Source of the DNA: Hyphomonadaceae bacterium
GTDB taxonomy: Bacteria; Pseudomonadota; Alphaproteobacteria; Caulobacterales; Aquidulcibacteraceae
Reading direction: 5' to 3'
DNA length: 64,000 nucleotides
Assembly: GCA_019753105.1 (NCBI GenBank)
Contig: JAIELJ010000001.1
Span: forward strand, 1-64,000
Within the stretch, counting starts at the first letter, position 1; every line of letters starts with the position of its first letter. A model generated the notes under the pieces. The model made no database searches. It was not told the origin of the DNA and saw only the letters and a list, made by a program, of their open reading frames with translations. The translations under genes were made by a program, and so were the position numbers. Shown in pieces: positions 1-64,000 of this stretch.

Positions 1-382
1 CGGTGAGCGCGTTGGCAAGATGATAGCCGACAAAGGCGATGGCTGCGTTGAGCGAGCCGCCCATATGGCCTTCGGGCGCTGCCTTAAAAGCGTCCGCGGC
101 CAAGTCTGCGCCGCTTAGATCGACGCGCGTGGCGTAACTCATGTGCGCTACGGTCCACAACGCGGCGCTGGCGAGGCGGTCAGCGGCCGCGCACAAGGCA
201 AGCGCCCTGTCGCGATCAGCCAGCGCCCCGTCCATCCAGTGGCGCGCGACAAGGTTTTCGATTTTCGCGACGGTCTCGGGCCGGTGGCGGATGACGCCAT
301 ACCCCTCCCGCCATGCGTCGCTGGCTGGTGCTGACACGACAATGATCCGCTTGGGGCCGGCGCGCGCCCTTCTTCTCGCCAT
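1..382 (-). CDS. Phosphoketolase/transketolase-like enzyme, often annotated xylulose 5-phosphate 3-epimerase (partial)
   Basis: Only the N-terminal ~127 residues are in the window; the gene runs off the left edge. The frame opens with ATG at 382-380 (MARRRARAGPKRII) and continues through AWREGYGVIRHRPETVAKIENL to PEGHMGGSLNAAIAF. The PEGH-GGSLN-A stretch followed by YHLANALT is what I recall from alphaproteobacterial TPP-dependent proteins of the phosphoketolase/transketolase superfamily, which sit beside acetate kinase. It starts 53 bp downstream of ackA on the same strand, so the two are probably one operon linking sugar-phosphate cleavage, acetyl phosphate and acetate. The substrate cannot be judged from this fragment. 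The start is uncertain because no strong Shine-Dalgarno is visible. Confidence 0.6.
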   Translation of the reverse strand, partial: MARRRARAGPKRIIVVSAPASDAWREGYGVIRHRPETVAKIENLVARHWMDGALADRDRALALCAAADRLASAALWTVAHMSYATRVDLSGADLAADAFKAAPEGHMGGSLNAAIAFVGYHLANALT

Positions 383-435
383 CAACCAATACGCACGCCA
401 GCGTCCGCGCCCTGACACATGGGTGTGCGTCCAAA

Positions 436-1581
436 TTAGCTCATCGTCGCCAGCGCGGCGCGGGTCTCACGTGCGATGACGGCTTCTTCGTCGGCGGCGC
501 GCGCCTCGATGATGACTTGCGCGCCGTCGCGCGAAATCACCCCCGCGCCCGCCTCGTTACGCGCCTGATCGAGGTCCACGCCCATAAAACTCAGGCCCTC
601 GCATATCGCCGCGCGCACGCGCGGCGCGTTCTCGCCAATGCCGCCGGTAAACACCACCCGGTCGACGCCGCCCAGAACGCCCGCAAGACCCGCAAGCCAA
701 CGCCGACCTGTCTGGCAGAAGAGTTCCACCGCTTCCGCGGCGCGGGGGTCTGGCGAAACCAACAATTCGGCCATATCTGCGCTCACGCCCGAAAGGCCGA
801 GCAATCCTGATCGGCGATTGAGAAGATCCTCGACCTCCTCAAGAGAGCGGCCGGCGCGCAGCAGGTGCAGCACAACGCCCGGGTCGATGTCTCCGCTCCG
901 CGTCGCCATCGGCAAGCCCGAAACAGTTGAGAACCCCATTGATGTCTCGATGCTGCGCCCGCCTTCGATCGCCGTCATCGATGCGCCGGCGCCCAGGTGC
1001 GCGACGACGATGCGTTCGCGGCCAAGGTCGACACCCTCGCTTTGCAACGCCGCCAAAACCGAAACAATCGACAGTCCATGAAAGCCGAAGCGGCGTACGC
1101 CAGCGTTAAAGAAATCCCGCGGCAGCGCCATCATCGCCGCCGCCTTGGGTAGATTGGCGTGGAAGGCGGTGTCGAAGCAGGCGACATGCGGGCGGTCGGG
1201 CCAGCGCGCCCGGGCCGCAGCGACGCCCGCAAGGTTGGCGCTTTGGTGCAAGGGCGCCATGGCGGTAAAGTCCAAAAGCCTTGCCTCGACCCCGCCCTCA
1301 AGCAGAGTGGGCGCCACAAAGTCGGCGCCGCCATGGACCACACGGTGGCCGATGGCGTTAGGCGCAATCGGCGGCAAGACGCTGAAAAGCGCCTCAAGCG
1401 CCTCGCCATGATCGCCGGCGCGCGATGGTTCAATCGTTTTCATTTTGCCCGCGCGCCCGATTGTGAGTTGCGGGTCCTCGCGCCCAATGCCGCTGAAATG
1501 GGCGCGCCACACGACATCGGCTTCAAAGCAAGCCACGCGCACGCTCGATGAGCCGCAATTGATTGTAAGAATGGGACCCAT
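436..1581 (-). CDS. ackA: Acetate kinase
   Basis: Acetate kinase interconverts acetyl phosphate plus ADP with acetate plus ATP in the cytoplasm. The 381-residue product has the ASKHA-fold signatures in order: N-terminal phosphate loop ILTINCGSSSVR, HRVVHGG near residue 80, CFDTAFH, RRFGFHGLS, VVAHLGAGASMTAI, and the C-terminal adenosine motif VFTGGIGENAPRVR. Length fits the usual ~400 residues. I chose the ATG at 1581 because the consensus N-terminus (M-x-ILTINCGSSS) begins there; the frame stays open further upstream but reads into non-conserved, Arg-rich sequence. It precedes the phosphoketolase-like gene and follows an ECF sigma gene by 52 bp on the same strand. Propionate kinase activity cannot be excluded. 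Confidence 0.92.
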   Translation of the reverse strand: MGPILTINCGSSSVRVACFEADVVWRAHFSGIGREDPQLTIGRAGKMKTIEPSRAGDHGEALEALFSVLPPIAPNAIGHRVVHGGADFVAPTLLEGGVEARLLDFTAMAPLHQSANLAGVAAARARWPDRPHVACFDTAFHANLPKAAAMMALPRDFFNAGVRRFGFHGLSIVSVLAALQSEGVDLGRERIVVAHLGAGASMTAIEGGRSIETSMGFSTVSGLPMATRSGDIDPGVVLHLLRAGRSLEEVEDLLNRRSGLLGLSGVSADMAELLVSPDPRAAEAVELFCQTGRRWLAGLAGVLGGVDRVVFTGGIGENAPRVRAAICEGLSFMGVDLDQARNEAGAGVISRDGAQVIIEARAADEEAVIARETRAALATMS

Positions 1582-1633
1582 CTTCAAGGCACGCCTCAAG
1601 CGTGCGATTTGTCCCATGCCTTCAGGGCCAAAG

Positions 1634-2269
1634 CTAGCGCTGCGGCGTCGCGCGGCGCGCCATCTCGCTTGCAAGCAATTCGCGCGCCCGATGCACGCGA
1701 TATTCGAGCGACTTGACTGAGCAGCCGAGCGTTGCACTAGCGGCCGCTTGCGATAGACCGTCGACGGCTGTCAGCATCAGCGCCTCGCGGAGATGTTCGG
1801 GCAAGGTCGCCAGCGCCTGGCGCAGTATGCGCACTTCTTCGCGGCTTATCGTCTCCGCCTCGGGCGAGGGCCGCTCGTCGGCGACGCGCAGGTCGTCGCC
1901 ATCAGGACACTGGCCCCAGAAGGTTCGGCGGGTCGCGGCGCGTCGCGCTGCGTCCCGGCATTTGTTCAACGCGATCGCGTGGAGCCAGGTCTTGAATGAA
2001 CGCTCTGGATCGAAGCTCGCCATTGCGCCCCAGGCCGCGACGAAGGCTTCTTGAACGACATCGCTTGCCGCGTCCGCGTCAGCGACGCGGCGGCGCACGA
2101 AGCGAAAGAGGTCGTCTTTATGGGCGCTCATGAGCGCGCTGAACGCGGTCCGGTCGCCCCTTTGGGCGCGTGCAATCTGATCATCGAAACCACCGATGAA
2201 GGTTGCGCGCCGCAGCGGCAAGCGGGCTTGCCTCGACAGCGCGGAAGGCTGAGCCGTAATGGAATTCAT
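1634..2269 (-). CDS. ECF RNA polymerase sigma factor, CnrH-like
   Basis: A 211-residue extracytoplasmic-function sigma factor. Region 2 is RTAFSALMSAHKDDLFRFVRRR through ASDVVQEAFVAAW, with the core-binding and -10 recognition helices. Region 4 is ALATLPEHLREALMLTAVDGLSQ to CSVKSLEYRVHRAREL, the -35 helix-turn-helix. It is divergent from a CnrY-like and a CnrX-like gene, so it probably works as the sigma of a metal-sensing CnrYXH-type module. The second module at 9.5 kb has the usual Y-X-H order; here the sigma gene has been turned round. The N-terminal ~30 residues are not conserved, so a shorter start is possible. Target genes are unknown. Confidence 0.85.
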   Translation of the reverse strand: MNSITAQPSALSRQARLPLRRATFIGGFDDQIARAQRGDRTAFSALMSAHKDDLFRFVRRRVADADAASDVVQEAFVAAWGAMASFDPERSFKTWLHAIALNKCRDAARRAATRRTFWGQCPDGDDLRVADERPSPEAETISREEVRILRQALATLPEHLREALMLTAVDGLSQAAASATLGCSVKSLEYRVHRARELLASEMARRATPQR

Positions 2270-2469
2270 GGTCGCCTCGCTGGCCGCAAGAAGCGCGGCC
2301 CCATGACAAGGTCGCGCCTAACTTGCATCCGTGCTTTGCTTTGGATCAAGTCCCTGCATTTGCGCCTTGGGCGTCTCGTCCTTGCTCTGGCGGAGCCCGA
2401 TGGGCTAGCTCTACCCAGGGCGCGCGCCGCCGCGCGCGTATAGAAGAGTGTGATCGCCCGGAGGCTTAC
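2270..2469. promoter_or_regulatory. Divergent promoter region of the first CnrYXH-like module
   Basis: This 200-bp gap lies between the ATG of the sigma gene (minus) and the anti-sigma gene (plus), so it must hold promoters for both. No clear -35/-10 pair of known ECF type could be fixed by eye. A ribosome-binding site GGAGG at 2460-2464 sits five bases before the CTG that I propose as the start of the anti-sigma gene. Confidence 0.45.
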
Positions 2470-2745
2470 CTGACCGACCTTGATCGCCAACTCGCCGCTT
2501 TGGGCCGGGTGGACATCGACACAGCATTGGAGGGGCTGGAAAGCGATGTCTGGGCCCGGATTGATGCGCGCGCACAAAGCCGCGCGAGCGCCGGCGCCAA
2601 CGGCGCCGTGGCCGGCGTCTGCGGCTTTGTGCTTTTGGTCAGCTCGGCCATCGGCGTGTCGACGGCCACCGCGTCGGTTGCGGTCGATGTTGGACCGTTT
2701 GCGCTCGATCAGCCCTATGCGCCGGCCACTGCGCTCGGCCGATAA
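2470..2745 (+). CDS. Small membrane anti-sigma factor, CnrY-like, with probable CTG start
   Basis: A 91-residue protein with one hydrophobic segment (GAVAGVCGFVLLVSSAIGV, about residues 43-61). It parallels the gene at 9524: both begin T-[DE]-LDR-x-LAAL, carry a VW[AG]RID motif near residue 30, then the membrane segment, and end PFA[LV]xQ-[AP]YAP-[AS]T. CnrY-type proteins are inner-membrane anti-sigma factors that hold CnrH-type sigmas and are released by the CnrX sensor. The frame has no ATG nearby. A perfect GGAGG lies five bases before CTG at 2470, and starting there gives the same N-terminus as the paralogue, so I infer a rare CTG start. Stop is 3 bp before the CnrX-like gene. Confidence 0.7.
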   Translation: MTDLDRQLAALGRVDIDTALEGLESDVWARIDARAQSRASAGANGAVAGVCGFVLLVSSAIGVSTATASVAVDVGPFALDQPYAPATALGR

Positions 2746-2748
2746 GTC

Positions 2749-3195
2749 ATGCTGAAAACTTGGAAGCTGCTGGCGCTCGCAGCACTCGTCGGGTTCGGGT
2801 CTGGGCTGGGGGGCGTCTTTGTCGGGACAATGCTCACGCGTTCCGACGCCCATCGGGACACGCTCGATGCAGCGGTCCATCGCGAACTTGATCTGACGCC
2901 TGAACAGAACCAGCGTCTGGAAGCGATCGAAGCCGGTTACGCCCTGCGCAAGGGCGCCCTTGACGCTGAGCTGCGCGCAGCCGCGCGTGACATCGCCGCC
3001 GCGGTAGCCGAGGATCACGCCCAGAGTGAGCGCCTCAGCCAAGCGATTGATCGGTTTCACAACGCCATGGGCCAAACCCAAAGAGACGCTATCGCGCACG
3101 TCTTCGAAATGCGCGCTGTGCTCAATGCCGATCAACAGGCGCGGTTCGACATTATCGTGCGCGAAGAATTGCTGCGCGGCGTGGACGAAGAATAA
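2749..3195 (+). CDS. Periplasmic heavy-metal sensor, CnrX/NccX-like
   Basis: A 148-residue protein with an N-terminal membrane anchor (about residues 7-29) and a helical periplasmic domain. It matches the CnrX family closely, including AHVFEMRA near the end. In CnrX the metal ligands are H42, H46, E63, H119 and M123. By spacing these fall on D40, H44, E61, H117 and M121 here, so one histidine ligand is replaced by aspartate; the paralogue at 9805 keeps all five. It is expected to sense a metal ion (Ni/Co in CnrX; ion unknown here) and relieve the anti-sigma encoded just upstream. Co-transcribed with the CnrY-like gene (3-bp gap). Confidence 0.8.
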   Translation: MLKTWKLLALAALVGFGSGLGGVFVGTMLTRSDAHRDTLDAAVHRELDLTPEQNQRLEAIEAGYALRKGALDAELRAAARDIAAAVAEDHAQSERLSQAIDRFHNAMGQTQRDAIAHVFEMRAVLNADQQARFDIIVREELLRGVDEE

Positions 3196-3231
3196 GCGGC
3201 CGCCGCCTTCGCGATGTGGAGGAAACCAAGA

Positions 3232-3300
3232 ATGGCGATCGGCGCGCATGGGCTTTATGAAGCGGGCGCGGAAGAATGGCCCGCACCCGTGCTTTCGTAA
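3232..3300 (+). CDS. Possible 22-residue peptide downstream of the CnrX-like gene
   Basis: A short frame (MAIGAHGLYEAGAEEWPAPV...) follows the sensor gene by 36 bp and has a good Shine-Dalgarno (GGAGG at 3218-3222, nine bases before ATG). No family is recognised. It could be a real microprotein or chance. The rest of the gap to 3490 holds no gene that I can support; a 91-residue plus-strand frame from 3276 overlaps the end of the next sigma gene and has no homology signal. Confidence 0.2.
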   Translation: MAIGAHGLYEAGAEEWPAPVLS

Positions 3301-3489
3301 GACTGCATCGTCACTGGAAAGCCTGGTTCATGCTTGGGGCGCCCCTTGAGAGAAAGGACGCTGCGGCGCCGCAATTATTACAGGCAGCCCCTCCGCGACC
3401 GATTGGACGCCCCCGCTCGCCCATTATTTTGTGGTCTTTCGCCTACCCAAGAGGGACAGACAAAAACGATGTCGTTCAGCGCTTGGCTA

Positions 3490-4068
3490 TCAACCTTCGG
3501 CACTCGCCGGGTTGGGCGGCGGACATTCGCAATCGCCAAAGCCGTGGATGACGCACACGGCGCAGAGTCGCAGCACCAGCGCTCGTAGCCGCGCCCGCGC
3601 GCGGTGTAAGCGGACGGTCAGCGCATTCAAGTTGAGACCCAAGGTCGCGGCGACACTCGCTCGATCTCGCCCCTCGATATCGATGGCTCTGATCAGCGCC
3701 GCGTCTTGTGCCGAAAGAGCATCCAGGAGCGCCAGCAAACATGCGCAAGCAACGCTGTCGGTCTCGGTCTCGGTAGCGAGAGAGCGCAGATCCTCGGTTG
3801 ACGCTTCGCGCGCCCGCTGGCGAGCGAGACCGCGATAGTGATCGGCGATGGCTGTCGCCAGCACGCGCGACAACCAGGAACGCGCCGCACCGCCCTCTTT
3901 CAGATCGCCAGCGCGCTCCAAGGCGCGGGCGCAAAAAGCCTGCAGCACTTCGTCGGCATGATTTGGATCGCCCAGCCTGGAGCGCAGGTACGCGCGGATC
4001 TTGTCGAGGCCCTCTTCGAGTGCGCGCCGCACATCCGCTTCAGGCAAGTCGTTTGGGTCCCCAGCCAT
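3490..4068 (-). CDS. CorE-like ECF sigma factor with Cys-rich metal-sensing tail
   Basis: A 192-residue ECF sigma factor: region 2 (KIRAYLRSRLGDPNHADEV to WLSRVLATAIADHYRG) and region 4 (LDALSAQDAALIRAI to LNLNALTVRLHRARAR). After region 4 it carries a tail with C169, C172, H175, C180 and C182 (CAVCVIHGFGDCEC). This CxxCxxH-x4-CxC pattern is the cysteine-rich domain of CorE-type (ECF44) sigma factors, which need no anti-sigma because copper or related metals bind the tail directly. It lies immediately downstream of a copper P-type ATPase on the same strand, separated by a hairpin terminator, which supports a copper role. The metal and redox state it senses are inference. Confidence 0.8.
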   Translation of the reverse strand: MAGDPNDLPEADVRRALEEGLDKIRAYLRSRLGDPNHADEVLQAFCARALERAGDLKEGGAARSWLSRVLATAIADHYRGLARQRAREASTEDLRSLATETETDSVACACLLALLDALSAQDAALIRAIDIEGRDRASVAATLGLNLNALTVRLHRARARLRALVLRLCAVCVIHGFGDCECPPPNPASAEG

Positions 4069-4160
4069 AGCATCGATCGCTTCTTCAGGAGGGCACTGTT
4101 GCGGCTAACCAAGCGGAAGCCAAGCGCCACGGGGCCAGTGGGGCCGCTACGCAGCCACAA

Positions 4161-4182
4161 AGGGCGGCCACGCGGCCGCCCT
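4161..4182 (-). terminator. Hairpin terminator after the copper ATPase gene
   Basis: A perfect 9-bp stem (AGGGCGGCC / GGCCGCCCT) with a CGC-type 4-base loop sits 18 bp past the ATPase stop. Read on the minus strand it is followed by TTTGTGG, a weak U-tract, so it is probably an intrinsic terminator separating copA from the CorE-like gene. Confidence 0.6.
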
Positions 4183-4200
4183 CCCCACCCACAACGGGCC

Positions 4201-6768
<2,568 letters not shown>

Positions 6769-6814
6769 AGCTGACTAATGCGAGCGCTCGCGCCTCTGGT
6801 TTCACTTGAAAAGC

Positions 6815-6846
6815 AGTCTGCATCTTCCCACCATGGGAAGGTCCAA
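6815..6846 (-). promoter_or_regulatory. CueR/HmrR-type operator-promoter of copA
   Basis: A 17-bp inverted repeat CTTCCCACCATGGGAAG (6824-6840) lies between a -35-like TTGGAC (complement of 6841-6846) and a -10-like CAGACT (complement of 6815-6820), a spacer of 20 bp. Long spacers with an ACCTTCC...GGAAG dyad are characteristic of MerR-family copper promoters (CueR, HmrR). The ATPase start is 47 bp downstream. No cueR gene is present in the window. Confidence 0.75.
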
Positions 6847-6918
6847 TTTTGGACGGCTCGCCAACCGGTAACGCCCGCTCACGCGCGACATAATATTCGT
6901 TGATCCGTCGCCGATTTA

Positions 6919-8133
6919 CTAGCTTGCCCTTCCGGCTTGGCGTAACGCGCGTACGACGAAAGCCTCGATTGCTCCCGATTCTCGCTCAAACTCGGCGACC
7001 TTGGTTTTCACAATGTGCTCGTAACGCGGCAAGTCAGCGAGAATCTGCTCAACGTCGCTGACAAGTTGGTCGACACTAAACTCGTCGGCCGACTGACAGA
7101 ATTTGGGAATGCCAGCGGCTTCCAGCAGCAGATCGTGTTTTGGGCCATAGCTTATGGACACGCAAGGGCGCCGCATCTTCAAGCCTGCGATCAGCACGTG
7201 AAATCTAGAACCAATCACAACATGACAAGATGCTGCAGTCGCCATCACGTCATCCAGGGTCTCCATCCGTTCAGCGCGCAAGAAAGGATCATCGTTCGCC
7301 GCGGGCCGCGGAAGGTTAGCGAGTGCTCGTTTGTCGGACGGTTCGGCGACCAAGTATTCTAATTGATAGCCTCGCATTGTAGCATTTTCGACAAAGCGTG
7401 CGAGCTTGCCTGCGTAGCTGGTTTCGATTGTCGCATCGCGACGCCAGCCGCGATAAGCCATCACGCCGAGGCCAATCTTGATCGGCTCCCGCGGCAAGTT
7501 CGGCGACTGTTCCACATCGCCAGCGAAGACGAGGTCCGGAAACACTTCGCTTCCGGTTTCATCAAGTCCGATGCTTCGCATGAAATCCAGCGACCCCGTG
7601 TCACGATACGAACGAGAAATTGCGCATTGTGCAGCGGACTTCAGAAAGAATCGGCTGAGCGGATTGATTATCGGTCCCGCGCCCACACTGAGGCACACGA
7701 CGCGCCTTCCTCTCAGGCGCGCCGCCACCGACCACCGAAACACCTGAGCCGGAAAACCAAGTGGCCCAGTGCGATAATCATCGAACACGCCTGTTCCAGC
7801 CCAAACGATGATGTCGTATCGACCGACGATCCAAAGCGAATAGAGCCAGTTTACCACGCCGCTTGGCAAACGAAGAAGTGCGTTGTCGAGCCAACGCAGC
7901 AATCCGGGCGGTTTGAGCGCCATCTGGAATGCTCGCAGACCGAAGCGAGCGGCGACTATTTTAGGATCATGGCAAATGGATTCCACCGGTACGTCCGGCG
8001 CGCATCTGCGCATCAGTTGTAGCGCGGCGTCTAACGACGCATCGTTGCCAAAGTTGCCGGTGCCGAAGCCGCCGATCAGCGCCACTCTTATTGACTGCAC
8101 CCGTCGCGCCCCGCATTTCGACCATGACTTCAT
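6919..8133 (-). CDS. Polysaccharide pyruvyl transferase family protein
   Basis: A 404-residue protein of the CsaB/WcaK-like polysaccharide pyruvyl transferase family, which adds ketal pyruvate to cell-surface sugars. The N-terminal VALIGGFGTGNFGNDAS is the family's nucleotide-fold start, DIIVWAGTGVFDD follows near residue 110, then VVCLSVGAGPI, and the C-terminal SRFHVLIAGLKMRRPCVSISY contains the conserved SR-H-LI-AL motif. It lies alone between the copper ATPase and a DUF411 gene on the same strand, with no sugar genes nearby, so the acceptor is unknown. The start may be the GTG 11 codons further in, where homology begins. Confidence 0.75.
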   Translation of the reverse strand: MKSWSKCGARRVQSIRVALIGGFGTGNFGNDASLDAALQLMRRCAPDVPVESICHDPKIVAARFGLRAFQMALKPPGLLRWLDNALLRLPSGVVNWLYSLWIVGRYDIIVWAGTGVFDDYRTGPLGFPAQVFRWSVAARLRGRRVVCLSVGAGPIINPLSRFFLKSAAQCAISRSYRDTGSLDFMRSIGLDETGSEVFPDLVFAGDVEQSPNLPREPIKIGLGVMAYRGWRRDATIETSYAGKLARFVENATMRGYQLEYLVAEPSDKRALANLPRPAANDDPFLRAERMETLDDVMATAASCHVVIGSRFHVLIAGLKMRRPCVSISYGPKHDLLLEAAGIPKFCQSADEFSVDQLVSDVEQILADLPRYEHIVKTKVAEFERESGAIEAFVVRALRQAGRAS

Positions 8134-8196
8134 AAGCTGCCAACAAACCTCACTTGGAGAAACAGCAGCGAGGCTGACGCCCGCGGCTGAAACTGA

Positions 8197-8664
8197 TCAG
8201 GGGCTGGCCGGATAACGCGCAAACACTTGGCGCCTCGAACCGAAGGCGATCACCTCAAACGCATCGCGGGCGCCATCGGAAGTCTCCATACCGGGCGAGC
8301 CTAGTGGCATGCCGGCGACCGCAAGTCCGATCACGCCGGCGGGCCGTTCGCGAAGCAAACGCTCGATTTCGCGCGCAGGCACGTGACCTTCGATGACATA
8401 ATCATCGACGGTGGCTGTGTGACACGAGGCGAGATCGGCGGGCACGCCTAATTGCTGTTTCAGGCCCGCCATATTCGTGACGCTTACAAGTGTGGCGCGA
8501 AAACGTCCACTTGCAGCAATTTGCTCGGTCCAGATCGCGCAGCAACCACACCCCGCGTCACGACGGACCAGGAGCTCGCGCGCTTGCACTCTGGATGCGC
8601 AGCCGCCGATCGAAAGCGCGGCGCCGAGCACCGCGAAGCCTGCAAAAACATGTCTCCGGTTCAA
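8197..8664 (-). CDS. DUF411 metal-binding lipoprotein
   Basis: A 155-residue DUF411 protein. The N-terminus is a lipoprotein signal with lipobox (SIGGC), then the family hallmark RRDAGCGCCAIW, where the CGCC cluster probably binds metal, and later LASCHTATVDDYVIEGHVPA and GLAVAGMPLGSPGME. DUF411 proteins are found in copper and mercury clusters and are thought to handle metal in the periplasm; that role is inferred from neighbourhood. It lies 15 bp upstream of the end of the methyltransferase gene on the same strand and beside other copper genes. Confidence 0.85.
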   Translation of the reverse strand: MNRRHVFAGFAVLGAALSIGGCASRVQARELLVRRDAGCGCCAIWTEQIAASGRFRATLVSVTNMAGLKQQLGVPADLASCHTATVDDYVIEGHVPAREIERLLRERPAGVIGLAVAGMPLGSPGMETSDGARDAFEVIAFGSRRQVFARYPASP

Positions 8665-8679
8665 ACTAGCATCCTCTCG

Positions 8680-9393
8680 TCATTTTTTGCGCGCCAGCGC
8701 CATAAGTGTCCAGGCTAACCCCAACCGGGCCAGCGCAGTCTCATGCGATCTTCCGGCAATGAAACGAAGAGCGCGGCGAGCCCGCCGCCCGGCGATGAGG
8801 CAAAGCGGCCAACGATTTGCACGCGGCGTGATCGAGCGAATTTCGCATACTTCGAAATTCGCTGTGAGCAATAGCGCCTGAAGTTCGGCACGATCGACCC
8901 AGCGCCTAATCTGACCCGGCATCCGCTCATCGACCCGGTTGAACTTTTGCAACACGGGGCGATTCTGTGTCGCCAACATCAGAAGGCCGCCTGGTGCGGT
9001 CAAAGCCGCTAATTTTGCGACAAAGGCTTGCTGATCTTGAACGTGAGATAAGACCTCGATTGACACAACTATGTCGAAGGCGCCTTGATCAAGCGCCAAG
9101 GACATAAAGTCGCCTGCAATGAACTGGACGCCGGATACTCGCTCACCCGCTCGCCGCAACACCTCATCGGAAAGGTCGGTAGCTGTGACCTCCCCATAGG
9201 GCTTTAGCCAGGGGCATAACCATGCTGCTCCACAGCCGACCTCCAAAATACGCAAATTCGCGCGCCCGAGCCGCCCGAGCCATTCGATAATGACGGAACG
9301 CTGATCGAGCGACACTTCCGAGATGCCCGGCTCGCGATGCGCAGCATTCCAATCATTCCAAAAAATTTGCTGAAGAGCGATCGGCTCGCTCAT
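8680..9393 (-). CDS. SAM-dependent class I methyltransferase
   Basis: A 237-residue Rossmann-fold methyltransferase: motif I ILEVGCGAAWLCPWL near residue 50, acidic end of strand 2 in VTATDLSDEVL, motif IV FDIVVSIEVLSHV, and PGGLLMLATQNRP. The start is ATG 9393, nine bases after GGAGG; the frame extends upstream without homology. It resembles the broken methyltransferase at 19299-19963 (same ILD/EIGCGxxWL and DI-S-x-V layout), so two copies of this family flank the copper genes. The substrate is unknown. The C-terminus is Arg-rich with a hydrophobic end, perhaps membrane-associated. Confidence 0.8.
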   Translation of the reverse strand: MSEPIALQQIFWNDWNAAHREPGISEVSLDQRSVIIEWLGRLGRANLRILEVGCGAAWLCPWLKPYGEVTATDLSDEVLRRAGERVSGVQFIAGDFMSLALDQGAFDIVVSIEVLSHVQDQQAFVAKLAALTAPGGLLMLATQNRPVLQKFNRVDERMPGQIRRWVDRAELQALLLTANFEVCEIRSITPRANRWPLCLIAGRRARRALRFIAGRSHETALARLGLAWTLMALARKK

Positions 9394-9523
9394 ACTCGGC
9401 CTCCACTCAACAGAGTTGCAAGTCTCGCTTTGTTTACGCATCCCCATCCAAAACCCCTCATCTCGGGAGTATTGAGGGTTCATGGCGCCGGGTGCGTAAT
9501 GGAAGTGGGGCCGGAGAAAAACC

Positions 9524-9808
9524 ATGTTTACCGAACTGGATCGCATGCTTGCCGCACTTCGTGATCGGCCACTGGATCGGTCACTTGACCAATTTGAACC
9601 GCGTGTATGGGGTCGGATCGACGTCGCCGCGACGAAGGCCGCACCGCCTCAAACCACTTGGCGCTGGCAGGCGGGCCTAGCCGCGGTGATGCTGACGTTC
9701 GGCGCTTTTGCCGGCGGCGCGGCGGTCGCTCGCTCAGAGAGCGACTCCTCGCCGTTTGCAGTGCACCAGGCTTATGCGCCTTCTACTTTGCTTGGGGATG
9801 ATCGTTGA
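9524..9808 (+). CDS. Small membrane anti-sigma factor, CnrY-like
   Basis: A 94-residue protein beginning MFTELDRMLAALRDRP, with FEPRVWGRID near residue 25 and one membrane segment (AGLAAVMLTFGAFAGGAAV) around residues 51-69; the short tail is presumably periplasmic. It is the paralogue of the 2470 gene and begins a tightly overlapping Y-X-H operon with the following two genes, the layout of cnrYXH. The predicted role is inner-membrane anti-sigma for the sigma at 10239. A GGAG lies about ten bases before the ATG. Confidence 0.75.
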   Translation: MFTELDRMLAALRDRPLDRSLDQFEPRVWGRIDVAATKAAPPQTTWRWQAGLAAVMLTFGAFAGGAAVARSESDSSPFAVHQAYAPSTLLGDDR

Positions 9809-10242
9809 AGTTTTCGTTTCGAGCCATCTTGCTCACGGCCTTGGCGTCGCTGGCGGCTGGCTTTGGCGGTGTCTGGTTGGGCACGATCGCGCTGGCGCCA
9901 GCGCCCGCTCCTTCGATGCACGATCTCGTACATCACCGGCTTGATTTAAGCGGCGAGCAGCTCGCTCGAATAGAGGCTTTGGAGGCGGCGTTTGCTGCGC
10001 GCAAGCACGCGCTTGAACTAGAAATGCGTTCCGCCAACGCTGACCTAGCCGCAGCAATCCGCGAAGAACACGCAAACGGTCCAAGGGTGGCCGCCGCGGT
10101 GGAGCGATTTCATAATGGCATGGGTCGGCTACAGACCGAAACCATCGCTCACATGTTTGCGATGCGCGAGGTCTTGAACGATGAGCAGAAGGCGATTTTC
10201 GACGACACAGTCGTTGAGGCGTTAACCACCGAGCCGCAATGA
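9805..10242 (+). CDS. Periplasmic heavy-metal sensor, CnrX-like, with all five ligands
   Basis: A 145-residue sensor: N-terminal anchor at about residues 8-30, then a helical periplasmic domain. The five CnrX metal ligands (H42, H46, E63, H119, M123) match H39, H43, E60, H116 and M120 here with identical spacing (HDLVH, then HMFAM). It starts with TTG at 9805, overlapping the TGA of the previous gene, with GGGGA upstream. It probably transmits periplasmic metal status to the CnrY-like anti-sigma. The ion sensed is unknown, although the ligand set suggests Ni/Co or a similar divalent metal. Confidence 0.85.
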   Translation: MKFSFRAILLTALASLAAGFGGVWLGTIALAPAPAPSMHDLVHHRLDLSGEQLARIEALEAAFAARKHALELEMRSANADLAAAIREEHANGPRVAAAVERFHNGMGRLQTETIAHMFAMREVLNDEQKAIFDDTVVEALTTEPQ

Positions 10243-10799
10243 GCGTCCCCTCGCCTGAAAGCGATGACGCATCGCTCGTGGCTGCGGCGCTCGCTGGTCA
10301 GGAGGCCGCATTTTCTTTGCTCATGCGCCGTTACAAGGAAAAGGTCTATCGGTTCGTGCGCTCCTACGTCGCCGACGCCGACGAAGCCTATGACCTCACT
10401 CAGGAAACGTTTGCCGCAGCGTGGCTTGCGCTTGCTCGTTATGACAAAAACCGTCCATTCCCCGCATGGATCAAGCGGATCGCGCTCAATAAATGCCGAG
10501 ACTGGGCCCGCCGCCGCGCCGTCCGTCGCTTCTTCTTTGGCGCTGAGAGCATCGAGACCTCCCCAGATATCGCCGCCACAACAGATGCAAGCGATGAGGC
10601 CCTGCAGCGTAACCTTGCGCGGCTTGATTCCGCGATTTCAGCCTTGCCGGCGGGCCTGAAAGAGCCCCTGCTGCTGACGGCGATCAGCGGCATGAGCCAT
10701 CACGACGCCGCGCGCGCGCTGAACTTGACGACTAAAGCGATCGAAACGCGCGTCTACCGCGCCAAGGTCGCTCTCGCACGGGCGCTTCGCGATGAGTAA
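10239..10799 (+). CDS. ECF RNA polymerase sigma factor, CnrH-like
   Basis: A 186-residue ECF sigma factor: region 2 AFSLLMRRYKEKVYRFVRSYV to YDLTQETFAAAW, PAWIKRIALNKCRDWARR, and region 4 SALPAGLKEPLLLTAISGMSH to KAIETRVYRAKVAL. The ATG overlaps the sensor stop (ATGA), so the three genes are translationally coupled. It probably drives its own operon and metal-response genes when the anti-sigma is released. It resembles the first-module sigma at 1634-2269, but here the gene order is the standard Y-X-H. The next gene, an AraC regulator, overlaps its end by 8 bp. Confidence 0.85.
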   Translation: MSVPSPESDDASLVAAALAGQEAAFSLLMRRYKEKVYRFVRSYVADADEAYDLTQETFAAAWLALARYDKNRPFPAWIKRIALNKCRDWARRRAVRRFFFGAESIETSPDIAATTDASDEALQRNLARLDSAISALPAGLKEPLLLTAISGMSHHDAARALNLTTKAIETRVYRAKVALARALRDE

Positions 10800-11532
10800 A
10801 GCCGCCAAATGGCGGGGCGCAGCACGCATAGGGCCGTGGTGGGCGGCATTCCTGGGCGCTGCGGGCGACAATGGCTTTCATAGCCACCACGCCATTCAAG
10901 CATTCGCTGGCCCGCACGCACTGCTCGCGGACGCAAGCGCCGAACATCACGGCCAAGGATTTGTTGCGCCCGCCAACATGTCACATCGCGCGACAGCGGC
11001 ATATCCCAGCAGCTTTCTTTACGTCGATCCCGACAGCGCACCCGGACAGCGGATTGCTCGTGCGATCGGCGAACGGATCAACGTGCTTTCCCCGGCCCAA
11101 GCAGCAGAACTGGCCGCCATCGTCAAAACCTCGATCGCGGATGAAGGCGCCGATCCAGCCGAGCGATTAGCCAGTTTGTTGGGCGCGGCAGAGATAGCGC
11201 CAACCCGCGACGCTCGCATTGGTGCAGCGCTCGCCGCTTTTCACGACAGCGAGGCGCCCCTTGACGCGCGCGCGCTCGCCTGCACGCTTAATCTCTCGCA
11301 ATCGCGTGCAGCGCATCTTTTTCGCGATGAAGTTGGGGTGCCGATCCGGTCTTTCCTGCTTTGGTCGAAGCTCCGGCGCGCCATGACCGGCATCGCCCAG
11401 GGATTGTCGCTCACCGAGGCCGCCCATCATGGCGGCTTTGCAGACCAGGCTCACTTCTCGCGCACTTGCGTGCGCATGTTTGGCGCGAGCCCGCTCACCA
11501 TCACGGGCGCGATGAAGTTCGACGAAGCGTAG
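10792..11532 (+). CDS. AraC-family transcriptional regulator
   Basis: A 246-residue protein with a C-terminal AraC/XylS double helix-turn-helix: CTLNLSQSRAAHLFRDEVGVPIRSF and LTEAAHHGGFADQAHFSRTCVRMFG, the second being the diagnostic AraC helix. The N-terminal ~110 residues look like a small cupin-type sensor (HSHHAIQAF...). It overlaps the sigma gene by 8 bp, so it is part of the cnr-like operon, and is followed 58 bp later by a membrane hydroxylase gene. The effector is unknown; ligand sensing is inferred from fold only. Confidence 0.8.
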   Translation: MSKAAKWRGAARIGPWWAAFLGAAGDNGFHSHHAIQAFAGPHALLADASAEHHGQGFVAPANMSHRATAAYPSSFLYVDPDSAPGQRIARAIGERINVLSPAQAAELAAIVKTSIADEGADPAERLASLLGAAEIAPTRDARIGAALAAFHDSEAPLDARALACTLNLSQSRAAHLFRDEVGVPIRSFLLWSKLRRAMTGIAQGLSLTEAAHHGGFADQAHFSRTCVRMFGASPLTITGAMKFDEA

Positions 11533-11590
11533 CTGTTTCGTTCAAGCATTTTGCGGCGATCCCAGCCAATTTGGGCGCGAGGAGATCCCA

Positions 11591-12430
11591 ATGCACCTTG
11601 CCGTTCGCTATCTTGCCTACCCGCTCGTCATCGGGATCGTATTCATTGGCGCCGTAACGCTGGCCGCCGCGCCGGGCGCCGCCATTGCTTTGCCTATTCT
11701 GACGCTTGCCGGCGTGCTTGTGATTGGGGGACTGGAGCGGCTCTCGCCATATCAGCAGGCCTGGACCAAGAACCACGGCGATCTCTTGGCTGACGTCCAG
11801 TATAATCTCATGGGTGCGGTCCTCATTCAGGCGAGCGTGCATTTCATCTACCCGCTTAGCGCAGCGGCGCTGTCGCTCGGACTTTGGCCCAGCACATGGC
11901 CGCTCTGGGCGAGCGTGCTCGGCGTCGGCGTTATTATCGATTTCGGACTCTATTGGATGCACCGCTGGAGCCATCGCTCGGCAATTCTTTGGCGTTTCCA
12001 TCAGCCACATCATAGCCCCGAACGTCTCTATTGGCTGAACGGCGAGCGCCGCCATTTGGTGAGCGCGCTCCTTCTGGCGACGCCTGGCCTCGCCGCTGTA
12101 GCATTACTCGGCGCGCCTCAGGCAGCGCTTGCGGCATGGTTTGCGATCCTGCCGGTGCATCTCGCTTTCCAGCACGCCAATATCGACTACACGCTCGGAC
12201 CATTCCGCCGCCTGCTCGGCGTCGCCGAGATGCATCGTTGGCACCACAAGCGCGACTACGAGGACGCCCAGGTCAATTTCGGCGAGGTGTTCCTTGTGTG
12301 GGATTGGCTGTTCGGGAGCCTTCACGACGCCTCAGAGAAAATCGAAAGCGCAGACTTGGGCTTGAGCGACGCGACCTATCCGAAGGGGTTTTTCACCCAG
12401 CACGCGGCGCCGTTCGACCCGCGGCGCTGA
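11591..12430 (+). CDS. Sterol desaturase/fatty acid hydroxylase family protein
   Basis: A 279-residue integral membrane di-iron enzyme. Four to five membrane segments surround the histidine boxes HRWSH (near residue 120), HQPHH (near 136) and HRWHH (near 217), the FA hydroxylase superfamily pattern. Such enzymes hydroxylate or desaturate lipids with O2. An AGGAG lies about ten bases before the ATG. It follows the AraC gene and precedes a methyltransferase on the same strand, perhaps as lipid-modifying members of the same metal-stress operon; that link is inference. Confidence 0.85.
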   Translation: MHLAVRYLAYPLVIGIVFIGAVTLAAAPGAAIALPILTLAGVLVIGGLERLSPYQQAWTKNHGDLLADVQYNLMGAVLIQASVHFIYPLSAAALSLGLWPSTWPLWASVLGVGVIIDFGLYWMHRWSHRSAILWRFHQPHHSPERLYWLNGERRHLVSALLLATPGLAAVALLGAPQAALAAWFAILPVHLAFQHANIDYTLGPFRRLLGVAEMHRWHHKRDYEDAQVNFGEVFLVWDWLFGSLHDASEKIESADLGLSDATYPKGFFTQHAAPFDPRR

Positions 12431-12506
12431 GAATGTTCGCTTCGCCTGCAAGGCTTTTGCGCGAGTTTCGGTCCGTCATTGCGTTCCATTTGAATGGTCA
12501 CGACGA

Positions 12507-13166
12507 ATGAACAGCTCTGCCTACATCCCCGCACTCGGTCGCCGCGAATGGACCGGGATGTATGATTGGGTCATTGCGGCCATGACGCGCGAGCGCGTCT
12601 GGCGATCGCTTGTCCTTACGGCGCTCGACGCGCGCACCGGCGAGGTCATCGTCGATCTGGGCGCAGGCACCGGCTCGCTCGGCATCATGATCAAAAAGCA
12701 CGCGCCGGGCGCCCGCCTCGTGGCTGTCGATCCAGACCCTGACGTAAGGCTCATCGGCGAACGAAAGGCCCGCGCGGCGGGCGTGGAAATCGACTACGAA
12801 ACCGCCATGGGAGACGCGCACCTCGCCTCTGTTGGGGCAGCCGACGCGGATGCGGTGACATGCTCGCTGGTGCTGCACCAATGTCCGCTTGAAGCGAAGC
12901 AGAGCATTCTGGAGAACGCGTTTCGGCTGCTAAAGCAAGGCGGGCGGCTCGTGCTTGCCGATTACGGCGAACAGCCGACGCCGTTGATGCGAACTGCCTT
13001 CTTGCTGGTCCAGATGACCGACGGCTTCGAGCCGACCGAGCACAATCGCCGCGGCGCGGTCCCCCATTTGTTGCAGGCCTGCGGCTTTCAACGCACTGAG
13101 ATAGTAAAGCGCGTACCTACGGCGACCGGCCTGATCTCGATTTGGCGAGCCACGAAGGAAGTCTGA
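12507..13166 (+). CDS. SAM-dependent class I methyltransferase
   Basis: A 219-residue methyltransferase of the UbiE-like type: motif I VIVDLGAGTGSLGIMI near residue 47, LVAVDPDPDV (motif II acidic residue), AVTCSLVLHQC, and GGRLVLADYGEQ. It is 76 bp downstream of the hydroxylase gene on the same strand. The substrate is not evident; a lipid or quinone-like acceptor would fit the neighbour. The 228 bp that follow (13167-13394) hold no gene I can support. Confidence 0.8.
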   Translation: MNSSAYIPALGRREWTGMYDWVIAAMTRERVWRSLVLTALDARTGEVIVDLGAGTGSLGIMIKKHAPGARLVAVDPDPDVRLIGERKARAAGVEIDYETAMGDAHLASVGAADADAVTCSLVLHQCPLEAKQSILENAFRLLKQGGRLVLADYGEQPTPLMRTAFLLVQMTDGFEPTEHNRRGAVPHLLQACGFQRTEIVKRVPTATGLISIWRATKEV

Positions 13167-13394
13167 GTAAACCACAACGCCGCTACGGCTAATGACCGCG
13201 CGGTAACGCGTCCGGCGACTGCCGTGCGAGCGACAAAGCGCTTCAAGACGCCAAATCGCGTGGGCGAGGGGAACTGCGTCGCTGCGTCAGCCGCAATTTC
13301 GGTCGCGTCAGGTTTGCGCGCGAGCGCGCAGCCATAAGCGCAGCCGCAAGAGCCGGGTGAAACCCGGTCAAACCTGCTCACAGTTCATGAGCCG

Positions 13395-13871
13395 CTAGTT
13401 TGCTGGCGGCCGCGGAGCACGCGCGGAGGAATGATAAACGACGATACGCCAAGCGCCATCGCGGCGCTGCAGCACGCTGGTGGCGACGCCGCGGCGTGAA
13501 ATCGGCGCACGGGCTGCGGCTTCAGGGAACGTGATCTCGTAGGTGTAGACTTCGTTGGCGTAAGCCAGATCCCCCACCACGGCGACATCGGTCTCAAGGC
13601 CATCAAAATCAAAGCTGGCGATTTCGCGCAGTTCGGGTCCCAAGTGGTGGGCAAGATAGGTGGCGAAGTCGCCTTCGACGCCGCCTTGCTCGAAGACTTG
13701 GGAATCTGGCCAGAAGTAGCGCGCGGCCGCTTCGCCGTCGCGGGCCTCAACCGCTTGCCGGTAACCAGAGAGGACCGCTTCCACGGCCGCCTCGTCGACG
13801 CTGGGCTGGGCTGCCGCCGCGCCCGCCATGGCCCAAGCTGCGACAAAGACGACGACTAATTTCTTCAGCAT
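13395..13871 (-). CDS. Exported SnoaL/NTF2-like (DUF4440-type) protein
   Basis: A 158-residue protein with a signal peptide (MLKKLVVVFVAAWAMAGAAAAQ) and an NTF2-like domain: VEAVLSGYRQAVEARDGEAAARYFWPD and the C-terminal RRGVATSVLQRRDGAWRIVVYHSS, typical of SnoaL/DUF4440 folds. It starts at ATG 13871 behind GGGGAGG. It is divergent from the copper oxidase operon. It may bind a small ligand in the periplasm; no catalytic function can be assigned. Confidence 0.75.
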   Translation of the reverse strand: MLKKLVVVFVAAWAMAGAAAAQPSVDEAAVEAVLSGYRQAVEARDGEAAARYFWPDSQVFEQGGVEGDFATYLAHHLGPELREIASFDFDGLETDVAVVGDLAYANEVYTYEITFPEAAARAPISRRGVATSVLQRRDGAWRIVVYHSSARAPRPPAN

Positions 13872-14032
13872 CCACACCTCCCCTTTTTCAGTGCTGCATC
13901 TATTTGCATTTACGCGCCGGTTGCCGATTTCCCGCATCCTGGCGTCAATCTCAGGCGTAAGGCCTGAGGGATCGCGCGGAAGCGCGCGTATCTTAAGATG
14001 CTGTTCGGGTTTTCTCAGTGTGGAGCAACGTG

Positions 14033-15844
14033 GTGCGCAAAGCCCTCGACCGTCGATCGCTACTGAAGGCTGCGGGCGCAGGAGCGGGCTGGCTCGCCTT
14101 TGAAAGCATGCTGCCTGCTTGGGCGCAAACGGGCTCGCCCGGCATCGCGCCCGCCATGGCGACCTTGGCTGGTCCAGATGTCGCGCTGAGCATCGGCCAG
14201 TCGTCCTTTACAGTGGGCGGCAGAACCGGCCACGCGGTCACCATAAACGGCACGCTACCGGCGCCGCTGTTGCGGCTCCGCGAAGGTCAGAACGTCCGCC
14301 TCGCCGTTACGAATACGCTCGACGAAGACACCTCGATCCACTGGCACGGCATTCTGCTTCCCTTCCAGATGGATGGCGTACCGGGCGTCAGTTTTCCGGG
14401 TATCCGGCCTCGCGAAACATTCGTTTATGAGTTCCCGATCATTCAAGCAGGGACGTTCTGGTACCATAGCCACTCGGGCCTGCAGGAAGCGTTAGGCCAT
14501 TACGGGCCGATCATTATCGATCCGGCCTCGCGCGATCCTGTCGAGTATGACCGCGAACACGTGCTCGTATTGTCGGACTGGAGCTTCATGCATCCGCACC
14601 AGATTTTGGCGCGCCTCAAGCAAAGCCCCGGCTATTTCAATTATCAGCGCACGACGGTGGCCGGTCTTCTTTCTGGCGAAGACCGTATGAGCGCCGCCGA
14701 CCGGCGGATGTGGGCTGAGATGCGCATGGACCCGCGCGACGTGCTCGACGTCAACGGCTCGACCTACACGTATTTGATCAATGGGCATGGTCCTGACGAA
14801 AACTGGACGGGTCTCTTCCGTCCCGGCGAGCGCGTGCGGCTGCGCATCATCAACGCCTCGGCGATGTCGATCTTCAACGTGCGCATTCCAGGACTGGCCA
14901 TGACCGTCGTCCAAGCCGATGGCGAAAATGTGCGACCTGTCGAAACCGATGAGTTCCAAATTTCCGTCGCTGAAACCTACGACGTCATCGTCACACCGAC
15001 CGAAGACCGCGCATACACTATTGTCTCCGAAGCCATAGACCGCTCTGGGATGGGCCGCGCCACCTTGGCGCCTCGGCTTGGCATGAGCGGAGAAATCCCG
15101 CCGCTGCGCGAAGTCCCAAATCTAACTATGCGCGACATGGGCATGGATATGGGCGGAATGGGTGGAATGGACATGTCCGGCGCCATGCCCGGCATGGACC
15201 ACTCAGGCATGGACATGAGCGGCATGCAGATGGACGGCATGCAAATGGGCGCCGCAGATCACAGCGCTGGCGGTCACTCCGCCATGAACATGCGCGATCC
15301 AGAGAACGCGCCGCCCGACATGGCGGTCGGCGTCGGCGTGCAAACGATTTCGCCGATGCCCCAGAACCGGATGGGCGAGCGCCCGGTTGGGCTCGAGAAT
15401 GTCGATCATCGCGTGCTCGTCTACACCGACCTTATCGCCCTTGCACCCAATCGCGACCGCCGGGCGCCCTCGCGCGCAATGGAGATTCACCTCACCGGCA
15501 ATATGGAACGCTTCATGTGGGGCTTTGACGGGCGCCGCTTCAGCGAATTGGTCGAGCCCATCCGGTTTGAGCGCAACGAGCGCGTGCGCGTGACGCTAGT
15601 CAACGACACAATGATGTCGCATCCCATTCACCTCCACGGTCACTTCTTCGAACTGGTCAACGGCCATGACGGTCACCAGCCCTTGAAGCACACGGTCAAT
15701 GTCGCTCCGGGTGGCAAGGTGACCTTCGATCTCACCGCTGACAATCCCGGCGATTGGGCGTTCCATTGCCACCTTTTGCTTCACATGCACGCGGGCATGT
15801 TCAACGTCGTGACCATCCGTCCGCTTGACGGAGACGTCTCGTGA
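14033..15844 (+). CDS. copA: Multicopper oxidase of the copper resistance system (CopA/PcoA type)
   Basis: A 603-residue periplasmic multicopper oxidase that oxidises Cu(I) and sequesters copper. It has a Tat signal (DRRSLLKAAGAGAGWL) and the copper-centre motifs SIHWHGILLPFQMDGVPG, GTFWYHSHSG, HPIHLHGHFFEL and HCHLLLHMHAGMF. A Met-rich stretch at about residues 370-420 (repeated GMDM, DHSGMDM) is the usual copper-binding insert. Start: GTG at 14033 lies seven bases after GGAG; an earlier GTG at 14018 has no ribosome site but remains possible. It overlaps copB by 4 bp and heads a copper operon. Confidence 0.93.
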   Translation: MRKALDRRSLLKAAGAGAGWLAFESMLPAWAQTGSPGIAPAMATLAGPDVALSIGQSSFTVGGRTGHAVTINGTLPAPLLRLREGQNVRLAVTNTLDEDTSIHWHGILLPFQMDGVPGVSFPGIRPRETFVYEFPIIQAGTFWYHSHSGLQEALGHYGPIIIDPASRDPVEYDREHVLVLSDWSFMHPHQILARLKQSPGYFNYQRTTVAGLLSGEDRMSAADRRMWAEMRMDPRDVLDVNGSTYTYLINGHGPDENWTGLFRPGERVRLRIINASAMSIFNVRIPGLAMTVVQADGENVRPVETDEFQISVAETYDVIVTPTEDRAYTIVSEAIDRSGMGRATLAPRLGMSGEIPPLREVPNLTMRDMGMDMGGMGGMDMSGAMPGMDHSGMDMSGMQMDGMQMGAADHSAGGHSAMNMRDPENAPPDMAVGVGVQTISPMPQNRMGERPVGLENVDHRVLVYTDLIALAPNRDRRAPSRAMEIHLTGNMERFMWGFDGRRFSELVEPIRFERNERVRVTLVNDTMMSHPIHLHGHFFELVNGHDGHQPLKHTVNVAPGGKVTFDLTADNPGDWAFHCHLLLHMHAGMFNVVTIRPLDGDVS

Positions 15845-16998
15845 GATTTTTCGCCGCAACGCTGACGCCGCTGGTCTTAGCTGTCGTCAGTCCTGCATTT
15901 GCGCAAACGCCTGACCATTCCGCGCACCGACGGACGCCGCCGGAAGAACAACAGATGCAGGCGCCTGACCCGCACTCGGGACATGACATGTCGGGCGCGA
16001 CTTCGCCGCCAGCCCCGCAACACGATCCACACGCCGGCCACGACATGCCCGGCATGACCGCGCCGCAAGCACCACAAGACCCAGCGCAAGCTCCTCATGA
16101 CATGCCCGGCATGACGATGCCTCAGGCGCAAGAGGCCGACCCCGACGAAGGCCATGACATGTCAACGATGCCGGGGATGATGTGGCCCTCATCACCACCC
16201 GCAGCGCCAGGGCCAAACGTGGAAACTAGCGCCGACAATGCTGGACGGCCGCCGGAGACACCCCCTCCCCCGTCCGCGAACGCCGACCCGGCACACGCGG
16301 CTGATCTCTATTTTGATCCGCAAGTGATGGCGGCGGCGCGTGGACAATTACTTGCCGAAAATGGCGACATCCGCACCAGCGTTGTCATTCTCGATCGTCT
16401 TGAGGCGACGTTCGGCGAGGGCGCGGACGGCTATGTCTGGGACGCACAAGGCTGGTATGGCGGCGACATCAACCGCTTCTGGTGGAAGAGCGAAGGCGAA
16501 GGCGCCATCAACGGCGAACTGGAGAGCGGCGAGATCGAAGCGCTCTACAGTCGCGCATTCACGCCGTACTTTGACTTTCAAGCGGGCGTTCGCCAGCGTT
16601 ATACACCCGAAGCCGATCGCACCGATCTTGTCGTCGGGGTGCAAGGTCTTGCGCCTTATTGGTTCGAGGTCGATGTCGCTGCGTTCTTGTCGAATGAAGG
16701 CGAGTTCAGCGCGCGCGCCGAAGCCGAATACGATCTGCGTTTGACACAGCGTCTCATCCTGCAGCCGCGCGCCGAGATCGATTTTTCGGCCGAGGATGTT
16801 CCCGAACTTGCCACGGGCTCTGGCCTGACGAACGCAGAGCTGGGCGTGCGCTTGCGCTACGAAATCCGGCGCGAATTTGCGCCTTATGTCGGGATCGAGT
16901 GGTCAAGCAGCTTCGGGGATACCCGCGATTACGTCGAAGCGAGGGGCGAAGACGCGGAAGACACCCGTTTGGTCTTGGGCGTCCGCGCCTGGTTTTGA
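15841..16998 (+). CDS. copB: Copper resistance outer-membrane protein CopB
   Basis: A 385-residue CopB/PcoB protein. After a signal peptide comes a long low-complexity region rich in His, Met and Pro (repeats of GHDM and DMPGM, residues ~25-130), then the conserved beta-barrel domain starting DLYFDPQVMAAARGQLLAENG, with QGWYGGDINRFWWKSEGE and the closing VLGVRAWF. It starts with GTG overlapping the copA stop (GTGA). It acts in the outer membrane with the multicopper oxidase. The His/Met repeats are low-complexity protein, not a DNA array. Confidence 0.92.
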   Translation: MRFFAATLTPLVLAVVSPAFAQTPDHSAHRRTPPEEQQMQAPDPHSGHDMSGATSPPAPQHDPHAGHDMPGMTAPQAPQDPAQAPHDMPGMTMPQAQEADPDEGHDMSTMPGMMWPSSPPAAPGPNVETSADNAGRPPETPPPPSANADPAHAADLYFDPQVMAAARGQLLAENGDIRTSVVILDRLEATFGEGADGYVWDAQGWYGGDINRFWWKSEGEGAINGELESGEIEALYSRAFTPYFDFQAGVRQRYTPEADRTDLVVGVQGLAPYWFEVDVAAFLSNEGEFSARAEAEYDLRLTQRLILQPRAEIDFSAEDVPELATGSGLTNAELGVRLRYEIRREFAPYVGIEWSSSFGDTRDYVEARGEDAEDTRLVLGVRAWF

Positions 16999-17021
16999 AC
17001 AACTTCGGAAGGAAATCGACA

Positions 17022-17324
17022 ATGAGAAAATTCGCGATCGTTGCTCTCGCCGTCACCGCGCTTGCGGCATGCCAGCCAGCGGCCGATCAAGACGCATCCC
17101 CGCCAACTGACGCTGTGGCGACACAAGAGCCTGCGGCTGCCGCGCCGCAAACGGCAGAGACGGCGCCTACGACCGAACCGGCGGCACCCCCCGCAACAAG
17201 CACGCCGGCGCCACCGCGCCCCCGCGCTGAGCCCACGCCTGCACCTACCCCGGCGCCCGCGCAAACTACGCCTGATCACGACATGTCGGACATGCCCAAC
17301 ATGGAGCATCCGCCAGGGCAGTAG
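17022..17324 (+). CDS. Ala/Pro-rich lipoprotein with Met/His tail
   Basis: A 100-residue lipoprotein: signal with lipobox (VTALAAC at residues 10-16), then a low-complexity Ala/Pro/Thr linker, ending DHDMSDMPNMEH, which resembles the copper-binding motifs of CopB. It begins with ATG behind GGAAGGAAA, 23 bp after copB. No family is recognised. By position and tail it is a likely periplasmic copper-binding accessory protein, but this is inference. Confidence 0.7.
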   Translation: MRKFAIVALAVTALAACQPAADQDASPPTDAVATQEPAAAAPQTAETAPTTEPAAPPATSTPAPPRPRAEPTPAPTPAPAQTTPDHDMSDMPNMEHPPGQ

Positions 17325-17402
17325 TCAGGGCAGTAATCAGGTGCGCCGCACGGTTAGAGTCGCGGCGACATAGAACTACGAAAACCTTGGGGGAGGGACA
17401 TC

Positions 17403-18143
17403 GTGAATCTCGCGCGTTTGGCGTCGTTTGTACATAAATGGCTTGCGCTCCTGGTCGGGGTGCAGATCGTCTTTTGGGTCGTCAGCGGCCTTTTCTTCAC
17501 GATTGTTCCGATCGAGCAGATTCGAAGCGAGCACCTCATTCGCCCGCCTGAAACGGCGCGTCCGCTCGTCATCGCAAACGGCGCGGCATTGAGTGCGATT
17601 CGCGATGTTCAAGGCCGAGCGCCGGTAAAGCTGACGATCGAGGTGCGCCCGACGCTTGGGCAAGTCATCGTCGCGGAATTCCCCGATGGACCGCCGGCGC
17701 TTTTTGAGGCCGCCACACTTCGTCAGCTTTCGCCGCTCGACGCGGATACAGCGGCGGCTGTCGCGCGCGGGCATGTGACGCTCACCTCGCCACCCGCGCG
17801 CGTCGAGCTGATCGAGACAGAAAGCTCCGAGTATCGCGGCGCCCTGCCGGCTTGGCGGGCACAATTCGCTGATGGCGGCTTAGCGGTCTATGTCGCCGCC
17901 AACACCGGCGCAGTAACCGCTCGGCGCTCTGATATTTGGCGGCTCTATGACACGCTTTGGGCGCTCCACATCATGGACTGGCAGAACCACGAGGATTTCA
18001 ATCATCCGCTCATCATCATCGTCACCGCCATCACGCTCTTATCGGTCATCGCCGGAATCGTGCTCATCCCCTACCGCGTCCACTTTGGAGGCGGTCGGCG
18101 CCGCAGGAATGGGCCTGCCGGGAGCGCCGGCGCCGACGGCTGA
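17403..18143 (+). CDS. PepSY-domain membrane protein
   Basis: A 246-residue protein with an N-terminal membrane helix (WLALLVGVQIVFWVVSGLFF, about residues 13-32), a periplasmic region of about 140 residues containing PepSY-like sequence (VYVAANTGAVTARRSDIWRL), the WALHIMD motif, and a second helix (IIIVTAITLLSVIAGIVLI). This is the short PepSY-TM architecture common in copper operons. It starts with GTG 17403 behind GGGAGGG. It may take part in metal or electron handling at the inner membrane; the function is not established. Confidence 0.75.
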   Translation: MNLARLASFVHKWLALLVGVQIVFWVVSGLFFTIVPIEQIRSEHLIRPPETARPLVIANGAALSAIRDVQGRAPVKLTIEVRPTLGQVIVAEFPDGPPALFEAATLRQLSPLDADTAAAVARGHVTLTSPPARVELIETESSEYRGALPAWRAQFADGGLAVYVAANTGAVTARRSDIWRLYDTLWALHIMDWQNHEDFNHPLIIIVTAITLLSVIAGIVLIPYRVHFGGGRRRRNGPAGSAGADG

Positions 18144-18212
18144 GGGATTGGCTGGAAGCGCGCGTATGAAGGACGTGAGCGGTCCCGACGCTCATTAACG
18201 GAGAATTCGAAA

Positions 18213-18545
18213 ATGAAAGTCAAACTTTTGGTCGGCGTGATCGCTGCGGCGTTGGTGTCAAGCTTCGCGCTGAGCGCACCAGCCTTCGCGCATCAGGGCG
18301 AGCAGCATCAAGCAACGCCACAGACCGCGGAAGGTGAAGGCACGGTGACCGCCATCGATGCGCAAGCAGGCACGGTCACGCTCAATCACGGTCCCATTGC
18401 AAGCCTTGGTTGGCCGGCGATGACGATGACGTTCCGCGTCCATTCCGCCGCCGTCCTGCAAGGCGTCAGCGTTGGCCAGCGTGTTCATTTTGAGCTGATG
18501 AACGACAACGGCCGTCCGATGGTGACGGAAATCCACGTGCTTTGA
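18213..18545 (+). CDS. Periplasmic copper-binding protein, CusF-like
   Basis: A 110-residue secreted protein: signal peptide ending PAFAHQG, then a CusF OB-fold domain with GTVTAIDAQAGTVTLNHGPI and LGWPAMTMTFRV. In CusF the His, Trp and two Met of H...W-AMTM bind Cu(I)/Ag(I); all are present here (H, W, M, M). It would act as a copper chaperone in the periplasm. One of three CusF-type domains in the window (others in the gene at 22839 and at the C-terminus of CusB). Preceded by an AGGAG-like site. Confidence 0.9.
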   Translation: MKVKLLVGVIAAALVSSFALSAPAFAHQGEQHQATPQTAEGEGTVTAIDAQAGTVTLNHGPIASLGWPAMTMTFRVHSAAVLQGVSVGQRVHFELMNDNGRPMVTEIHVL

Positions 18546-18612
18546 AACGGAAGCGACGCGCCGCACGTTCGGTTAACGCTCTTGCGTGCGGCGCGGCCTT
18601 GAGGGGAAGAAC

Positions 18613-19299
18613 ATGGCGCACCCGAAGTCGACGGTCAGGATTGCGGCAGTGCTGGCCGTAGCGTTTTCGCTGCTGTTGCTAACTGCCCAAATCTCTTTGG
18701 CCCACCGGGACGAACAACATCCCCCGCAAGCGGCCCAAACCGACGCGTCGCAAACCGCGCCCGAACACGACATGGGCGCGATGCAGCCTGGCGAAATGAC
18801 GTGGCCGACCGCCGAAGACACGGGCGGCATGATGATGATGGATCATGCGCGCCCGACGACCTTGTCGGGCCGGATCATCCGCTGGCTTGGAGTGTGGCAC
18901 CCCGCCGTCATTCATTTTCCCATCGCTTTGCTGTTGACGGCCGCTTTCTTGGAAGCGGCTGCCTTCATTCGGCGCAAGCCCATCTACGCGGCCAGCAATA
19001 AAATCCTGCTTGCAGTGGCGACGCTCGGCGCCTTTGCTGCGGCGCCATTGGGTTGGGCGAATGCGGGTCTGCCTGCCGCTGACGATGAATCGGCGCTCGT
19101 CCTGCATCGTTGGATCGGCACGGTTATCCCCTTCCTCATCTTGTTCGTCTGGTGGTTGAAGAAGCCGGTCGATGAAGCCGCGGTGCGCCAAGGCGGGCGC
19201 TTCTACGAAACGGTTCTGGCGCTCACAGTGCTTGTCATCCTCGCGCAAGCTTATCTCGGCGCAGAGGTGACTCACGGCGCCGGTCACTTGGCGTTCTAG
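18613..19299 (+). CDS. DUF2231-family membrane protein with His/Met N-terminus
   Basis: A 228-residue protein: signal-like start, a metal-binding-looking segment (HDMGAMQPGEM, TGGMMMMDHA), then WHPAVIHFPIALLL, the hallmark of DUF2231, and three further hydrophobic segments. ATG 18613 follows GAGGGGA. Last intact gene of the plus-strand copper operon; the next frame begins in its stop codon. DUF2231 proteins are of unknown function and recur in copper and cytochrome loci. Confidence 0.8.
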   Translation: MAHPKSTVRIAAVLAVAFSLLLLTAQISLAHRDEQHPPQAAQTDASQTAPEHDMGAMQPGEMTWPTAEDTGGMMMMDHARPTTLSGRIIRWLGVWHPAVIHFPIALLLTAAFLEAAAFIRRKPIYAASNKILLAVATLGAFAAAPLGWANAGLPAADDESALVLHRWIGTVIPFLILFVWWLKKPVDEAAVRQGGRFYETVLALTVLVILAQAYLGAEVTHGAGHLAF

Positions 19300-19963
19300 T
19301 GAACGAAGATGCGTTTGGCGCTCTGCGCGCGGCGTATCGTGACTATCATCCTTCGTGTCGGCGCGACCGGCGCTCGGCTGACGTTGAGATTTGGGCCGGA
19401 TCGACAACGCTCGATTGGCTGGCCGCGCTTCAGCCGCTCAGTGTCGACATCCTCGATATCGGCTGCGGCGGCGGTTGGCTTGCGGGGCGTCTCACCGCCT
19501 ATGGGCGCGTAAGCGGAATCGATGATAACGATATTGGGCGTTCGCTCGGGATTCTCGCGCTAGCGCGAGGCGAGTATCACGCTGGCGACATGAACAATCG
19601 CCTGCTGCCGCGGTACCAACAGTTGGCGCCCCCTCACCCCGCAGCAAGGATGGATTCAGCGTCGCGCTGGCGCTTAATGCGCCCGCGTTGCCAAGTGATT
19701 TTATTCGCTTCTGCGCCAGCGTCGCCGACATCCTTGCCGACGGGGGCTGGTTCGTGTGGAGTCCGCCGACGCATCAGTTCTTCAACGACACAGAAGATTG
19801 GGGGGCGGTGCTCGGCGCGAACTTCCAGCTTATAGACAAAGCCGTCATGCCTACAGTGGTCGGCGATCTGGGGTCCAATCCCGCCTCTGCGCTCATCATG
19901 CTCGCGCAAAGGCAATCGCAGTCTGAAAACAGACTGAATATGAGGGGGAGGCCGCCCAGATGA
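19299..19963 (+). pseudogene. Frameshifted SAM-dependent methyltransferase
   Basis: The frame from GTG 19299 encodes a methyltransferase N-terminus (SVDILDIGCGGGWLAGRL, then VSGIDDND and YHAGDM) but then drifts into a non-homologous reading. A second frame picks up the C-terminal half (DGFSVALALNAPALPSDF, VADILADGGWFVWSPP, then GSNPASALIML) through 19963. The whole parallels the intact 237-residue methyltransferase at 8680-9393. One frameshift around 19620-19660 explains this; it may be real decay or a sequencing indel. The 3' end overlaps a tRNA gene on the other strand. Confidence 0.7.
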
Positions 19964-20021
19964 TTCGAACACCCGACCTTCGCATTACAATTGCGCTGCT
20001 CTACCACTGAGCTAGGGCGGC
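19950..20021 (-). tRNA. tRNA-Thr (anticodon TGT)
   Basis: The minus strand folds into a cloverleaf: acceptor GCCGCCC/GGGCGGC (7 bp), D-arm GCTC-AGTGGTA-GAGC, anticodon loop ATTGTAA (TGT), variable AGGTC, and T-arm GGGTG-TTCGAAT-CATCT. The anticodon reads ACA threonine codons. The discriminator base would be C and no CCA is encoded, both unusual for threonine tRNA, so this copy could be altered at its 3' end. Confidence 0.8.
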
Positions 20022-20201
20022 CCCGGCACTCTAGAGCATGACCTGCGTCGCCAATGCTCACAAGCTAGGTCAACGAAGCGGTCAGAAAATTTGCTGGCGG
20101 CATGACATTCAGCGACGGCGCGCGCGGGATTTGCTGGCGTCGTGCGTAAATGACAGAGGGCCGCGCGCGACGAACGCCGCGGTGGAGCTGAGATCGAACC
20201 C

Positions 20202-21416
20202 ATGACGGAACGAAGCGCGCGCATCGGGCCAAGGGCGAAGATAGCGCTAGCTGCGGTGACGGTGGCCGCCGCTGTGTTGGCATGGCTCTATTCTGCGGGC
20301 CCCTACCGCGCGGTCGCGCTCGACAGGCGCGCGCTTGCGTCCGCCGCGCCTAACGCACTTGATGACGCTTCCGGTGTGCGCGTTGCCACGCCGGACGCCT
20401 GGCAAGACCAACGCCAGCGCATCGTGGCCGCACTGCAAGCGGAAATCTATGGCCCTCTGCCCGCAGAAGTTCGCGCGCGCGCCGTGCGGCGCATTTCAAT
20501 CGCTGCTGGCGACGCTGGCGGCGTTGCTGGCGTCGAGCAGATCGAGGTCGAGGTTGGCGATGGCGTCCAGTTTAACCTTGTCCTGGTCATGCCGCCTGGG
20601 GATGGACCAGCGCCGGTCATCGTCATGCAGAACTTCTGCGGCAATCAGGCCGCGTTTCCCGCACGCCCCCGCGCAATAGCGGCGCCGCGGAACCAATATC
20701 CAATCCCCTGCCGGCACAGCGCCTTCGATCCTTTGCATCAAGCCGCGTTCGGGCGGTGGATGCTGGGACCTCCTTTCGCGCGAATCGCCGAGCGCGGCTA
20801 TGCGCTTGCACTTTTCTATGGCGGCGATGTCGTGCCTGATCATGCGCCGGATGCGCCTGATGCCTTACGCGTGTTGGATGCCGATGGCGCGATAGCAGCC
20901 TGGACCTGGACACATGCGCGCGTCGTCGATGTCATCGAGGACGATCCGCGCTTTGATCACGAGCGGATCGTCGCCTGGGGTCAGTCACGGTTTGGCAAAG
21001 TCGCGCTGCTGGCCGGCGCACTTGATCCACGCATCGATGCCGTGATCGCATTGCAGTCAGGCCGCGGCGGCGACGCATTGACGGCGCATCGCGCCGGGGA
21101 GAGCGTCGCTGCGATTACGCGGATTTATCCGCATTGGTTTTCGCCGCGCTACCGCAATTATGCGCGGCGAGATCCGCCCGTTGACCAACACCAATTGCTG
21201 GCGCTGATCGCCCCGCGCCCTCTCCTCATCGGGCACGCCGAGCGCGACGCTTGGGCCGATCCTCAAGGCGCCTATATGGCGCTGGCCGGCGCGCGCCCGG
21301 CGTTTGACCTGCTAGAGGCGCCGCCGCCCAGATTTGAGCTGCGCGGGGGCACACACGGGATCAACGACGCCGATTGGCAAGTCACGTTCGATTTTCTCGA
21401 TGCGCGCCTGCGTTAG
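20202..21416 (+). CDS. Membrane-anchored alpha/beta hydrolase, glucuronoyl esterase (CE15)-like
   Basis: A 404-residue protein with an N-terminal membrane anchor (residues 13-30) and an alpha/beta-hydrolase domain. The nucleophile elbow is AWGQSRFGKVALLAGALDPRI (Ser in GQSRFGK), close to the GCSRxGK of CE15 4-O-methyl-glucuronoyl methylesterases. PHWFSPRYRNY, DQHQLLALIAPRPLLI and a late His (GGTHGIND) fit the same family. CE15 enzymes cut ester links between glucuronoxylan and lignin. It stands alone between a tRNA and the copper cluster. The role of the Gln in place of Cys at the elbow is unclear. Confidence 0.75.
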   Translation: MTERSARIGPRAKIALAAVTVAAAVLAWLYSAGPYRAVALDRRALASAAPNALDDASGVRVATPDAWQDQRQRIVAALQAEIYGPLPAEVRARAVRRISIAAGDAGGVAGVEQIEVEVGDGVQFNLVLVMPPGDGPAPVIVMQNFCGNQAAFPARPRAIAAPRNQYPIPCRHSAFDPLHQAAFGRWMLGPPFARIAERGYALALFYGGDVVPDHAPDAPDALRVLDADGAIAAWTWTHARVVDVIEDDPRFDHERIVAWGQSRFGKVALLAGALDPRIDAVIALQSGRGGDALTAHRAGESVAAITRIYPHWFSPRYRNYARRDPPVDQHQLLALIAPRPLLIGHAERDAWADPQGAYMALAGARPAFDLLEAPPPRFELRGGTHGINDADWQVTFDFLDARLR

Positions 21417-21430
21417 ACACAAAGGGGCGC

Positions 21431-21895
21431 TCAGCCGCGGCGATCAAGCATCTGCTTCATGGTCGCGATCTCCTGGCGCTGGCTCTCGATGATGGCGCCG
21501 CAAAGTTCCCGGATCTCGGCGTCGCTGATCGAGGCCTCCTCACACATCAGGATCGCGCCCGCATGGTGGGGGATCATCGAGCGTAAAAACTCGTCGTCAC
21601 CAATGGCGCCTTGTTCACGGATCGCCCAGAATGCGCCGACCAGCACAAGCGCGCTGCCGGCCAGAATGAGGGCGTTGGTCCGCTGGTTCGGATACATCGA
21701 GGCCATTAATACGATCTCGATGGCGACCATCGGCGCTGCCATTAACGCGGCCATATAGGCTTGATTGAGGTTGGGGTAGACGTTCGCGAAGCGATCCACC
21801 ATCGCATACATCAGCGCATACATGGCGACGAAGGAAAGCAACGCCATGATCGCGAGCCGGGCGTAGGGCTTATGGTGGCTGCCTGTTGCTTCCAT
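21431..21895 (-). CDS. DUF305-domain membrane protein
   Basis: A 154-residue protein with three or four hydrophobic segments in its first 95 residues and a C-terminal DUF305-type helical hairpin: DEFLRSMIPHHAGAILMCEEA and ESQRQEIATMKQML. The M-IPHH-GAI motif is the conserved core and plausibly binds copper. DUF305 proteins recur in copper-resistance loci. It is the distal end of the minus-strand Cus cluster, 195 bp beyond the previous gene; that gap has no gene I can support. Confidence 0.85.
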   Translation of the reverse strand: MEATGSHHKPYARLAIMALLSFVAMYALMYAMVDRFANVYPNLNQAYMAALMAAPMVAIEIVLMASMYPNQRTNALILAGSALVLVGAFWAIREQGAIGDDEFLRSMIPHHAGAILMCEEASISDAEIRELCGAIIESQRQEIATMKQMLDRRG

Positions 21896-22090
21896 GACGA
21901 GACTCCATCGATCGCGCCACAGGGCGCCTCATTCCTCTCCAACGGCGCCCTGGGCGTCAGCGTTCCAATCCTCGCCACTTTCAATCCGCATGCGGGATGT
22001 GCGCGCCGCGTGGATCGCCACCCATCGAGACCGAAGGACCGAAGCGGCGCGAAACGCGCTAAAGTTCGCGCCGCCTCGCAACTGACGCCA

Positions 22091-22381
22091 TCAGTCCTCG
22101 CACGGGCGCCCGCTCAAGGCGTGCGCGGCCTGATCGCAACGCGCGCGCAAGCCTTCATCGCCGGGCGCGGCGCGCAGCGCCTCACGAAGCTCGCGGCAGT
22201 GCTGGGCCAACGCCTGCTGACTGCCGGCCTGACGATGGCGGTGTCGGCGCGCCGCACACGCATCGGGCGCGGCTGCGCTCGCCTCTGCGCGCGAGACGAA
22301 GTCGCGATGGTTCGGTTTATGGTGCGCGAACGCGGGTTGAGCGAACAGCGCCATCGCGGCCGCAAGGATAAGAACACGCAT
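22091..22381 (-). CDS. Small secreted protein of the Cus cluster
   Basis: A 96-residue protein with a signal peptide (MRVLILAAAMALFAQPAFAHH) and a His/Cys-containing mature part (HHKPNHRDF, PDACAARRHRHRQ, HCRELR, RCDQAAH, RPCED). No family recognised. The ATG at 22381 follows a GAGG. Position in the copper cluster and the His/Cys content suggest a periplasmic metal-related protein, but this is inference. Confidence 0.55.
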   Translation of the reverse strand: MRVLILAAAMALFAQPAFAHHKPNHRDFVSRAEASAAAPDACAARRHRHRQAGSQQALAQHCRELREALRAAPGDEGLRARCDQAAHALSGRPCED

Positions 22382-22461
22382 GATGATCCTCGTACTTGTC
22401 TTAAGATTGAAGTGAGCGCGGTCCGGGGTTTCCTCCGGGCGTGCGCCAGCGCGAGAAGCGT

Positions 22462-22773
22462 TCAACCGAGACGAGGCACGGGAGGATCGTGCGAGCGATA
22501 GCCGACGCGAACGCGCTGCGAGGGCGAGCGGGCAAAATGCGGGTGCGGCGGCGCGGGCAAAGCGGCTGCGTTCTCCGCGAGCGCTGCTGCTACAGCGCAA
22601 GCTGTTGCACAGCAGAGGGCGCACGCCTTTTGGCCGTCCTCACATTGGTTGTTCATTGTACAATCGGTCGAAACGCAAACAGGGGCCTGATGCGGGACAC
22701 AGGCGCGCGCAGACTGCGGCGTAAGCGCCACGATCAATGCAAAACTCAGAACAAGCAGCGCCAGGAACCGCAT
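22462..22773 (-). CDS. Small secreted Cys-rich protein
   Basis: A 103-residue protein with a signal peptide (MRFLALLVLSFALIVALTPQSARA) and eight cysteines in the next 45 residues (CVPHQAPVC, CTMNNQC, CALCCATAC). It closes the cusCBA-F run, and another small secreted Cys protein (29141) opens it. Both end in a Pro/Arg-rich tail. No family assigned; a metal-binding role is inferred. Confidence 0.55.
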   Translation of the reverse strand: MRFLALLVLSFALIVALTPQSARACVPHQAPVCVSTDCTMNNQCEDGQKACALCCATACAVAAALAENAAALPAPPHPHFARSPSQRVRVGYRSHDPPVPRLG

Positions 22774-22838
22774 CAGGGTTCGTCCACCCTTCACTATTGA
22801 TACGCACCAGCCGGCTTTTCCCCTCGGGTTTTCGGGCG

Positions 22839-23186
22839 CTAGTCCTTGCGAACCGCCGTCACAACCGTGCTTTCAGCTGCGCTCTTCAGTTCAAACTGGA
22901 CGCGATCGCCGACGGCGAGATCTTCAAGGATTGCCGGGTCTTCGGCGGTGAACTGCATTTCCATGGCGGGCCAATTGATCGCCGCGATCGCAGTGTGATT
23001 GATCGAGATCGTGCCGGCCGAGGCGTCCACCGCCGTCACCGTTCCCGCTGCGGTGATCGGGGCATTCTGCGCCGCAGGCGCGGCCGGTTCGGCCTGGTCC
23101 GTCGTTGTGTTCTGCGCCCCATCGCCAGCGGGCGGCGAGCAGGCTGCGCCCAAAAGCGCGGCGGTCAGAACGAGCTGTCTCAGCAT
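22839..23186 (-). CDS. cusF: Periplasmic copper chaperone CusF-like lipoprotein
   Basis: A 115-residue lipoprotein (lipobox LGAAC) with a CusF domain: GTVTAVDASAGTISINHTAI, NWPAMEMQFTAED, GDRVQFELK. The Trp and two Met of WPAMEM plus the preceding His form the copper site. It starts at ATG 23186 behind GAGGAG, 4 bp after cusA, so it is in the same operon and should ferry Cu(I)/Ag(I) to the CusCBA efflux complex. Confidence 0.9.
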   Translation of the reverse strand: MLRQLVLTAALLGAACSPPAGDGAQNTTTDQAEPAAPAAQNAPITAAGTVTAVDASAGTISINHTAIAAINWPAMEMQFTAEDPAILEDLAVGDRVQFELKSAAESTVVTAVRKD

Positions 23187-23190
23187 GGCG

Positions 23191-26100
23191 TTAGTCTCCT
23201 CTTTGCAAAGCGATCTGCGGAGCCGATACGTCCGGCGTCGCACGTTTGAGTTCCATCCGCCGGATCATGAGATAGGCCGCCGGTATCACGAACAAAGACA
23301 GAAGCGGCGCAGACAGCATGCCCCCGACCAGGGGCGCAGCGATGCGGCGCATGACTTCCGCGCCGGCGCCGCCGGTCCACAGGATGGGGAAGAGGCCGGC
23401 CAAAATCACCGCGACGGTCATAGCCTTGGGGCGCAGCCGCAGCAGTGCGCCTTCGCGCACGGCGTCGGCCACCACGTCCGGCGTGATCGTCTCGCCGCGT
23501 TCAACGCGCTCCTTGAGCGCATTCTTCAGATAGATCAGCATGACCACGCCAAATTCGGCCGCAAGCCCAGCAAGAGCAATAAAGCCGACAGCGACCGCGA
23601 CGGAGAAGTCGTAACCGAGGAGATAGACCAGCCAGATGCCGCCGGTGAGCGCGAACGGAAGGCTGGCCATCACGATCGCCGCCTCATCGAAGCGGCGGAA
23701 GGTGAAATAGAGCAAGAGGAAGATGATGAAGAGCGTGGCCGGGCCTACGATCAAAAGGCGCTGGGCCGCCCGCTCAAGATACTCGAATTGCCCGGAATAG
23801 GCGACGCTGACCCCCGCCGGTAGTTCCACCCCGCTTGCAACGGACCGCCTCAGATCACCCACGACGGAGGCAAGGTCGCGCCCGCGCACATCGACATAGA
23901 TGAAAGCAGACAAACGCCCGTTCTCGCTGCGGATCATGGCGGGACCGTCGGCGATTTCGATATTGGCGACTTCGCCAAGCGTGAGACGCAAACCCGCTTC
24001 AGTCACAACCGGCAGCGCGATCAATCGGTCGAGCGTATCGCGCACTTCGCGTGGATAACGCAGATTGATCGGATAGCGCGCGCGCCCGGCGATCACCTCG
24101 CCGATGTTTTCTCCCCCAATCGCCCCGGAGACCACCTCTTGAACGTCGGCGACGTTGAGGCCGTAACGCGCCGCGGCGAAGCGGTCGATCTCGACATTGA
24201 CATAGCGCCCGCCCGAAATGCGCTCAGCAATTGCCGAAGAGACGCCTGGAACAGTGCGCGCCGCGGCCTCGATTGCACGAGCGGCCTGCTCGATCGAAGC
24301 CAGATCAGGGCCGCTTACCTTGACGCCGATCGGGCTCTTGATCCCGGTCGCCAGCATGTCGATGCGGTTGCGAATCGGCGGCACCCAGACATTGGTGAGG
24401 CCAGGCACGCGCACGGTGCGGTCGAGTTCTTCGATCAGACGTTCTGGCGTCATGCCCTGCCGCCACTCCGAGCGCGGCCTCAGACGAATGGTGGTCTCGA
24501 ACATTTCAAGCGGCGCGGGATCGGTGGCGGACTCAGCACGCCCCGCCTTGCCGAACACGCTCTCCACTTCGGGCACGGTGCGGATGAGCCGGTCGGTCTG
24601 CTGCAGCAATTCCGAAGCTTCGCCCGCCGACAACCCTGGCAAAGCTGTGGGCATGTATAAGAGGTCGCCCTCGTCCATCATCGGCATGAACTCGCCGCCT
24701 AGGCGCGACAAGGGCCAGGCGGTCGTTGCAAGCGCGAGCGCCGCGATCAGCAGCACGAGCTTCGGCGTCGCCAAAGCGAAATCGATTGCCGGCCGGTAGA
24801 GCGAGGCGAGCCAACGATTGATTGGGTTTGCGTCCTCGTGAGGAATCTTGCCGCGGATCCAATAGCCCATCAGCACAGGCGTCAGCGTCACCGCGAGCGC
24901 CGCAGATGCGGCCATCGCGTAGGTCTTGGTGAAGGCGAGCGGTGCAAAAAGCCGCCCCTCTTGGGCTTGCAGCGTGAACACGGGCAAGAACGAGAGCGTG
25001 ATGATGAGGAGGCTGAAGAAGAGCGCAGGGCCTACCTCGATTGATGCGTCGGTGATGACGCGCCAGTGGTCGGCGCCCTTCGGCATTTCTCCGTCGTGCT
25101 CGTCGCGCCATCGTTCGAGTTTCTTGTGCGCATTCTCAATCATGACGATGGCCGCATCGACCATGGCGCCAATGGCGATGGCGATGCCGGAGAGCGACAT
25201 GATGTTGGCGTCGACGCCTTGCACGCGCATCACCAGAAAGGCCGCGCCCACTCCCAAGGGTAGCGTGACGACGGCGACGAGCGCCGAACGCAGATGGAAG
25301 AGAAAGAGCGCGCACACGAGGGCGACGACGATGAATTCCTCGGCGAGTTTGCTGGTGAGGTTCTCGATCGCGCGGTCGATCAGATTGGAGCGGTCGTAGG
25401 TGGTGACGATCTCCACACCTTCAGGAAGGCTGCGCTGAAGTTCTGTAAGCCTTGCACGCACGGCGGCGATCACCTCGCGCGCATTCTCGCCGGCGCGGAT
25501 GATGGCCACCCCGCCCGCGACCTCGCCTTCGCCATTAAGTTCGGCGATGCCGCGGCGCATCTCGGGGCCCATCTGCACCCAAGCGACGTCGGCGAGCCGC
25601 ACGGGCACGCCCGCGGCGTTGACGCCGAGCGGAATGGCGTCGAAATCCTCAAGCGTGCGCAAATAGCCCGTGGCGCGCACCATGTGCTCGGCTTCGGCCA
25701 TCTCGACGACGGCGCCGCCAGCTTCGCCGTTGGCGGCGCGCACAGCATCGGCGATGCGCCGCTGGCTAATCCCGTAAGCGGCCATGCGCTCGGGATCCAG
25801 AACGATCTGGTACTGGCGCACCATGCCGCCAATCGAGGCGACTTCGGCGACGCCTGGCACGCTCTTCAATTCAAAGCGCAAAAGCCAGTCCTGCAGGCTG
25901 CGCAATTGGCCAAGATCATGGCGGCCGCTGCGATCGACCAGCGCGTACTGGAACACCCAGCCAACGCCCGTCGCGTCAGGACCGATCGAGGACCGCGCCT
26001 GAGAGGGAAGCCTGCCTTGGACCTGATTGAGATACTCAAGCACGCGCGAGCGCGCCCAATAAAGGTCCGTGCCGTCTTCAAAGATGATGTAGACGAAACT

Positions 26101-26370
26101 GTCGCCGAAAAACGAATAACCCCTGACCGTGCGCGCGCCCGGAACGGACAGCATCGTCGTGGTCAAGGGATAGGTGACCTGATCCTCGACGATCTGCGGC
26201 GCTTGGCCAGGATAGGACGTGCGAATGACGACCTGTACGTCGGAGAGATCAGGCAGCGCATCGACGGGCGTCGACCGGATGGCGAGCGCGCCGGCAACCG
26301 CGAGCGCCAGCGTCGCCAGCACAACCAGGAAACGGTTGGCGACCGACCAGCGGATGATGGCCGCGATCAT
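23191..26370 (-). CDS. cusA: Heavy-metal RND efflux pump permease CusA
   Basis: A 1059-residue inner-membrane proton antiporter of the HME-RND family. It opens with [19 protein letters not shown] and carries the family sequences [34 protein letters not shown] (the TM4 motif), [13 protein letters not shown] and [17 protein letters not shown]4 contains the acidic GA-VDAAIV-IEN pattern of monovalent-metal (Cu/Ag) pumps. It forms a tripartite complex with CusB and CusC. The start codon overlaps the end of cusB by 4 bp. A long plus-strand frame across 25294-26409 is only its shadow. Confidence 0.95.
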
Positions 26371-27842
26371 GGCCGCGCTCCGGTCTTGCTGATCGCGGTG
26401 ACGATGTAGCGCGGGCCCTCCTGGCGAATGCGGAAGTTGACCTGGTCGCCCACCGCGATCCCATGCGCGAGATGGGCGGTTTCGAGGGTGAACTGCATCG
26501 TCATCGCAGGCCAGTTGAGGCCGGCGATCGGCCCGTGCGCGATCGAGATGCTCTCGCCGTTCAAAGCGGTGATGCGCCCGCTTGACTCATAGCCGGCGGG
26601 GGCCGCGCTTTGGCGGGCGGTGGACGCTTCGAGCCGGTCGAGCGCGCCGGTCAGACTTGCCTCTGAATCGATCAGGAATTGTCCGGACGCCACGACGCGC
26701 TGTCCCTCTTCGAGGCCGCTCGCCACTTCGATGCGATCACCCGCGCGCCGGCCGAGTTCGACCTCGACTGGCATGAAACGCCCCTCATCACTGGCGACGA
26801 TGACGACACTGCGCCGTCCCGTCTGGATCACGGCTTCGGCCGGCACGATGAGTGACGCGCGCGCTTGCGGCTCGGCGATTTCGACATTGGCGGTCATGCC
26901 CGGCCGCAGGCGCCCCTGCGGATTGGCGAGGGCAATACGCACTTCGATCGTGCGCGTTGCTGGATCAGCCGATGGCAGCACGCTTTCGATGCGGCCCGCG
27001 AAGGTCTCACCCGGAAACGCTGGCGTCCTGGCGACGGCCTGCTCACCTGGACGCGCGACGCCGGCGTCGGCCTGCGTCAAGGACGCCACGAGCCAGACCG
27101 GCGACACCGCGTTGATTGTGGCTAAGGGCGCGCCTTGCATGACGGTCATGCCGGCGCGAATGTCGAGTTGGGTAATGGCGCCGGCAATGGGCGCAGTCAC
27201 AGTCGTGACAGGATAGGGCCTCCCCTCGCGCTCGACGCGCGCGATGAGCGAGGCCGGCATGCCAAGCATGGCGAGCCGCCGCCGCGCGGCGTCCGCCAAA
27301 TCGCCGCCTGCCGCGCGCAGCGCGAGGTATTCGGCCTGCGCCGCCGTCCATTCCGGCACGCGAATGTCAACGATCGGCGCGCCCGCGGCGACGACATCGC
27401 CTATGGCGCGGCCATAGGAGCGCTCCACGAAACCAGACGCACGCGCCTGCACAATTGCGAGATTGCGTTCGTTGAACGCGATCACACCCGCCGCGGTCAC
27501 GGTGCGCGCCAGTTCTCTGCGTTCAACCGTTGCAAGCCGCACGCCGAGATTTTGCGACACGCCAGGATCGATGCGCACGCCTGCCTCGCTCGCGCCTTCC
27601 TCGGCGTAGCGCGGAATAAGATCCATGCCCATGGATGATTGGCCCGGACCCGGATAGCGCTCGTTCGGCATCATCGGGTCATACCAATAGAGGATAGTCC
27701 GGCCAGCTTCGGCGCCAGCCCCGGCAGGCGTGCGGCTGACGCCCAGCCAGTAACCGGCGCCGCCAATACCAGCGGCGGCGACGATCGCTGCGGCGCCGAT
27801 CAGCGCGAAACGCGGCAGCTTTGCCTTCAAGTCATCGTTCAT
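26367..27842 (-). CDS. cusB: Periplasmic adaptor CusB with C-terminal CusF domain
   Basis: A 491-residue membrane-fusion protein. After an N-terminal anchor comes the heavy-metal site [16 protein letters not shown] and [11 protein letters not shown], barrel-sandwich and beta-barrel regions ([51 protein letters not shown]), and finally a CusF-like domain ([29 protein letters not shown]) at about residues 415-480. The adaptor joins CusA to CusC; the fused CusF domain may deliver copper directly. It overlaps both cusA and cusC by 4 bp, so the three are translationally coupled. Confidence 0.94.
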
Positions 27843-29062
27843 GGAAGGCTCTCCCCGTATTGCATTGTGAGGGCTGCGCCGACCAGCGCGCGGCGCTCTT
27901 CAAGTTCGATTGTTTCGAGTTCTGCTTCGAGACGTGCGCGGCGCGCGTCGATCAGTTGAACGGCATTCGCGCGCCCAGCGGCGAAGGCGCCAGCTGCCGC
28001 ATTGGCGCGTTGAGTTGCGAGCGGCAAACGCAAGCTGCGCGCCCGCTCCAGATTGGCTGAAAGCGCGCTATATTCGGCGAGTTGCGCGTCCAACGCGGCG
28101 GCGTATTCGCGCTCGGCGGCAGTTCTATCGGCTTCAGCGCGCGCAACATCAGCGCGGCGTGCGGCCACAAGCGGCCCCTGACGCCAGGGTTGGAAAAGCG
28201 GCAGGCCAACGCGAACCTCTATGGAAGCCATGTCGCCAAAGCTCGGATCGCGCCGCCCGTAAGAAAGCTCCCACGACCAGTCAGGACGCCGTTCGGCGCG
28301 AGCCATGGCCAGGCCCGCTTCCGCCGCATCGATTTCGGCGCGGTAGGCGCCAAGAGCGGGATGGCGGCGCAAACGCTCGCGCATTTGAGCAGGATCGATT
28401 GCGAACGCGGGCGCGGCTGCGTCCAATTCCTGATCGGCCGCGTCGCCGATCCATCGCCGCAGTTCGCTGCGCGCACGAATGCGCGCCGCCTCAAGCTCGG
28501 CGAGCCGGTCGGCCATGCGCGCGACTTCAATCTCAACCGCGATCGTTTCGTCCACTGTGCCCGCGCCGGCGGCCAGGCGGCCGCGGGCCGCGGCCGCTGC
28601 GGCACTCGCTTCCTCCGCTAGCGTGCGCAACGCCTCGGCGCGCTGTTCGACATAGTAGAGATTAATCCAGGCCAGGGCGGCGCCGAGGCGCGCCTCAAGT
28701 TCGGCTATGGCAAGGCCCGCGCCGGCGCGACCGGCTTCCGCGTCAGCCATCGACCGGCGCGCGCCCAGGCCGCTTGGCATTTCTTGCATCACGCCGATGC
28801 GCTGCATGGTCATCTCATCGCGGTCGAGCCGATAGCGATCCACGCCCGAGAGCGGGACGTTTTCTAGCCCGAGCACAAGCTCGGGATCGGGCAATTGGCC
28901 GGCGGGACCAATGGCGAGTTCGGCTGCACGCACGGAGGCGCGGCCCGCTTCGATGCGGGGGCCGTCGCTTGCCCGCGCGACCGCATCGTTGAAACTGAGA
29001 TTTTGCGCATGTGCGATCGGCGCCCAGCCGAGTGCGCAGCATGCAAGCCATGCAACACGCAT
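27839..29062 (-). CDS. cusC: TolC-family outer-membrane channel CusC
   Basis: A 407-residue outer-membrane efflux protein with signal peptide MRVAWLACCALGWAPIAHAQ and two helical-hairpin repeats typical of TolC proteins (RASVRAAELAIGPAGQLPDPELVLGLENV and EIDAAEAGLAMARAERRPDW...SYGRRDP). ATG 29062 follows CCGGAG. It forms the exit duct of the CusCBA copper/silver pump and is co-transcribed with cusB and cusA. Confidence 0.9.
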   Translation of the reverse strand: MRVAWLACCALGWAPIAHAQNLSFNDAVARASDGPRIEAGRASVRAAELAIGPAGQLPDPELVLGLENVPLSGVDRYRLDRDEMTMQRIGVMQEMPSGLGARRSMADAEAGRAGAGLAIAELEARLGAALAWINLYYVEQRAEALRTLAEEASAAAAAARGRLAAGAGTVDETIAVEIEVARMADRLAELEAARIRARSELRRWIGDAADQELDAAAPAFAIDPAQMRERLRRHPALGAYRAEIDAAEAGLAMARAERRPDWSWELSYGRRDPSFGDMASIEVRVGLPLFQPWRQGPLVAARRADVARAEADRTAAEREYAAALDAQLAEYSALSANLERARSLRLPLATQRANAAAGAFAAGRANAVQLIDARRARLEAELETIELEERRALVGAALTMQYGESLP

Positions 29063-29140
29063 GAGAAACTCCGGAAAGACGGACAAGCCAGAAGGCGACG
29101 GCGCGCGCATGACGCGCGCAAAGCGCTTAATCTTCCGATG

Positions 29141-29497
29141 TCAGATGGTTCGTGGAGGACGCCAAAAGGCGTCGGGCGCCCGCAAGGCCAAGACCGAATC
29201 CCACTCCAAAGTGAGCCTGGCTTGCAAGGGAGGCGCGGAGACCCGAAGCGGGCCCGCGTTAGGCACAAGCGCAGGCGCGGTCCGGCAGGCTTGACCGACA
29301 AAACAGCCCGTCATCTTTGTTGGGGCCTCGTCGCTTGGCGCGCCCGGCGCGCCATCTGGGCAGCAATCGTGTGCAGCCGCCGCCACTGCAGCCGCTTGGG
29401 CTGACGCCATCGGGCAATCGGCAAAGCTCATGGCGTTCGCGACGCCGCTGACGGCGAGCGCGATAACCATAAGCATCGAGAGCCCGAACTGGCGCAT
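29141..29497 (-). CDS. Small secreted Cys protein at the head of the Cus operon
   Basis: A 118-residue protein: signal peptide MRQFGLSMLMVIALAVSGVANA, then cysteines in DCPMASAQ, HDCCPDG, GCFVGQAC, and a Pro/Arg-rich C-terminus (FWRPPRT). Small secreted proteins of this kind stand in front of cusCBA genes in many alphaproteobacteria, as I recall, without known function. It begins about 80 bp before cusC. An upstream ATG at 29527 is also possible. Copper binding is inferred. Confidence 0.55.
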   Translation of the reverse strand: MRQFGLSMLMVIALAVSGVANAMSFADCPMASAQAAAVAAAAHDCCPDGAPGAPSDEAPTKMTGCFVGQACRTAPALVPNAGPLRVSAPPLQARLTLEWDSVLALRAPDAFWRPPRTI

Positions 29498-29650
29498 TGC
29501 CCCATCATACTCGGCCTTGATCACCAATTGGTCAAAGGCCGTCGCCTGTTAGTACGCACGGGGAGCGGCGCGCCCCCTCCCCCTCGGTGCGGCGGGACGA
29601 CACACCCGCACGCCGTAAGGCCCCGTCCAGCTGAGGAAGACCGCTCGACT

Positions 29651-29776
29651 ACGTCGAGGACCACCGATGGCCGAAGTGATTGGGCCTCGCGCACCTTCGG
29701 CGCGCCGGGCTCTTGCGCTTTGCGCTGAGCCGGCTTGACGCCGTCTCAGTGCGTGGGGCTGCGTCCCTAAGGCAAA
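29651..29776. repeat. Imperfect ~120-bp dispersed repeat, copy A
   Basis: This stretch is about 80% identical by eye to 32895-33017. Shared cores include GAAGTGAT-GGGCCTCGCGC, GGCGCGCCGGGCTC and AGCCGGCT, ending AGGCAA. It fills most of the 29528-29904 gap, in which I see no gene; short frames here have no homology signal. It may be a REP-like or miniature element, or a residue of a degraded gene family. Confidence 0.6.
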
Positions 29777-29904
29777 GGTCACGACTAAATGAAATAGAGA
29801 GCACCAAGTCAGCTTAATCCCATTGTGGACTCTGGCGCGTGCGCGCCGGAAGCGGACATCCAATCCGAATCGCCGACCGATCCGAACTCGCCGATTCCAG
29901 CCCC

Positions 29905-30255
29905 TCACACCGGCGCCGAGAACGCCAGCAGGTAGCCGCTTGGATCGCGCACCGCGAATTCGCGCATGCCATAGTCCATGGTTTCGGGGCCCCATTCGAA
30001 CGCGCATTGACCACGCAAGATCGACGCCAGCATATCGACTTCATCGACATGCACGTAAATCGTGCCGCTCAGCGCTGGCTCTGGGGCTGTGCCCACGGGC
30101 GCCTCATTATAGAATTGGAGAACGACGCTGTGCCGCGACAGTTCAAGCCAGACTGAATCCGCTGCTCCGCCAGAGAGGCAAAATCCAAGACGCTCATAGA
30201 AGGTTCGCGTCGCTTGGAGATCAAGCGACAGAAGGCTCAGCACGAGCTTGCTCAT
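29905..30255 (-). CDS. VOC/glyoxalase-superfamily protein
   Basis: A 116-residue single-domain VOC protein: LVLSLLSLDLQATRTFYERLGF at the N-terminus, GTIYVHVDEVDML in the middle and FAVRDPSGYLLAFS at the end, the bleomycin-resistance/glyoxalase pattern. The metal-ligand positions are only partly conserved. It overlaps the MerR-like gene by 4 bp and is transcribed with it. Function unknown; it may be a bystander in the mercury locus. Confidence 0.75.
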   Translation of the reverse strand: MSKLVLSLLSLDLQATRTFYERLGFCLSGGAADSVWLELSRHSVVLQFYNEAPVGTAPEPALSGTIYVHVDEVDMLASILRGQCAFEWGPETMDYGMREFAVRDPSGYLLAFSAPV

Positions 30256-30647
30256 AACGCATTGCCCGTCAGCGCCTCAATGATCGGACACGGCGCCGCG
30301 GGCGTCCGCGCGCAACGTTCCGTCGTTCCGGACAGGAGCCGTTCAAGCCGTTTGAGCTCGGTGATCTTGGCCCGTATGGCGTCGCGATGGCGTGTGGCAA
30401 GCCCATGCGCGTCGCGGCACGCCGCCTTGTTGTCTGCAAGCAAAAGCAAGGCGCGAATATCGGCAAGCGCGAAGCCCAGGTCGCGCGCACGGCGAATGAA
30501 CGCGAGCCGCGCCGCTGCCTTGGTGTCGTAGCAGCGTCGCCCGTTGGCGGCGCGCGCCGGCTTCGGCATGAGGCCGATGCGTTCGTAGTAGCGGATCGTC
30601 TCGACGTGCACGCCAGAGCGTGCGCTGATTTCGCCAATCGCGGGCAT
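30252..30647 (-). CDS. merR: MerR-family mercury-type regulator
   Basis: A 131-residue MerR regulator: N-terminal winged helix IGEISARSGVHVETIRYYERIGLM, dimer helix, and three cysteines matching the Hg(II) ligands of MerR (C82, C117, C126): NKAACRDAHGL, then CARTPAAPCPII. Spacing of the last two is one residue shorter than in Tn501 MerR. It is divergent from merT, with a 19-bp-spacer operator-promoter between them, the standard arrangement for a MerR activator. Lead or another thiophilic metal is possible. Confidence 0.8.
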   Translation of the reverse strand: MPAIGEISARSGVHVETIRYYERIGLMPKPARAANGRRCYDTKAAARLAFIRRARDLGFALADIRALLLLADNKAACRDAHGLATRHRDAIRAKITELKRLERLLSGTTERCARTPAAPCPIIEALTGNAL

Positions 30648-30652
30648 ATCTC

Positions 30653-30683
30653 TTGCTCCTGTAGCGACTACAGGTTTTACGTT
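30653..30683 (+). promoter_or_regulatory. MerR-type operator-promoter of merT
   Basis: The dyad CCTGTAGCGACTACAGG (30658-30674) lies between a -35-like TTGCTC (30653-30658) and a -10-like TACGTT (30678-30683), with a 19-bp spacer. This is the underwound MerR-family promoter layout. The dyad sequence is nearer to PbrR/CadR/ZntR sites than to the classical mercury operator, which leaves the inducing metal open. Confidence 0.75.
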
Positions 30684-30689
30684 CGAACC

Positions 30690-31049
30690 ATGGAAAATGA
30701 TACCGAGACTCAGCGTCCGTCAGGCGGGCTGTTTGCGGGCGGGGGAATTGTCACGGGGCTAGCCGCGCTGATCGGCGCGTCCTGCTGCGTATTGCCCATT
30801 TTGTTGGTGCAAGCCGGTGTCAGCACGGCGCTGGTGGCCCATCTCGGCATCTTCGTGCAGGCAAAACCGTATCTCCTGGCTCTGACCGCCGCTCTCATCC
30901 TTGCGGGCTTTGTCACCGCTTTCTGGGGCGGACGCAGACCACGTCCTCGCATCCTGGTCCTACTCATTGTCGCAGCGCTTCTGGTTGCCGGCGCCTATGT
31001 CATGCCGTTCTACGAGCGGGAGTTGCTGGATTGGGTGCGCGGCCGATGA
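30690..31049 (+). CDS. merT: MerT-like mercuric ion transporter
   Basis: A 119-residue inner-membrane protein with three hydrophobic segments (GLFAGGGIVTGLAALIG, PYLLALTAALILAGFVTAFW, ILVLLIVAALLVAGAYVM). The vicinal cysteine pair in the first, IGASCCVLPILL, is the MerT metal-entry motif. It imports Hg(II) for reduction in classical mer operons. No merA or merP is present here. It starts 7 bp beyond the -10 region and its stop overlaps the next gene (ATGA). Confidence 0.85.
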   Translation: MENDTETQRPSGGLFAGGGIVTGLAALIGASCCVLPILLVQAGVSTALVAHLGIFVQAKPYLLALTAALILAGFVTAFWGGRRPRPRILVLLIVAALLVAGAYVMPFYERELLDWVRGR

Positions 31050-31255
31050 ACGAAACTGTTCCGGACTCCACGATTACATGCCCCCGCTGCGGCCATCGTC
31101 AGCGCGAGCTGATGCCGACGGAAGCGTGCCAGTTCTTTTATGATTGTAAGAGCTGCGGCGCGCTTCTGCGGCCTAAGCCAGGCGATTGCTGCGTGTTCTG
31201 CTCTTATGGTGATGTGAAGTGCCCGCCGATCCAAGCAGGCGAATGCGGCTGCTGA
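31046..31255 (+). CDS. GDCCVxC-domain protein
   Basis: A 69-residue protein with CPRCGH and CKSCG zinc-ribbon-like pairs followed by KPGDCCVFCSYGDVKCPPIQ, the hallmark of the GDCCVxC (seleno)protein family, which commonly follows merT. It has ten or more cysteines, all TGC/TGT; no in-frame UGA is needed, so this is a cysteine form. Translationally coupled to merT. Probably a cytoplasmic thiol protein for mercury handling; unproven. Confidence 0.85.
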   Translation: MNETVPDSTITCPRCGHRQRELMPTEACQFFYDCKSCGALLRPKPGDCCVFCSYGDVKCPPIQAGECGC

Positions 31256-31292
31256 CGACTCTCCAGGTTTAGCTTGGCGTCTGTCTGAAACG

Positions 31293-32829
31293 GGCCAATG
31301 CTGTTGAAGAAGTGGGTCGTTATTCGGCCAGCGAGGTTGGGCCTGCCACCTGAGTTGGCGGTGGCGATGCGGCTCACGCCGCTCGCTTCCTCGCTGTGAT
31401 GTTCGACCGGGCGAGCTTTCTGAGGTTCTGAGCAGTCGCCGCCAGGGTCATCTCATCGTGGGCGCCTGAGAGACCGCGCAGACGCAGCCGCCTCAGACCG
31501 ACGATGGTTTTGAGATGTGCGAAGCGGACTTCGACTTTCTTGCGCAAGCGGCGTGAGTGCTCGAAAGCTTCGCTTCCGGCGAGTGCGCGCGCCACATCGC
31601 GGGCGGCCTCGTCCACGTCACGGGTGAGCTTTCGATACGGCTGGGTTGGGCAGCAATTGGATTTGAGCGTACACATTTCGCAATCGAATTTGCTGGCGCG
31701 ATAAGAAATGCGGCGATTGTACACGTGGCCGGTCGAGGTCAGACGTTTGCCCTCTGGACAGGTGTAATCGTCGCATCCGGTATCGAAGCTGAAAGCGCTT
31801 TCAGGGATGATGCCTTCGCCTTTGTTGGCGCTCTCGCGCACCGGCACGTGCGGGGTGATGGCGTTGCGCACCAGCCAGCCGACCATACGTCCAGCGCCGT
31901 AAGCGGTGTCGCCGATGAGCGTCTTAGGCCGGAGGCCAAAGCGGGCGTCGGTGCGCTCGATCATCACCGGGACCGTATCGACTTCGCGCTTCAAGCTCGC
32001 CGGCGAAGCCGCAACATCCATGATGATCCCGGCTTCGCCCGTATCGAGCAGGTAATTGGTCGCGTAGGCGAAGGCCACTTGGCTGCGTCCTCGTGTGGTC
32101 CAGCCCGCGGCGGGATCGGAGCGCGCGATCTTTTTCTGCGGCGTGATCCAATCGTCGGGATTTTCCGACGCGTTGGCGGCGTCGAGCACCGCGAGGTACT
32201 CGCGCACGGGCCGCGTCATCTGCTTGGCGTCTGTGCGGTCGAACGTGACCTCGCTGCTATCTTCCGGCTTATAGGGACTGGCGACAGCGTCGATGATGCT
32301 GGAATCCACCGCGAACGCCTCACCCTCGACCAAGCCCGCTTCGATGCAGGTCGCCACCACCCGCTCGAACACACGCCGAAACAGATCGCTGTCGCGAAAG
32401 CGGCCGTGCCGGTTTTTTGAAAACGTCGAGTGATCGGGAACCGCGCCGTCCAAGCCGAGACCGCAAAACCAGCGATAGGCGAGATTGACCTTCACTTCTG
32501 CGCACAGGCGCCGCTCGGAGCGAATGCCGAAGCAATAACCCAGCAGCAGCATTCGGATCATCAACTCAGGATCGATCGATGGCCGCCCCTCGACGGAATA
32601 GAACGGCTTCAACTCCGCCCGCAGCCAAGTCAGATCGAGCGCAGCGTCGATGCGCCTGACCAAATGATCCGCGGCAACGAAAGCCTCGAACCGGAAATCG
32701 TAGAAAAGCTGATCCTGCGTCGCTTCAAGCCGTCCCATCATCGCCATCTCTCCCGCTCAGATCCAAGCAGAATGGCGGAATCAGGCTTCGCGACCCCTTA
32801 CAAGCGAGAGTTTTTCAACGGCATTGGCC
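31293..32829 (-). mobile_element. IS1182-family insertion sequence
   Basis: The transposase gene is bracketed by inverted ends: left GGCCAATGCTGTTGAAGAA from 31293, and right, read inward, GGCCAATGCCGTTGAAAAA from 32829. They agree at 17 of 19 bases. No target duplication is visible (flanks AACG and AATT). Length ~1.54 kb suits the family. It separates the mer locus from the XRE/lasso region. Confidence 0.75.
31374..32747 (-). CDS. IS1182-family DDE transposase
   Basis: A 457-residue, apparently intact transposase. The N-terminal half has RRIDAALDLTWLRAELKPFY and GRPSIDPELMIRMLLLGYCFGIRSERRL, typical of IS1182. The DDE catalytic residues fall in AFAVDSSIIDA, TLIGDTAYGAG and the late RFAHLKTIVGLRRLRLRG. 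A Cys-rich insert (CDDYTCPEG, CEMCTLKSNCC) is also family-typical. A 287-residue plus-strand frame across it is a shadow. Confidence 0.92.
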   Translation of the reverse strand: MAMMGRLEATQDQLFYDFRFEAFVAADHLVRRIDAALDLTWLRAELKPFYSVEGRPSIDPELMIRMLLLGYCFGIRSERRLCAEVKVNLAYRWFCGLGLDGAVPDHSTFSKNRHGRFRDSDLFRRVFERVVATCIEAGLVEGEAFAVDSSIIDAVASPYKPEDSSEVTFDRTDAKQMTRPVREYLAVLDAANASENPDDWITPQKKIARSDPAAGWTTRGRSQVAFAYATNYLLDTGEAGIIMDVAASPASLKREVDTVPVMIERTDARFGLRPKTLIGDTAYGAGRMVGWLVRNAITPHVPVRESANKGEGIIPESAFSFDTGCDDYTCPEGKRLTSTGHVYNRRISYRASKFDCEMCTLKSNCCPTQPYRKLTRDVDEAARDVARALAGSEAFEHSRRLRKKVEVRFAHLKTIVGLRRLRLRGLSGAHDEMTLAATAQNLRKLARSNITARKRAA

Positions 32830-32894
32830 AATTGCTGTCCTCTAGACGACATCTTACGAGCGGCTGGAAAGAGCGCCCTTACCCTCCTGTGCCA

Positions 32895-33017
32895 CGTAGG
32901 GGACCGCCGACGCGGAAGTGATCGGGCCTCGCGCGCCCTTGGCGCGCCGGGCTCCTACGCTTCGCGCGAGCCGGCTGTGCCGTCGCAGCGCGTTGGGCTG
33001 CGATCCTGAGGCAACGG
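32895..33017. repeat. Imperfect ~120-bp dispersed repeat, copy B
   Basis: The partner of 29651-29776 in the same orientation. It lies between the right end of the IS and the first XRE gene. Both copies end in CTGCG-CC--AGGCAA. No protein-coding role is evident in either copy. Confidence 0.6.
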
Positions 33018-33026
33018 CGCGCAACC

Positions 33027-33233
33027 CTATTCCGCCAACAGCTTGCTGGGATGCACGCCCAATTGATCGGCAATGCGCACCAGAACCAGTAAGCTGGGAT
33101 TTCGCCTCCCTCTTTCAATTCCACCCAGATAAGTCAGATCTATCTCAGAATCGTGGGCCAGCTGCTCTTGACTCAGCTTTCTGCGAACACGCAGCTTCCG
33201 AATATTTGCGCCCACGAGCGCCTTCCAGTCCAT
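33027..33233 (-). CDS. Small XRE regulator resembling restriction-modification controller (C) proteins, copy 1
   Basis: A 68-residue protein that is essentially one helix-turn-helix: NIRKLRVRRKLSQEQLAHDSE, LTYLGGIERGRRNPSL and VLVRIADQLGVHPSKLL. Size and the TYL-GIERG-RNPSL recognition segment match C-proteins of type II R-M systems. Its ATG is 24 bp from a 25-bp operator also found in front of the neighbouring paralogue, so it is probably autoregulated. No methylase or nuclease gene is adjacent. Confidence 0.75.
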   Translation of the reverse strand: MDWKALVGANIRKLRVRRKLSQEQLAHDSEIDLTYLGGIERGRRNPSLLVLVRIADQLGVHPSKLLAE

Positions 33234-33257
33234 AACCAGAAGTCAATCGCACCGGGC

Positions 33258-33282
33258 TTATAGTCACCAGGGACTATAGTCC
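33258..33282 (-). promoter_or_regulatory. C-box-like operator 1
   Basis: A 25-bp sequence identical to 33524-33548. On the minus strand it contains the perfect palindrome GGACTATAGTCC, then six bases, then GACTATAA, which gives a TATAAG -10. Paired GACTATAGTC half-sites a few bases apart are the C-box layout of R-M controller proteins. It ends 24 bp before the ATG of the XRE gene at 33233. Confidence 0.75.
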
Positions 33283-33286
33283 TTAA

Positions 33287-33499
33287 TTACTTCGGGAGTT
33301 CAAAAAGGTCGGCAGGCAACACGCCAAGCGCATCCGCTAGACCTGCGATCTTCTTGACGGTCGGGTTTGCCTCACCCTTCTCAATCTCGCGTAAGTAGGT
33401 GACGTCGAGACCTGCATCCACGGCGAGCTGTTCCTGCGTAAGTCCTCGCGCTTCCCGCAGACGCAAGACATTCGCGCAAACTATTCGCTCCCACTCCAT
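33287..33499 (-). CDS. Small XRE regulator resembling restriction-modification controller (C) proteins, copy 2
   Basis: A 70-residue one-domain XRE protein: NVLRLREARGLTQEQLAVDAG, VTYLREIEKGEANPTV, KKIAGLADALGVLPADLF. It resembles copy 1 but differs at many positions. It has its own operator copy at the same 24-bp distance. It is divergent from the small gene at 33579 that begins the lasso uptake operon, so the operator between them may control both directions. Confidence 0.75.
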   Translation of the reverse strand: MEWERIVCANVLRLREARGLTQEQLAVDAGLDVTYLREIEKGEANPTVKKIAGLADALGVLPADLFELPK

Positions 33500-33523
33500 C
33501 GAACAGAAGAAACGGGATGACGA

Positions 33524-33548
33524 TTATAGTCACCAGGGACTATAGTCC
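33524..33548. promoter_or_regulatory. C-box-like operator 2, between XRE copy 2 and the lasso uptake operon
   Basis: Identical to 33258-33282 over 25 bp. On the minus strand it is followed by TATAAT, a consensus -10 for XRE copy 2. On the plus strand it lies 30 bp before the ATG at 33579, with TATAGT as a possible -10. It is therefore placed to control both the regulator and the hypothetical-fecI-fecR-receptor-isopeptidase operon. Confidence 0.75.
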
Positions 33549-33578
33549 CTGTTTTGTAGGGTTCTTCGGCAAGAGCAG

Positions 33579-33905
33579 ATGGGCGTCGTCGCAAGCCAAC
33601 CAGTCGCAGCCGAACGACTTCAGGAAACCCTCGCGGAACTGGGCGTTAAGCCACTCGCGCGTGTGTGGGCGCGCGACGATGCGTTGGACATTGCATTCGA
33701 AACACGACGTGGACTAGCCATCGTAGCGCGCTGCGTTGACGCTCCAGATACGGCGGACGTGGCGGCACTCGCAAATATGCTCGCTGAAGGTCCATTCGGC
33801 AAAGCGATGCTCGTCAATTCGTCAGACGCCATCGCGAAGGCGAACGCGTCAATTCTGGTTTGCGGAGCCGGCGCGCTTCGCGAAACGCTGATTGCAATTC
33901 TATGA
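33579..33905 (+). CDS. Hypothetical protein, weakly like a degenerate Mrr/PD-(D/E)xK domain
   Basis: A 108-residue protein. The segment DALDIAFETRRGLAIVARC followed by VAALANMLAEGPFGKAMLV recalls the strand-strand-helix-strand core of Mrr-like restriction endonucleases, but the usual Q/ExK catalytic motif is absent (VARC instead). This similarity is weak and by eye. Its stop overlaps the fecI start (ATGA), so it opens the lasso uptake operon and lies next to the C-box-like operator. It may be a remnant or a non-catalytic partner. Confidence 0.5.
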   Translation: MGVVASQPVAAERLQETLAELGVKPLARVWARDDALDIAFETRRGLAIVARCVDAPDTADVAALANMLAEGPFGKAMLVNSSDAIAKANASILVCGAGALRETLIAIL

Positions 33906-34420
33906 GGGGAGAACCGGAACTCAGGCGGCTGTTCGATAACGAGGCTGGCGTCCTCAGGCGATTTCTGCGCCGCTTCGGCGCAAGAGTCTCTCCAGAGGAT
34001 ATCGCACAGGACAGTTTCTTGCGTCTGTGCGCAGCTGACGCCAGACAGATCGTGTCGCCGCGAGCGTTCTTGTTCCAAACCGCAAAGAACATGGCAGTAG
34101 ACGCGCTCCGAAGGCAGAAGGCAGCGCCCTATCGCGCCGTCGCGAGCATTGATCTCGTGCCGGCTGCTGCGCACGCCCCCAGCGCCGAGGATCATTGCAT
34201 TGCCGTTGAAGAGGCGGCAGCCGTGCGTGCGGCGATCGCCGCCCTGCCGGAACTTGAGCGCAAGGCGCTGCTGATGCGCCGGGTTGAACTCGTGCCGCCT
34301 GCCGAGGTCGCTGCGGCGCTCGGCGTGAGCGAGCGTCAGGTGCAACGGCTCGTCTTGAAGGCCATCGCCTTTTGTCACGCCAGGCTCACCGCCGCTGACG
34401 GCGGCGCTTCGGCGCCTTAA
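33902..34420 (+). CDS. FecI-type ECF sigma factor
   Basis: A 172-residue ECF sigma of the FecI group: LRRLFDNEAGVLRRFLRRFG, VSPEDIAQDSFLRLC (region 2), ARAFLFQTAKNMAVDALRRQ, then region 4 IAALPELERKALLMRRVEL and LGVSERQVQRLVLKAI. The ATG overlaps the previous stop; FecR follows 11 bp after the stop. In FecI/FecR/receptor systems ligand binding at the outer membrane activates the sigma via FecR to transcribe the receptor. Here the ligand is predicted to be the lasso peptide. Confidence 0.85.
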   Translation: MRGEPELRRLFDNEAGVLRRFLRRFGARVSPEDIAQDSFLRLCAADARQIVSPRAFLFQTAKNMAVDALRRQKAAPYRAVASIDLVPAAAHAPSAEDHCIAVEEAAAVRAAIAALPELERKALLMRRVELVPPAEVAAALGVSERQVQRLVLKAIAFCHARLTAADGGASAP

Positions 34421-34431
34421 GACAGATCGCC

Positions 34432-35403
34432 ATGGACCACCGCGAGCCAACACAGGCCGAATTGGAGGCCGCGCATTGGCTCGTGGTTTTGGACGAGCCC
34501 CGCGTCAGCCGCCAAGACATCGACGCGTTCCAGGCTTGGCTTGCCGCGGACGAAACGCACAAGCGCGCCTATGACGCGGTCTCCGCGACTGCCGACAAGA
34601 TCGATGCCGTCTTAGCGACAGAACCCGTCGAACACGAGATTGGCCATCGGAGAACAAGGGTCCCAGTTCGGCCGATCGCGATCGCCGCGCTCTCGGCAGC
34701 GGCCGCTCTCGCCTTGTTCGTCATCTCACCGCTCAGCCCGCTTCGGGACGAGCCGGGCGCCGTCTATGCCACGGCGCCGGAACAGGAGCGCCTGGTGCGG
34801 TTAAGCGACGGCACCACGATCGAAATGGCGCCTGGCGCGCGGTTGCGGGCCAGTCTTGAGGGCGATGAACGCCGCGTGCGGTTCGAAGAAGGCGTGGCGC
34901 TTTTCAATGTTGCGCACGACGCCTCGCGGCCCTTCGTCGTGACGACCAGGTTCGGAGACATCCGCGTGCTCGGCACCTCGTTCGTCGTGCGGCTCGGACC
35001 TGATGGCGCCATTACCACAGTGCTCAGCGGACGCGTCGAAGCACGCCGCGAGATGCTGTTCTCACCTGACAACAGTGTGGCGGCGTCAGCCGATCAGGAG
35101 ATCGAGCTTGGCGGGGGCGCTCCCATTGTTTCAGTTCTGGCCCGGGACGCCCTCGATCGCCGGCTGGTGTGGCGCGAGCGTATGGTGGCGCTCGACGGCC
35201 AGTCCTTGCGTGAAGCAGCTGCTGAGGTGACGCGCTTTTCGGGCGTGCGCTTCGCGTTCGGCGACACCGCGACCGCGCAGGTGCGCCTCTCCGGATATGT
35301 GGCTGGAGACGACGTCGAGGCGTTTCTCGGGTTGCTCGAGAACAATGTCGGGGTCAGCGCCGATCGGCGCGCCGACGGCGTGATCGTGCTGCGCTCTGAT
35401 TGA
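34432..35403 (+). CDS. FecR-family transmembrane sigma regulator
   Basis: A 323-residue FecR protein: N-terminal DUF4880 segment (EAAHWLVVLDEPRVSRQDIDAFQAWLA), a single membrane helix (AIAALSAAAALALFVISPL, about residues 83-101), and the periplasmic FecR domain (LSDGTTIEMAPGARLRA, VRFEEGVALFNVAHDASRPFVV, RVLGTSFVVRL) followed by a secretin/STN-like end (SGYVAGDDVEAFLGLLENN). It relays receptor occupancy to the adjacent FecI. Confidence 0.9.
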   Translation: MDHREPTQAELEAAHWLVVLDEPRVSRQDIDAFQAWLAADETHKRAYDAVSATADKIDAVLATEPVEHEIGHRRTRVPVRPIAIAALSAAAALALFVISPLSPLRDEPGAVYATAPEQERLVRLSDGTTIEMAPGARLRASLEGDERRVRFEEGVALFNVAHDASRPFVVTTRFGDIRVLGTSFVVRLGPDGAITTVLSGRVEARREMLFSPDNSVAASADQEIELGGGAPIVSVLARDALDRRLVWRERMVALDGQSLREAAAEVTRFSGVRFAFGDTATAQVRLSGYVAGDDVEAFLGLLENNVGVSADRRADGVIVLRSD

Positions 35404-35499
35404 GCGCGCGCGAAAAACTTCTCCCTCGTTGTCGTTTTTGCCAAGCCCGTTCGTCTCCCCTTCTTGAAGACCGAGCATGCGGTCCAAGGGGAGGTAAGC

Positions 35500-38400
35500 T
35501 TGACCAAAACCGTCAAGCGCGCGGAGCGCGTTTCGCATTGGATTGCCGGCCTGTTGTTGGGCGTGTCGCCATTTGCGTTTGCGCCTGACGCACGCGCTCA
35601 GATCAACGGCGCTTCGCTCGCTGGTGACACCCGGATCGAGTACAACATCCCGGCACAGCCGCTCTCCAGCGCCCTGGCACTATACGCGCAACAATCCGGA
35701 CTGAGCACACTTGTCCCAGCGGACCGCTTTGCTGGCCAATTTGCGCCAGCGGTGCGTGGCCACTTTACGCGCGAAGAAGCGCTGTCTCAGTTGCTTTCCA
35801 ACTCCAACGTCCGGGGCGAGATTACGCCCGCAAATACGCTTTCGCTGGAGCAAGATCAGAGCCCCCAGCCCGGCCGCGCGAACGCTGAGACGCGCGTTCG
35901 CGCCGCAGCGAACGCCAACGCGGAAGCGCCCGACGTTGAGGCGGACGAAGAGATCGTTGTCACCGGCACACGCATCCGAGGCGCCGCGCCCGCCGGTTCG
36001 AATTTGATCGAACTCAGCCGCGAAGATCTGGACGCCACCGGGCGCTTGACGCTTCAGGACGCGTTGCAAACCTTGCCGCAAAATTTTGCTGGCAGCCAAA
36101 ATGAAGGAACGGTGGAGGGCTCGCTCAACGCGCGCAGCAACTTTTCTTACGGCTCGACCATCGATTTGCGCGGCTTAGGCGCCGACGCGACACTGACCCT
36201 CGTCAATGGCCGCCGACTCGCGCCTGCAGGCGTCGGCAATTACGTGGATATCTCAATCATTCCGCTCGCGGCGGTGGAGCGTATCGAAGTTTTAGCCGAC
36301 GGGGCCTCGGCCACCTATGGCTCGGACGCGGTCGGGGGCGTCGTCAACATAATCCTCAATGACAGCTTCGAGGGCGCTGAAACGCGAGGCTATGTCACTG
36401 GCACATCGCAAGGGGGCGCCGAAGGCGTAGGCTTCTCGCAATTGTTCGGCTTCGACTGGAACAGCGGGCGCTTGACCGCCGCTTACGATTATCGTGATCG
36501 CCGCCAACTCGACATCGACGACCGCGATTTCTTGGCAAGCTCCGACTTCCGCCCCGAAGGCTCCAATTTCTCGCGTACGCTCGCCAATCCGGGCAACATT
36601 ATCCGCATCGGTGCGACGCCGGTTTCGCTCGCCATCCCCCAAGGCCAAGACGGCACGTCTTTAACTGCGGCCGACCTCATCCCAGGGGTGCTGAACCTCA
36701 ACGAACTCAATGAGGGCGCCTGGCTGTTGCCTGAGCAGACGAGCCACTCGATCTTTGTAAGTGCGCAACAAGATGTGAGTTCGGTTCTTACGCTCAGCGC
36801 CGATCTCATCGCGACAGATCGTGAGGCATACCTCGAGCGAGAGCAACTCTTCGCCAATATCGTCGTGCCGGAGTCAAACGCCTATCGGCAGCTGAACAAT
36901 TTATTCCTGGGCCAGGGACCGCTTACGATCGCGTACTTCTTCGGCCCCGACTTGGGACCGGTGCGCAATATCAGCCGATCACAAGCCTATTCAATGGCAT
37001 TTAGCGGCGATCTCGCATTGCCCAACGATTGGACATTGTCGGCTTCCGTCACCCACTCTCAAAGCCGCGAGTCCATCGACAATGAAAACTTCTTCGACTC
37101 CGCAAACATTGCCCCGGCCCTCGCCAGCAGCAATCTGAACACCGCTTTCAATCCGTTTGCAGACGGCTCCAACACGAATTCGGCCGTGCTGGCGGGGCTT
37201 ACATTCGACATCGCCACCGAAAACGAAGGCCGGGTCACGAGCTACGGCGCCACCATGGATGGCCCGCTCTGGGCCTTGCCTGGCGGTCCGATCCGCGCCG
37301 CCTTCGGCGTCGAACAACGCCGCGAACGCTTTTCGATTTCGCGTTTCGAAGACCATGCGTCAGGTGTCGCCGATCAATTCATTCAGGACCCTGGCGCACG
37401 CACAGTCGATGCTGTTTTCGCCGAATTATACCTGCCTCTCATTTCGCCCGATAACGGCGTGCCGCTTGTGCATGCCCTCACGCTGTCGGCGTCAGCCCGG
37501 CGTGAGGACGCGAGCGACTATGGCGCATCGACTACGCCCCGCGTCGGCGTCCGCTGGGCCTTATCCGAAGCCTTCGCGCTCCGCGCCTCTTGGGGCCAAT
37601 CCTTCAAGGGGCCGTTGTTCGATCAATTGCTGGGCGGCACAGCGATCTCGTATCTCACGGCGAGCGCCGCACAGGACCCACTCGCAGACAACGGCTCGAC
37701 CGGGGTCTTGGCTATTGCCGGCGCCAATCGCGAATTGCGTCCCGAACAGGCGGAGAGTTGGACCGCAGGCTTCGACGTCGAACTCGGCGCGGGCTTTACG
37801 CTCTCGGCGACGTACTACGACATAGATTTCGCCGACCGCATCACCTCGGCGGGCGGCACGTTTGCGATCCTGCGCAATCCTGCCGGCTTCGAAAGCATCA
37901 TCTACCGCGATCCATCGCCTCAGCTCATAGCCGAATTTCTGGCGCTCGGACCGCCCCCATTCGGCGTGCTGCCCGCTGACGGCGTTGAGGTCATCGTCGA
38001 CCGGCGCCTGGTCAATCTATCGGCCCTACGCGTGCGCGGAATTGATCTCTCTGCGGCCTACGCTTTCGAGACCGACATTGGACAAATCTCGCTGACCTTG
38101 GCCGCCAGCAACATGCTGCAGTATGAGACCACGTTGGCGCCGGGAGCGGCGCCAGTGAGCGCGCTCAACACTTTGAATGGGCCGGTAGACCTTCGCGGCC
38201 GCGCCACTTTGGCCTGGCAGGGCGTACAAACCGGCGCCGCGCTCACTTTCAACTACGTGGACGCTTATCGCGACACGTTGAGCCTACCGGCCCGTGACAT
38301 AGATTCTTTCCAGACCTTTGATTTTCGGCTTACGCACGATTTCGGCGACCGTGAGCGCGGCCTCGTGGTTGCGTTTAATGTGAATAACGTCTTTGACGAA

Positions 38401-38502
38401 GACCCGCCCTTCGCCAATAACCCGACTGGCTTCGCATTCGACGCCGCGAACGCGTCGCCGCTTGGCCGCGTAATCTCGCTCGAATTGCGGCAGCGCTGGT
38501 GA
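35500..38502 (+). CDS. TonB-dependent receptor with STN signalling domain, probable lasso-peptide importer
   Basis: A 1000-residue outer-membrane receptor. TTG 35500 lies five bases after GGGGAGG and gives a clean signal peptide (WIAGLLLGVSPFAFAPDARAQ). An N-terminal STN domain follows (IEYNIPAQPLSSALALYAQQSG), then a TonB box (ADEEIVVTG), the plug (DALQTLPQNF, ADGASATYGSDAVGGVVNI) and a 22-strand barrel ending LELRQRW. The STN domain is the hallmark of receptors that signal through FecR/FecI, both just upstream. Followed immediately by the isopeptidase gene, as in astexin-type clusters. Confidence 0.9.
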   Translation: MTKTVKRAERVSHWIAGLLLGVSPFAFAPDARAQINGASLAGDTRIEYNIPAQPLSSALALYAQQSGLSTLVPADRFAGQFAPAVRGHFTREEALSQLLSNSNVRGEITPANTLSLEQDQSPQPGRANAETRVRAAANANAEAPDVEADEEIVVTGTRIRGAAPAGSNLIELSREDLDATGRLTLQDALQTLPQNFAGSQNEGTVEGSLNARSNFSYGSTIDLRGLGADATLTLVNGRRLAPAGVGNYVDISIIPLAAVERIEVLADGASATYGSDAVGGVVNIILNDSFEGAETRGYVTGTSQGGAEGVGFSQLFGFDWNSGRLTAAYDYRDRRQLDIDDRDFLASSDFRPEGSNFSRTLANPGNIIRIGATPVSLAIPQGQDGTSLTAADLIPGVLNLNELNEGAWLLPEQTSHSIFVSAQQDVSSVLTLSADLIATDREAYLEREQLFANIVVPESNAYRQLNNLFLGQGPLTIAYFFGPDLGPVRNISRSQAYSMAFSGDLALPNDWTLSASVTHSQSRESIDNENFFDSANIAPALASSNLNTAFNPFADGSNTNSAVLAGLTFDIATENEGRVTSYGATMDGPLWALPGGPIRAAFGVEQRRERFSISRFEDHASGVADQFIQDPGARTVDAVFAELYLPLISPDNGVPLVHALTLSASARREDASDYGASTTPRVGVRWALSEAFALRASWGQSFKGPLFDQLLGGTAISYLTASAAQDPLADNGSTGVLAIAGANRELRPEQAESWTAGFDVELGAGFTLSATYYDIDFADRITSAGGTFAILRNPAGFESIIYRDPSPQLIAEFLALGPPPFGVLPADGVEVIVDRRLVNLSALRVRGIDLSAAYAFETDIGQISLTLAASNMLQYETTLAPGAAPVSALNTLNGPVDLRGRATLAWQGVQTGAALTFNYVDAYRDTLSLPARDIDSFQTFDFRLTHDFGDRERGLVVAFNVNNVFDEDPPFANNPTGFAFDAANASPLGRVISLELRQRW

Positions 38503-38510
38503 GCGCGACG

Positions 38511-40406
38511 ATGCGATTTCAATTAGCGATGATCCTCGGCTTCGCGCTTGTCGTGTCGCCGCCAGCGGGGGCGCAGGCAGAGCCGCGTCGTGCCGCGACG
38601 CTGGAGGACATCTACCTGCTTCGCGATATCGGGGGCGATGTCGATCCATTCCTTGAGATATCGCCAGACCAGACTCAAGCCGCCTTCTTCGTGCGCGAAA
38701 TCTTGCCCGAGGCCGACGACTATGCCTATCGCTTGGCGCTGACCGATATCGCAAGCGGACACACCCGCATCATCGCCGATGCAGGCCGGTTTGTGTTCCG
38801 CACCGACGGTGGCTACCGCTCCGGGCTGGGTGTCGATCGCATTGCCCGCTTTTCCCCTGACGGCGCGGCGCTCTACTACACCGCCGAACGCCACGGACAG
38901 TTGAACATTCGCCGTGTCGACTTGAGAACGGGTGATGACGCTCAGGTGACCGACGCCGAGGGCGACATCCGCGGCCTTTGGTTCAGCGGCAATGTTCTGA
39001 TGTTCGAGACCGCCACGCCGCGCGAGCAGGCGCGCGCCCAGTTACTTGAGGACGAACGCCGTGGTTTTCGCGTCGATGAGAACTTTCGAGCAGCGTACGG
39101 GCTTGCCCGTGTCACGGATGAAGCCGCCGGCGCGCGCACTTGGATCTACGATCCCTCGTCCGGATTGACGCGTGCCGCTGACGACAGCGCGCCTTCGGCG
39201 CCTGCCTACATCAGGCCGCTTGATTCCACTTCGACGGTTGCAGAACCCGCGCTTGCTCTCTTCGCGCCGGGCAATGAGCGGTGCATGGACCCCGCATGCG
39301 CAGGCGCGCTCGATGCAGCCTGGCTCATGTCAGGCGATCACGCCGAAGAGGTGCTGTTCCTCCGACGTGAGGGCCATGGGCGCGCGTTGCACGCCCTATA
39401 CATGTGGTCGCCAGCGTCCGGCGCCGTGCGGTTGATGCGGCGTGCGGAAGAGCGTCTCTTTGCCTGTGCGCCTGGGCGCGCCGCGCTCATCTGCTTTCAG
39501 GAAAGCGCGCTGACGCCACGCCGTTTGGTTTCAATCGACCTTGTGAGCGGCGCGCTCACGCCGCTGTTCGATCCTAACCCCGGCTCTCGCACGATTGCAG
39601 CGCCGCGCATAGAACGCCTCGACTTTACCGATGCCGAAGGCAATGAGAGTTACGCACACCTCGTCTATCCGTTGCGCTACCGCCGGGGCCGGTTCTATCC
39701 CGCCGTTGTCGTGCAATATCACTCCCGCGGTTTCTTGCGCGGTGGCGTCGGTAACGAGACACCAATCTTGCCGCTTTCAGCACACGGCTATTTCGTTATC
39801 AGCGTCGAGCGCCCGGAATTCCGCTTGCGCGCAGCGCGCCTGACCGCTGCAGAGGTGCAGCGCGAGACCGAACTCGACGGTTCTGAAAGGCGCGCCAAGC
39901 GCGAGGCGCTTAACGCCTTCATCGCCCGCGCCGTTGACCGTGGCGCCGATCCGGCTCGAATCGGCATTACCGGTTTGTCCGATGGCGCCGAGACCGTCTA
40001 CGCCATGTTGATGGACGAGCCCAACACCTTCGGAGCTGCAGTCGTCGGCTCGCCCCCAACCGATCCCGCAAGCTGGGCGCTCCAGGCGTCGGCCTATCGC
40101 GATCGCAGCCTCGCGCGCATTGGCCTTACTTCGCCGTGGGTCGAAGGATCGCCTTGGACACAATGGTGGCGCGACAACAGCGCTTCATTGAACGCCGAGC
40201 GGCTCAGTACGCCCATTCTCTTCAATTGGGGTGAAAGCGAAGCTGTGCGCGGCTTTCCCCTGCTGGCGCGGTTGCATGAAAACGGCACGCCGTATGAAGC
40301 CTACATCTATCCAGGCGCTTATCACCTCAAATATCGGCCTCAACAGCTATTGGCCGCGCAGCAGCGGACCATGGACTGGTTCGATCGGTGGCTTCAGCCA
40401 GATTGA
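38511..40406 (+). CDS. AtxE2-family lasso peptide isopeptidase
   Basis: A 631-residue secreted prolyl-oligopeptidase-type hydrolase: signal peptide, N-terminal beta-propeller (EISPDQTQAAFFVRE, IARFSPDGAALYYTAE) and C-terminal alpha/beta-hydrolase. Ser490 is in GITGLSDGAET, Glu577 in GESEAVRGF and His605 in GAYHLKY. This Ser-Glu-His set and spacing match the catalytic triad of AtxE2 (S527, E610, H638), which cuts the isopeptide ring of lasso peptides. A GTG at 38499 overlapping the receptor stop is an alternative start. Its last 13 bp overlap the end of the convergent cyclase gene. Confidence 0.9.
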   Translation: MRFQLAMILGFALVVSPPAGAQAEPRRAATLEDIYLLRDIGGDVDPFLEISPDQTQAAFFVREILPEADDYAYRLALTDIASGHTRIIADAGRFVFRTDGGYRSGLGVDRIARFSPDGAALYYTAERHGQLNIRRVDLRTGDDAQVTDAEGDIRGLWFSGNVLMFETATPREQARAQLLEDERRGFRVDENFRAAYGLARVTDEAAGARTWIYDPSSGLTRAADDSAPSAPAYIRPLDSTSTVAEPALALFAPGNERCMDPACAGALDAAWLMSGDHAEEVLFLRREGHGRALHALYMWSPASGAVRLMRRAEERLFACAPGRAALICFQESALTPRRLVSIDLVSGALTPLFDPNPGSRTIAAPRIERLDFTDAEGNESYAHLVYPLRYRRGRFYPAVVVQYHSRGFLRGGVGNETPILPLSAHGYFVISVERPEFRLRAARLTAAEVQRETELDGSERRAKREALNAFIARAVDRGADPARIGITGLSDGAETVYAMLMDEPNTFGAAVVGSPPTDPASWALQASAYRDRSLARIGLTSPWVEGSPWTQWWRDNSASLNAERLSTPILFNWGESEAVRGFPLLARLHENGTPYEAYIYPGAYHLKYRPQQLLAAQQRTMDWFDRWLQPD

Positions 40407-42238
40407 AGGTCGCTTCCCATCTCTGGCGAAGGCCCAGCCCGAAAGGCCGGCGCGCACGCCGCTTTTGTTTTGAGGAAGCGCCGGAGCCAGAGTTCGGCAA
40501 TGAAGGCGGTCATGATCTGCGCCTTGGTTTTTGCATCGACCACCACATCCCGCCGAAGCGCGGTCTCCAGCGGTTCGCGCGCCAATAGCCCGAGCTTCAC
40601 GAGTTCACCGTCGCACAGCATCTCACGGATGAACGGCAATTGCCGTTCCAGCACCGCGCGGTGATAGCGGGTGGTGTCACCCTTATGGCGCCGCTCCAGA
40701 ATAACGCGCGGAATTAAGTCGCCAAACGCGGCCCGCGCCAGCGCTCGCTCACGCCCTCCGCGGGTCATGTCATAAGGCGCGATTGACAAACAGCACTCGA
40801 CCACTGGCTGACATGCGAGCAACGGCGCGGCGACAAAACCGCTCAACGATGAGCGCTGGTGATAAAAATGGAGATCGACCACATGCGCCATGCGCAGCGC
40901 TCTGGCTGGAGTGGCCTTATTCATCGCGCTCGCCCATGGGTGGGCCGCCCATTCAGCCCTTGCTGGCAGCGATCCTTCGGACGCAAGCACGTTGTCGAAG
41001 ACGCTATTGTAGGGTGAAAACTGCCGCCACGGGGCGACTGTGCCCGCCATGGCTGCGAACACATCCCAGACCGGAGCGCGAATGAGCTGGGCGGTTTCGA
41101 GCGCGATCCGCCAAAGATCAGCGGGCGGGCAGCCGTCCATCATGGCATCCGCCGCGATCGATGCCGTGCGGCTGCGATGCAGCACTTGATCGCCGCCCTG
41201 CCCCGAAGCGACGACACGCGCCCCTGACGCGTCAATCGCTTCGCCAAGAAGGGAATCGGAGAAGCTGAACTGACTATAGGAAGGCCGCGCGCTGAGTCGG
41301 GCTTGTAGAATTGCTGGATAGGACACCGCGTCAGGATGCGCGGCAAGTTCCCTGAGCGAGAAGTTCAACGTGTCGGTCGCGATGCGCGCGAATATACGCT
41401 CGTCGCCCTCTGGAGTGTCTGCAGGGAATTCGTTGAAGCAAATCACGTCCCGGGCGCCGGCGTGGTGAAGCGCGCACGCGACTAACGTTGAATCAAACCC
41501 GCCGGAGAGCCGAAGGGCGATCGGCCCTCGCTGCTGGCCGTAGCCGACCCACGCCGACGCCGCGCGGCCAACGGCGCGGCGAAGCGCTGCTTGACCACTG
41601 ACGAAGTCAAGCTTCGGCTCTCGTATGGACGGTTGCCACAGCGAAGCTTCACGCCGGCCAGTCCGCATCAATGTTAGGGCGACGCCAGGCAGCACCTCAC
41701 GCACCTTCGCCAAGCCCGTGCGCGTCGTTACCAGGCGAGGTTGACAGAGGAAGGCGCTAAGCATCGTCTGGTCGACGTCAAGTTCGGGATCCACGACGAG
41801 CAGATCTTCCGCATCGTTCGCAAAGACGGTGAACTCACCGGCGTCGAGCACGTAGAGCGCGCCGGCGCCGCAGGGATCGCGCGAGAGGTGCAGCTCATCG
41901 CGGCCATGGTCATGGAGGACAGCGCAATAGCCGCCCCAATAATTCTGAACCAAAAGTGCGCCGCCGCTTTCGGCCAGCTTCCAGGCCTCAGTAGACGTTA
42001 TTGAGGCTACCGGCTCGTCGCGTTCCTCGCCGGACAAAAATAGAGGACCAAGCACGACGCCGAGGTCGTCTGGCAGGATTCGCGAATCTGCGTCGGCCGC
42101 GGCAAGCGCAATAAGAACGCCGCGACGCTCGCTCACTTTGGAAAAACTGGGGCCAAGTCTTTCCAAACCCACGCGTGCTTGACGCTCGCCGTTTCGATCG
42201 GTCGGGCGCCACCGGAAACCGACCATACGAGCGGTCAT
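40394..42238 (-). CDS. Lasso peptide cyclase (asparagine-synthetase-like protein C)
   Basis: A 614-residue AsnB-like enzyme without the N-terminal catalytic Cys of a true glutaminase. The ATP-pyrophosphatase loop SGGFDSTL (near residue 243) is present, followed by VICFNEFPADTPEGDE and GARVVASGQGGDQVLH. In lasso biosynthesis protein C adenylates the ring Asp/Glu side chain and joins it to the N-terminal amine. It overlaps protein B by 4 bp and lies downstream of two precursor genes, which fixes its role. Confidence 0.92.
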   Translation of the reverse strand: MTARMVGFRWRPTDRNGERQARVGLERLGPSFSKVSERRGVLIALAAADADSRILPDDLGVVLGPLFLSGEERDEPVASITSTEAWKLAESGGALLVQNYWGGYCAVLHDHGRDELHLSRDPCGAGALYVLDAGEFTVFANDAEDLLVVDPELDVDQTMLSAFLCQPRLVTTRTGLAKVREVLPGVALTLMRTGRREASLWQPSIREPKLDFVSGQAALRRAVGRAASAWVGYGQQRGPIALRLSGGFDSTLVACALHHAGARDVICFNEFPADTPEGDERIFARIATDTLNFSLRELAAHPDAVSYPAILQARLSARPSYSQFSFSDSLLGEAIDASGARVVASGQGGDQVLHRSRTASIAADAMMDGCPPADLWRIALETAQLIRAPVWDVFAAMAGTVAPWRQFSPYNSVFDNVLASEGSLPARAEWAAHPWASAMNKATPARALRMAHVVDLHFYHQRSSLSGFVAAPLLACQPVVECCLSIAPYDMTRGGRERALARAAFGDLIPRVILERRHKGDTTRYHRAVLERQLPFIREMLCDGELVKLGLLAREPLETALRRDVVVDAKTKAQIMTAFIAELWLRRFLKTKAACAPAFRAGPSPEMGSDLQSG

Positions 42239-42864
42239 AGCCGGATGATCTCTTGCATAGAGGCGCAGTCTTCGCCGCCGTCATCGACAATGGCGCCATC
42301 AAGCTCCACCCAACTATGGGCAAGAAAGGGCCGTGCCCGTACGCCAATCACAAGCGTCGCATGCGTGCCGCGCGCCAGGAGAAATCGAATGAGACAAAGC
42401 GCGTCGAATAAGCAGACGTAACGCTTTGGCAGCCACGGCCGCATTTCATTGAATTGGAGGATGGCTTTGCGGCCTGCGTCCACGTCCTGGCGGGACGCCC
42501 GCTTCCATGACCTGATAAATTGAGCCGCACGCCACATGTCCCCTCGCCGCACTGTTGTGGACGCCCACTGCGCAGCCCACGCAAACTGCATGATCGTCGG
42601 CGCATTAATGCGTCCGGAATGACCAATCAGCTCTTGTGCAGGATGCGCATCCTTTGAAGTGGTTAGCACCCCTCGCGCCGCCAGCTTCTGAAGCGCTCCG
42701 CTTTCTACGGCCGTCTCGTCATGACGCGCGTTCGCAATACCATCGATGGCCGCCGATTGCGCCGCGCTGACCGCGAAGTACCGATTTGCCTTCAGGTCCA
42801 GAAAAATGAGCCAATCGCCATCGATGCAGGCATGGACGTGAGGTGCGAGAACATACCTTTGCAT
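42235..42864 (-). CDS. Lasso peptide leader peptidase (fused RRE and transglutaminase-like protein B)
   Basis: A 209-residue McjB-type protein combining both halves. The N-terminal part (DGDWLIFLDLKANRYFAVS...) is the PqqD-like leader-recognition element. The C-terminal part is the transglutaminase-like protease with Cys150 in RYVCLFDALC, His in LAHSWVELDG and Asp in AIVDDGG. It cuts the leader after the Thr-x pair of the precursor. It lies 58 bp after the second precursor gene and is coupled to the cyclase. Confidence 0.92.
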   Translation of the reverse strand: MQRYVLAPHVHACIDGDWLIFLDLKANRYFAVSAAQSAAIDGIANARHDETAVESGALQKLAARGVLTTSKDAHPAQELIGHSGRINAPTIMQFAWAAQWASTTVRRGDMWRAAQFIRSWKRASRQDVDAGRKAILQFNEMRPWLPKRYVCLFDALCLIRFLLARGTHATLVIGVRARPFLAHSWVELDGAIVDDGGEDCASMQEIIRL

Positions 42865-42922
42865 CTGCGCGCCACTACTTGCTGAGCGCGGCGCCGGAGG
42901 GCCTCCGGCGCCGGCCGGGATC

Positions 42923-43048
42923 TCAGTCGCGATGATCCATCTGCCCCGTCGATTCCTCGAACGGGACTTTTGGAATGCCCAGCGTCACTTCGCTGACGGC
43001 GCCGAGATCGATGACGTCGGAGTGGACGTCTTGCACTGCTTCAGCCAT
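42923..43048 (-). CDS. Lasso peptide precursor A2
   Basis: A 41-residue peptide behind GGGAGAG. The leader is 23 residues and ends DLGAVSEVTL; Thr at position -2 is the conserved mark for lasso leader cleavage. The core would be GIPKVPFEESTGQMDHRD (18 residues). Gly1 can close a ring on Glu8 or Glu9. It shares leader end and core pattern with the second precursor 28 bp upstream. Lasso protein B and C genes follow directly. It is too short for standard ORF length cut-offs. Confidence 0.88.
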   Translation of the reverse strand: MAEAVQDVHSDVIDLGAVSEVTLGIPKVPFEESTGQMDHRD

Positions 43049-43076
43049 TGCGGGCTCTCCCGTGTTGAGCGCGAAC

Positions 43077-43196
43077 TCAATCGCGATAATCGGGCAGGCC
43101 CGTCGACTCTTCGGCGAAACGCTGCACGATGCCGCGGGTCACTTCGCTGGCCGCGCCCAGATCGGTGAGTTCGTCTTGTTCGAGGTCTTCACGCAT
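43077..43196 (-). CDS. Lasso peptide precursor A1
   Basis: A 39-residue peptide: leader MREDLEQDELTDLGAASEVTR and predicted core GIVQRFAEESTGLPDYRD. ATG 43196 is chosen because GGAGG lies just upstream; an ATG four codons earlier lacks a ribosome site. Thr -2 and Gly1 fit lasso rules, with Glu8 or Glu9 as ring acceptor. Compared with A2 the leader end (DLGA-SEVT), G-I at 1-2, EESTG at 8-12, D15 and R17-D18 are identical, while the ring and loop differ. Confidence 0.9.
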   Translation of the reverse strand: MREDLEQDELTDLGAASEVTRGIVQRFAEESTGLPDYRD

Positions 43197-43214
43197 AATT
43201 TCCTCCATTGAGGT

Positions 43215-43276
43215 GGATCGTTCATTCGATCCGGTGAGAGCGTGCGACACTCCAAGCGAATAAGAGAGTTTATAAG
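43215..43276 (-). promoter_or_regulatory. Promoter and leader of the lasso biosynthesis genes
   Basis: On the minus strand CTTATAAACT (43267-43276) gives a TATAAA -10, 71 bp before the chosen ATG of precursor A1. The same ten bases occur 71 bp before luxR (46388-46397). The transcript start is followed by the inverted repeat GGATCG-TTCATT-CGATCC (43215-43232), a possible small hairpin or operator just before the ribosome site. Confidence 0.5.
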
Positions 43277-43300
43277 AATGAATATTAAGCCGGAAAGCGT

Positions 43301-43921
43301 CTAGGCGCCGTTCGCGGAAAGACCTAGCAGGGCGGCGCAGTCCCGAATGCGTTTGGCGTTCATACAACGCCGCATGTGATACTTTCGAAGTGCGTTTCTG
43401 ATCGGAGCGATGTTGCCGCTCAAAATCGCCTTACTGATGGGCGCGAGGTCCTGCTCGACGTTTGGCCAGATTTCGGCTTCAGCGACCCGCGCCATGTGTA
43501 GCCGATCATCAGCATTCCGGGTTGCGTGTAAGAGTTCGGCATGCGCGGCAGTTGCTAACCCTGCCAATAGGTCTGCGGCCTTGTCAGGGTAACTCGCTGC
43601 GGCATTCACCATCGGTTGGGCCGCCGCAGCGAAATTCGCAAGCGCCAGCTCGGCGAGTTCGCCCCGCCATCGATAAAGATCGCGCAGACCGCTCTCGCTC
43701 CACATGGCGACAGCAAAGCCGTGCGACGGACGGAAGCTCACGAGCCGTTCTGAAGTCAACCGCAAGAGAGCCTCGCGCACCGGCGTTGTCGATACGCCGA
43801 GGTCGGACGCGATCGCGTTAGCGTCCAGTCGCTGACGCAGCCTGAAGCGGCCGGCTAAGACCCTTGTCTTTATTTCCTGATACGCGCGTTCAGGTATGGG
43901 TAAGTCAGGCGTCCTCGCCAT
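43301..43921 (-). CDS. GntR-family (FCD) transcriptional regulator
   Basis: A 206-residue GntR regulator: winged helix PERAYQEIKTRVLAGRFRLRQRL, AIASDLGVSTTPVREALLRLTSERLVSFRPSHGF, then an FCD-type helical domain (RDLYRWRGELAELALANF, AHAELLHATRNADDRLHMA). It overlaps the dioxygenase gene by 17 bp and lies directly upstream of the lasso precursors on the same strand, so it is a candidate regulator of them. The effector is unknown, and such a gene is not standard in described proteobacterial lasso clusters. Confidence 0.85.
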   Translation of the reverse strand: MARTPDLPIPERAYQEIKTRVLAGRFRLRQRLDANAIASDLGVSTTPVREALLRLTSERLVSFRPSHGFAVAMWSESGLRDLYRWRGELAELALANFAAAAQPMVNAAASYPDKAADLLAGLATAAHAELLHATRNADDRLHMARVAEAEIWPNVEQDLAPISKAILSGNIAPIRNALRKYHMRRCMNAKRIRDCAALLGLSANGA

Positions 43922-44804
43922 AGTGAGCCTTGAGCTGGCGCGCGATATCGGGCGTCAACGCGTCCACGTGCGGACAAAGCGTATGAGGGTTTGTCGCCAG
44001 CGCTTGGATCGGATCCTGCCCCTCCCAGCCGCCAAGATTGGGCCGGTGCATCTGATAGCCGATGAGCCGCTGCAGCGGCGTTGGAAATGACCGCGCGACG
44101 GCGGGTGGGTAAGCCAGGAATTGGTTTTCGTACTGCTTCAGCCAACCCAAACAATAGGAGACGATGATGCCGTCACGCGGCGCGTTTGACCGGTTCTCGC
44201 CGGCGCCGTGCGTCAGCGCGCCGAGGAAGACCAGCGCATCCCCGGGCTGCATCTCCGCGGGGATCGACCGCGCTGGATCAATGCTGCGGTCGAGCACGTC
44301 CGTGTGACTGCCTGGCCAAAGGCGCGTCGCGCCATTCTCTTTGGTGAAAGCAGTCAACGGCCACATCACATTGATGAGCCAGGGGCGGAGCTTCGGTTCG
44401 TGGGGCCACATCTCTTCATCGCGGTGCGGCGCCTGGGCTCGCTCTTGTGGGTGCACGCGAATGGCTTGCGTCAAATTGAGCTGGATGCAATCGCACGACG
44501 GCTGCAGGGCCGCGCGCGTGATCGCGAGCACGTCGGGATGAAGAACAAGGTCTTGTGTTGAAGGGGCCTTGTTGAGGAGACCTCCGACGCGCGTTGTCTT
44601 CCATCCGTAAAAATCGCCAACGCACTTCGGCGTGGCGGCCAAATGCGGCGCGACCTCGGCGCAAATCAAACGCGATTTCAAACTACTGATCGCCTCTGGC
44701 AAGATGACGTAGCCGTCGCGCATCAAGTCCTCAAATGCGTTCGGGAAACGAGCCTCTGAGTGAACCGCCGGTTGAATAGACATGCGCGGGGTGGCGACTT
44801 GCAT
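43905..44804 (-). CDS. Phytanoyl-CoA dioxygenase (PhyH)-family Fe(II)/2-oxoglutarate enzyme
   Basis: A 299-residue PhyH-family protein. The facial triad appears as HRDEEMW (H and D) and the distal His in GALTHGAGENRS; an Arg for 2-oxoglutarate follows in the same strand. FEDLMRDGYVILPEAIS is the usual N-terminus. ATG follows AAGGAG. It lies between luxI and gntR on one strand, leading into the lasso genes. It could hydroxylate the lasso precursor or an unrelated small molecule; the substrate is open. Confidence 0.85.
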   Translation of the reverse strand: MQVATPRMSIQPAVHSEARFPNAFEDLMRDGYVILPEAISSLKSRLICAEVAPHLAATPKCVGDFYGWKTTRVGGLLNKAPSTQDLVLHPDVLAITRAALQPSCDCIQLNLTQAIRVHPQERAQAPHRDEEMWPHEPKLRPWLINVMWPLTAFTKENGATRLWPGSHTDVLDRSIDPARSIPAEMQPGDALVFLGALTHGAGENRSNAPRDGIIVSYCLGWLKQYENQFLAYPPAVARSFPTPLQRLIGYQMHRPNLGGWEGQDPIQALATNPHTLCPHVDALTPDIARQLKAHYGEDA

Positions 44805-44842
44805 GACGGTCTCCTTAACGTGTTGCGTTGTTCAGCGCGCGC

Positions 44843-45469
44843 TCAGGCGGCACGCGCCAGTCCGGCATCAGCGAAGCGCGTGACAGGACCGGTTAGCCGC
44901 GCCCGCTGGCGTACGGCCGCAAGGCCATCGCTGGTGACGTCGGCCAGCATGGCGACGAGACGCTCTCGCCCCATCCTCTGCTTGGGCCCCAAAGCACAGA
45001 CGTGCCAGCCCGCTTGAGCTGCGAGCGGCGCGAGCGCGGCGCCGGCAACGAAACTCACCTTCTCAATCCCGAAGAGGATCGAGGTCTCCAGAATGCCCGC
45101 GATCATTCGCGCCAACAATTCACGACGCGGCGCGCCTTTCGCAATGGTGGGGGCGGGGCAGAATCGGGATGCTTCCCAAACGCGCGCCGATCGCGGCGGT
45201 CCGTCGTCGCAGAGATTGGCGAACACTTCGCTCATGAGATGTGGCGAGAGCGTTGGCAGTAGCCGCGCCGATTGCTGCACGTCGCCGTGTGCGTCGACAT
45301 CGATTAAATACATCGCCTCTTCGCTGTCGAACTCGTCGATCTCAAGGCCCATGCTTTCACTCAGCCGCCAATGCATGCGGTCGATGAAGACCTGCTTGCG
45401 TTGGCGATGCATCTCCATCAGCGCGTGATGAAAGAGGCGGCGATTGTCGCACGTGATGATCTGGATCAT
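44843..45469 (-). CDS. luxI: LuxI-family acyl-homoserine lactone synthase
   Basis: A 208-residue autoinducer synthase. Conserved residues are visible: R-x-x-VF-x-x-x-x-W (RQRKQVFIDRMHW, near residues 22-34), EIDEFDSEEAMYLI, SARLLPT, and EASRFCPAP (Glu and Arg of the active site). It makes acyl-HSL signals from SAM and acyl-ACP. luxR lies 113 bp upstream on the same strand, with an 18-bp palindrome in between. The dioxygenase gene follows 38 bp later. Confidence 0.92.
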   Translation of the reverse strand: MIQIITCDNRRLFHHALMEMHRQRKQVFIDRMHWRLSESMGLEIDEFDSEEAMYLIDVDAHGDVQQSARLLPTLSPHLMSEVFANLCDDGPPRSARVWEASRFCPAPTIAKGAPRRELLARMIAGILETSILFGIEKVSFVAGAALAPLAAQAGWHVCALGPKQRMGRERLVAMLADVTSDGLAAVRQRARLTGPVTRFADAGLARAA

Positions 45470-45529
45470 GAACCTAGTGTCCTCCACACCGAACTCAGTG
45501 AGATTGAGTGCAGACGCGTGCGCTCTGCT

Positions 45530-45547
45530 ATGGGCCGATCGGCCCAT
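45530..45547. promoter_or_regulatory. 18-bp palindrome in front of luxI, candidate lux box
   Basis: ATGGGCCGATCGGCCCAT is a perfect 18-bp palindrome, 60 bp upstream of the luxI ATG. Size and place fit a LuxR-type binding site (typically 18-20 bp dyads near -42). The sequence differs from the classical lux box. Confidence 0.55.
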
Positions 45548-45582
45548 TGACGCGCTTTGCACCAGAAGGAGGTGTGGAGAAG

Positions 45583-46317
45583 TCAGTCCGCCAGATCGGA
45601 CAAGGTCAGCGTGCCGTCGAGATAAGCGAACATGATCGCTTGGATGCGGGAGCTGACCCCATAGCGCGCCCGCGCATGCTCAATTGTATGTTTGGCCGTT
45701 GCGGTCTTGATGCCAAGAATGTCTGCGATCAACGGATCGCTCTTGCCGCGGGCCGCAAGCGCCAAACACTCCTTTTGGCGCTTAGTCAACACGACCGGCT
45801 TTCGCGCCTCACCCGTCGCGCGCAGCCGCGCCTCTTCGTGGGCGTGAAACGCCATCAATTGTAGGTCTGGCACGATCAGAGGATCGATGCCGTCAGGACC
45901 AGGCACAAGCGAACACGACGCCGGCAGCGCCCCGGGCGAATGAATGGGAATAGTCAGTCCCTTCCTCAAGCCGCATTCAGCGGCTTCGTTCAAAATGCGG
46001 CGCTGGTCGCGCGCCAGATCGTATTGGACCACGAACTCTTCCCACCAAAACGGCAGCAGTGCGTTGTGCGCGCCGAAAAAGATTGGATCGCGGTTGGCGT
46101 AATTCTTATCGGAAAACCAGACCAGCCAAGGGTGGGGATAGTTAACGATGGCGACGGCGCCCGTCGGGGGCTTCAGCGGATCGACATGCGAGGCGCAGGC
46201 AACATATCTGATCCCGCAAGCCTCCATCTCCGCGAAAAGAAAACGCGCGATATCCTCTGCCGAAGCCGCCGCCCGGCACTTTTGCACAAAGTCCAACGTG
46301 GCCTCACGCCGGCCCAT
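45583..46317 (-). CDS. luxR: LuxR-family quorum-sensing regulator
   Basis: A 244-residue regulator: N-terminal autoinducer-binding domain with the W/Y/DP pattern (HPWLVWFSDKNYANRDPIFFGA) and C-terminal GerE helix-turn-helix (LTKRQKECLALAARGKSDPLIADILGIKTATAKHTIEHARARYG). ATG 46317 is favoured over an upstream ATG at 46377 because homology begins there. It should bind the signal made by the adjacent LuxI and regulate the palindrome between them. Confidence 0.9.
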   Translation of the reverse strand: MGRREATLDFVQKCRAAASAEDIARFLFAEMEACGIRYVACASHVDPLKPPTGAVAIVNYPHPWLVWFSDKNYANRDPIFFGAHNALLPFWWEEFVVQYDLARDQRRILNEAAECGLRKGLTIPIHSPGALPASCSLVPGPDGIDPLIVPDLQLMAFHAHEEARLRATGEARKPVVLTKRQKECLALAARGKSDPLIADILGIKTATAKHTIEHARARYGVSSRIQAIMFAYLDGTLTLSDLAD

Positions 46318-46387
46318 CGATACACCTACTCCGCTTTCTGCGCGCTCAGGTTGAACCCTAAGCGCGCCGTTTTTCAAGTGAATTGCA

Positions 46388-46397
46388 AGTTTATAAG
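46388..46397 (-). promoter_or_regulatory. Putative -10 region of luxR, shared with the lasso promoter
   Basis: CTTATAAACT on the minus strand, 71 bp before the luxR ATG, identical in sequence and distance to the element before lasso precursor A1. The rest of the 46398-46574 gap shows no gene that I can support. Confidence 0.45.
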
Positions 46398-46574
46398 CAT
46401 TGCACTTCGCCCATTCTCGTAGCGCGCGACGTGGGCCCCGGCCCCATCCCGAGAGGCGAGTCGCCTTCTTGACCTCAACCTCATCGCACCCTGTCTGCCC
46501 GCTTCGGGTGATCGCGCTCGTGACTAAGTGGAATAGTTTGGCGTCCCGTGCAGCCGCGCGTCAGAAACTGCCAA

Positions 46575-47090
46575 ATGCGAAGCATCAGGTTAGTGGCGCC
46601 AACGCGGACCGTCGCATTAGCCGGCTTGGTCACTTTTGCTCTGTGTCTCGGCATCGGCTTTGTTGCCGTATCGACGCTTTCCGACGTCGTCATCTACAAT
46701 GCGAGCCCATCGATGCCTCAAGGCATCTACGTGCGCATGCACTCGCCAATCGTGCGCCATTCAATCGTTACGGTGCGGGCGCGGGATGTCGCGCTTAACT
46801 ATGCCGCAGCGCGGCGCTTTACAGACGCAGATGATCGCTTCCTCAAACGCGTCGCCGCATTGGATGGCGATGTCGTCTGTGCTTTTGGTCCCCGGGTAAC
46901 AATCAATCACGAGCTTACACTTCAGCGTCGAACAATGGACAACGTCCGACGCGCTTTGCCGACCTGGTCGGGATGCCGGCGCCTCAATGGTCAGATCTTT
47001 CTAATCGGAGACACGGCGGACAGTTTTGACGGCCGCTATTGGGGGCCGGTCGCCTCTGAGCTTGTGGAAGGCGTTTGGCGTCGGCGATGA
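46575..47090 (+). CDS. S26-family signal peptidase, TraF-like
   Basis: A 171-residue membrane peptidase of the conjugative TraF/S26 type. A membrane helix (ALAGLVTFALCLGIGFVAV) is followed by YNASPSMPQGIYV, which contains the catalytic Ser, and DDRFLKRVAALDGDVV, which contains the catalytic Lys, then FLIGDTADSFDGRYWGPV. In plasmid transfer TraF matures pilin. A GTG at 46548 is an alternative start. A second, broken copy of the same family lies at 51967-52473. Confidence 0.85.
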   Translation: MRSIRLVAPTRTVALAGLVTFALCLGIGFVAVSTLSDVVIYNASPSMPQGIYVRMHSPIVRHSIVTVRARDVALNYAAARRFTDADDRFLKRVAALDGDVVCAFGPRVTINHELTLQRRTMDNVRRALPTWSGCRRLNGQIFLIGDTADSFDGRYWGPVASELVEGVWRRR

Positions 47091-47099
47091 CGCCGCGCA

Positions 47100-47214
47100 C
47101 CGCGCCGGGCCACTTCTTGTCGCACGCCGCCCTGCTCCGTGCGGTCAAGGGACGCTGCGCTCTTCGCCCTTGACCGCGCATGCCGGCGTGCAGGGCGAGC
47201 ATCGCCCGGCGCGG
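47100..47214. repeat. Nested inverted repeats in the leader of the parB-like gene
   Basis: Outer arms CCGCGCCGGGC (47100-47110) and GCCCGGCGCGG (47204-47214) enclose inner arms GCGGTCAAGGG (47141-47151) and CCCTTGACCGC (47167-47177). All arms are perfect. CCCTGC and GCAGGG form a third tier between them. A similar design sits in front of the OB-fold gene at 50254-50335. Could be a structured RNA leader, an operator or a transfer/partition site. Confidence 0.7.
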
Positions 47215-47245
47215 CTCCTCGCGTGCGGGCGATGGAGAAAATGCA

Positions 47246-49096
47246 ATGACCGACATCACCATGATCGCTTTGTCGAAGCTCGTTCCTGGACAGCGCAATG
47301 TCCGTAAGACCAAGCCTGCGATGAGCATTGATGAGCTTGCGGCGTCCATCGCGGCGCATGGCCTCTTGCAGAATCTGGTCGTCTCGGAAGCTGACAGGGG
47401 ACGCTATTCCGTGGAAGCCGGCGGCCGGCGCCTGAAGGCGCTTCGAAAACTCGCCAAGGCGAAGACCATTCCCGGCAACGAGCCGATCCCCTGCCGCGTC
47501 GTGCCACTTGACGATGCGACAGAAGCCTCGCTGGCCGAGAACGTCCAACGAGAGCCGATGCATCCGGCCGATGAGATCGAGGCATTTGCTCAGCTTGCTG
47601 AAGCTGGTCACGGTCCGGAAGCGATCGCCGGCCGCTTTGGCGTCAACGGCACGCATGTCGCGCGTCGGCTGCGCCTCGCGCGCGTGTCGCCGAGGCTGAT
47701 CGAGGCGCTGAAGAAAGACGAGATCGACCTCGACCAATTGGGCGCGCTCGCCTTCACCGACGATCATGCGCTGCAGGACAAAGCCTTCTTCGATACGCCG
47801 GAGTGGCAACGGACGCCCGAGCAACTCAAAGCACGTGTGACCCAAGCGCACGTCGCCGAGACCGATAAGCTCGCGCGCCTTGTCGGTGTCGACGCCTATG
47901 TCGAAGCCGGCGGCGCGGTCGCGTCCGATCTCTTCGCGGACGAAGACGAGACGCGGTTCCTTGCCGATCGTGAGCTTCTGGTTCGGCTGGCCGAGGCCAA
48001 GCTCGAACCGATCGTCACTGAAGTGCAGGCTGAAGGCTGGGCGTTTGTCCAGATTTCGATCGACGGCGTGGCCTGGAGCCAATTTCCGGAGCGGGTGCGT
48101 GAACGGCGGCGTGAGCTCACGGCCGAAGAAGCGGCTCAGCAAGAACAGCTTTACGCCAAGCTGGACGAGACCGAAGACGAGGCCGAGATCGAAAAGATCG
48201 AAGCGGCGATCGATGCGCTTGCGCCGGCGCAATGGGACGAAGACGAAGTCGCCCTCGCCGGCGCGATCGTGACATTGAACCACTCCGGCGAGGTCAAAAT
48301 CGAACGCGGCCTGGTGCGCGTCGAAGACGTGAAGGTGCTGAGGGCGCTACGCCGAAAGGGCACGACGTCAGACCACAGCGGCGCTGACGCGGACGACGCG
48401 CACGCCGAGGTCGCAGCAGCGCCGAAGCCGGCCGTTCCTGCCAAGCTGCTGGACGAATTGCTCGCGCACAAGACGTTGGGCCTTCGGGTTGCGATCATCG
48501 ATAGCCCAGCGCTCGCACTTCGCCTCGTGGCGTTCAGCCTGGCGGCAAGCTTCATGGGCGATGCATCCGCATCGTGCCTAACGATCTCTGTCGATCACGT
48601 TGACGTGGAGCGCTCCATTACGCGCGCGGAGAGTAGAGCGGCCAGTGAGTTTACCGAGATTGGTTCGGTGTGGCGCTCGCGTTTGCCGGTCAATCCAGAA
48701 GAGCTTTGGGCTTACATCTCTTCGATGGACGAGCCGATGCTGCTCGAACTCATCGCGGTTACGATCGCATCCGGCATCGATCTCAGGCGTGTTGGCCCGC
48801 TATCGGGTATGGAAGCACGTCAAGCACTCGGTCAGACGCTCTGCAACCTCGCTGGACTCGACATGACCAAATATTGGAAGGCGTCGGTCGAGAGCTACTT
48901 CGAACACGTCAGGAAAGACGCGGTCGTCGCGGCGCTGATGGAAGTCAATCCGAAGTTGGAGCGTGCAGCGCTTGAGAAAGCGCCGAAGAAAGAAGTGCTA
49001 ACGCGCGCCAAGCGCACGTTCAAACAAAGCGCGTGGCTGCCATCGCCTCTACGCACGACAACCGAGGCAACGCCGCTAGCCGTCGCGGCCGAATAG
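47246..49096 (+). CDS. ParB/Spo0J-family partition-like protein
   Basis: A 616-residue protein with an N-terminal ParB nuclease-like/CTP-binding domain (ALSKLVPGQRNVRKT, HGLLQNLVVSEAD, VEAGGRRLKALRKL, ASLAENVQREPMHPADEIEAF) and a helix-turn-helix (IAGRFGVNGTHVARRLRLARV). A long acidic linker and a C-terminal domain of unknown type follow. The length is about twice that of chromosomal ParB and typical of ParB-like proteins on plasmids and integrative elements. ATG 47246 follows GGAGAA. It may act in maintenance or regulation of the element. Confidence 0.85.
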   Translation: MTDITMIALSKLVPGQRNVRKTKPAMSIDELAASIAAHGLLQNLVVSEADRGRYSVEAGGRRLKALRKLAKAKTIPGNEPIPCRVVPLDDATEASLAENVQREPMHPADEIEAFAQLAEAGHGPEAIAGRFGVNGTHVARRLRLARVSPRLIEALKKDEIDLDQLGALAFTDDHALQDKAFFDTPEWQRTPEQLKARVTQAHVAETDKLARLVGVDAYVEAGGAVASDLFADEDETRFLADRELLVRLAEAKLEPIVTEVQAEGWAFVQISIDGVAWSQFPERVRERRRELTAEEAAQQEQLYAKLDETEDEAEIEKIEAAIDALAPAQWDEDEVALAGAIVTLNHSGEVKIERGLVRVEDVKVLRALRRKGTTSDHSGADADDAHAEVAAAPKPAVPAKLLDELLAHKTLGLRVAIIDSPALALRLVAFSLAASFMGDASASCLTISVDHVDVERSITRAESRAASEFTEIGSVWRSRLPVNPEELWAYISSMDEPMLLELIAVTIASGIDLRRVGPLSGMEARQALGQTLCNLAGLDMTKYWKASVESYFEHVRKDAVVAALMEVNPKLERAALEKAPKKEVLTRAKRTFKQSAWLPSPLRTTTEATPLAVAAE

Positions 49097-49108
49097 TGGG
49101 CAAACAAA

Positions 49109-49142
49109 GCGCCGCCCCAGGAATTCAAACCTGTGGCGGCGC
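49109..49142. terminator. Bidirectional hairpin terminator between parB-like gene and microprotein
   Basis: GCGCCGCCCCAGG (49109-49121) pairs with CCTGTGGCGGCGC (49130-49142), one mismatch and an 8-base loop. On the minus strand it is followed by TTTGTTTG. It separates two convergent genes. Confidence 0.65.
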
Positions 49143-49168
49143 AATGTCGTTCGGACGTGGGGACGTCC

Positions 49169-49231
49169 TTACTTCTTCTTTTTCGCGGCCTTCTTCGGCG
49201 CGGCTTTGGCTTTCTTGGCTTTCTTCGCCAT
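49169..49231 (-). CDS. Lys/Ala-rich 20-residue microprotein
   Basis: The frame encodes MAKKAKKAKAAPKKAAKKKK, 13 lysines in 20 residues, followed by a stop and the shared hairpin terminator. It resembles the tails of histone H1-like DNA-binding proteins and could compact or shield DNA of the element, or be chance. Too short for ORF tracking. The terminator and separate position give it modest support. Confidence 0.4.
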   Translation of the reverse strand: MAKKAKKAKAAPKKAAKKKK

Positions 49232-49334
49232 GCGTGATGCTCCAGCGTGTCGAGGCGTTAAGGAGACCTCAGGCCGTGAGATTGGGACTGAGTCTGGAAT
49301 CAAACCTTAACGCGCCGCCCGGCGGCGTTCGCCC

Positions 49335-50042
49335 TCAATAGCGGATCATGCGCGGCTGACCGGCGTCGATATCGACGTGGATCGAAGTTTCACCGTACTC
49401 GCCAGGCGGCCCGGCGGCCAAAATGAGCTGGAGCTCGCCGTTGAACGGATCTGGCTGAGCCGGAATCGCGTGGCGCTCCGGCAGCATTTTGATGTTGTCG
49501 GTTTTATAGACCCAAACGTCGTTGCCCTTGAGAAGGGCGAGCAGTTCACGGAGCCGCCGGCGAATGGGCAGCTCCCCATCCGTTTGCAGCAGCGCGCGGT
49601 TGCTCCCGCTCCAGCTCAGGCTCGAAGCCAGTTCGTAGAGTTCGGTGATGTAGCCTTGAGTCTCTTCGGTAAGCCGGACCTTGATCTGCAAGAGGACGAC
49701 CTGAGCCTTCGATGCGGCGTCCATCAAAACGGCCTCATCCTCGACCATTTCGGCGATGCCGGTGTCAAAGCGCGGGGAGAAACGATCCTTCTTAGGAGGT
49801 TTTGACGGCATCGCCGAGGCCGGCGCCGGAGCAGAAGCGCAAAGTTGCGTCCGCGGCACGCTCAGAGCTCGTGCTAGTCGATCGACAACGTCGACAGCGA
49901 TCAATCCCTTTGCGTTCTCAATCTCTCGGAGCCGCCGCTCACTAATCCCCACTTCGTGCGCAAACTCCTTCTGCGTTGCGCTGCGCTCACGGCTTGAGCG
50001 CAAGCGTTTCACCTCAGCACCATCGACTTCAAGCTTGAGCAC
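49335..50042 (-). CDS. XRE-family regulator with long C-terminal domain
   Basis: A 235-residue protein: helix-turn-helix VKRLRSSRERSATQKEFAHEVGISERRLREIENAKG near residues 10-45, then VDVVDRLARALSV, and a C-terminal part of ~150 residues (EETQGYITELYELASSLSW, RRLRELLALLKGNDVWVYK) that I do not recognise. GTG 50042 has GGAGG eight bases upstream; other in-frame starts lack a ribosome site. The frame stays open to 50519 but without homology. Likely a regulator of the mobile element. Confidence 0.7.
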   Translation of the reverse strand: MLKLEVDGAEVKRLRSSRERSATQKEFAHEVGISERRLREIENAKGLIAVDVVDRLARALSVPRTQLCASAPAPASAMPSKPPKKDRFSPRFDTGIAEMVEDEAVLMDAASKAQVVLLQIKVRLTEETQGYITELYELASSLSWSGSNRALLQTDGELPIRRRLRELLALLKGNDVWVYKTDNIKMLPERHAIPAQPDPFNGELQLILAAGPPGEYGETSIHVDIDAGQPRMIRY

Positions 50043-50253
50043 GCTTCCCGCCTCCTTGACCTTCGCCACTATAGGCCATCGACGCGGATTCGGGCGGCGC
50101 CAAACCGGCGGATAACCGGCGCCGATGCGGCGCCGCATCAGTTCCCACACTCCGCCTCTGCTGTTGGCCCTTCGCAGCGAATGCACGCGCCTCTCCCGCG
50201 TCTTCGGTCCGACAACACACCACGAGGCCTCTCGCTCATTGGTCCTCGTCTTC

Positions 50254-50335
50254 GCATGCGGGCGGTCGCTTGCAAGGGGCAAGCCTCCGGTCGCGGTACC
50301 CGCGACCCCTTGCAAGCGCCCTCTTACCCGCATGC
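50254..50335. repeat. Three-tier nested inverted repeat in the leader of the OB-fold gene
   Basis: Outer arms GCATGCGGG/CCCGCATGC (50254-50262, 50327-50335), middle arms CTTGCAAGGGG/CCCCTTGCAAG (50269-50279, 50306-50316) and inner arms GGTCGCGG/CCGCGACC (50289-50296, 50300-50307). All are perfect. They occupy the 366-bp gap 50043-50408, otherwise free of genes. The CAAGGG/CCCTTG core recalls the leader at 47100-47214. Confidence 0.75.
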
Positions 50336-50408
50336 AGCCCACGGCCCCATCGCGGGAAAGCCCCGCGGCGCTTCTCGCCGGAGCTACCGGCGAACAGGAG
50401 AGACACCC

Positions 50409-50771
50409 ATGTTCCGCTTCACCGCTCAGGGCCGCATCGGCAAGATCGAAGAACTGAAAGCCAAGACGCTCCGCATCTCGATCGCCGCAGACCGTTTGGC
50501 CGAAGGCCGCGACGGCCAATACACCAAGACCGAATGGCTTCGCTGCGTCTCGTTTGACGCTGATCTGAACGCCGAGATGCTGACCCAGCTCGACAAGGGC
50601 GACAGCGTCACCTTCGAAGGCCGCATCGTTCCGACCGTCTGGCTCAAAGGCGAGCAGAAGATCTACGACAACACATTCGAGATTACCCGCTACCAGCGTC
50701 TGTCGCGGCCCAAGGCCAAGACCGCCTCGGCGATGTCCAAGGCCGAGAGCGCCGCTGACGCGGCTGCCTAA
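50409..50771 (+). CDS. OB-fold, single-stranded-DNA-binding-like protein
   Basis: A 120-residue protein: MFRFTAQGRIGKIEEL, TLRISIAADR, TEWLRCVSFDADLNAEML, GDSVTFEGRIVPTVW and YDNTFEITRYQRLS follow the strand pattern of an SSB-like OB fold. Proteins like this are common on conjugative plasmids and genomic islands, where they protect single strands during transfer. The C-terminus lacks the acidic tip of housekeeping SSB. Flanked by a structured leader and a clear terminator. Confidence 0.7.
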   Translation: MFRFTAQGRIGKIEELKAKTLRISIAADRLAEGRDGQYTKTEWLRCVSFDADLNAEMLTQLDKGDSVTFEGRIVPTVWLKGEQKIYDNTFEITRYQRLSRPKAKTASAMSKAESAADAAA

Positions 50772-50786
50772 CGCCTCTTTTCACTC

Positions 50787-50815
50787 GGCGCCGCCCACGC
50801 GGCGCCACTTTTTTT
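50787..50815 (+). terminator. Rho-independent terminator after the OB-fold gene
   Basis: Perfect stem GGCGCCGC/GCGGCGCC (50787-50794, 50799-50806) with CCAC loop, then AC and seven T residues. It is the clearest intrinsic terminator in the window. Confidence 0.9.
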
Positions 50816-50822
50816 CCAAGCC

Positions 50823-50844
50823 CCCACGCGCTGACGCGCGTGGG
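50823..50844. promoter_or_regulatory. Hairpin in the ardC leader
   Basis: CCCACGCGC (50823-50831) and GCGCGTGGG (50836-50844) form a perfect 9-bp stem with a TGAC loop, 22 bp before the ardC start. It may act on translation or as an operator. Confidence 0.45.
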
Positions 50845-50866
50845 CGCATTCATTCGGAGCGAACCG

Positions 50867-51844
50867 ATGAAACGCTCGGCTCAATTGAAAGCGCAACCGA
50901 AGCGCACAGCATTTGACGCGCTGGCGCACGTCACAGCAGAAATCTCCTACATGCTCGAACGCGGCGTGATGCCGTGGCGCGCGCCTTGGGATCACGCCAA
51001 GGCGTTGGCGTTGACGCCTGGCCTGCCCTTACGATCGACGGGCGCCCCCTATCGCGGCGCCAATGTGATGCTGTTATGGGCGGCGCAGATTGCGCATGGT
51101 TATTCCAAGCGCACCTGGCTCACGTTTCGCCAGGCGCTCGAACTGGGCGGACATGTGCGCAAGGGCGAAAAGGCGTGCCCGGTCATCTTTTATGGCCAAG
51201 CCAAACCGAAGCAGAGGGACGCCGGCGACGCTTCCGCTGACGACAATGGCGATGCTACGCGCAGCTATCGTTTTTTGAAGCTTTTTTATGTGTTCAATGT
51301 CAATCAGATCGATGCACTGCCCGATGGCTTCGGCGTGGAAACCGCACCCGTGGCTGCGGAGCCTGGCGCCATCGAACGATGGACCGCGCGTGCCGGCGTA
51401 CAGGTCCGCATCGGTGGCTCGATGGCTTGCTACGCGCCGGTGACCGACTTCGTGCATATGCCGGCGCACGAAGCGTTCTTGTCTGAAGAGCATTGGGCCG
51501 CGACCTTGTTGCACGAGAGCGTGCATTTCACCGGTCATAAGAGTCGGCTTGATCGCCTCGACGGTTATGCCACCGACCGAAAGTCGCGGGCGCGCGAAGA
51601 ACTGTGCGCCGAATTTGGCTCAGCTCTTCTTGGCGCGATGGCGGGCCTGGCGCCTTTCCATCTCGAGGACCACGCGAGCTACATCGCCAGTTGGTTGGAG
51701 CTGTTGCGCGACGAGCCGCGGGCGTTTCTGGCGGCAGGCGCCAAGGCGCAAGCCGCGGTGGATTGGCTCATCGCGCAGGCGGGGCCATTGCCGGTCAGTT
51801 GTCGTGAGGATGCGACGAGTGACGTGCCAGCGCTGCCGGGGTGA
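50867..51844 (+). CDS. ArdC-like antirestriction protein
   Basis: A 325-residue protein with the ArdC layout: N-terminal ssDNA-binding DUF1738 domain (VTAEISYMLERGVMPWRAPW, GAPYRGANVMLLW, WLTFRQALELGGHVRKGEKACPVIFY) and C-terminal zincin metallopeptidase-like domain (WAATLLHESVHFTGHKSRLDR, with HESVHFTGH as the metal site, and REELCAEFGSALL). ArdC proteins of conjugative plasmids shield incoming single-stranded DNA from restriction. ATG follows GGAGC. Confidence 0.9.
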   Translation: MKRSAQLKAQPKRTAFDALAHVTAEISYMLERGVMPWRAPWDHAKALALTPGLPLRSTGAPYRGANVMLLWAAQIAHGYSKRTWLTFRQALELGGHVRKGEKACPVIFYGQAKPKQRDAGDASADDNGDATRSYRFLKLFYVFNVNQIDALPDGFGVETAPVAAEPGAIERWTARAGVQVRIGGSMACYAPVTDFVHMPAHEAFLSEEHWAATLLHESVHFTGHKSRLDRLDGYATDRKSRAREELCAEFGSALLGAMAGLAPFHLEDHASYIASWLELLRDEPRAFLAAGAKAQAAVDWLIAQAGPLPVSCREDATSDVPALPG

Positions 51845-51966
51845 AACGGAACTTCTCCGTCTTCTGCTACGCCGGTAATTGAATCCCCCGGCGGCTCGAA
51901 CCCGACATGCCGAGCCCTCGCCAGCCGTAACGGCCGCCGCATCTCCCACCAGCGGCGCCCGTTGCC

Positions 51967-52473
51967 TTGGAGTTTGCGGTGCGGGCAAACCTCGATGTCC
52001 AGACATGGCTCTTTCTCGCCGCAGGTTTAGTGGCAATCGTGATTGTCAGCATCGACATCGTGCCCGACGTCATCATCTACAATCCGAGCCCTTCGATCCG
52101 GCGCGGCTTTTATGCCCGTGACAGCGGGGCGCCTGTGCGCGGCGCAAGCGTGACTGTGCGCGCAGTCGATGTCGCGGCGCGTTACGCGCGGTTGCGCAAC
52201 TTCACCGATCTCAATTGATCGTTTCATCAAGCGCGTTGCCGCCATGGAAGGCGACACCGTTTGTGCAGACGCCGATGTTGTGATGGTCAACGGCGAACGG
52301 CGTGTTCGCCGCGCTGTCCAGGATTCAGCGGGGTCACGCTGCCGACTTGGACGGGCTGCCGCACATTGCGCGACGAAGTGTTCTTGCTGGGTGATACGCC
52401 TGACAGCTTCGACGGACGCTATTGGGGACCAACGTCGGTGGAACTAATCGAGGGCGCGTGGCGCGCGATCTAG
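51967..52473 (+). pseudogene. Broken second copy of the TraF-like S26 peptidase
   Basis: Three reading frames together spell a protein parallel to the intact gene at 46575. Frame one ends NFTDLN at a stop near 52217 after IYNPSPSIRRGFYA. Frame two carries DRFIKRVAAMEGDTVC. Frame three carries TLPTWTGCR and FLLGDTPDSFDGRYWGP. At least two frameshifts are needed, so this is decayed. The catalytic Ser and Lys regions are still readable. The end abuts the CBASS phospholipase gene. Confidence 0.8.
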
Positions 52474-53531
52474 GCGCGCACGTCCGGCGCGGGGGCGCGT
52501 GGGCCGTGCCACGCTTGGAAGGCTGGCCGCTCCGAACCGAAGAAACGCTGAAGCATTGCGCGATTGTCGTCGAACAAGGTTTGGGCCAATGCCGGCAACA
52601 GCTCGGCCGCGCTCTCATAGTCGTCCATCTCGATGGGGCGCGGCGCGCGGCCGTCGAGGCGATGCACGCGGTCGCCACCGATGAGCAAGCGCGCCTGGCC
52701 GATTGCATTCTGGCTCTGCAGCTGAGCGGCAGCGGAGAAGATCTTCCGCCAAGCCCAAAGCCCGCCGGTCTCGTGCGCTGAGCTCATGACATATTCATCG
52801 TCGGCGCAGCCAATCGATAGGATCTCGATGGCGCGGCGCTCGACGTCATAACACGCAAGCGCATCGACCAGGGCGCACATGATCGGGTTGTTGGCCCAGA
52901 CGCCGCCATCGAGAAAACGCCGATCGGCGCCTTTGAAGGCGCGGAAATAGGTGGGCGCGGCAGAAGTGGCCCGAGCGACCGTCACCAACGGGTTCGGCCA
53001 ATCCAGTTTATAATCCGGATGATGCGGCGTCTTGAAGAGAAACACTTCCGTGTTCCAGTCGAACGCCGGCACCACGAGGCGGCGCTCACACTGCCCAAGC
53101 ATGGCGGCGCCGAATGCGCCTGAAAGCGCACGTTCGAGCGCGTCGGCGTCATAGCGATAGCGGTGGAGATCGTTGAGCGCACGCCAAGCAAGCTGCAATC
53201 CTCGCAAGATCGGAGAGCGGGCGGTCCTGCGAGGAAAGATTTCCGCGCCTTGGTCGACATAGATCTTGTGGACGGTGCTGGCGGGCAAACCGAAGCCCAG
53301 CGCCAACGCGATTATGCCCCCAGTCGATGTGCCGGCGATCATGTCGAAGTAACGCCCCGCGGGAACGCCGCGAGTTATCTCTTCTTCGATCCTCGCCAAG
53401 AGCGCGGCGGGCAGGATGCCCTTGATGCCGCCGCCGTCGATCGAAAGGATGCGGAACGGCTCACCGGCCGGCCAGGGCAGCTGTTCCCGCGGCCGAAAGA
53501 GCGTCCCTGCTGAGCGTTTCGGTGTTGTCAT
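52470..53531 (-). CDS. capV: CBASS effector: patatin-like phospholipase CapV
   Basis: A 353-residue patatin: oxyanion loop SIDGGGIKGILPA near residue 32, nucleophile elbow GTSTGG (catalytic Ser near 69), and the catalytic Asp in FLDGGVWANNP. In CBASS, CapV is activated by a cyclic dinucleotide and destroys the inner membrane to abort infection. It lies last in a three-gene operon with a CD-NTase and an E2-like protein. Its ATG overlaps the end of the E2 gene by 71 bp, an unusually long overlap. Confidence 0.9.
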   Translation of the reverse strand: MTTPKRSAGTLFRPREQLPWPAGEPFRILSIDGGGIKGILPAALLARIEEEITRGVPAGRYFDMIAGTSTGGIIALALGFGLPASTVHKIYVDQGAEIFPRRTARSPILRGLQLAWRALNDLHRYRYDADALERALSGAFGAAMLGQCERRLVVPAFDWNTEVFLFKTPHHPDYKLDWPNPLVTVARATSAAPTYFRAFKGADRRFLDGGVWANNPIMCALVDALACYDVERRAIEILSIGCADDEYVMSSAHETGGLWAWRKIFSAAAQLQSQNAIGQARLLIGGDRVHRLDGRAPRPIEMDDYESAAELLPALAQTLFDDNRAMLQRFFGSERPAFQAWHGPRAPAPDVRA

Positions 53532-53988
53532 TGCTCTTCAGCGGATCGCCGGCGTGTTCACCGCCGCCGCGCCAGCGCCCGGTCGCCAACCAAAACTCAT
53601 AGAAGAAGAGCCATTCGCTGGCGTCGGGCAGCGTCGTGTCCGCAATGGCGTCATCCCAAGACCATTCATTTTTCAGCGGCCGAAACAAGCACAGATTGGG
53701 CTGGCGCCGATAGCGCCGGTCCCACCAAACGTGCGGGATCGGCCCCAATTCGTAGTCCGGATGCTCTTCGAGTTCCGGGCGCAGCACATAGACGCGTGGA
53801 TAATATTGATAGGTGGTGGCGTTGAGCGCGAAATGGGCGGGGAGCTCGAAATCGACGCGAACGTCGTAGGCTTGCGACGTCGGCTTGAGCACGCCTTCCC
53901 AGATCGCCCGGCGCGGTTCGAGCAGCAGGGTGCGGAAGCCGGCAAAGCGCGCATGCAGCCGATCATTCTGTTCGGGTAGCCAGAGCAC
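53461..53988 (-). CDS. CBASS-associated E2-like ubiquitin-conjugating protein (type II short)
   Basis: A 175-residue protein: YPRVYVLRPELEEHPDYELGP, IPHVWW, then NLCLFRPLKNEW with Cys100 as the predicted catalytic cysteine, and WLFFYEFWLATGRWRGGGEH. This PH...LCL-P...EW...YE-WL-TG-W-GGGEH layout is that of bacterial E2-like proteins in type II CBASS. There is no E1 or JAB partner, so it fits the short form in which E2 alone tunes the CD-NTase. GTG start overlaps the CD-NTase stop by 1 base (TAGTG). Confidence 0.8.
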   Translation of the reverse strand: MLWLPEQNDRLHARFAGFRTLLLEPRRAIWEGVLKPTSQAYDVRVDFELPAHFALNATTYQYYPRVYVLRPELEEHPDYELGPIPHVWWDRRYRRQPNLCLFRPLKNEWSWDDAIADTTLPDASEWLFFYEFWLATGRWRGGGEHAGDPLKSNDNTETLSRDALSAAGTAALAGR

Positions 53989-55196
53989 TAATCGCGATCG
54001 CCTCCGAACGGCGTACGCTTGGTGAGCGCTTCCGCGCCCGATGGCGCCAGCGTGACCGCGCCACCGGCGCCGACGCGCGTGCGCCCTTGCGCGCGCTGGG
54101 CCTCATAGATCTCACCCAGGCGATCAACCGCGTGGTTGGCGGCGGTTTCACCGAAGTGACGCTTCAGGATTTCGATGCGCTCATAGGCGGTCAAATATTC
54201 TCGCGCGAGGCGCTGCATGTCCTTGATCAGACCGTCGAGTTCGCGCGCGAACATGTCCTGCACGGCGACGGTTTTCGGCCAGCGATCAGTGAAGATGTCG
54301 GGCGTCCACGCAGGGTTCGCGACTTGCAAAACCCGTCCGAACGCGCTCTCGGCCCGGATCGCATCACGGATCGTCGTCGCCACCGCGATCACTTCGTCGA
54401 CGAGATAGTCGGACGCCACCACCGCATCGAGCGCCATGGCGGCCAACACCACGGAAGGCGGCTTGCGCACGCCGTTGAATTCGGCCCGGCGATAGGCAAT
54501 GTCGCGTTTGCGTTTGATCAATTGCAGCGCCACGATCCGCGGCGCCTTCTGGTCGAGCGGGATTAGCGCAGGCAGCGGCTTCGCATCGGCTTTGGTGACG
54601 AGTCGGCGGCGCGCATAGGCTTTCTCGAACAACACGCTGACGCGCGCACGCGCCAGGAAATAATCGGCGAAACCCTTCGGGTTGACTTGCTTGTGGTAGC
54701 TCTCGCCCGCGTCGGCCTTCCAATGGAAGAGGGTCGAGACCTTCTCCGGCGTGCCGGGCAAACGCACCACCGGCATCAAATCGACGCTGCGCCCGTCGTC
54801 ATACGTCACGGTCACGCAGCGCGAATTGCGCCTGGTCTTGTCGTGATAGCGCGTGCCCTCCTCGCGCTTGATCGCCTGCTCCAGCAATTCGAGCACACTC
54901 TTGGGATCGGCCGTCGGCGACAGCGCGAGCGGAATGACAGCGTCAAGGTCATGCTGTTGGCTCTTGATCTTGCCGAGGATCGGCGCGCCGATCGCGAAGC
55001 TGCCGGAGGGATAGACGTCGAGCACCTTGCCCTGCAGCACCGAGCCCGCGCCATCGACCCAGTCCGCCAGCGCATGATAGTTGCGCTCGGCTTCGCTGTG
55101 CTGGGTGGGCGTGAGCTGGATTTTGTCCGCCACGTCCATGAGCAGGATTTCGGCTTCGTCCTTGGCGGTCGTGAGGGGGAAGAGATCGTCGGCCAT
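53988..55196 (-). CDS. CD-NTase (cGAS/DncV-like nucleotidyltransferase) of CBASS
   Basis: A 402-residue cyclic-oligonucleotide synthase: YPSGSFAIGAPI (GS motif, near residue 63), HDLDAVIPL (first acidic pair) and SVDLMPVV (third acid) form the polymerase-beta-type active site, with a helical C-terminal half. On phage infection it makes the second messenger that activates CapV. Its C-terminus (TPFGGDRD) would be the place to look for E2-mediated conjugation. First gene of the cassette, inside the mobile element. Confidence 0.9.
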   Translation of the reverse strand: MADDLFPLTTAKDEAEILLMDVADKIQLTPTQHSEAERNYHALADWVDGAGSVLQGKVLDVYPSGSFAIGAPILGKIKSQQHDLDAVIPLALSPTADPKSVLELLEQAIKREEGTRYHDKTRRNSRCVTVTYDDGRSVDLMPVVRLPGTPEKVSTLFHWKADAGESYHKQVNPKGFADYFLARARVSVLFEKAYARRRLVTKADAKPLPALIPLDQKAPRIVALQLIKRKRDIAYRRAEFNGVRKPPSVVLAAMALDAVVASDYLVDEVIAVATTIRDAIRAESAFGRVLQVANPAWTPDIFTDRWPKTVAVQDMFARELDGLIKDMQRLAREYLTAYERIEILKRHFGETAANHAVDRLGEIYEAQRAQGRTRVGAGGAVTLAPSGAEALTKRTPFGGDRD

Positions 55197-55929
55197 GGGG
55201 CTTTCCGTTAGGGTATAGAGGGGGAGATGGTGAGCCCGCGCTGAAGGCGCAACGCTTGGTCCGGCTCATTCTCTTGTTGTGCGAAACACGCGAGATCGTA
55301 TCGCCGCAGTAATGTTTCGGCGGATTGCCGGCCATCACCGCAAAGCCACACGCATCGGGCTCGCAATGAAGTTTGATTCGATTCGCCGACCGGAGTCGTT
55401 AACGGCTCGTCTTGAACCAACAGCAACCGGGCGCAAACCCAATCGCCGCCTAGATCGACGAAATTTTGCGAGGCGCGCTGGCGCTCGACTTCTCTCTAGA
55501 CACGGAGGCCGCCAAGAGCAGCCCGCATCGCTTGCGTTTGGCCCACCCGCCCACCCTCGCTGACGCGCCGCACATGTGCGTCCATCGTCAGCTCTTGCTT
55601 ATGCTGATGGTGCGTAGTTTGGGCGCCTCGACGGCTTTGCCGTCGACCGGGCTCGCGTGAACCGAGTCTTTGTCTCGGCCCTTTGGGCTTTGATCCCTGG
55701 CGCAACACCCGCCCACCCGCCCCGACTATCGCGAAAGATGATGTCGTGAGTTTCCGTGATTGATGGTGAGTGTGAAGCAGGTTTGGAAAGTGGTGGGGTG
55801 GAAGGCAAGATAAAGAGAACCCCACCACCTTCGCCAATCGCTTGCAATCACTGGCGCAAATACGAGGTACGCGCGATGATCGCAGGGTGCGCACGAGGTG
55901 CGCGCACCTCACCACGCTGAGCGCACTCG
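55197..55929. other. Long intergenic region between CBASS and relaxase
   Basis: 733 bp without a gene I can support; short frames on the minus strand (for example 29 codons from 55585) have no homology. It holds a stem TCGACGGC/GCCGTCGA (55628-55635, 55639-55646) and, near the relaxase, a perfect palindrome (55895-55910). As the region upstream of a relaxase gene it is the best place in the window for an origin of transfer, but no nic sequence was recognised. Confidence 0.4.
55895..55910. promoter_or_regulatory. 16-bp palindrome before the relaxase gene
   Basis: GAGGTGCGCGCACCTC, perfect over 16 bp, 19 bp before the relaxase start. Likely operator or part of an origin of transfer. Confidence 0.5.
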
Positions 55930-57141
55930 ATGATCGAAGCTCCAAGCATCAATCGACTCTTCCGCGCCGGAAAACTGAAGCGCGAGATGTTCGGCGCTGA
56001 AGTGTTTCGGCCGGGTAAATCACTTGGCGTCACGCGCGCGTTGAATGCCGACATACTCGAAGGCAAGCGAGACGGCCGCGCCAAATCCTCGGGCGGCGCC
56101 ACGCGCGCAGGCTACGGCAAGAAGCTCGCGAGCTTGATCGGATCATCGCGCAACGTTGCGAGGAGCACCTCGTCGCGGGGTGCGCACGGCGCCTTCGATC
56201 CACGCCAACGCGCCATCGTGAAGATACATTATTTCAGTCACGCCCGCGGCGGTGGCGCCGCCCTACGCGCGCATGCACGTTACGTGGCCCGTGACGCGGC
56301 CGCGCGAGCGTCCAAACCTGCTGATACCCTGGAAGCCGAGCCGTCGACGCCGGAGGCGGAATCGAAAGCGCGCGCCCACACCCGCTATCTTGAACGCGAG
56401 GGAGCTGGTTCTGTTTTCTATGATGCGGCCGTGGATGCAGTCGACGGCGGCGGGCGCGCCGCCTCCTGGGCACGCAGCGATCGCCGGCATTTCCGATTGA
56501 TCCTAGCGCCGGAGAACGGGACTAAGCTCGGTGATCTGAAGTCCTACACGCGGGACGTTATGCGCCGCGCAGAACTCGCTCTGGGCTCAAGGCTGGAGTG
56601 GGTTGCCGTCGATCATTGGGATACTGACAATCCACACACGCACATCATCCTGCGCGGCGTGCGTGACGATGGACGCGACCTCATCATTCCACGAGAGTTT
56701 GTGCAGCACGGCTTCAGGTCTGTGGCGCGCGACGTCGCCACCGAGCGCTTGGGGAACCGCACCCGTGAAGACGATCGGCTGGCACTGCAGCGCGAGGTGC
56801 GGGCGCATCGGCCGACACGGCTAGATCACTGGATTGCTGATCAACTTGACAAGGACGGCAGGGTGCGCATCGCAGACTTGCGGGCGCCAAACGGCGACCC
56901 GGCGGCCACCGACGCGCTTAAGGGCCGCGCGCACGAACTGCGACGCCTGGGCCTAGCGACCGAGGTAAAGCGTAACGTGCTTCAATTCGAACCGAACTGG
57001 CGCGACGGCCTCAAGGCGCTGGAGCTTCATCTCGACATTCGCAAGGCGCTGATGCAATCGCGCGCGATCGATGCTGCTCGCGGCCAACAAGCCGGCAAAT
57101 CGATATCGACGCTTCTTCGCGGGCCGGGTCCAGACCGCTAG
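55930..57141 (+). CDS. VirD2-like relaxase
   Basis: A 403-residue relaxase of the VirD2-type/DUF3363 group. The metal-binding three-histidine motif is VDHWDTDNPHTHIILRG near residue 237, and HFRLILAPENG and RLEWVAVDHWD precede it. The N-terminal region is basic (KIHYFSHARGGGAALRAHARYV). It nicks the element's DNA at oriT and pilots it in conjugation. Related relaxases often exceed 600 residues, so this one may be C-terminally shortened. Followed by a small gene and the integrase. Confidence 0.85.
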   Translation: MIEAPSINRLFRAGKLKREMFGAEVFRPGKSLGVTRALNADILEGKRDGRAKSSGGATRAGYGKKLASLIGSSRNVARSTSSRGAHGAFDPRQRAIVKIHYFSHARGGGAALRAHARYVARDAAARASKPADTLEAEPSTPEAESKARAHTRYLEREGAGSVFYDAAVDAVDGGGRAASWARSDRRHFRLILAPENGTKLGDLKSYTRDVMRRAELALGSRLEWVAVDHWDTDNPHTHIILRGVRDDGRDLIIPREFVQHGFRSVARDVATERLGNRTREDDRLALQREVRAHRPTRLDHWIADQLDKDGRVRIADLRAPNGDPAATDALKGRAHELRRLGLATEVKRNVLQFEPNWRDGLKALELHLDIRKALMQSRAIDAARGQQAGKSISTLLRGPGPDR

Positions 57142-57355
57142 CACTTGGCAAGGTGGTCCTCTAAAGCCGCGCGGCGCTAGGTGCGTGGGAAGATCGCAAC
57201 ACCGTGATCTGCAAGTCGTAGCTTCTCCAATCGGGCGAGCACACCATTTCCCGACGTTTCCGGCCCCGTTCCTCTCGTTCCGCCGCCGACATGCTTCCAT
57301 CGTCATGGAGGCACGCTTGTCCATCTCCGCGCATTTTGCTCCGCCCGTCGTTGAC

Positions 57356-57634
57356 ATGAACGACGCCAGTAATGACGCCGCCACGCCGTCGGCTAAGCTC
57401 GAGACGTTTACACCGGACGACTATCGCCATCATCTCGACGGCAGCGGGATTTCCAAAGCTGAACAGGACGAACTCTTGAGCGCCCTGTGGAAAATCATGT
57501 GCGGGTTTGTCGACCTCGGCTGGAATGTCGATGCCGTTAGTCTCGTGCTTGGACCGGCCTCGCCTTCTGCGAACGATGCCACTAGAATCGATGCTGACGA
57601 TCGCTCTCCGGCTTCAAACCTCGGAGCGCGATAG
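57356..57634 (+). CDS. Small protein preceding the recombinase
   Basis: A 92-residue protein with TFTPDDYRHHLDGSGISKAEQDELLSALWKIMCGFVDLGW, a segment I recognise as common in short genes next to site-specific recombinases of alphaproteobacterial elements. It could be an accessory or excision factor; nothing further is visible. The frame is open further upstream; an ATG at 57305 is another possible start. The recombinase begins 21 bp later. Confidence 0.65.
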   Translation: MNDASNDAATPSAKLETFTPDDYRHHLDGSGISKAEQDELLSALWKIMCGFVDLGWNVDAVSLVLGPASPSANDATRIDADDRSPASNLGAR

Positions 57635-57655
57635 CCAAGCGTTTGCTGAGGAATT

Positions 57656-59245
57656 GTGATGAAGCCAGTGCACGCCGCGATCATCTACTGCCGCGTGTCG
57701 AGCCAGAAGCAAGAGCTTGATGGCGACGGCAACCGAAGTCAGGAGCACCTGTGTCGGGCGCACGCTACAAAGCTCGGCGTGTCGGTCGAGGCTGTCTATA
57801 CCGACAGCAAGTCCGGCTATGGCGACTACATGGAGCGCCCCGGCATGGTGCGCGTTCTCGAACATCTAAAGAAGCATCGAGGCAAGCGCTACGTCGTCAT
57901 CTTCGATGACTTGAAGCGGTTTGCCCGGAGAACACGCTTCTATTGGGAGCTGCGCGATCGTCTCGCCTCATTTAACGCCTCGGTCGACAGCCCCAATTTC
58001 CGTTTCGAGGACAGTCCGGAGGGGCGCCACCACGAGACCATCACGGTCGCCGGCGGCGAACTCGAACGCGAGCAGCTCCGGCGACAAGCCATTCAGAAAA
58101 TGACGGCTCGGGTTGAGCGTGGTTACGCCGTCACTTCGGCCCCTGTTGGCTACGAGTATCGCTCGGTCAAACGCAGCGGCCGCGTTCTATTCCCGAAGGA
58201 GCCCGAGGCGTCGATCGTGCGTGAAGCGCTCGAAGGCTACGCGTGCGGCCGCTTCGAGAGCCAGGCTGAGGTGCAACGCTTCCTTGAAAGCCGTCCGGAA
58301 TTTCCGCGCGATCGCAAAGGCCGGGTCCACAATCCGCGCGTCACAGAGATGTTGAAGCGGGAGATGTATGCCGGGCTCGTCAGCGCGCCTTATTGGAACG
58401 TCTCGCTACGACAGGGCGTGCACGAAGGATTAATCAGCGTCGAGACCTTCAACACGATTCAAGATCGCTTGGCCGGAAAGAAACGCGCGCCCGCACGCGC
58501 CGACTTCAATCCCGATTTCCCTCTGCGGGGCTTTGTTGCCTGCACCTGCGGCACGATGCTGACTGCGGGCTGGACCAAGGGCCGCGAGCGGCACTACCCC
58601 TATTACTTCTGCTACAACCGGGGCTGCGCCCACTACGGACGATCCATCAAGCGCGACGCGCTGGAAGGCAAGTTCGCTGTCATCATGTCGAGCGTTCAAC
58701 CGCCGGCCGGTGTGTTTCGCGCCGCGCGCCAGATGTTCGAAGATGCGTGGAATGCCCGCATCGCCGCGAGCGATACGGACGCAAAGGCGCTGCAGACAAC
58801 GCTCTCATCGGCGGATCGACAGATCCAACAATTACTCGATCGCGTCGTTGATACTGAAAGCGCCGCAGTCGCCAAAGCCTACGAAGAACGCATCGAACGT
58901 TTGCAGGCGGAGAAGCTCGCAATCGCTGAGAAACTGCAACACGTGGACAAGCCGAAGCTCAATTTCGAATCCGCTGTTAGAACCGCGATGAACTTCTTGG
59001 AAAACCCAATGAAACTATGGAGTTCAGAGCGCATCGAGCAGAAGCGTCTGGCCCTGCGTCTAACGTTTGCCCAGCACCTGGAATTCGACCGCGAGACGGG
59101 TTTTAGAACCGCCCATTTGTCTTTGCCGTTCAAGGCTTTAGAGGCAATTTCAGAGCCGTTTTTGGGGCCGATTCAGGCAATGGTGGACCCTAGCGGGATC
59201 GAACCGCTGACCTCCTGCATGCCATGCAGGCGCTCTCCCAGCTGA
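57656..59245 (+). CDS. Large serine recombinase (integrase) whose end runs into tRNA-Ala
   Basis: A 529-residue serine recombinase: resolvase domain with the catalytic Ser in IIYCRVSSQKQELDGDGNRSQ, FDDLKRFARRTRFYWELRDRL, recombinase domain (PEASIVREALEGYACGRF, VTEMLKREMYAGLVS), zinc ribbon (FVACTCGTMLTAGWTKG...CYNRGCAHYG) and a coiled coil (ERIERLQAEKLAIAEKL). It integrates and excises the element. The last ~21 codons (MVDPSGIEPLTSCMPCRR...) are antisense to the tRNA-Ala gene, so this junction is the attachment site. Confidence 0.92.
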   Translation: MMKPVHAAIIYCRVSSQKQELDGDGNRSQEHLCRAHATKLGVSVEAVYTDSKSGYGDYMERPGMVRVLEHLKKHRGKRYVVIFDDLKRFARRTRFYWELRDRLASFNASVDSPNFRFEDSPEGRHHETITVAGGELEREQLRRQAIQKMTARVERGYAVTSAPVGYEYRSVKRSGRVLFPKEPEASIVREALEGYACGRFESQAEVQRFLESRPEFPRDRKGRVHNPRVTEMLKREMYAGLVSAPYWNVSLRQGVHEGLISVETFNTIQDRLAGKKRAPARADFNPDFPLRGFVACTCGTMLTAGWTKGRERHYPYYFCYNRGCAHYGRSIKRDALEGKFAVIMSSVQPPAGVFRAARQMFEDAWNARIAASDTDAKALQTTLSSADRQIQQLLDRVVDTESAAVAKAYEERIERLQAEKLAIAEKLQHVDKPKLNFESAVRTAMNFLENPMKLWSSERIEQKRLALRLTFAQHLEFDRETGFRTAHLSLPFKALEAISEPFLGPIQAMVDPSGIEPLTSCMPCRRSPS

Positions 59246-59256
59246 GCTAAGGGCCC
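59181..59256 (-). tRNA. tRNA-Ala (anticodon GGC), integration site
   Basis: Full cloverleaf of 76 nt: acceptor GGGCCCT/AGGGTCC, D-arm GCTC-AGCTGGGA-GAGC, anticodon arm CCTGC-ATGGCAT-GCAGG, T-arm AGCGG-TTCGATC-CCGCT, discriminator A and encoded CCA. The 3' half overlaps the end of the serine recombinase gene on the other strand. Confidence 0.97.
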
Positions 59257-59334
59257 ATCGGCCGGAGCGCGCATGCCCCCCGGCGATTTGGAAGCGCGGA
59301 ACCTAGTCTCCGCGCTCCCCGTATTCAAGCGCGG

Positions 59335-59862
59335 CTAGCGGCCGCTGTCGTCGTCGTCGTCGCCACCGGCGATTTCGCCGAGTTCGTCTTCGGTTAGGTC
59401 TTCTTCGTCGTCGATCAGCGGCACCGTATCATCGTCAGCGGCGTCGGCGGCGAGATCATCGTCGCCATCGGACTCGGAGAAGCCTTCCGGAATTTCGTCG
59501 CTCGATTTCGGACCCGTTTCATCTTCCTCGTCGTCGACCAGCGGCACAGCGTCCGCCTCGGCGTCGATCTCGACGGCTTCTTCCACCTCTTCTTCATCTT
59601 CGTCGTCGCCCTTGGCCTTCTTGCCCTTGGCGTCTTCGAGTTCCTCATCATCCTCATAGGACGGGTCATGCGCGGCGGCGCGGCGGCCGCGCTTGGCGCG
59701 CACGCCTTCTTCAGCCGGATCGAACGCGGTCGTGCACTTGGGGCACACCGCCGGGCGTTTGCGCAGGTCGTAGAACTTAGCGCCGCAGTTCGGGCAGAGC
59801 TGCTTGTCGCCCAAATCGGTCCTGGCCAAACGCTTCTCCCATTGGCTTGCCGCAGAGGTCAT
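59335..59862 (-). CDS. FYDLN acid-domain protein (TIGR02300 family)
   Basis: A 175-residue protein. The N-terminal zinc-ribbon-like block has GDKQLCPNCGAKFYDLRKRPAVCPKCTTAFDP with two CxxC pairs and the FYDL signature; the remainder is a highly acidic low-complexity tail (runs of D and E). The family is common in alphaproteobacteria next to aroA; its function is unknown. ATG 59862 is chosen, but a start nearer LARTDLGDK is possible. It is divergent from aroA. Confidence 0.9.
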   Translation of the reverse strand: MTSAASQWEKRLARTDLGDKQLCPNCGAKFYDLRKRPAVCPKCTTAFDPAEEGVRAKRGRRAAAHDPSYEDDEELEDAKGKKAKGDDEDEEEVEEAVEIDAEADAVPLVDDEEDETGPKSSDEIPEGFSESDGDDDLAADAADDDTVPLIDDEEDLTEDELGEIAGGDDDDDSGR

Positions 59863-59947
59863 ACCCCACGCGGGGCGCTCGCTTGCCACCATCGGGCGCG
59901 GCTGTCAAAAGCTTTGTCCTCCCACGTTTTTCCAAGAGTTTGTTGTC

Positions 59948-61255
59948 ATGCGTCTAAGGGCGCGATCCGCCGGGCCCATAAAGGGCCGCGCCCGCCCGCC
60001 GGGCGACAAATCCATCTCCCATCGGGCGCTGATTCTGGGCGCCCTGGCGGAAGGCAAGACCGAGATTGGCGGTCTGCTGGAAGCTGCGGACGTCATGGCC
60101 ACGGCCGAGGCTGTCCGCGCTTTCGGGGCGAAAGTGGAGCGGGACGAACAAGGCCGCTGGATCGTCGAGGGCCAGGGCAAGCTCATCCAGCCGACGGGCG
60201 TCATCGATTGCGGCAATTCCGGAACCGCCGCGCGCCTGCTGCTCGGCGCCGCCAGCGGCTATACGCTCAGCGCCCGCTTTGACGGCGACCAGAGCTTGCG
60301 CAAGCGGCCCATGAACCGCGTGATCGCGCCGCTCACGCAAATGGGCGCGCGCTTCGATAGCGCCGACCAACGCATGCCGCTCAATGTTCACGGCGGCAAA
60401 CTGAAGGGCATCACCTATCGCTCGAAGGTGTCTTCGGCGCAGGTCAAGTCGGCGGTGCTGCTGGCAGGCCTGAACGCAGAGGGCGAAACAGTCCTGATCG
60501 AGCCCGAGCGCTCGCGCGATCACACCGAGCGCATGCTCGCCGTATTCGGCGCCGAAATCGATCAAGTAGAAATCGACGACGCGCTACACCCGCGCGTGCG
60601 CGCCAGCACGTTGAAGGGCGCCGACATTTATGTGCCAGGCGATCCATCCTCGGCGGCGTTCCCGGTGGCGGCGGCTTTGATCCTGGCGAAATCGGAGATC
60701 CGCATCGAGGACGTGTTGGTCAATCCGTTGCGCCTCGGCCTCTTCGAGACGCTGCTCGAAATGGGCGCCAAGATTTCCTACGAAGAGCGGCGCGATCCGA
60801 TTGGCGAGCCGATCGCTGATCTCGTCGTCAGCGCCAGCAAGCTGCAAGGCGTGACGCCGCCAGTGCGCCGCGCCCCGGCGATGATCGATGAATTCCCAAT
60901 CCTCGCCGCCATCGCCGCGTTCGCAGAAGGTGAGACTAGGATCGTGGGCGCCGCAGAACTGCGCGTGAAGGAAAGCGACCGCATCACGCTGATGGTCGAT
61001 GGTCTGCGCGCGTGCGGGGTTGATGCCGAAGAATTACCGGACGGATTGATCGTGCGCGGTCATGGGCCGAAGAGCGTCAAGGGCGGCGCTACGATCCGCA
61101 CCCATGGGGACCATCGGGTGGCCATGTCGTTCCTTGTGCTGGGCATGGCGTCGAAGGAGCCGGTCATCGTCGACGAAGCAGAGATGATAGGCACCTCTTT
61201 CCCCGGCTTCTCAGCTTTCATGGCCGGTCTTGGGGCCGACATCGAAGAGCTCTGA
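59948..61255 (+). CDS. aroA: 3-phosphoshikimate 1-carboxyvinyltransferase (EPSP synthase)
   Basis: A 435-residue EPSP synthase of the shikimate pathway, joining PEP to shikimate 3-phosphate. Motifs: PPGDKSISHRALILGALAEG, IDCGNSGTAARLLLGA, FDGDQSLRKRPMNRVIAPL, GDPSSAAFPVAAALI, MIDEFPILAAIAAFAEG, RVKESDRI, HGDHRVAMSFLV. Start is ATG 59948, where the family N-terminus begins. The GDKSISHRA and related residues suggest the class II-like alphaproteobacterial form. Confidence 0.96.
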   Translation: MRLRARSAGPIKGRARPPGDKSISHRALILGALAEGKTEIGGLLEAADVMATAEAVRAFGAKVERDEQGRWIVEGQGKLIQPTGVIDCGNSGTAARLLLGAASGYTLSARFDGDQSLRKRPMNRVIAPLTQMGARFDSADQRMPLNVHGGKLKGITYRSKVSSAQVKSAVLLAGLNAEGETVLIEPERSRDHTERMLAVFGAEIDQVEIDDALHPRVRASTLKGADIYVPGDPSSAAFPVAAALILAKSEIRIEDVLVNPLRLGLFETLLEMGAKISYEERRDPIGEPIADLVVSASKLQGVTPPVRRAPAMIDEFPILAAIAAFAEGETRIVGAAELRVKESDRITLMVDGLRACGVDAEELPDGLIVRGHGPKSVKGGATIRTHGDHRVAMSFLVLGMASKEPVIVDEAEMIGTSFPGFSAFMAGLGADIEEL

Positions 61256-61314
61256 AGTTCCGCCGCAACCGGCGCTCCGCTCGCGCGTTCACCCGCACAA
61301 CAGGAGCAACTCAC

Positions 61315-61758
61315 ATGCGCAAAGTGTTCGCAGCAGCGGCGCTGGCAGCGACGGTTTCGATCGCCACGCTCGCGTTCGCGCAAACCAAGCCGCTTAACCA
61401 GACGGATCAGAACCAACCTCAACCGCAGCTCGCAAGGCAGCAATCTGCGCCCGTTTCAGACGCGCGTTCGCTCGCAAGCGATGCTGACGTAGCCGACGCG
61501 CGCCGCGCCTACCGCGCTGCCTGCGATGTTCATCAATCGACAGCTTATTGCGAGTGCGTCACTGCAGGCGTGGCCCAAGCCTTGATGCCGCAAGAAGTGC
61601 GCATTGCCGCGAGCACGATCGGCGAACGCATCAATGCTCAAGGCGACGCCGCGATCGCTTCGGAGAGCGACAATACAGGCGGCGCGCAAAGCTCAGCCGA
61701 ACGTATCGAGCAAATCGAAGGCCACTACGCCGCCGCGTGCTGGTCTTACCGCGACTAA
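61315..61758 (+). CDS. Hypothetical secreted protein
   Basis: A 147-residue protein with a signal peptide (MRKVFAAAALAATVSIATLAFAQ), a Gln-rich linker and a C-terminal domain with ACDVHQSTAYCECVTAGVAQALMP and HYAAACWSYRD. The CxC and lone cysteines suggest disulfides in the periplasm. No family recognised. ATG follows AGGAG. It ends 4 bp into the convergent symporter gene. Confidence 0.65.
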   Translation: MRKVFAAAALAATVSIATLAFAQTKPLNQTDQNQPQPQLARQQSAPVSDARSLASDADVADARRAYRAACDVHQSTAYCECVTAGVAQALMPQEVRIAASTIGERINAQGDAAIASESDNTGGAQSSAERIEQIEGHYAAACWSYRD

Positions 61759-63008
61759 TCCTGCAGCGCATCGTCCTCGCGCGGCTGTTTGCCCGCGAGG
61801 ATTGATGTCGCGGCAAGGTCACCTGTGACATTGCCGAGCGTGCGGAAGATGTCGGGGATCACCTCGACGGCAATCAGGATGCCGAGCACTTCCGTCGGCA
61901 CGCCTAACGCCAAGCAGATTGGCGCAATCGACGCGACGAAAGACACCTGCCCCGGCAAGCCGACTGCCGCAATGCTCACCGCATACGCGACAAAGATCGC
62001 GCTCGCGATCTGCAACATCGACGGCTCAAGGCCGTAGAGATGCGCGATAAAGAAACAAACGGCTAGGTTTGCGACGGGGCTCGTAAAGCGGAAGAGCGCG
62101 ACCGCCAGAGGCAGTGTCACGTCGGCAATGTGCGCCGGTATGCGCAAGCCGCGCAGCGCTGCGTCGAGCATGGCGGGCAGTGACGCGAGCGACGATTGCG
62201 TCGATGCAGCAATCGCCCACACAGGCGCTGCCGCCGTGGTGAAGCGCGCAATCGGCTGGCGGCCCCATGTCACTGCGATCAGCCAAGCCAGCAGCGTGGA
62301 GCCCGCGGTCACGCCGGTGACGATGACGACGTACTGCACCAACGTCTCCGCCGCGCCGAAACCAGCGCGCAAGCCAACGCCCAGCGCCAGCGCGAACACC
62401 CCAAGGGGTGCGGCGAGCAACACCCAGCGCACCACCACGATCATGGCTTCCGAGACGGCGCGGAAGAACGTCACGATGGACTGGCGTAGCGAAGCTTCCA
62501 GCTGCGTCGTGGCGAAGCCGAAGAAGATCGAGAAGACGACAAGCGAGAGCACGCCATCGTCTGCCGCGGCGCGCACCGGGTTGGTGGGTGCAAGGCTCGA
62601 TATCCATTCGCCGAAGCTCGGCGCTTCGCGCACGACGACGGCGTCATCGCCGACGCCCGCTATGAAGGCTTGCGCCGCGGCCGGATCGAGCGGCCAGATG
62701 TCGAGCCAGAGATTGGTGGCGATGGTGGTGTAGATCGCGGCACAGAAGATCAGGAACGTGAACAGGATGACGGCGCGCAGCACCAAGCCGCCCGTGCGGG
62801 CGGTGTCGGCCACCGATGCAATACCGGTGATCAGCAGTGACACGACGAGCGGCACGACCGTCATGCGCAGCGTGTTGAGCCAAAGGCCACCGAACGCTTC
62901 GACATTGTTGGCGAACGCCGTGAGGTTTGGCGCATCCGATCGGATCAGCGCGCCAACCCCGATGCCCGCGACGAGCGCCGCCAGCACGATAAGACTTAAG
63001 ACTTTCAC
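61755..63008 (-). CDS. Dicarboxylate/amino acid:cation symporter (DAACS family)
   Basis: A 417-residue transporter of the GltP/DctA fold: eight or more membrane helices, FGGLWLNTLRMTVVPLVVSLLITGI, PVWAIAASTQSSLASLPAML (the Ser-rich hairpin HP1) and AVALFRFTSPVANLAVCFFIAHLYG near the substrate site. It couples uptake of dicarboxylates or acidic amino acids to H+/Na+. Substrate cannot be told from sequence by eye. Upstream is the monooxygenase on the same strand. Confidence 0.9.
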   Translation of the reverse strand: MKVLSLIVLAALVAGIGVGALIRSDAPNLTAFANNVEAFGGLWLNTLRMTVVPLVVSLLITGIASVADTARTGGLVLRAVILFTFLIFCAAIYTTIATNLWLDIWPLDPAAAQAFIAGVGDDAVVVREAPSFGEWISSLAPTNPVRAAADDGVLSLVVFSIFFGFATTQLEASLRQSIVTFFRAVSEAMIVVVRWVLLAAPLGVFALALGVGLRAGFGAAETLVQYVVIVTGVTAGSTLLAWLIAVTWGRQPIARFTTAAAPVWAIAASTQSSLASLPAMLDAALRGLRIPAHIADVTLPLAVALFRFTSPVANLAVCFFIAHLYGLEPSMLQIASAIFVAYAVSIAAVGLPGQVSFVASIAPICLALGVPTEVLGILIAVEVIPDIFRTLGNVTGDLAATSILAGKQPREDDALQD

Positions 63009-63054
63009 ACGCGCCCCTTAGCTGCCGTTCGCGAACGCAGCACAGAGCGGCGCC

Positions 63055-64000
63055 TCATGCAACAGGCGCGGGCTCACGTCTAGCTTGAGGTAGAGGCGAA
63101 CCCACCGGCTTCTTCGTAAACTCAAGCACGCCGTCTTCGATGGCGCCGAAGCGCAGCAAGCGCAAATCTCGATAGTAGCTCTGGCTCTGCACCCACGGCA
63201 TTATACCCGCCTGCTTCGGCAGGATGCCGACAGCGCGTTGGATGTAACCGGACGAGAAATCAGACCAGGCTTTTTCCTCGTACGTTTCAGTCATGCGCGG
63301 CGTCGCTTGGTCGAGACCGTATTCGTCGAGATAGTTGATCAAGCGACAAGCGTATTCACAGATCAAATCGGCGCGCAGCGTCCACGACGCATTGAGATAG
63401 CCGAAGATGACCCAGACCAAATTCGGCACGTCGGAGATCATCACGCCTTTGTAGGCGAACGACTTGCCAGTATCGACCTTGGCGCCGTCGACGAACATTT
63501 CAGAGCCGCCAAGCATCTGCATGTTGAGGCCGGTGGCGGTGACGACGATATCAGCTTCTATCTCCTGGCCGGAGGTAAGCTTGATCCCCTTCGCGGTGAA
63601 GGTGTCGATCGTGTCGGTAGCCACCGAAGCTTTGCCTTCGCGTATGGCGGCGAAGAGGTCATTGTCGGGCACAAGACACATGCGCTGCGTCCACGGATTG
63701 TAGTGCGGTGTGAAGTGCTTTTCGACGTCGTAGTCGGGTCCCAATTGCTCGCGGATCAAGCCCAGGATGCGCTGCTTGACGCGCTCAGGGCGCGAGCGGG
63801 CAAGGTTGAAGAAGAATTGTTGGAACATAATCTTGCGGAAGCGCGTGAGGTGGTAGGCTATACCGCTCGGAAGCCTTCGCCGCATCCAATTCGCCAGCCT
63901 ATCTTCGGCCGGTAGCGAGACGATGTAGGTCGGCGAGCGTTGTAGCATCGTGACGTGCTGTGCTTTGTCGGTCATCGCGGGCACCAAAGTCACCGCCGTG
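63055..64000 (-). CDS. FAD-dependent monooxygenase, flavin-containing/Baeyer-Villiger type (partial)
   Basis: The C-terminal 312+ residues; the gene enters from the right edge. AVTLVPAMTDKAQHVTMLQRSPTYIVS is the segment after the NADPH Rossmann motif, DIVVTATGLNMQMLG is the second ATG motif of FMO/BVMO proteins, and KHFTPHYNPWTQRMCLVPDNDLF is typical of the NAD(P)/FAD group. It oxygenates a lipophilic or carbonyl substrate with NADPH and O2. The FAD-binding N-terminus lies outside the window. Confidence 0.88.
   Translation of the reverse strand, partial: TAVTLVPAMTDKAQHVTMLQRSPTYIVSLPAEDRLANWMRRRLPSGIAYHLTRFRKIMFQQFFFNLARSRPERVKQRILGLIREQLGPDYDVEKHFTPHYNPWTQRMCLVPDNDLFAAIREGKASVATDTIDTFTAKGIKLTSGQEIEADIVVTATGLNMQMLGGSEMFVDGAKVDTGKSFAYKGVMISDVPNLVWVIFGYLNASWTLRADLICEYACRLINYLDEYGLDQATPRMTETYEEKAWSDFSSGYIQRAVGILPKQAGIMPWVQSQSYYRDLRLLRFGAIEDGVLEFTKKPVGSPLPQARREPAPVA

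Follow-up and report, generated by a model that had tools for sequence, protein, structure and literature searches.

Predicted paired lasso peptides in an apparently exchangeable cassette beside a luxR-luxI-phyH module of a Hyphomonadaceae bacterium

To our knowledge, lasso peptides of the isopeptidase type, which include the astexins, caulosegnins, sphingopyxins and benenodin, have no settled function. In FecA-FecR-FecI surface signalling a TonB receptor with an N-terminal part, FecR and an ECF sigma factor are found side by side, and in the Gram-positive agr and comQXP systems the signal maker and the sensing domain vary jointly within conserved regulatory flanks. The isopeptidase-type lasso clusters have an almost constant layout of GntR, precursor(s), B, C, isopeptidase, TonB receptor and anti-sigma/sigma genes, and antimicrobial activity of their products is described as generally absent, astexin-1 excepted, in the available part of PMC9266682. 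In sphingomonads luxR, luxI and phyH occur in the same order near mobile or transfer genes (available parts of PMC3704786 and PMC4288048). For capistruin of Burkholderia thailandensis, lactone levels have been suggested to affect expression via the regulator ScmR (PMC6963729, in part).

The window analysed here is a stretch of 64,000 nucleotides from a Hyphomonadaceae bacterium in which a minus-strand series, LuxR-LuxI-PhyH-GntR-A1-A2-B-C, converges with a plus-strand series, ECF sigma-FecR-TonB receptor-isopeptidase (Table 1). LuxI, PhyH, GntR, A1, A2, B and C lie on the same strand with intergenic gaps of at most 104 bases, and LuxR, LuxI and PhyH are adjacent. With isopeptidase-type lasso clusters the locus shares GntR, precursors, B, C, isopeptidase, TonB receptor and anti-sigma/sigma genes, but it adds LuxR-LuxI-PhyH upstream, an apparent cassette-wise exchange and breaks within the TonB and GntR genes. 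The receptor/FecR/sigma grouping resembles that of FecA-FecR-FecI, except that its neighbours are lasso genes and that the ligand-facing part of the receptor is exchanged apart from the N-terminal part. As in agr and comQXP, there seems to be an exchangeable peptide-receptor specificity within conserved flanks; unlike them, the locus has a predicted lasso peptide, an outer-membrane receptor and a second, lactone system, and its signalling role is a proposed one. The sphingomonad modules have the same three genes in the same order with mobile or transfer genes near, whereas the window continues into GntR and lasso genes, of which the available parts of PMC3704786 and PMC4288048 make no mention. 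Capistruin resembles our proposal in being a lasso peptide with a suggested lactone effect on expression, but that effect is indirect and repressive, the cluster is of the ABC-transporter type and no adjacent LuxR-LuxI is described in the available part of PMC6963729.

The main text of a survey of luxR-linked clusters does not contain the word "lasso" (PMC5872303), the available parts of PMC11520301 and PMC8776678 describe no LuxI-lasso linkage, and we found no description of such linkage in the open-licence literature, judged by titles and abstract openings among the matches listed. What appears to be new here is the quorum-linked and apparently cassette-exchanged lasso locus; the isopeptidase-cluster layout and the luxR-luxI-phyH layout are already in print.

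Table 1 Features of the lasso locus and its surroundings, in window coordinates
Feature	Position	Strand	Match or remark
ECF sigma factor	33860-34420	+	Sigma70_r2 + r4_2
FecR anti-sigma/transducer	34432-35403	+	PF04773; shell
TonB receptor, N-terminal part	35464-36009	+	weak STN match; remains with the shell in exchanges
TonB receptor, plug and barrel	36010-38502	+	PF07715, PF00593; moves with the cassette
AtxE2-family lasso isopeptidase	38499-40406	+	NF033523
C, asparagine-synthetase-like macrolactam synthetase	40394-42238	-	PF00733 above cut-off
B, leader protease (lasso B2)	42235-42864	-	PF13471 and NF033537 above cut-off
A2, predicted lasso precursor	42923-43048	-	41 codons; leader MAEAVQDVHSDVIDLGAVSEVTL, core GIPKVPFEESTGQMDHRD
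A1, predicted lasso precursor	43077-43196	-	39 codons; leader MREDLEQDELTDLGAASEVTR, core GIVQRFAEESTGLPDYRD
Inverted repeat GGATCG-N6-CGATCC upstream of A1	43215-43232	-	
A1 promoter element TTATAAACTCTCTTAT	43260-43275	-	candidate GntR operator; common to both cassettes of the window's shell
GntR regulator	43301-43921	-	PF00392
PhyH, phytanoyl-CoA-dioxygenase-like	43905-44804	-	PF05721
LuxI, predicted acyl-homoserine-lactone synthase	44843-45562	-	PF00765
LuxR, predicted acyl-homoserine-lactone receptor/regulator	45583-46377	-	PF03472, PF00196
ParB-like protein	47180-49096	+	PF02195; shell; usable in 12 of 28 compared loci
ArdC-type anti-restriction protein	50840-51844	+	PF08401, PF18818; mobile-element marker
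Relaxase-like protein	55930-57141	+	PF03432, 23.2 bits, slightly under the cut-off of 24.6
Large serine recombinase	57656-59245	+	PF00239, PF07508

A preliminary description of this DNA had read two micro-genes between the GntR and B genes as lasso precursors. Both are present with the lengths given there, and the threonine at position -2 of each leader, the 18-residue cores and the monoisotopic masses after loss of one water (recomputed as 2033.981 Da for A1 and 2023.942 Da for A2, with [M+H]+ at 2034.988 and 2024.949) were all reproduced. Its statement that core positions 13-16 vary stands for positions 13, 14 and 16, and position 15 is Asp in both cores. The ring acid, previously left as Glu8 or Glu9, can be narrowed: the cassette clade that holds the window and its closest relatives has seven distinct 18-residue cores, all with Glu at position 9 and three with Glu at position 8, so Glu9 is favoured and ring closure is most likely Gly1-Glu9. 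The precursors have Thr at -2, Gly1 and an Asp/Glu within positions 7-9. These leaders, together with the B2 protease, the asparagine-synthetase-like C and the AtxE2-family isopeptidase, support the assignment as lasso precursors, and A1 and A2 appear to be ordinary ones of the isopeptidase type. Both score under the cut-off of 33 bits for the benenodin family model NF033522 (A1 29.0, A2 27.3 bits), and neither core is known to us to match a described one.

A1 and A2 recur in the same order and with identical cores in three more records (G001, G005 and a contig labelled uncultured Hyphomicrobium sp.), which argues that they are not chance reading frames. Over the four sequences the A1 core has four codons with synonymous differences only and none with an amino-acid difference; the A2 core has no nucleotide differences and hence is uninformative on selection, and the leaders have amino-acid differences at two codons (A1) and six codons (A2). 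A clear ribosome site, GGAGGAAATT-ATG, lies ahead of A1, and ribosome-site-like sequence precedes both genes. We also searched related loci with a regular expression (leader motif, Thr at -2, Gly/Ala/Ser/Cys at position 1, Asp/Glu at 7-9), which odd precursors can escape, and found at least two precursors in 28 of 34 loci and a single one in the other six, of which G025 lies near a contig end. Note that this set of 34 includes near-identical orthologues, four loci from other genera and one Sphingomonas plasmid.

The processing enzymes look complete. B scores 60.8 bits against NF033537 (cut-off 33), and its Cys151 and His183 are invariant in all 28 loci of our comparison (the window, L005 and 26 loci from same-genus genomes). 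C has an SGGFDS motif at residue 245; lasso-specific C models fall short of their cut-offs (96.9 vs 300 and 32.8 vs 525 bits). The isopeptidase scores 541.5 bits against NF033523 (cut-off 400) and matches the AtxE2 structure (PDB 5txc, E 6.5e-74), and Ser494, Glu581 and His609 are each kept in 26 of 26 aligned sequences. With GntR, TonB receptor, sigma and anti-sigma genes as neighbours, these enzymes make up an isopeptidase-type lasso cluster. The STN match of the window's receptor scores 19.3 bits, under the Pfam cut-off of 28.4, and that of a chimeric receptor in genome G004 (see below) 36.2 bits.

Mantel tests on pairwise protein identities (199 permutations, 9 to 27 loci per protein pair) separated the locus into two co-varying blocks. 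B, C, the isopeptidase and the TonB plug and barrel, here called the cassette, were mutually correlated at r 0.78-0.87; ParB, LuxR, LuxI, PhyH, both GntR halves and FecR, here called the shell, were mutually correlated at r 0.34-0.80. Between the blocks r ranged from -0.12 to 0.25, with B-ParB (0.41) as the single exception. That pair passed the permutation test, as did the small correlations of LuxI with B, S9 and plug/barrel (0.14-0.23) and of GntR_N with S9 (0.15). The TonB N-terminal part tracked ParB (0.64) and FecR (0.52) rather than its own barrel (0.19).

The blocks appear to have parted company repeatedly. Taking pairs with a shell identity (LuxR, LuxI and PhyH) of at least 0.80 and calculating cassette identity from B, C and the isopeptidase, we found six shell lineages with replaced cassettes, their shells 80-96% and their cassettes 25-38% identical; only part of PhyH represents the shell of L033, L053 and L055, and only B the cassette of L005. 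Window-type and GGVD-type loci form 16 such pairs (shell 0.90-0.96, cassette 0.25-0.28) and L034, L036/L038 and L055 five (0.80-0.92 and 0.28-0.38). The others are L037/L042 (0.94 and 0.37), L040/L044 (0.91 and 0.36), L043/L045 (0.94 and 0.34) and L046/L048 (0.89 and 0.28). Reciprocally, the cassettes of L034 and L037 are alike (0.70) within shells 0.55 identical, as are those of L045, L048 and L049 (0.72-0.87) within shells at 0.66-0.68, where GntR accompanies the cassette; GntR differs together with the cassette in two shell lineages, L043/L045 and L046/L048. The trees conflict with support of 1.000 each, the shell clade uniting window-type and GGVD loci and the GGVD cassettes forming a separate clade. 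G+C content does not separate cassette from shell. Recurrent replacement of the cassette between related bacteria is well supported by these comparisons, and we hold the exchange and the module limits described below with high confidence. The alternative (GGVD) cassette of the window's shell is predicted to encode 14-residue cores, GGVDTEIEDREPLF and GGVDHLMEDRDPLM (L019, L020, L027, L028 and L031); 14 residues is very short for lasso peptide cores. In L034 (12081-16800, genome G007) either mutation or misassembly has broken up the isopeptidase and TonB genes into shorter reading frames.

The cuts lie at domain junctions. Window DNA is 82-90% identical to that of four GGVD loci up to 36003-36009 and 82-92% from 43641 onward, and within the exchanged segment the only match of at least 80 bases lies in the plug region, where it spans about 190 bases at 71-73%. 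In all four loci the left cut at 36009 corresponds to TonB residue 182, two residues ahead of the plug match, and the right cut at 43641 to about GntR residue 93, past the DNA-binding match (11-71). GntR residues 1-93 go with the shell, at 85-86% identity in GGVD loci, and the remainder diverges, at 49-50%; FecR is 87-95% identical in the four. In other shells TonB identity drops near residues 175-190 or somewhat earlier and climbs again in the conserved plug, the drop being less sharp in L037/L042, L046/L048 and L036/L055. The break near GntR residue 93 had raised the idea that GntR senses the peptide; no co-variation was seen between the C-terminal half of GntR and the cassette (r -0.12 to 0.04), which lends that idea no support, and it was dropped.

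One island is retained inside the exchanged segment. The promoter element TTATAAACTCTCTTAT lies upstream of A1 without mismatch in 8 of 8 readable loci of the window's shell (the ninth, G018:C506, is unreadable) and has one match in the window, with 0.02 expected. Calculated without a permutation test, promoter similarity correlates with the DNA-binding half of GntR at 0.70, with PhyH and the GntR C half at 0.60 and with FecR at 0.58, and lower with LuxI (0.45), LuxR (0.43), the TonB N-terminal part (0.35) and B or C (0.01). L045, L048 and L049 have GntR and the promoter element in common but not LuxR, so the element is probably the GntR operator, an assignment that is not exclusive because the element also tracks PhyH and FecR. 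The inverted repeat nearer to A1 (Table 1) was not seen upstream of A1 in three GGVD loci inspected. Inspection for inverted repeats and a promoter scan (one promoter-like site found, 1.0 expected) gave no convincing lux box.

LuxI adjoins the lasso genes in 22 of the 28 loci. Five of the others are cut by contig ends (L033, L050, L053, L055 and L056), and the sixth, L051, has a cassette without LuxR, LuxI, PhyH or GntR, none of which occurs in the stretch farther upstream either. Two of the cut contigs, L033 and L053 of genome G005, carry different cassettes and start at one identical PhyH position, as if the assembler had broken at a repeated LuxR-LuxI-PhyH block. Beyond the genus, the order LuxR-LuxI-PhyH-GntR-B-C / isopeptidase-TonB was found in four loci from two further genera of this family, all having full-length B matches, and a Sphingomonas paeninsulae plasmid has the same LuxR-LuxI-PhyH-GntR-lasso order plus FecR and sigma genes. 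This plasmid came from a look-up that gave 28 records with a B-like protein, five of which were examined. No annotated LuxI lies near the lasso clusters in the stretches shown of the Novosphingobium P6W, Asticcacaulis DW145 and Caulobacter rhizosphaerae plasmids, and a Blastomonas plasmid record ends on the LuxI side of its cluster. A search for close plasmid relatives gave no near-identical match. In a class-wide survey the B profile matched 16 of 385 genomes, counting that of the window; outside that genome E fell below 1e-30 at only three places in two genomes (G073 and G206), neither of which had a LuxI match. The family taken for follow-up after this survey held only five genomes. Weak B matches in the window's own family were those of G003, which had no lasso cluster at the fetched locus, and G037 (E 7.6e-5).

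LuxI-PhyH pairs were also seen in 12 stretches where no lasso genes were found (L100-L104 and L107-L113), with a LuxR match in ten; in L102 and L103 the contig stops just past PhyH, so lasso genes beyond it cannot be excluded. In L105 (8432-11349) LuxR-LuxI-PhyH-GntR lie by relaxase-like and ArdC genes with no lasso genes in the next 8 kb, apparently an empty shell.

Derivatives without producer genes occur in two genomes, G004 and G014, with the receptor, FecR and sigma frames open. G004 has three isopeptidases and two B genes. Next to its GGVD cassette it carries another set of ECF sigma, FecR (28% identical to the window's), TonB receptor and a full-length isopeptidase of 635 residues, in which C is reduced to its last 120 residues, after which the DNA jumps to the ParB side. 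The receptor of this set (1019 residues) is chimeric: it is 25-50% identical to the window's until residue 164 and 95-100% over residues 165-364, the stretch shown. In G014 the reading frames of sigma (172 aa), of FecR (322 aa) and of a receptor of the GGVD type (1009 aa, 96%) are open, and the 19.5-kb stretch gave no B, C, GntR, PhyH, LuxI or LuxR, nor did the genome give a match to B, LuxI or PhyH. Its isopeptidase match ends at residue 401 with loss of the catalytic part; given this truncation, the derivative may be decaying.

The nearby ParB, ArdC, relaxase-like and large serine recombinase genes suggest that the locus belongs to a mobile element. The relaxase-like protein scores 197 bits against NF041267, under the cut-off of 850, and the recombinase is 97% identical in a partly deleted relative (L122). 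On the LuxR side, shell DNA is 92% (G016), 90% (G004) and 89% (G027) identical to the window's, with the rpoB region at 87%, 84% and 83%; on the FecR side the values are 88%, 90% and 82%. The higher identity of shell DNA than of the rpoB region would fit a horizontal spread of the element; the FecR side of G027 (82% vs 83%) fits least. Elsewhere the window has a probable CBASS-type defence set on the minus strand (52470-55196; oligonucleotide cyclase, E2-like protein and patatin-type phospholipase) and heavy-metal genes (4201-6768, 14018-16998 and 23191-29110; P-type ATPase, multicopper oxidase, CopB and an RND efflux set with a CusF-like domain).

The reading we favour, and consider reasonably probable, is that the paired lasso peptides form the swappable, specificity-determining part of a peptide-sensing circuit tied to quorum sensing. 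A1 and A2 would give a pair of 18-residue lasso peptides, the product part of a cassette (A1, A2, B, C, isopeptidase and TonB plug and barrel) placed between fixed LuxR-LuxI-PhyH, the GntR DNA-binding domain and operator, the TonB N-terminal part, FecR and the ECF sigma factor. Acyl-homoserine-lactone quorum sensing and GntR would control expression of the lasso genes, B would cleave off the leader and C would tie the peptides, presumably in threaded form. The released peptide would then act on its cognate TonB receptor, the N-terminal part of which would signal through FecR to the sigma factor, and the isopeptidase would untie the imported peptide; TonB, FecR and sigma could also serve uptake alone. 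Recombination in the flanks would swap entire cassettes and so change the peptide-receptor identity, presumably to some benefit, with the circuit unchanged. More tentatively, it is possible that the peptides are exchangeable identity signals: a lactone quorum would turn on the peptide pair, the matched TonB-FecR-sigma set would read it back and the isopeptidase would clear it, a cassette swap would confer a new identity, and receiver-only derivatives would listen silently.

The locus might instead be an ordinary isopeptidase-type cluster, with LuxR-LuxI-PhyH controlling transfer of a mobile element and the exchange being neutral recombination without functional meaning. The best models for LuxI are of the TraI type and TraR is the second-best for LuxR (all below cut-offs), the mobile-element genes named above are close by, LuxR-LuxI-PhyH occurs elsewhere without lasso genes found alongside, and the module is linked to virB genes in sphingomonads (PMC4288048, in part). 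Against this stand the closely spaced, single-strand run from LuxI through C, a linkage kept in most loci despite repeated replacement of the remainder, and cuts at domain junctions; we find it doubtful. That PhyH instead tailors the lasso peptide by hydroxylation is very improbable, and was rejected as the main reading. PhyH does adjoin GntR and the lasso genes in 25 of the 28 loci, counting partial copies at contig ends, but it tracks LuxI and LuxR (r 0.73 and 0.80) with r about 0 for B or C, it sits beside LuxI where lasso genes were not found, and it is present at 4 of 5 Novosphingobium luxI pairs (available part of PMC3704786).

Two further explanations concern the peptides themselves. 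They could be narrow-spectrum inhibitors, with the receptor and isopeptidase giving uptake and immunity and each exchange a new inhibitor type. This would fit the exchange of the product along with its cognate destroyer, the full-length isopeptidase of the producer-less G004 derivative and the narrow activity of astexin-1, but the remaining known lasso peptides of the isopeptidase type are without antimicrobial activity (both points from the available part of PMC9266682), a receptor that imports the poison would be an odd immunity gene, and G014 has retained the receptor with the catalytic part of the isopeptidase gone. We regard allelopathy as rather unlikely. Siderophore-like scavenging, in which the peptides would return a metal or other ligand via the TonB receptor and their diversity would avoid piracy, seems improbable: the predicted cores of the compared loci have no chelating side-chain pattern in common and the isopeptidase would destroy the carrier, even though the TonB-FecR-sigma layout has been likened to siderophore regulation (PMC9266682, in part) and the producer-less derivatives resemble cheaters.

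The two predicted masses and the swapped receptors are available for immediate testing, and the natural receptor chimeras offer a test of what isopeptidase-type lasso peptides do. The lactone genes suggest a role in the timing of peptide production. In these bacteria the peptide, the enzymes that would tie and untie it and the ligand face of the receptor appear to be exchanged jointly, with the presumed signalling parts staying in place, and this points to receptor matching as the selected trait.
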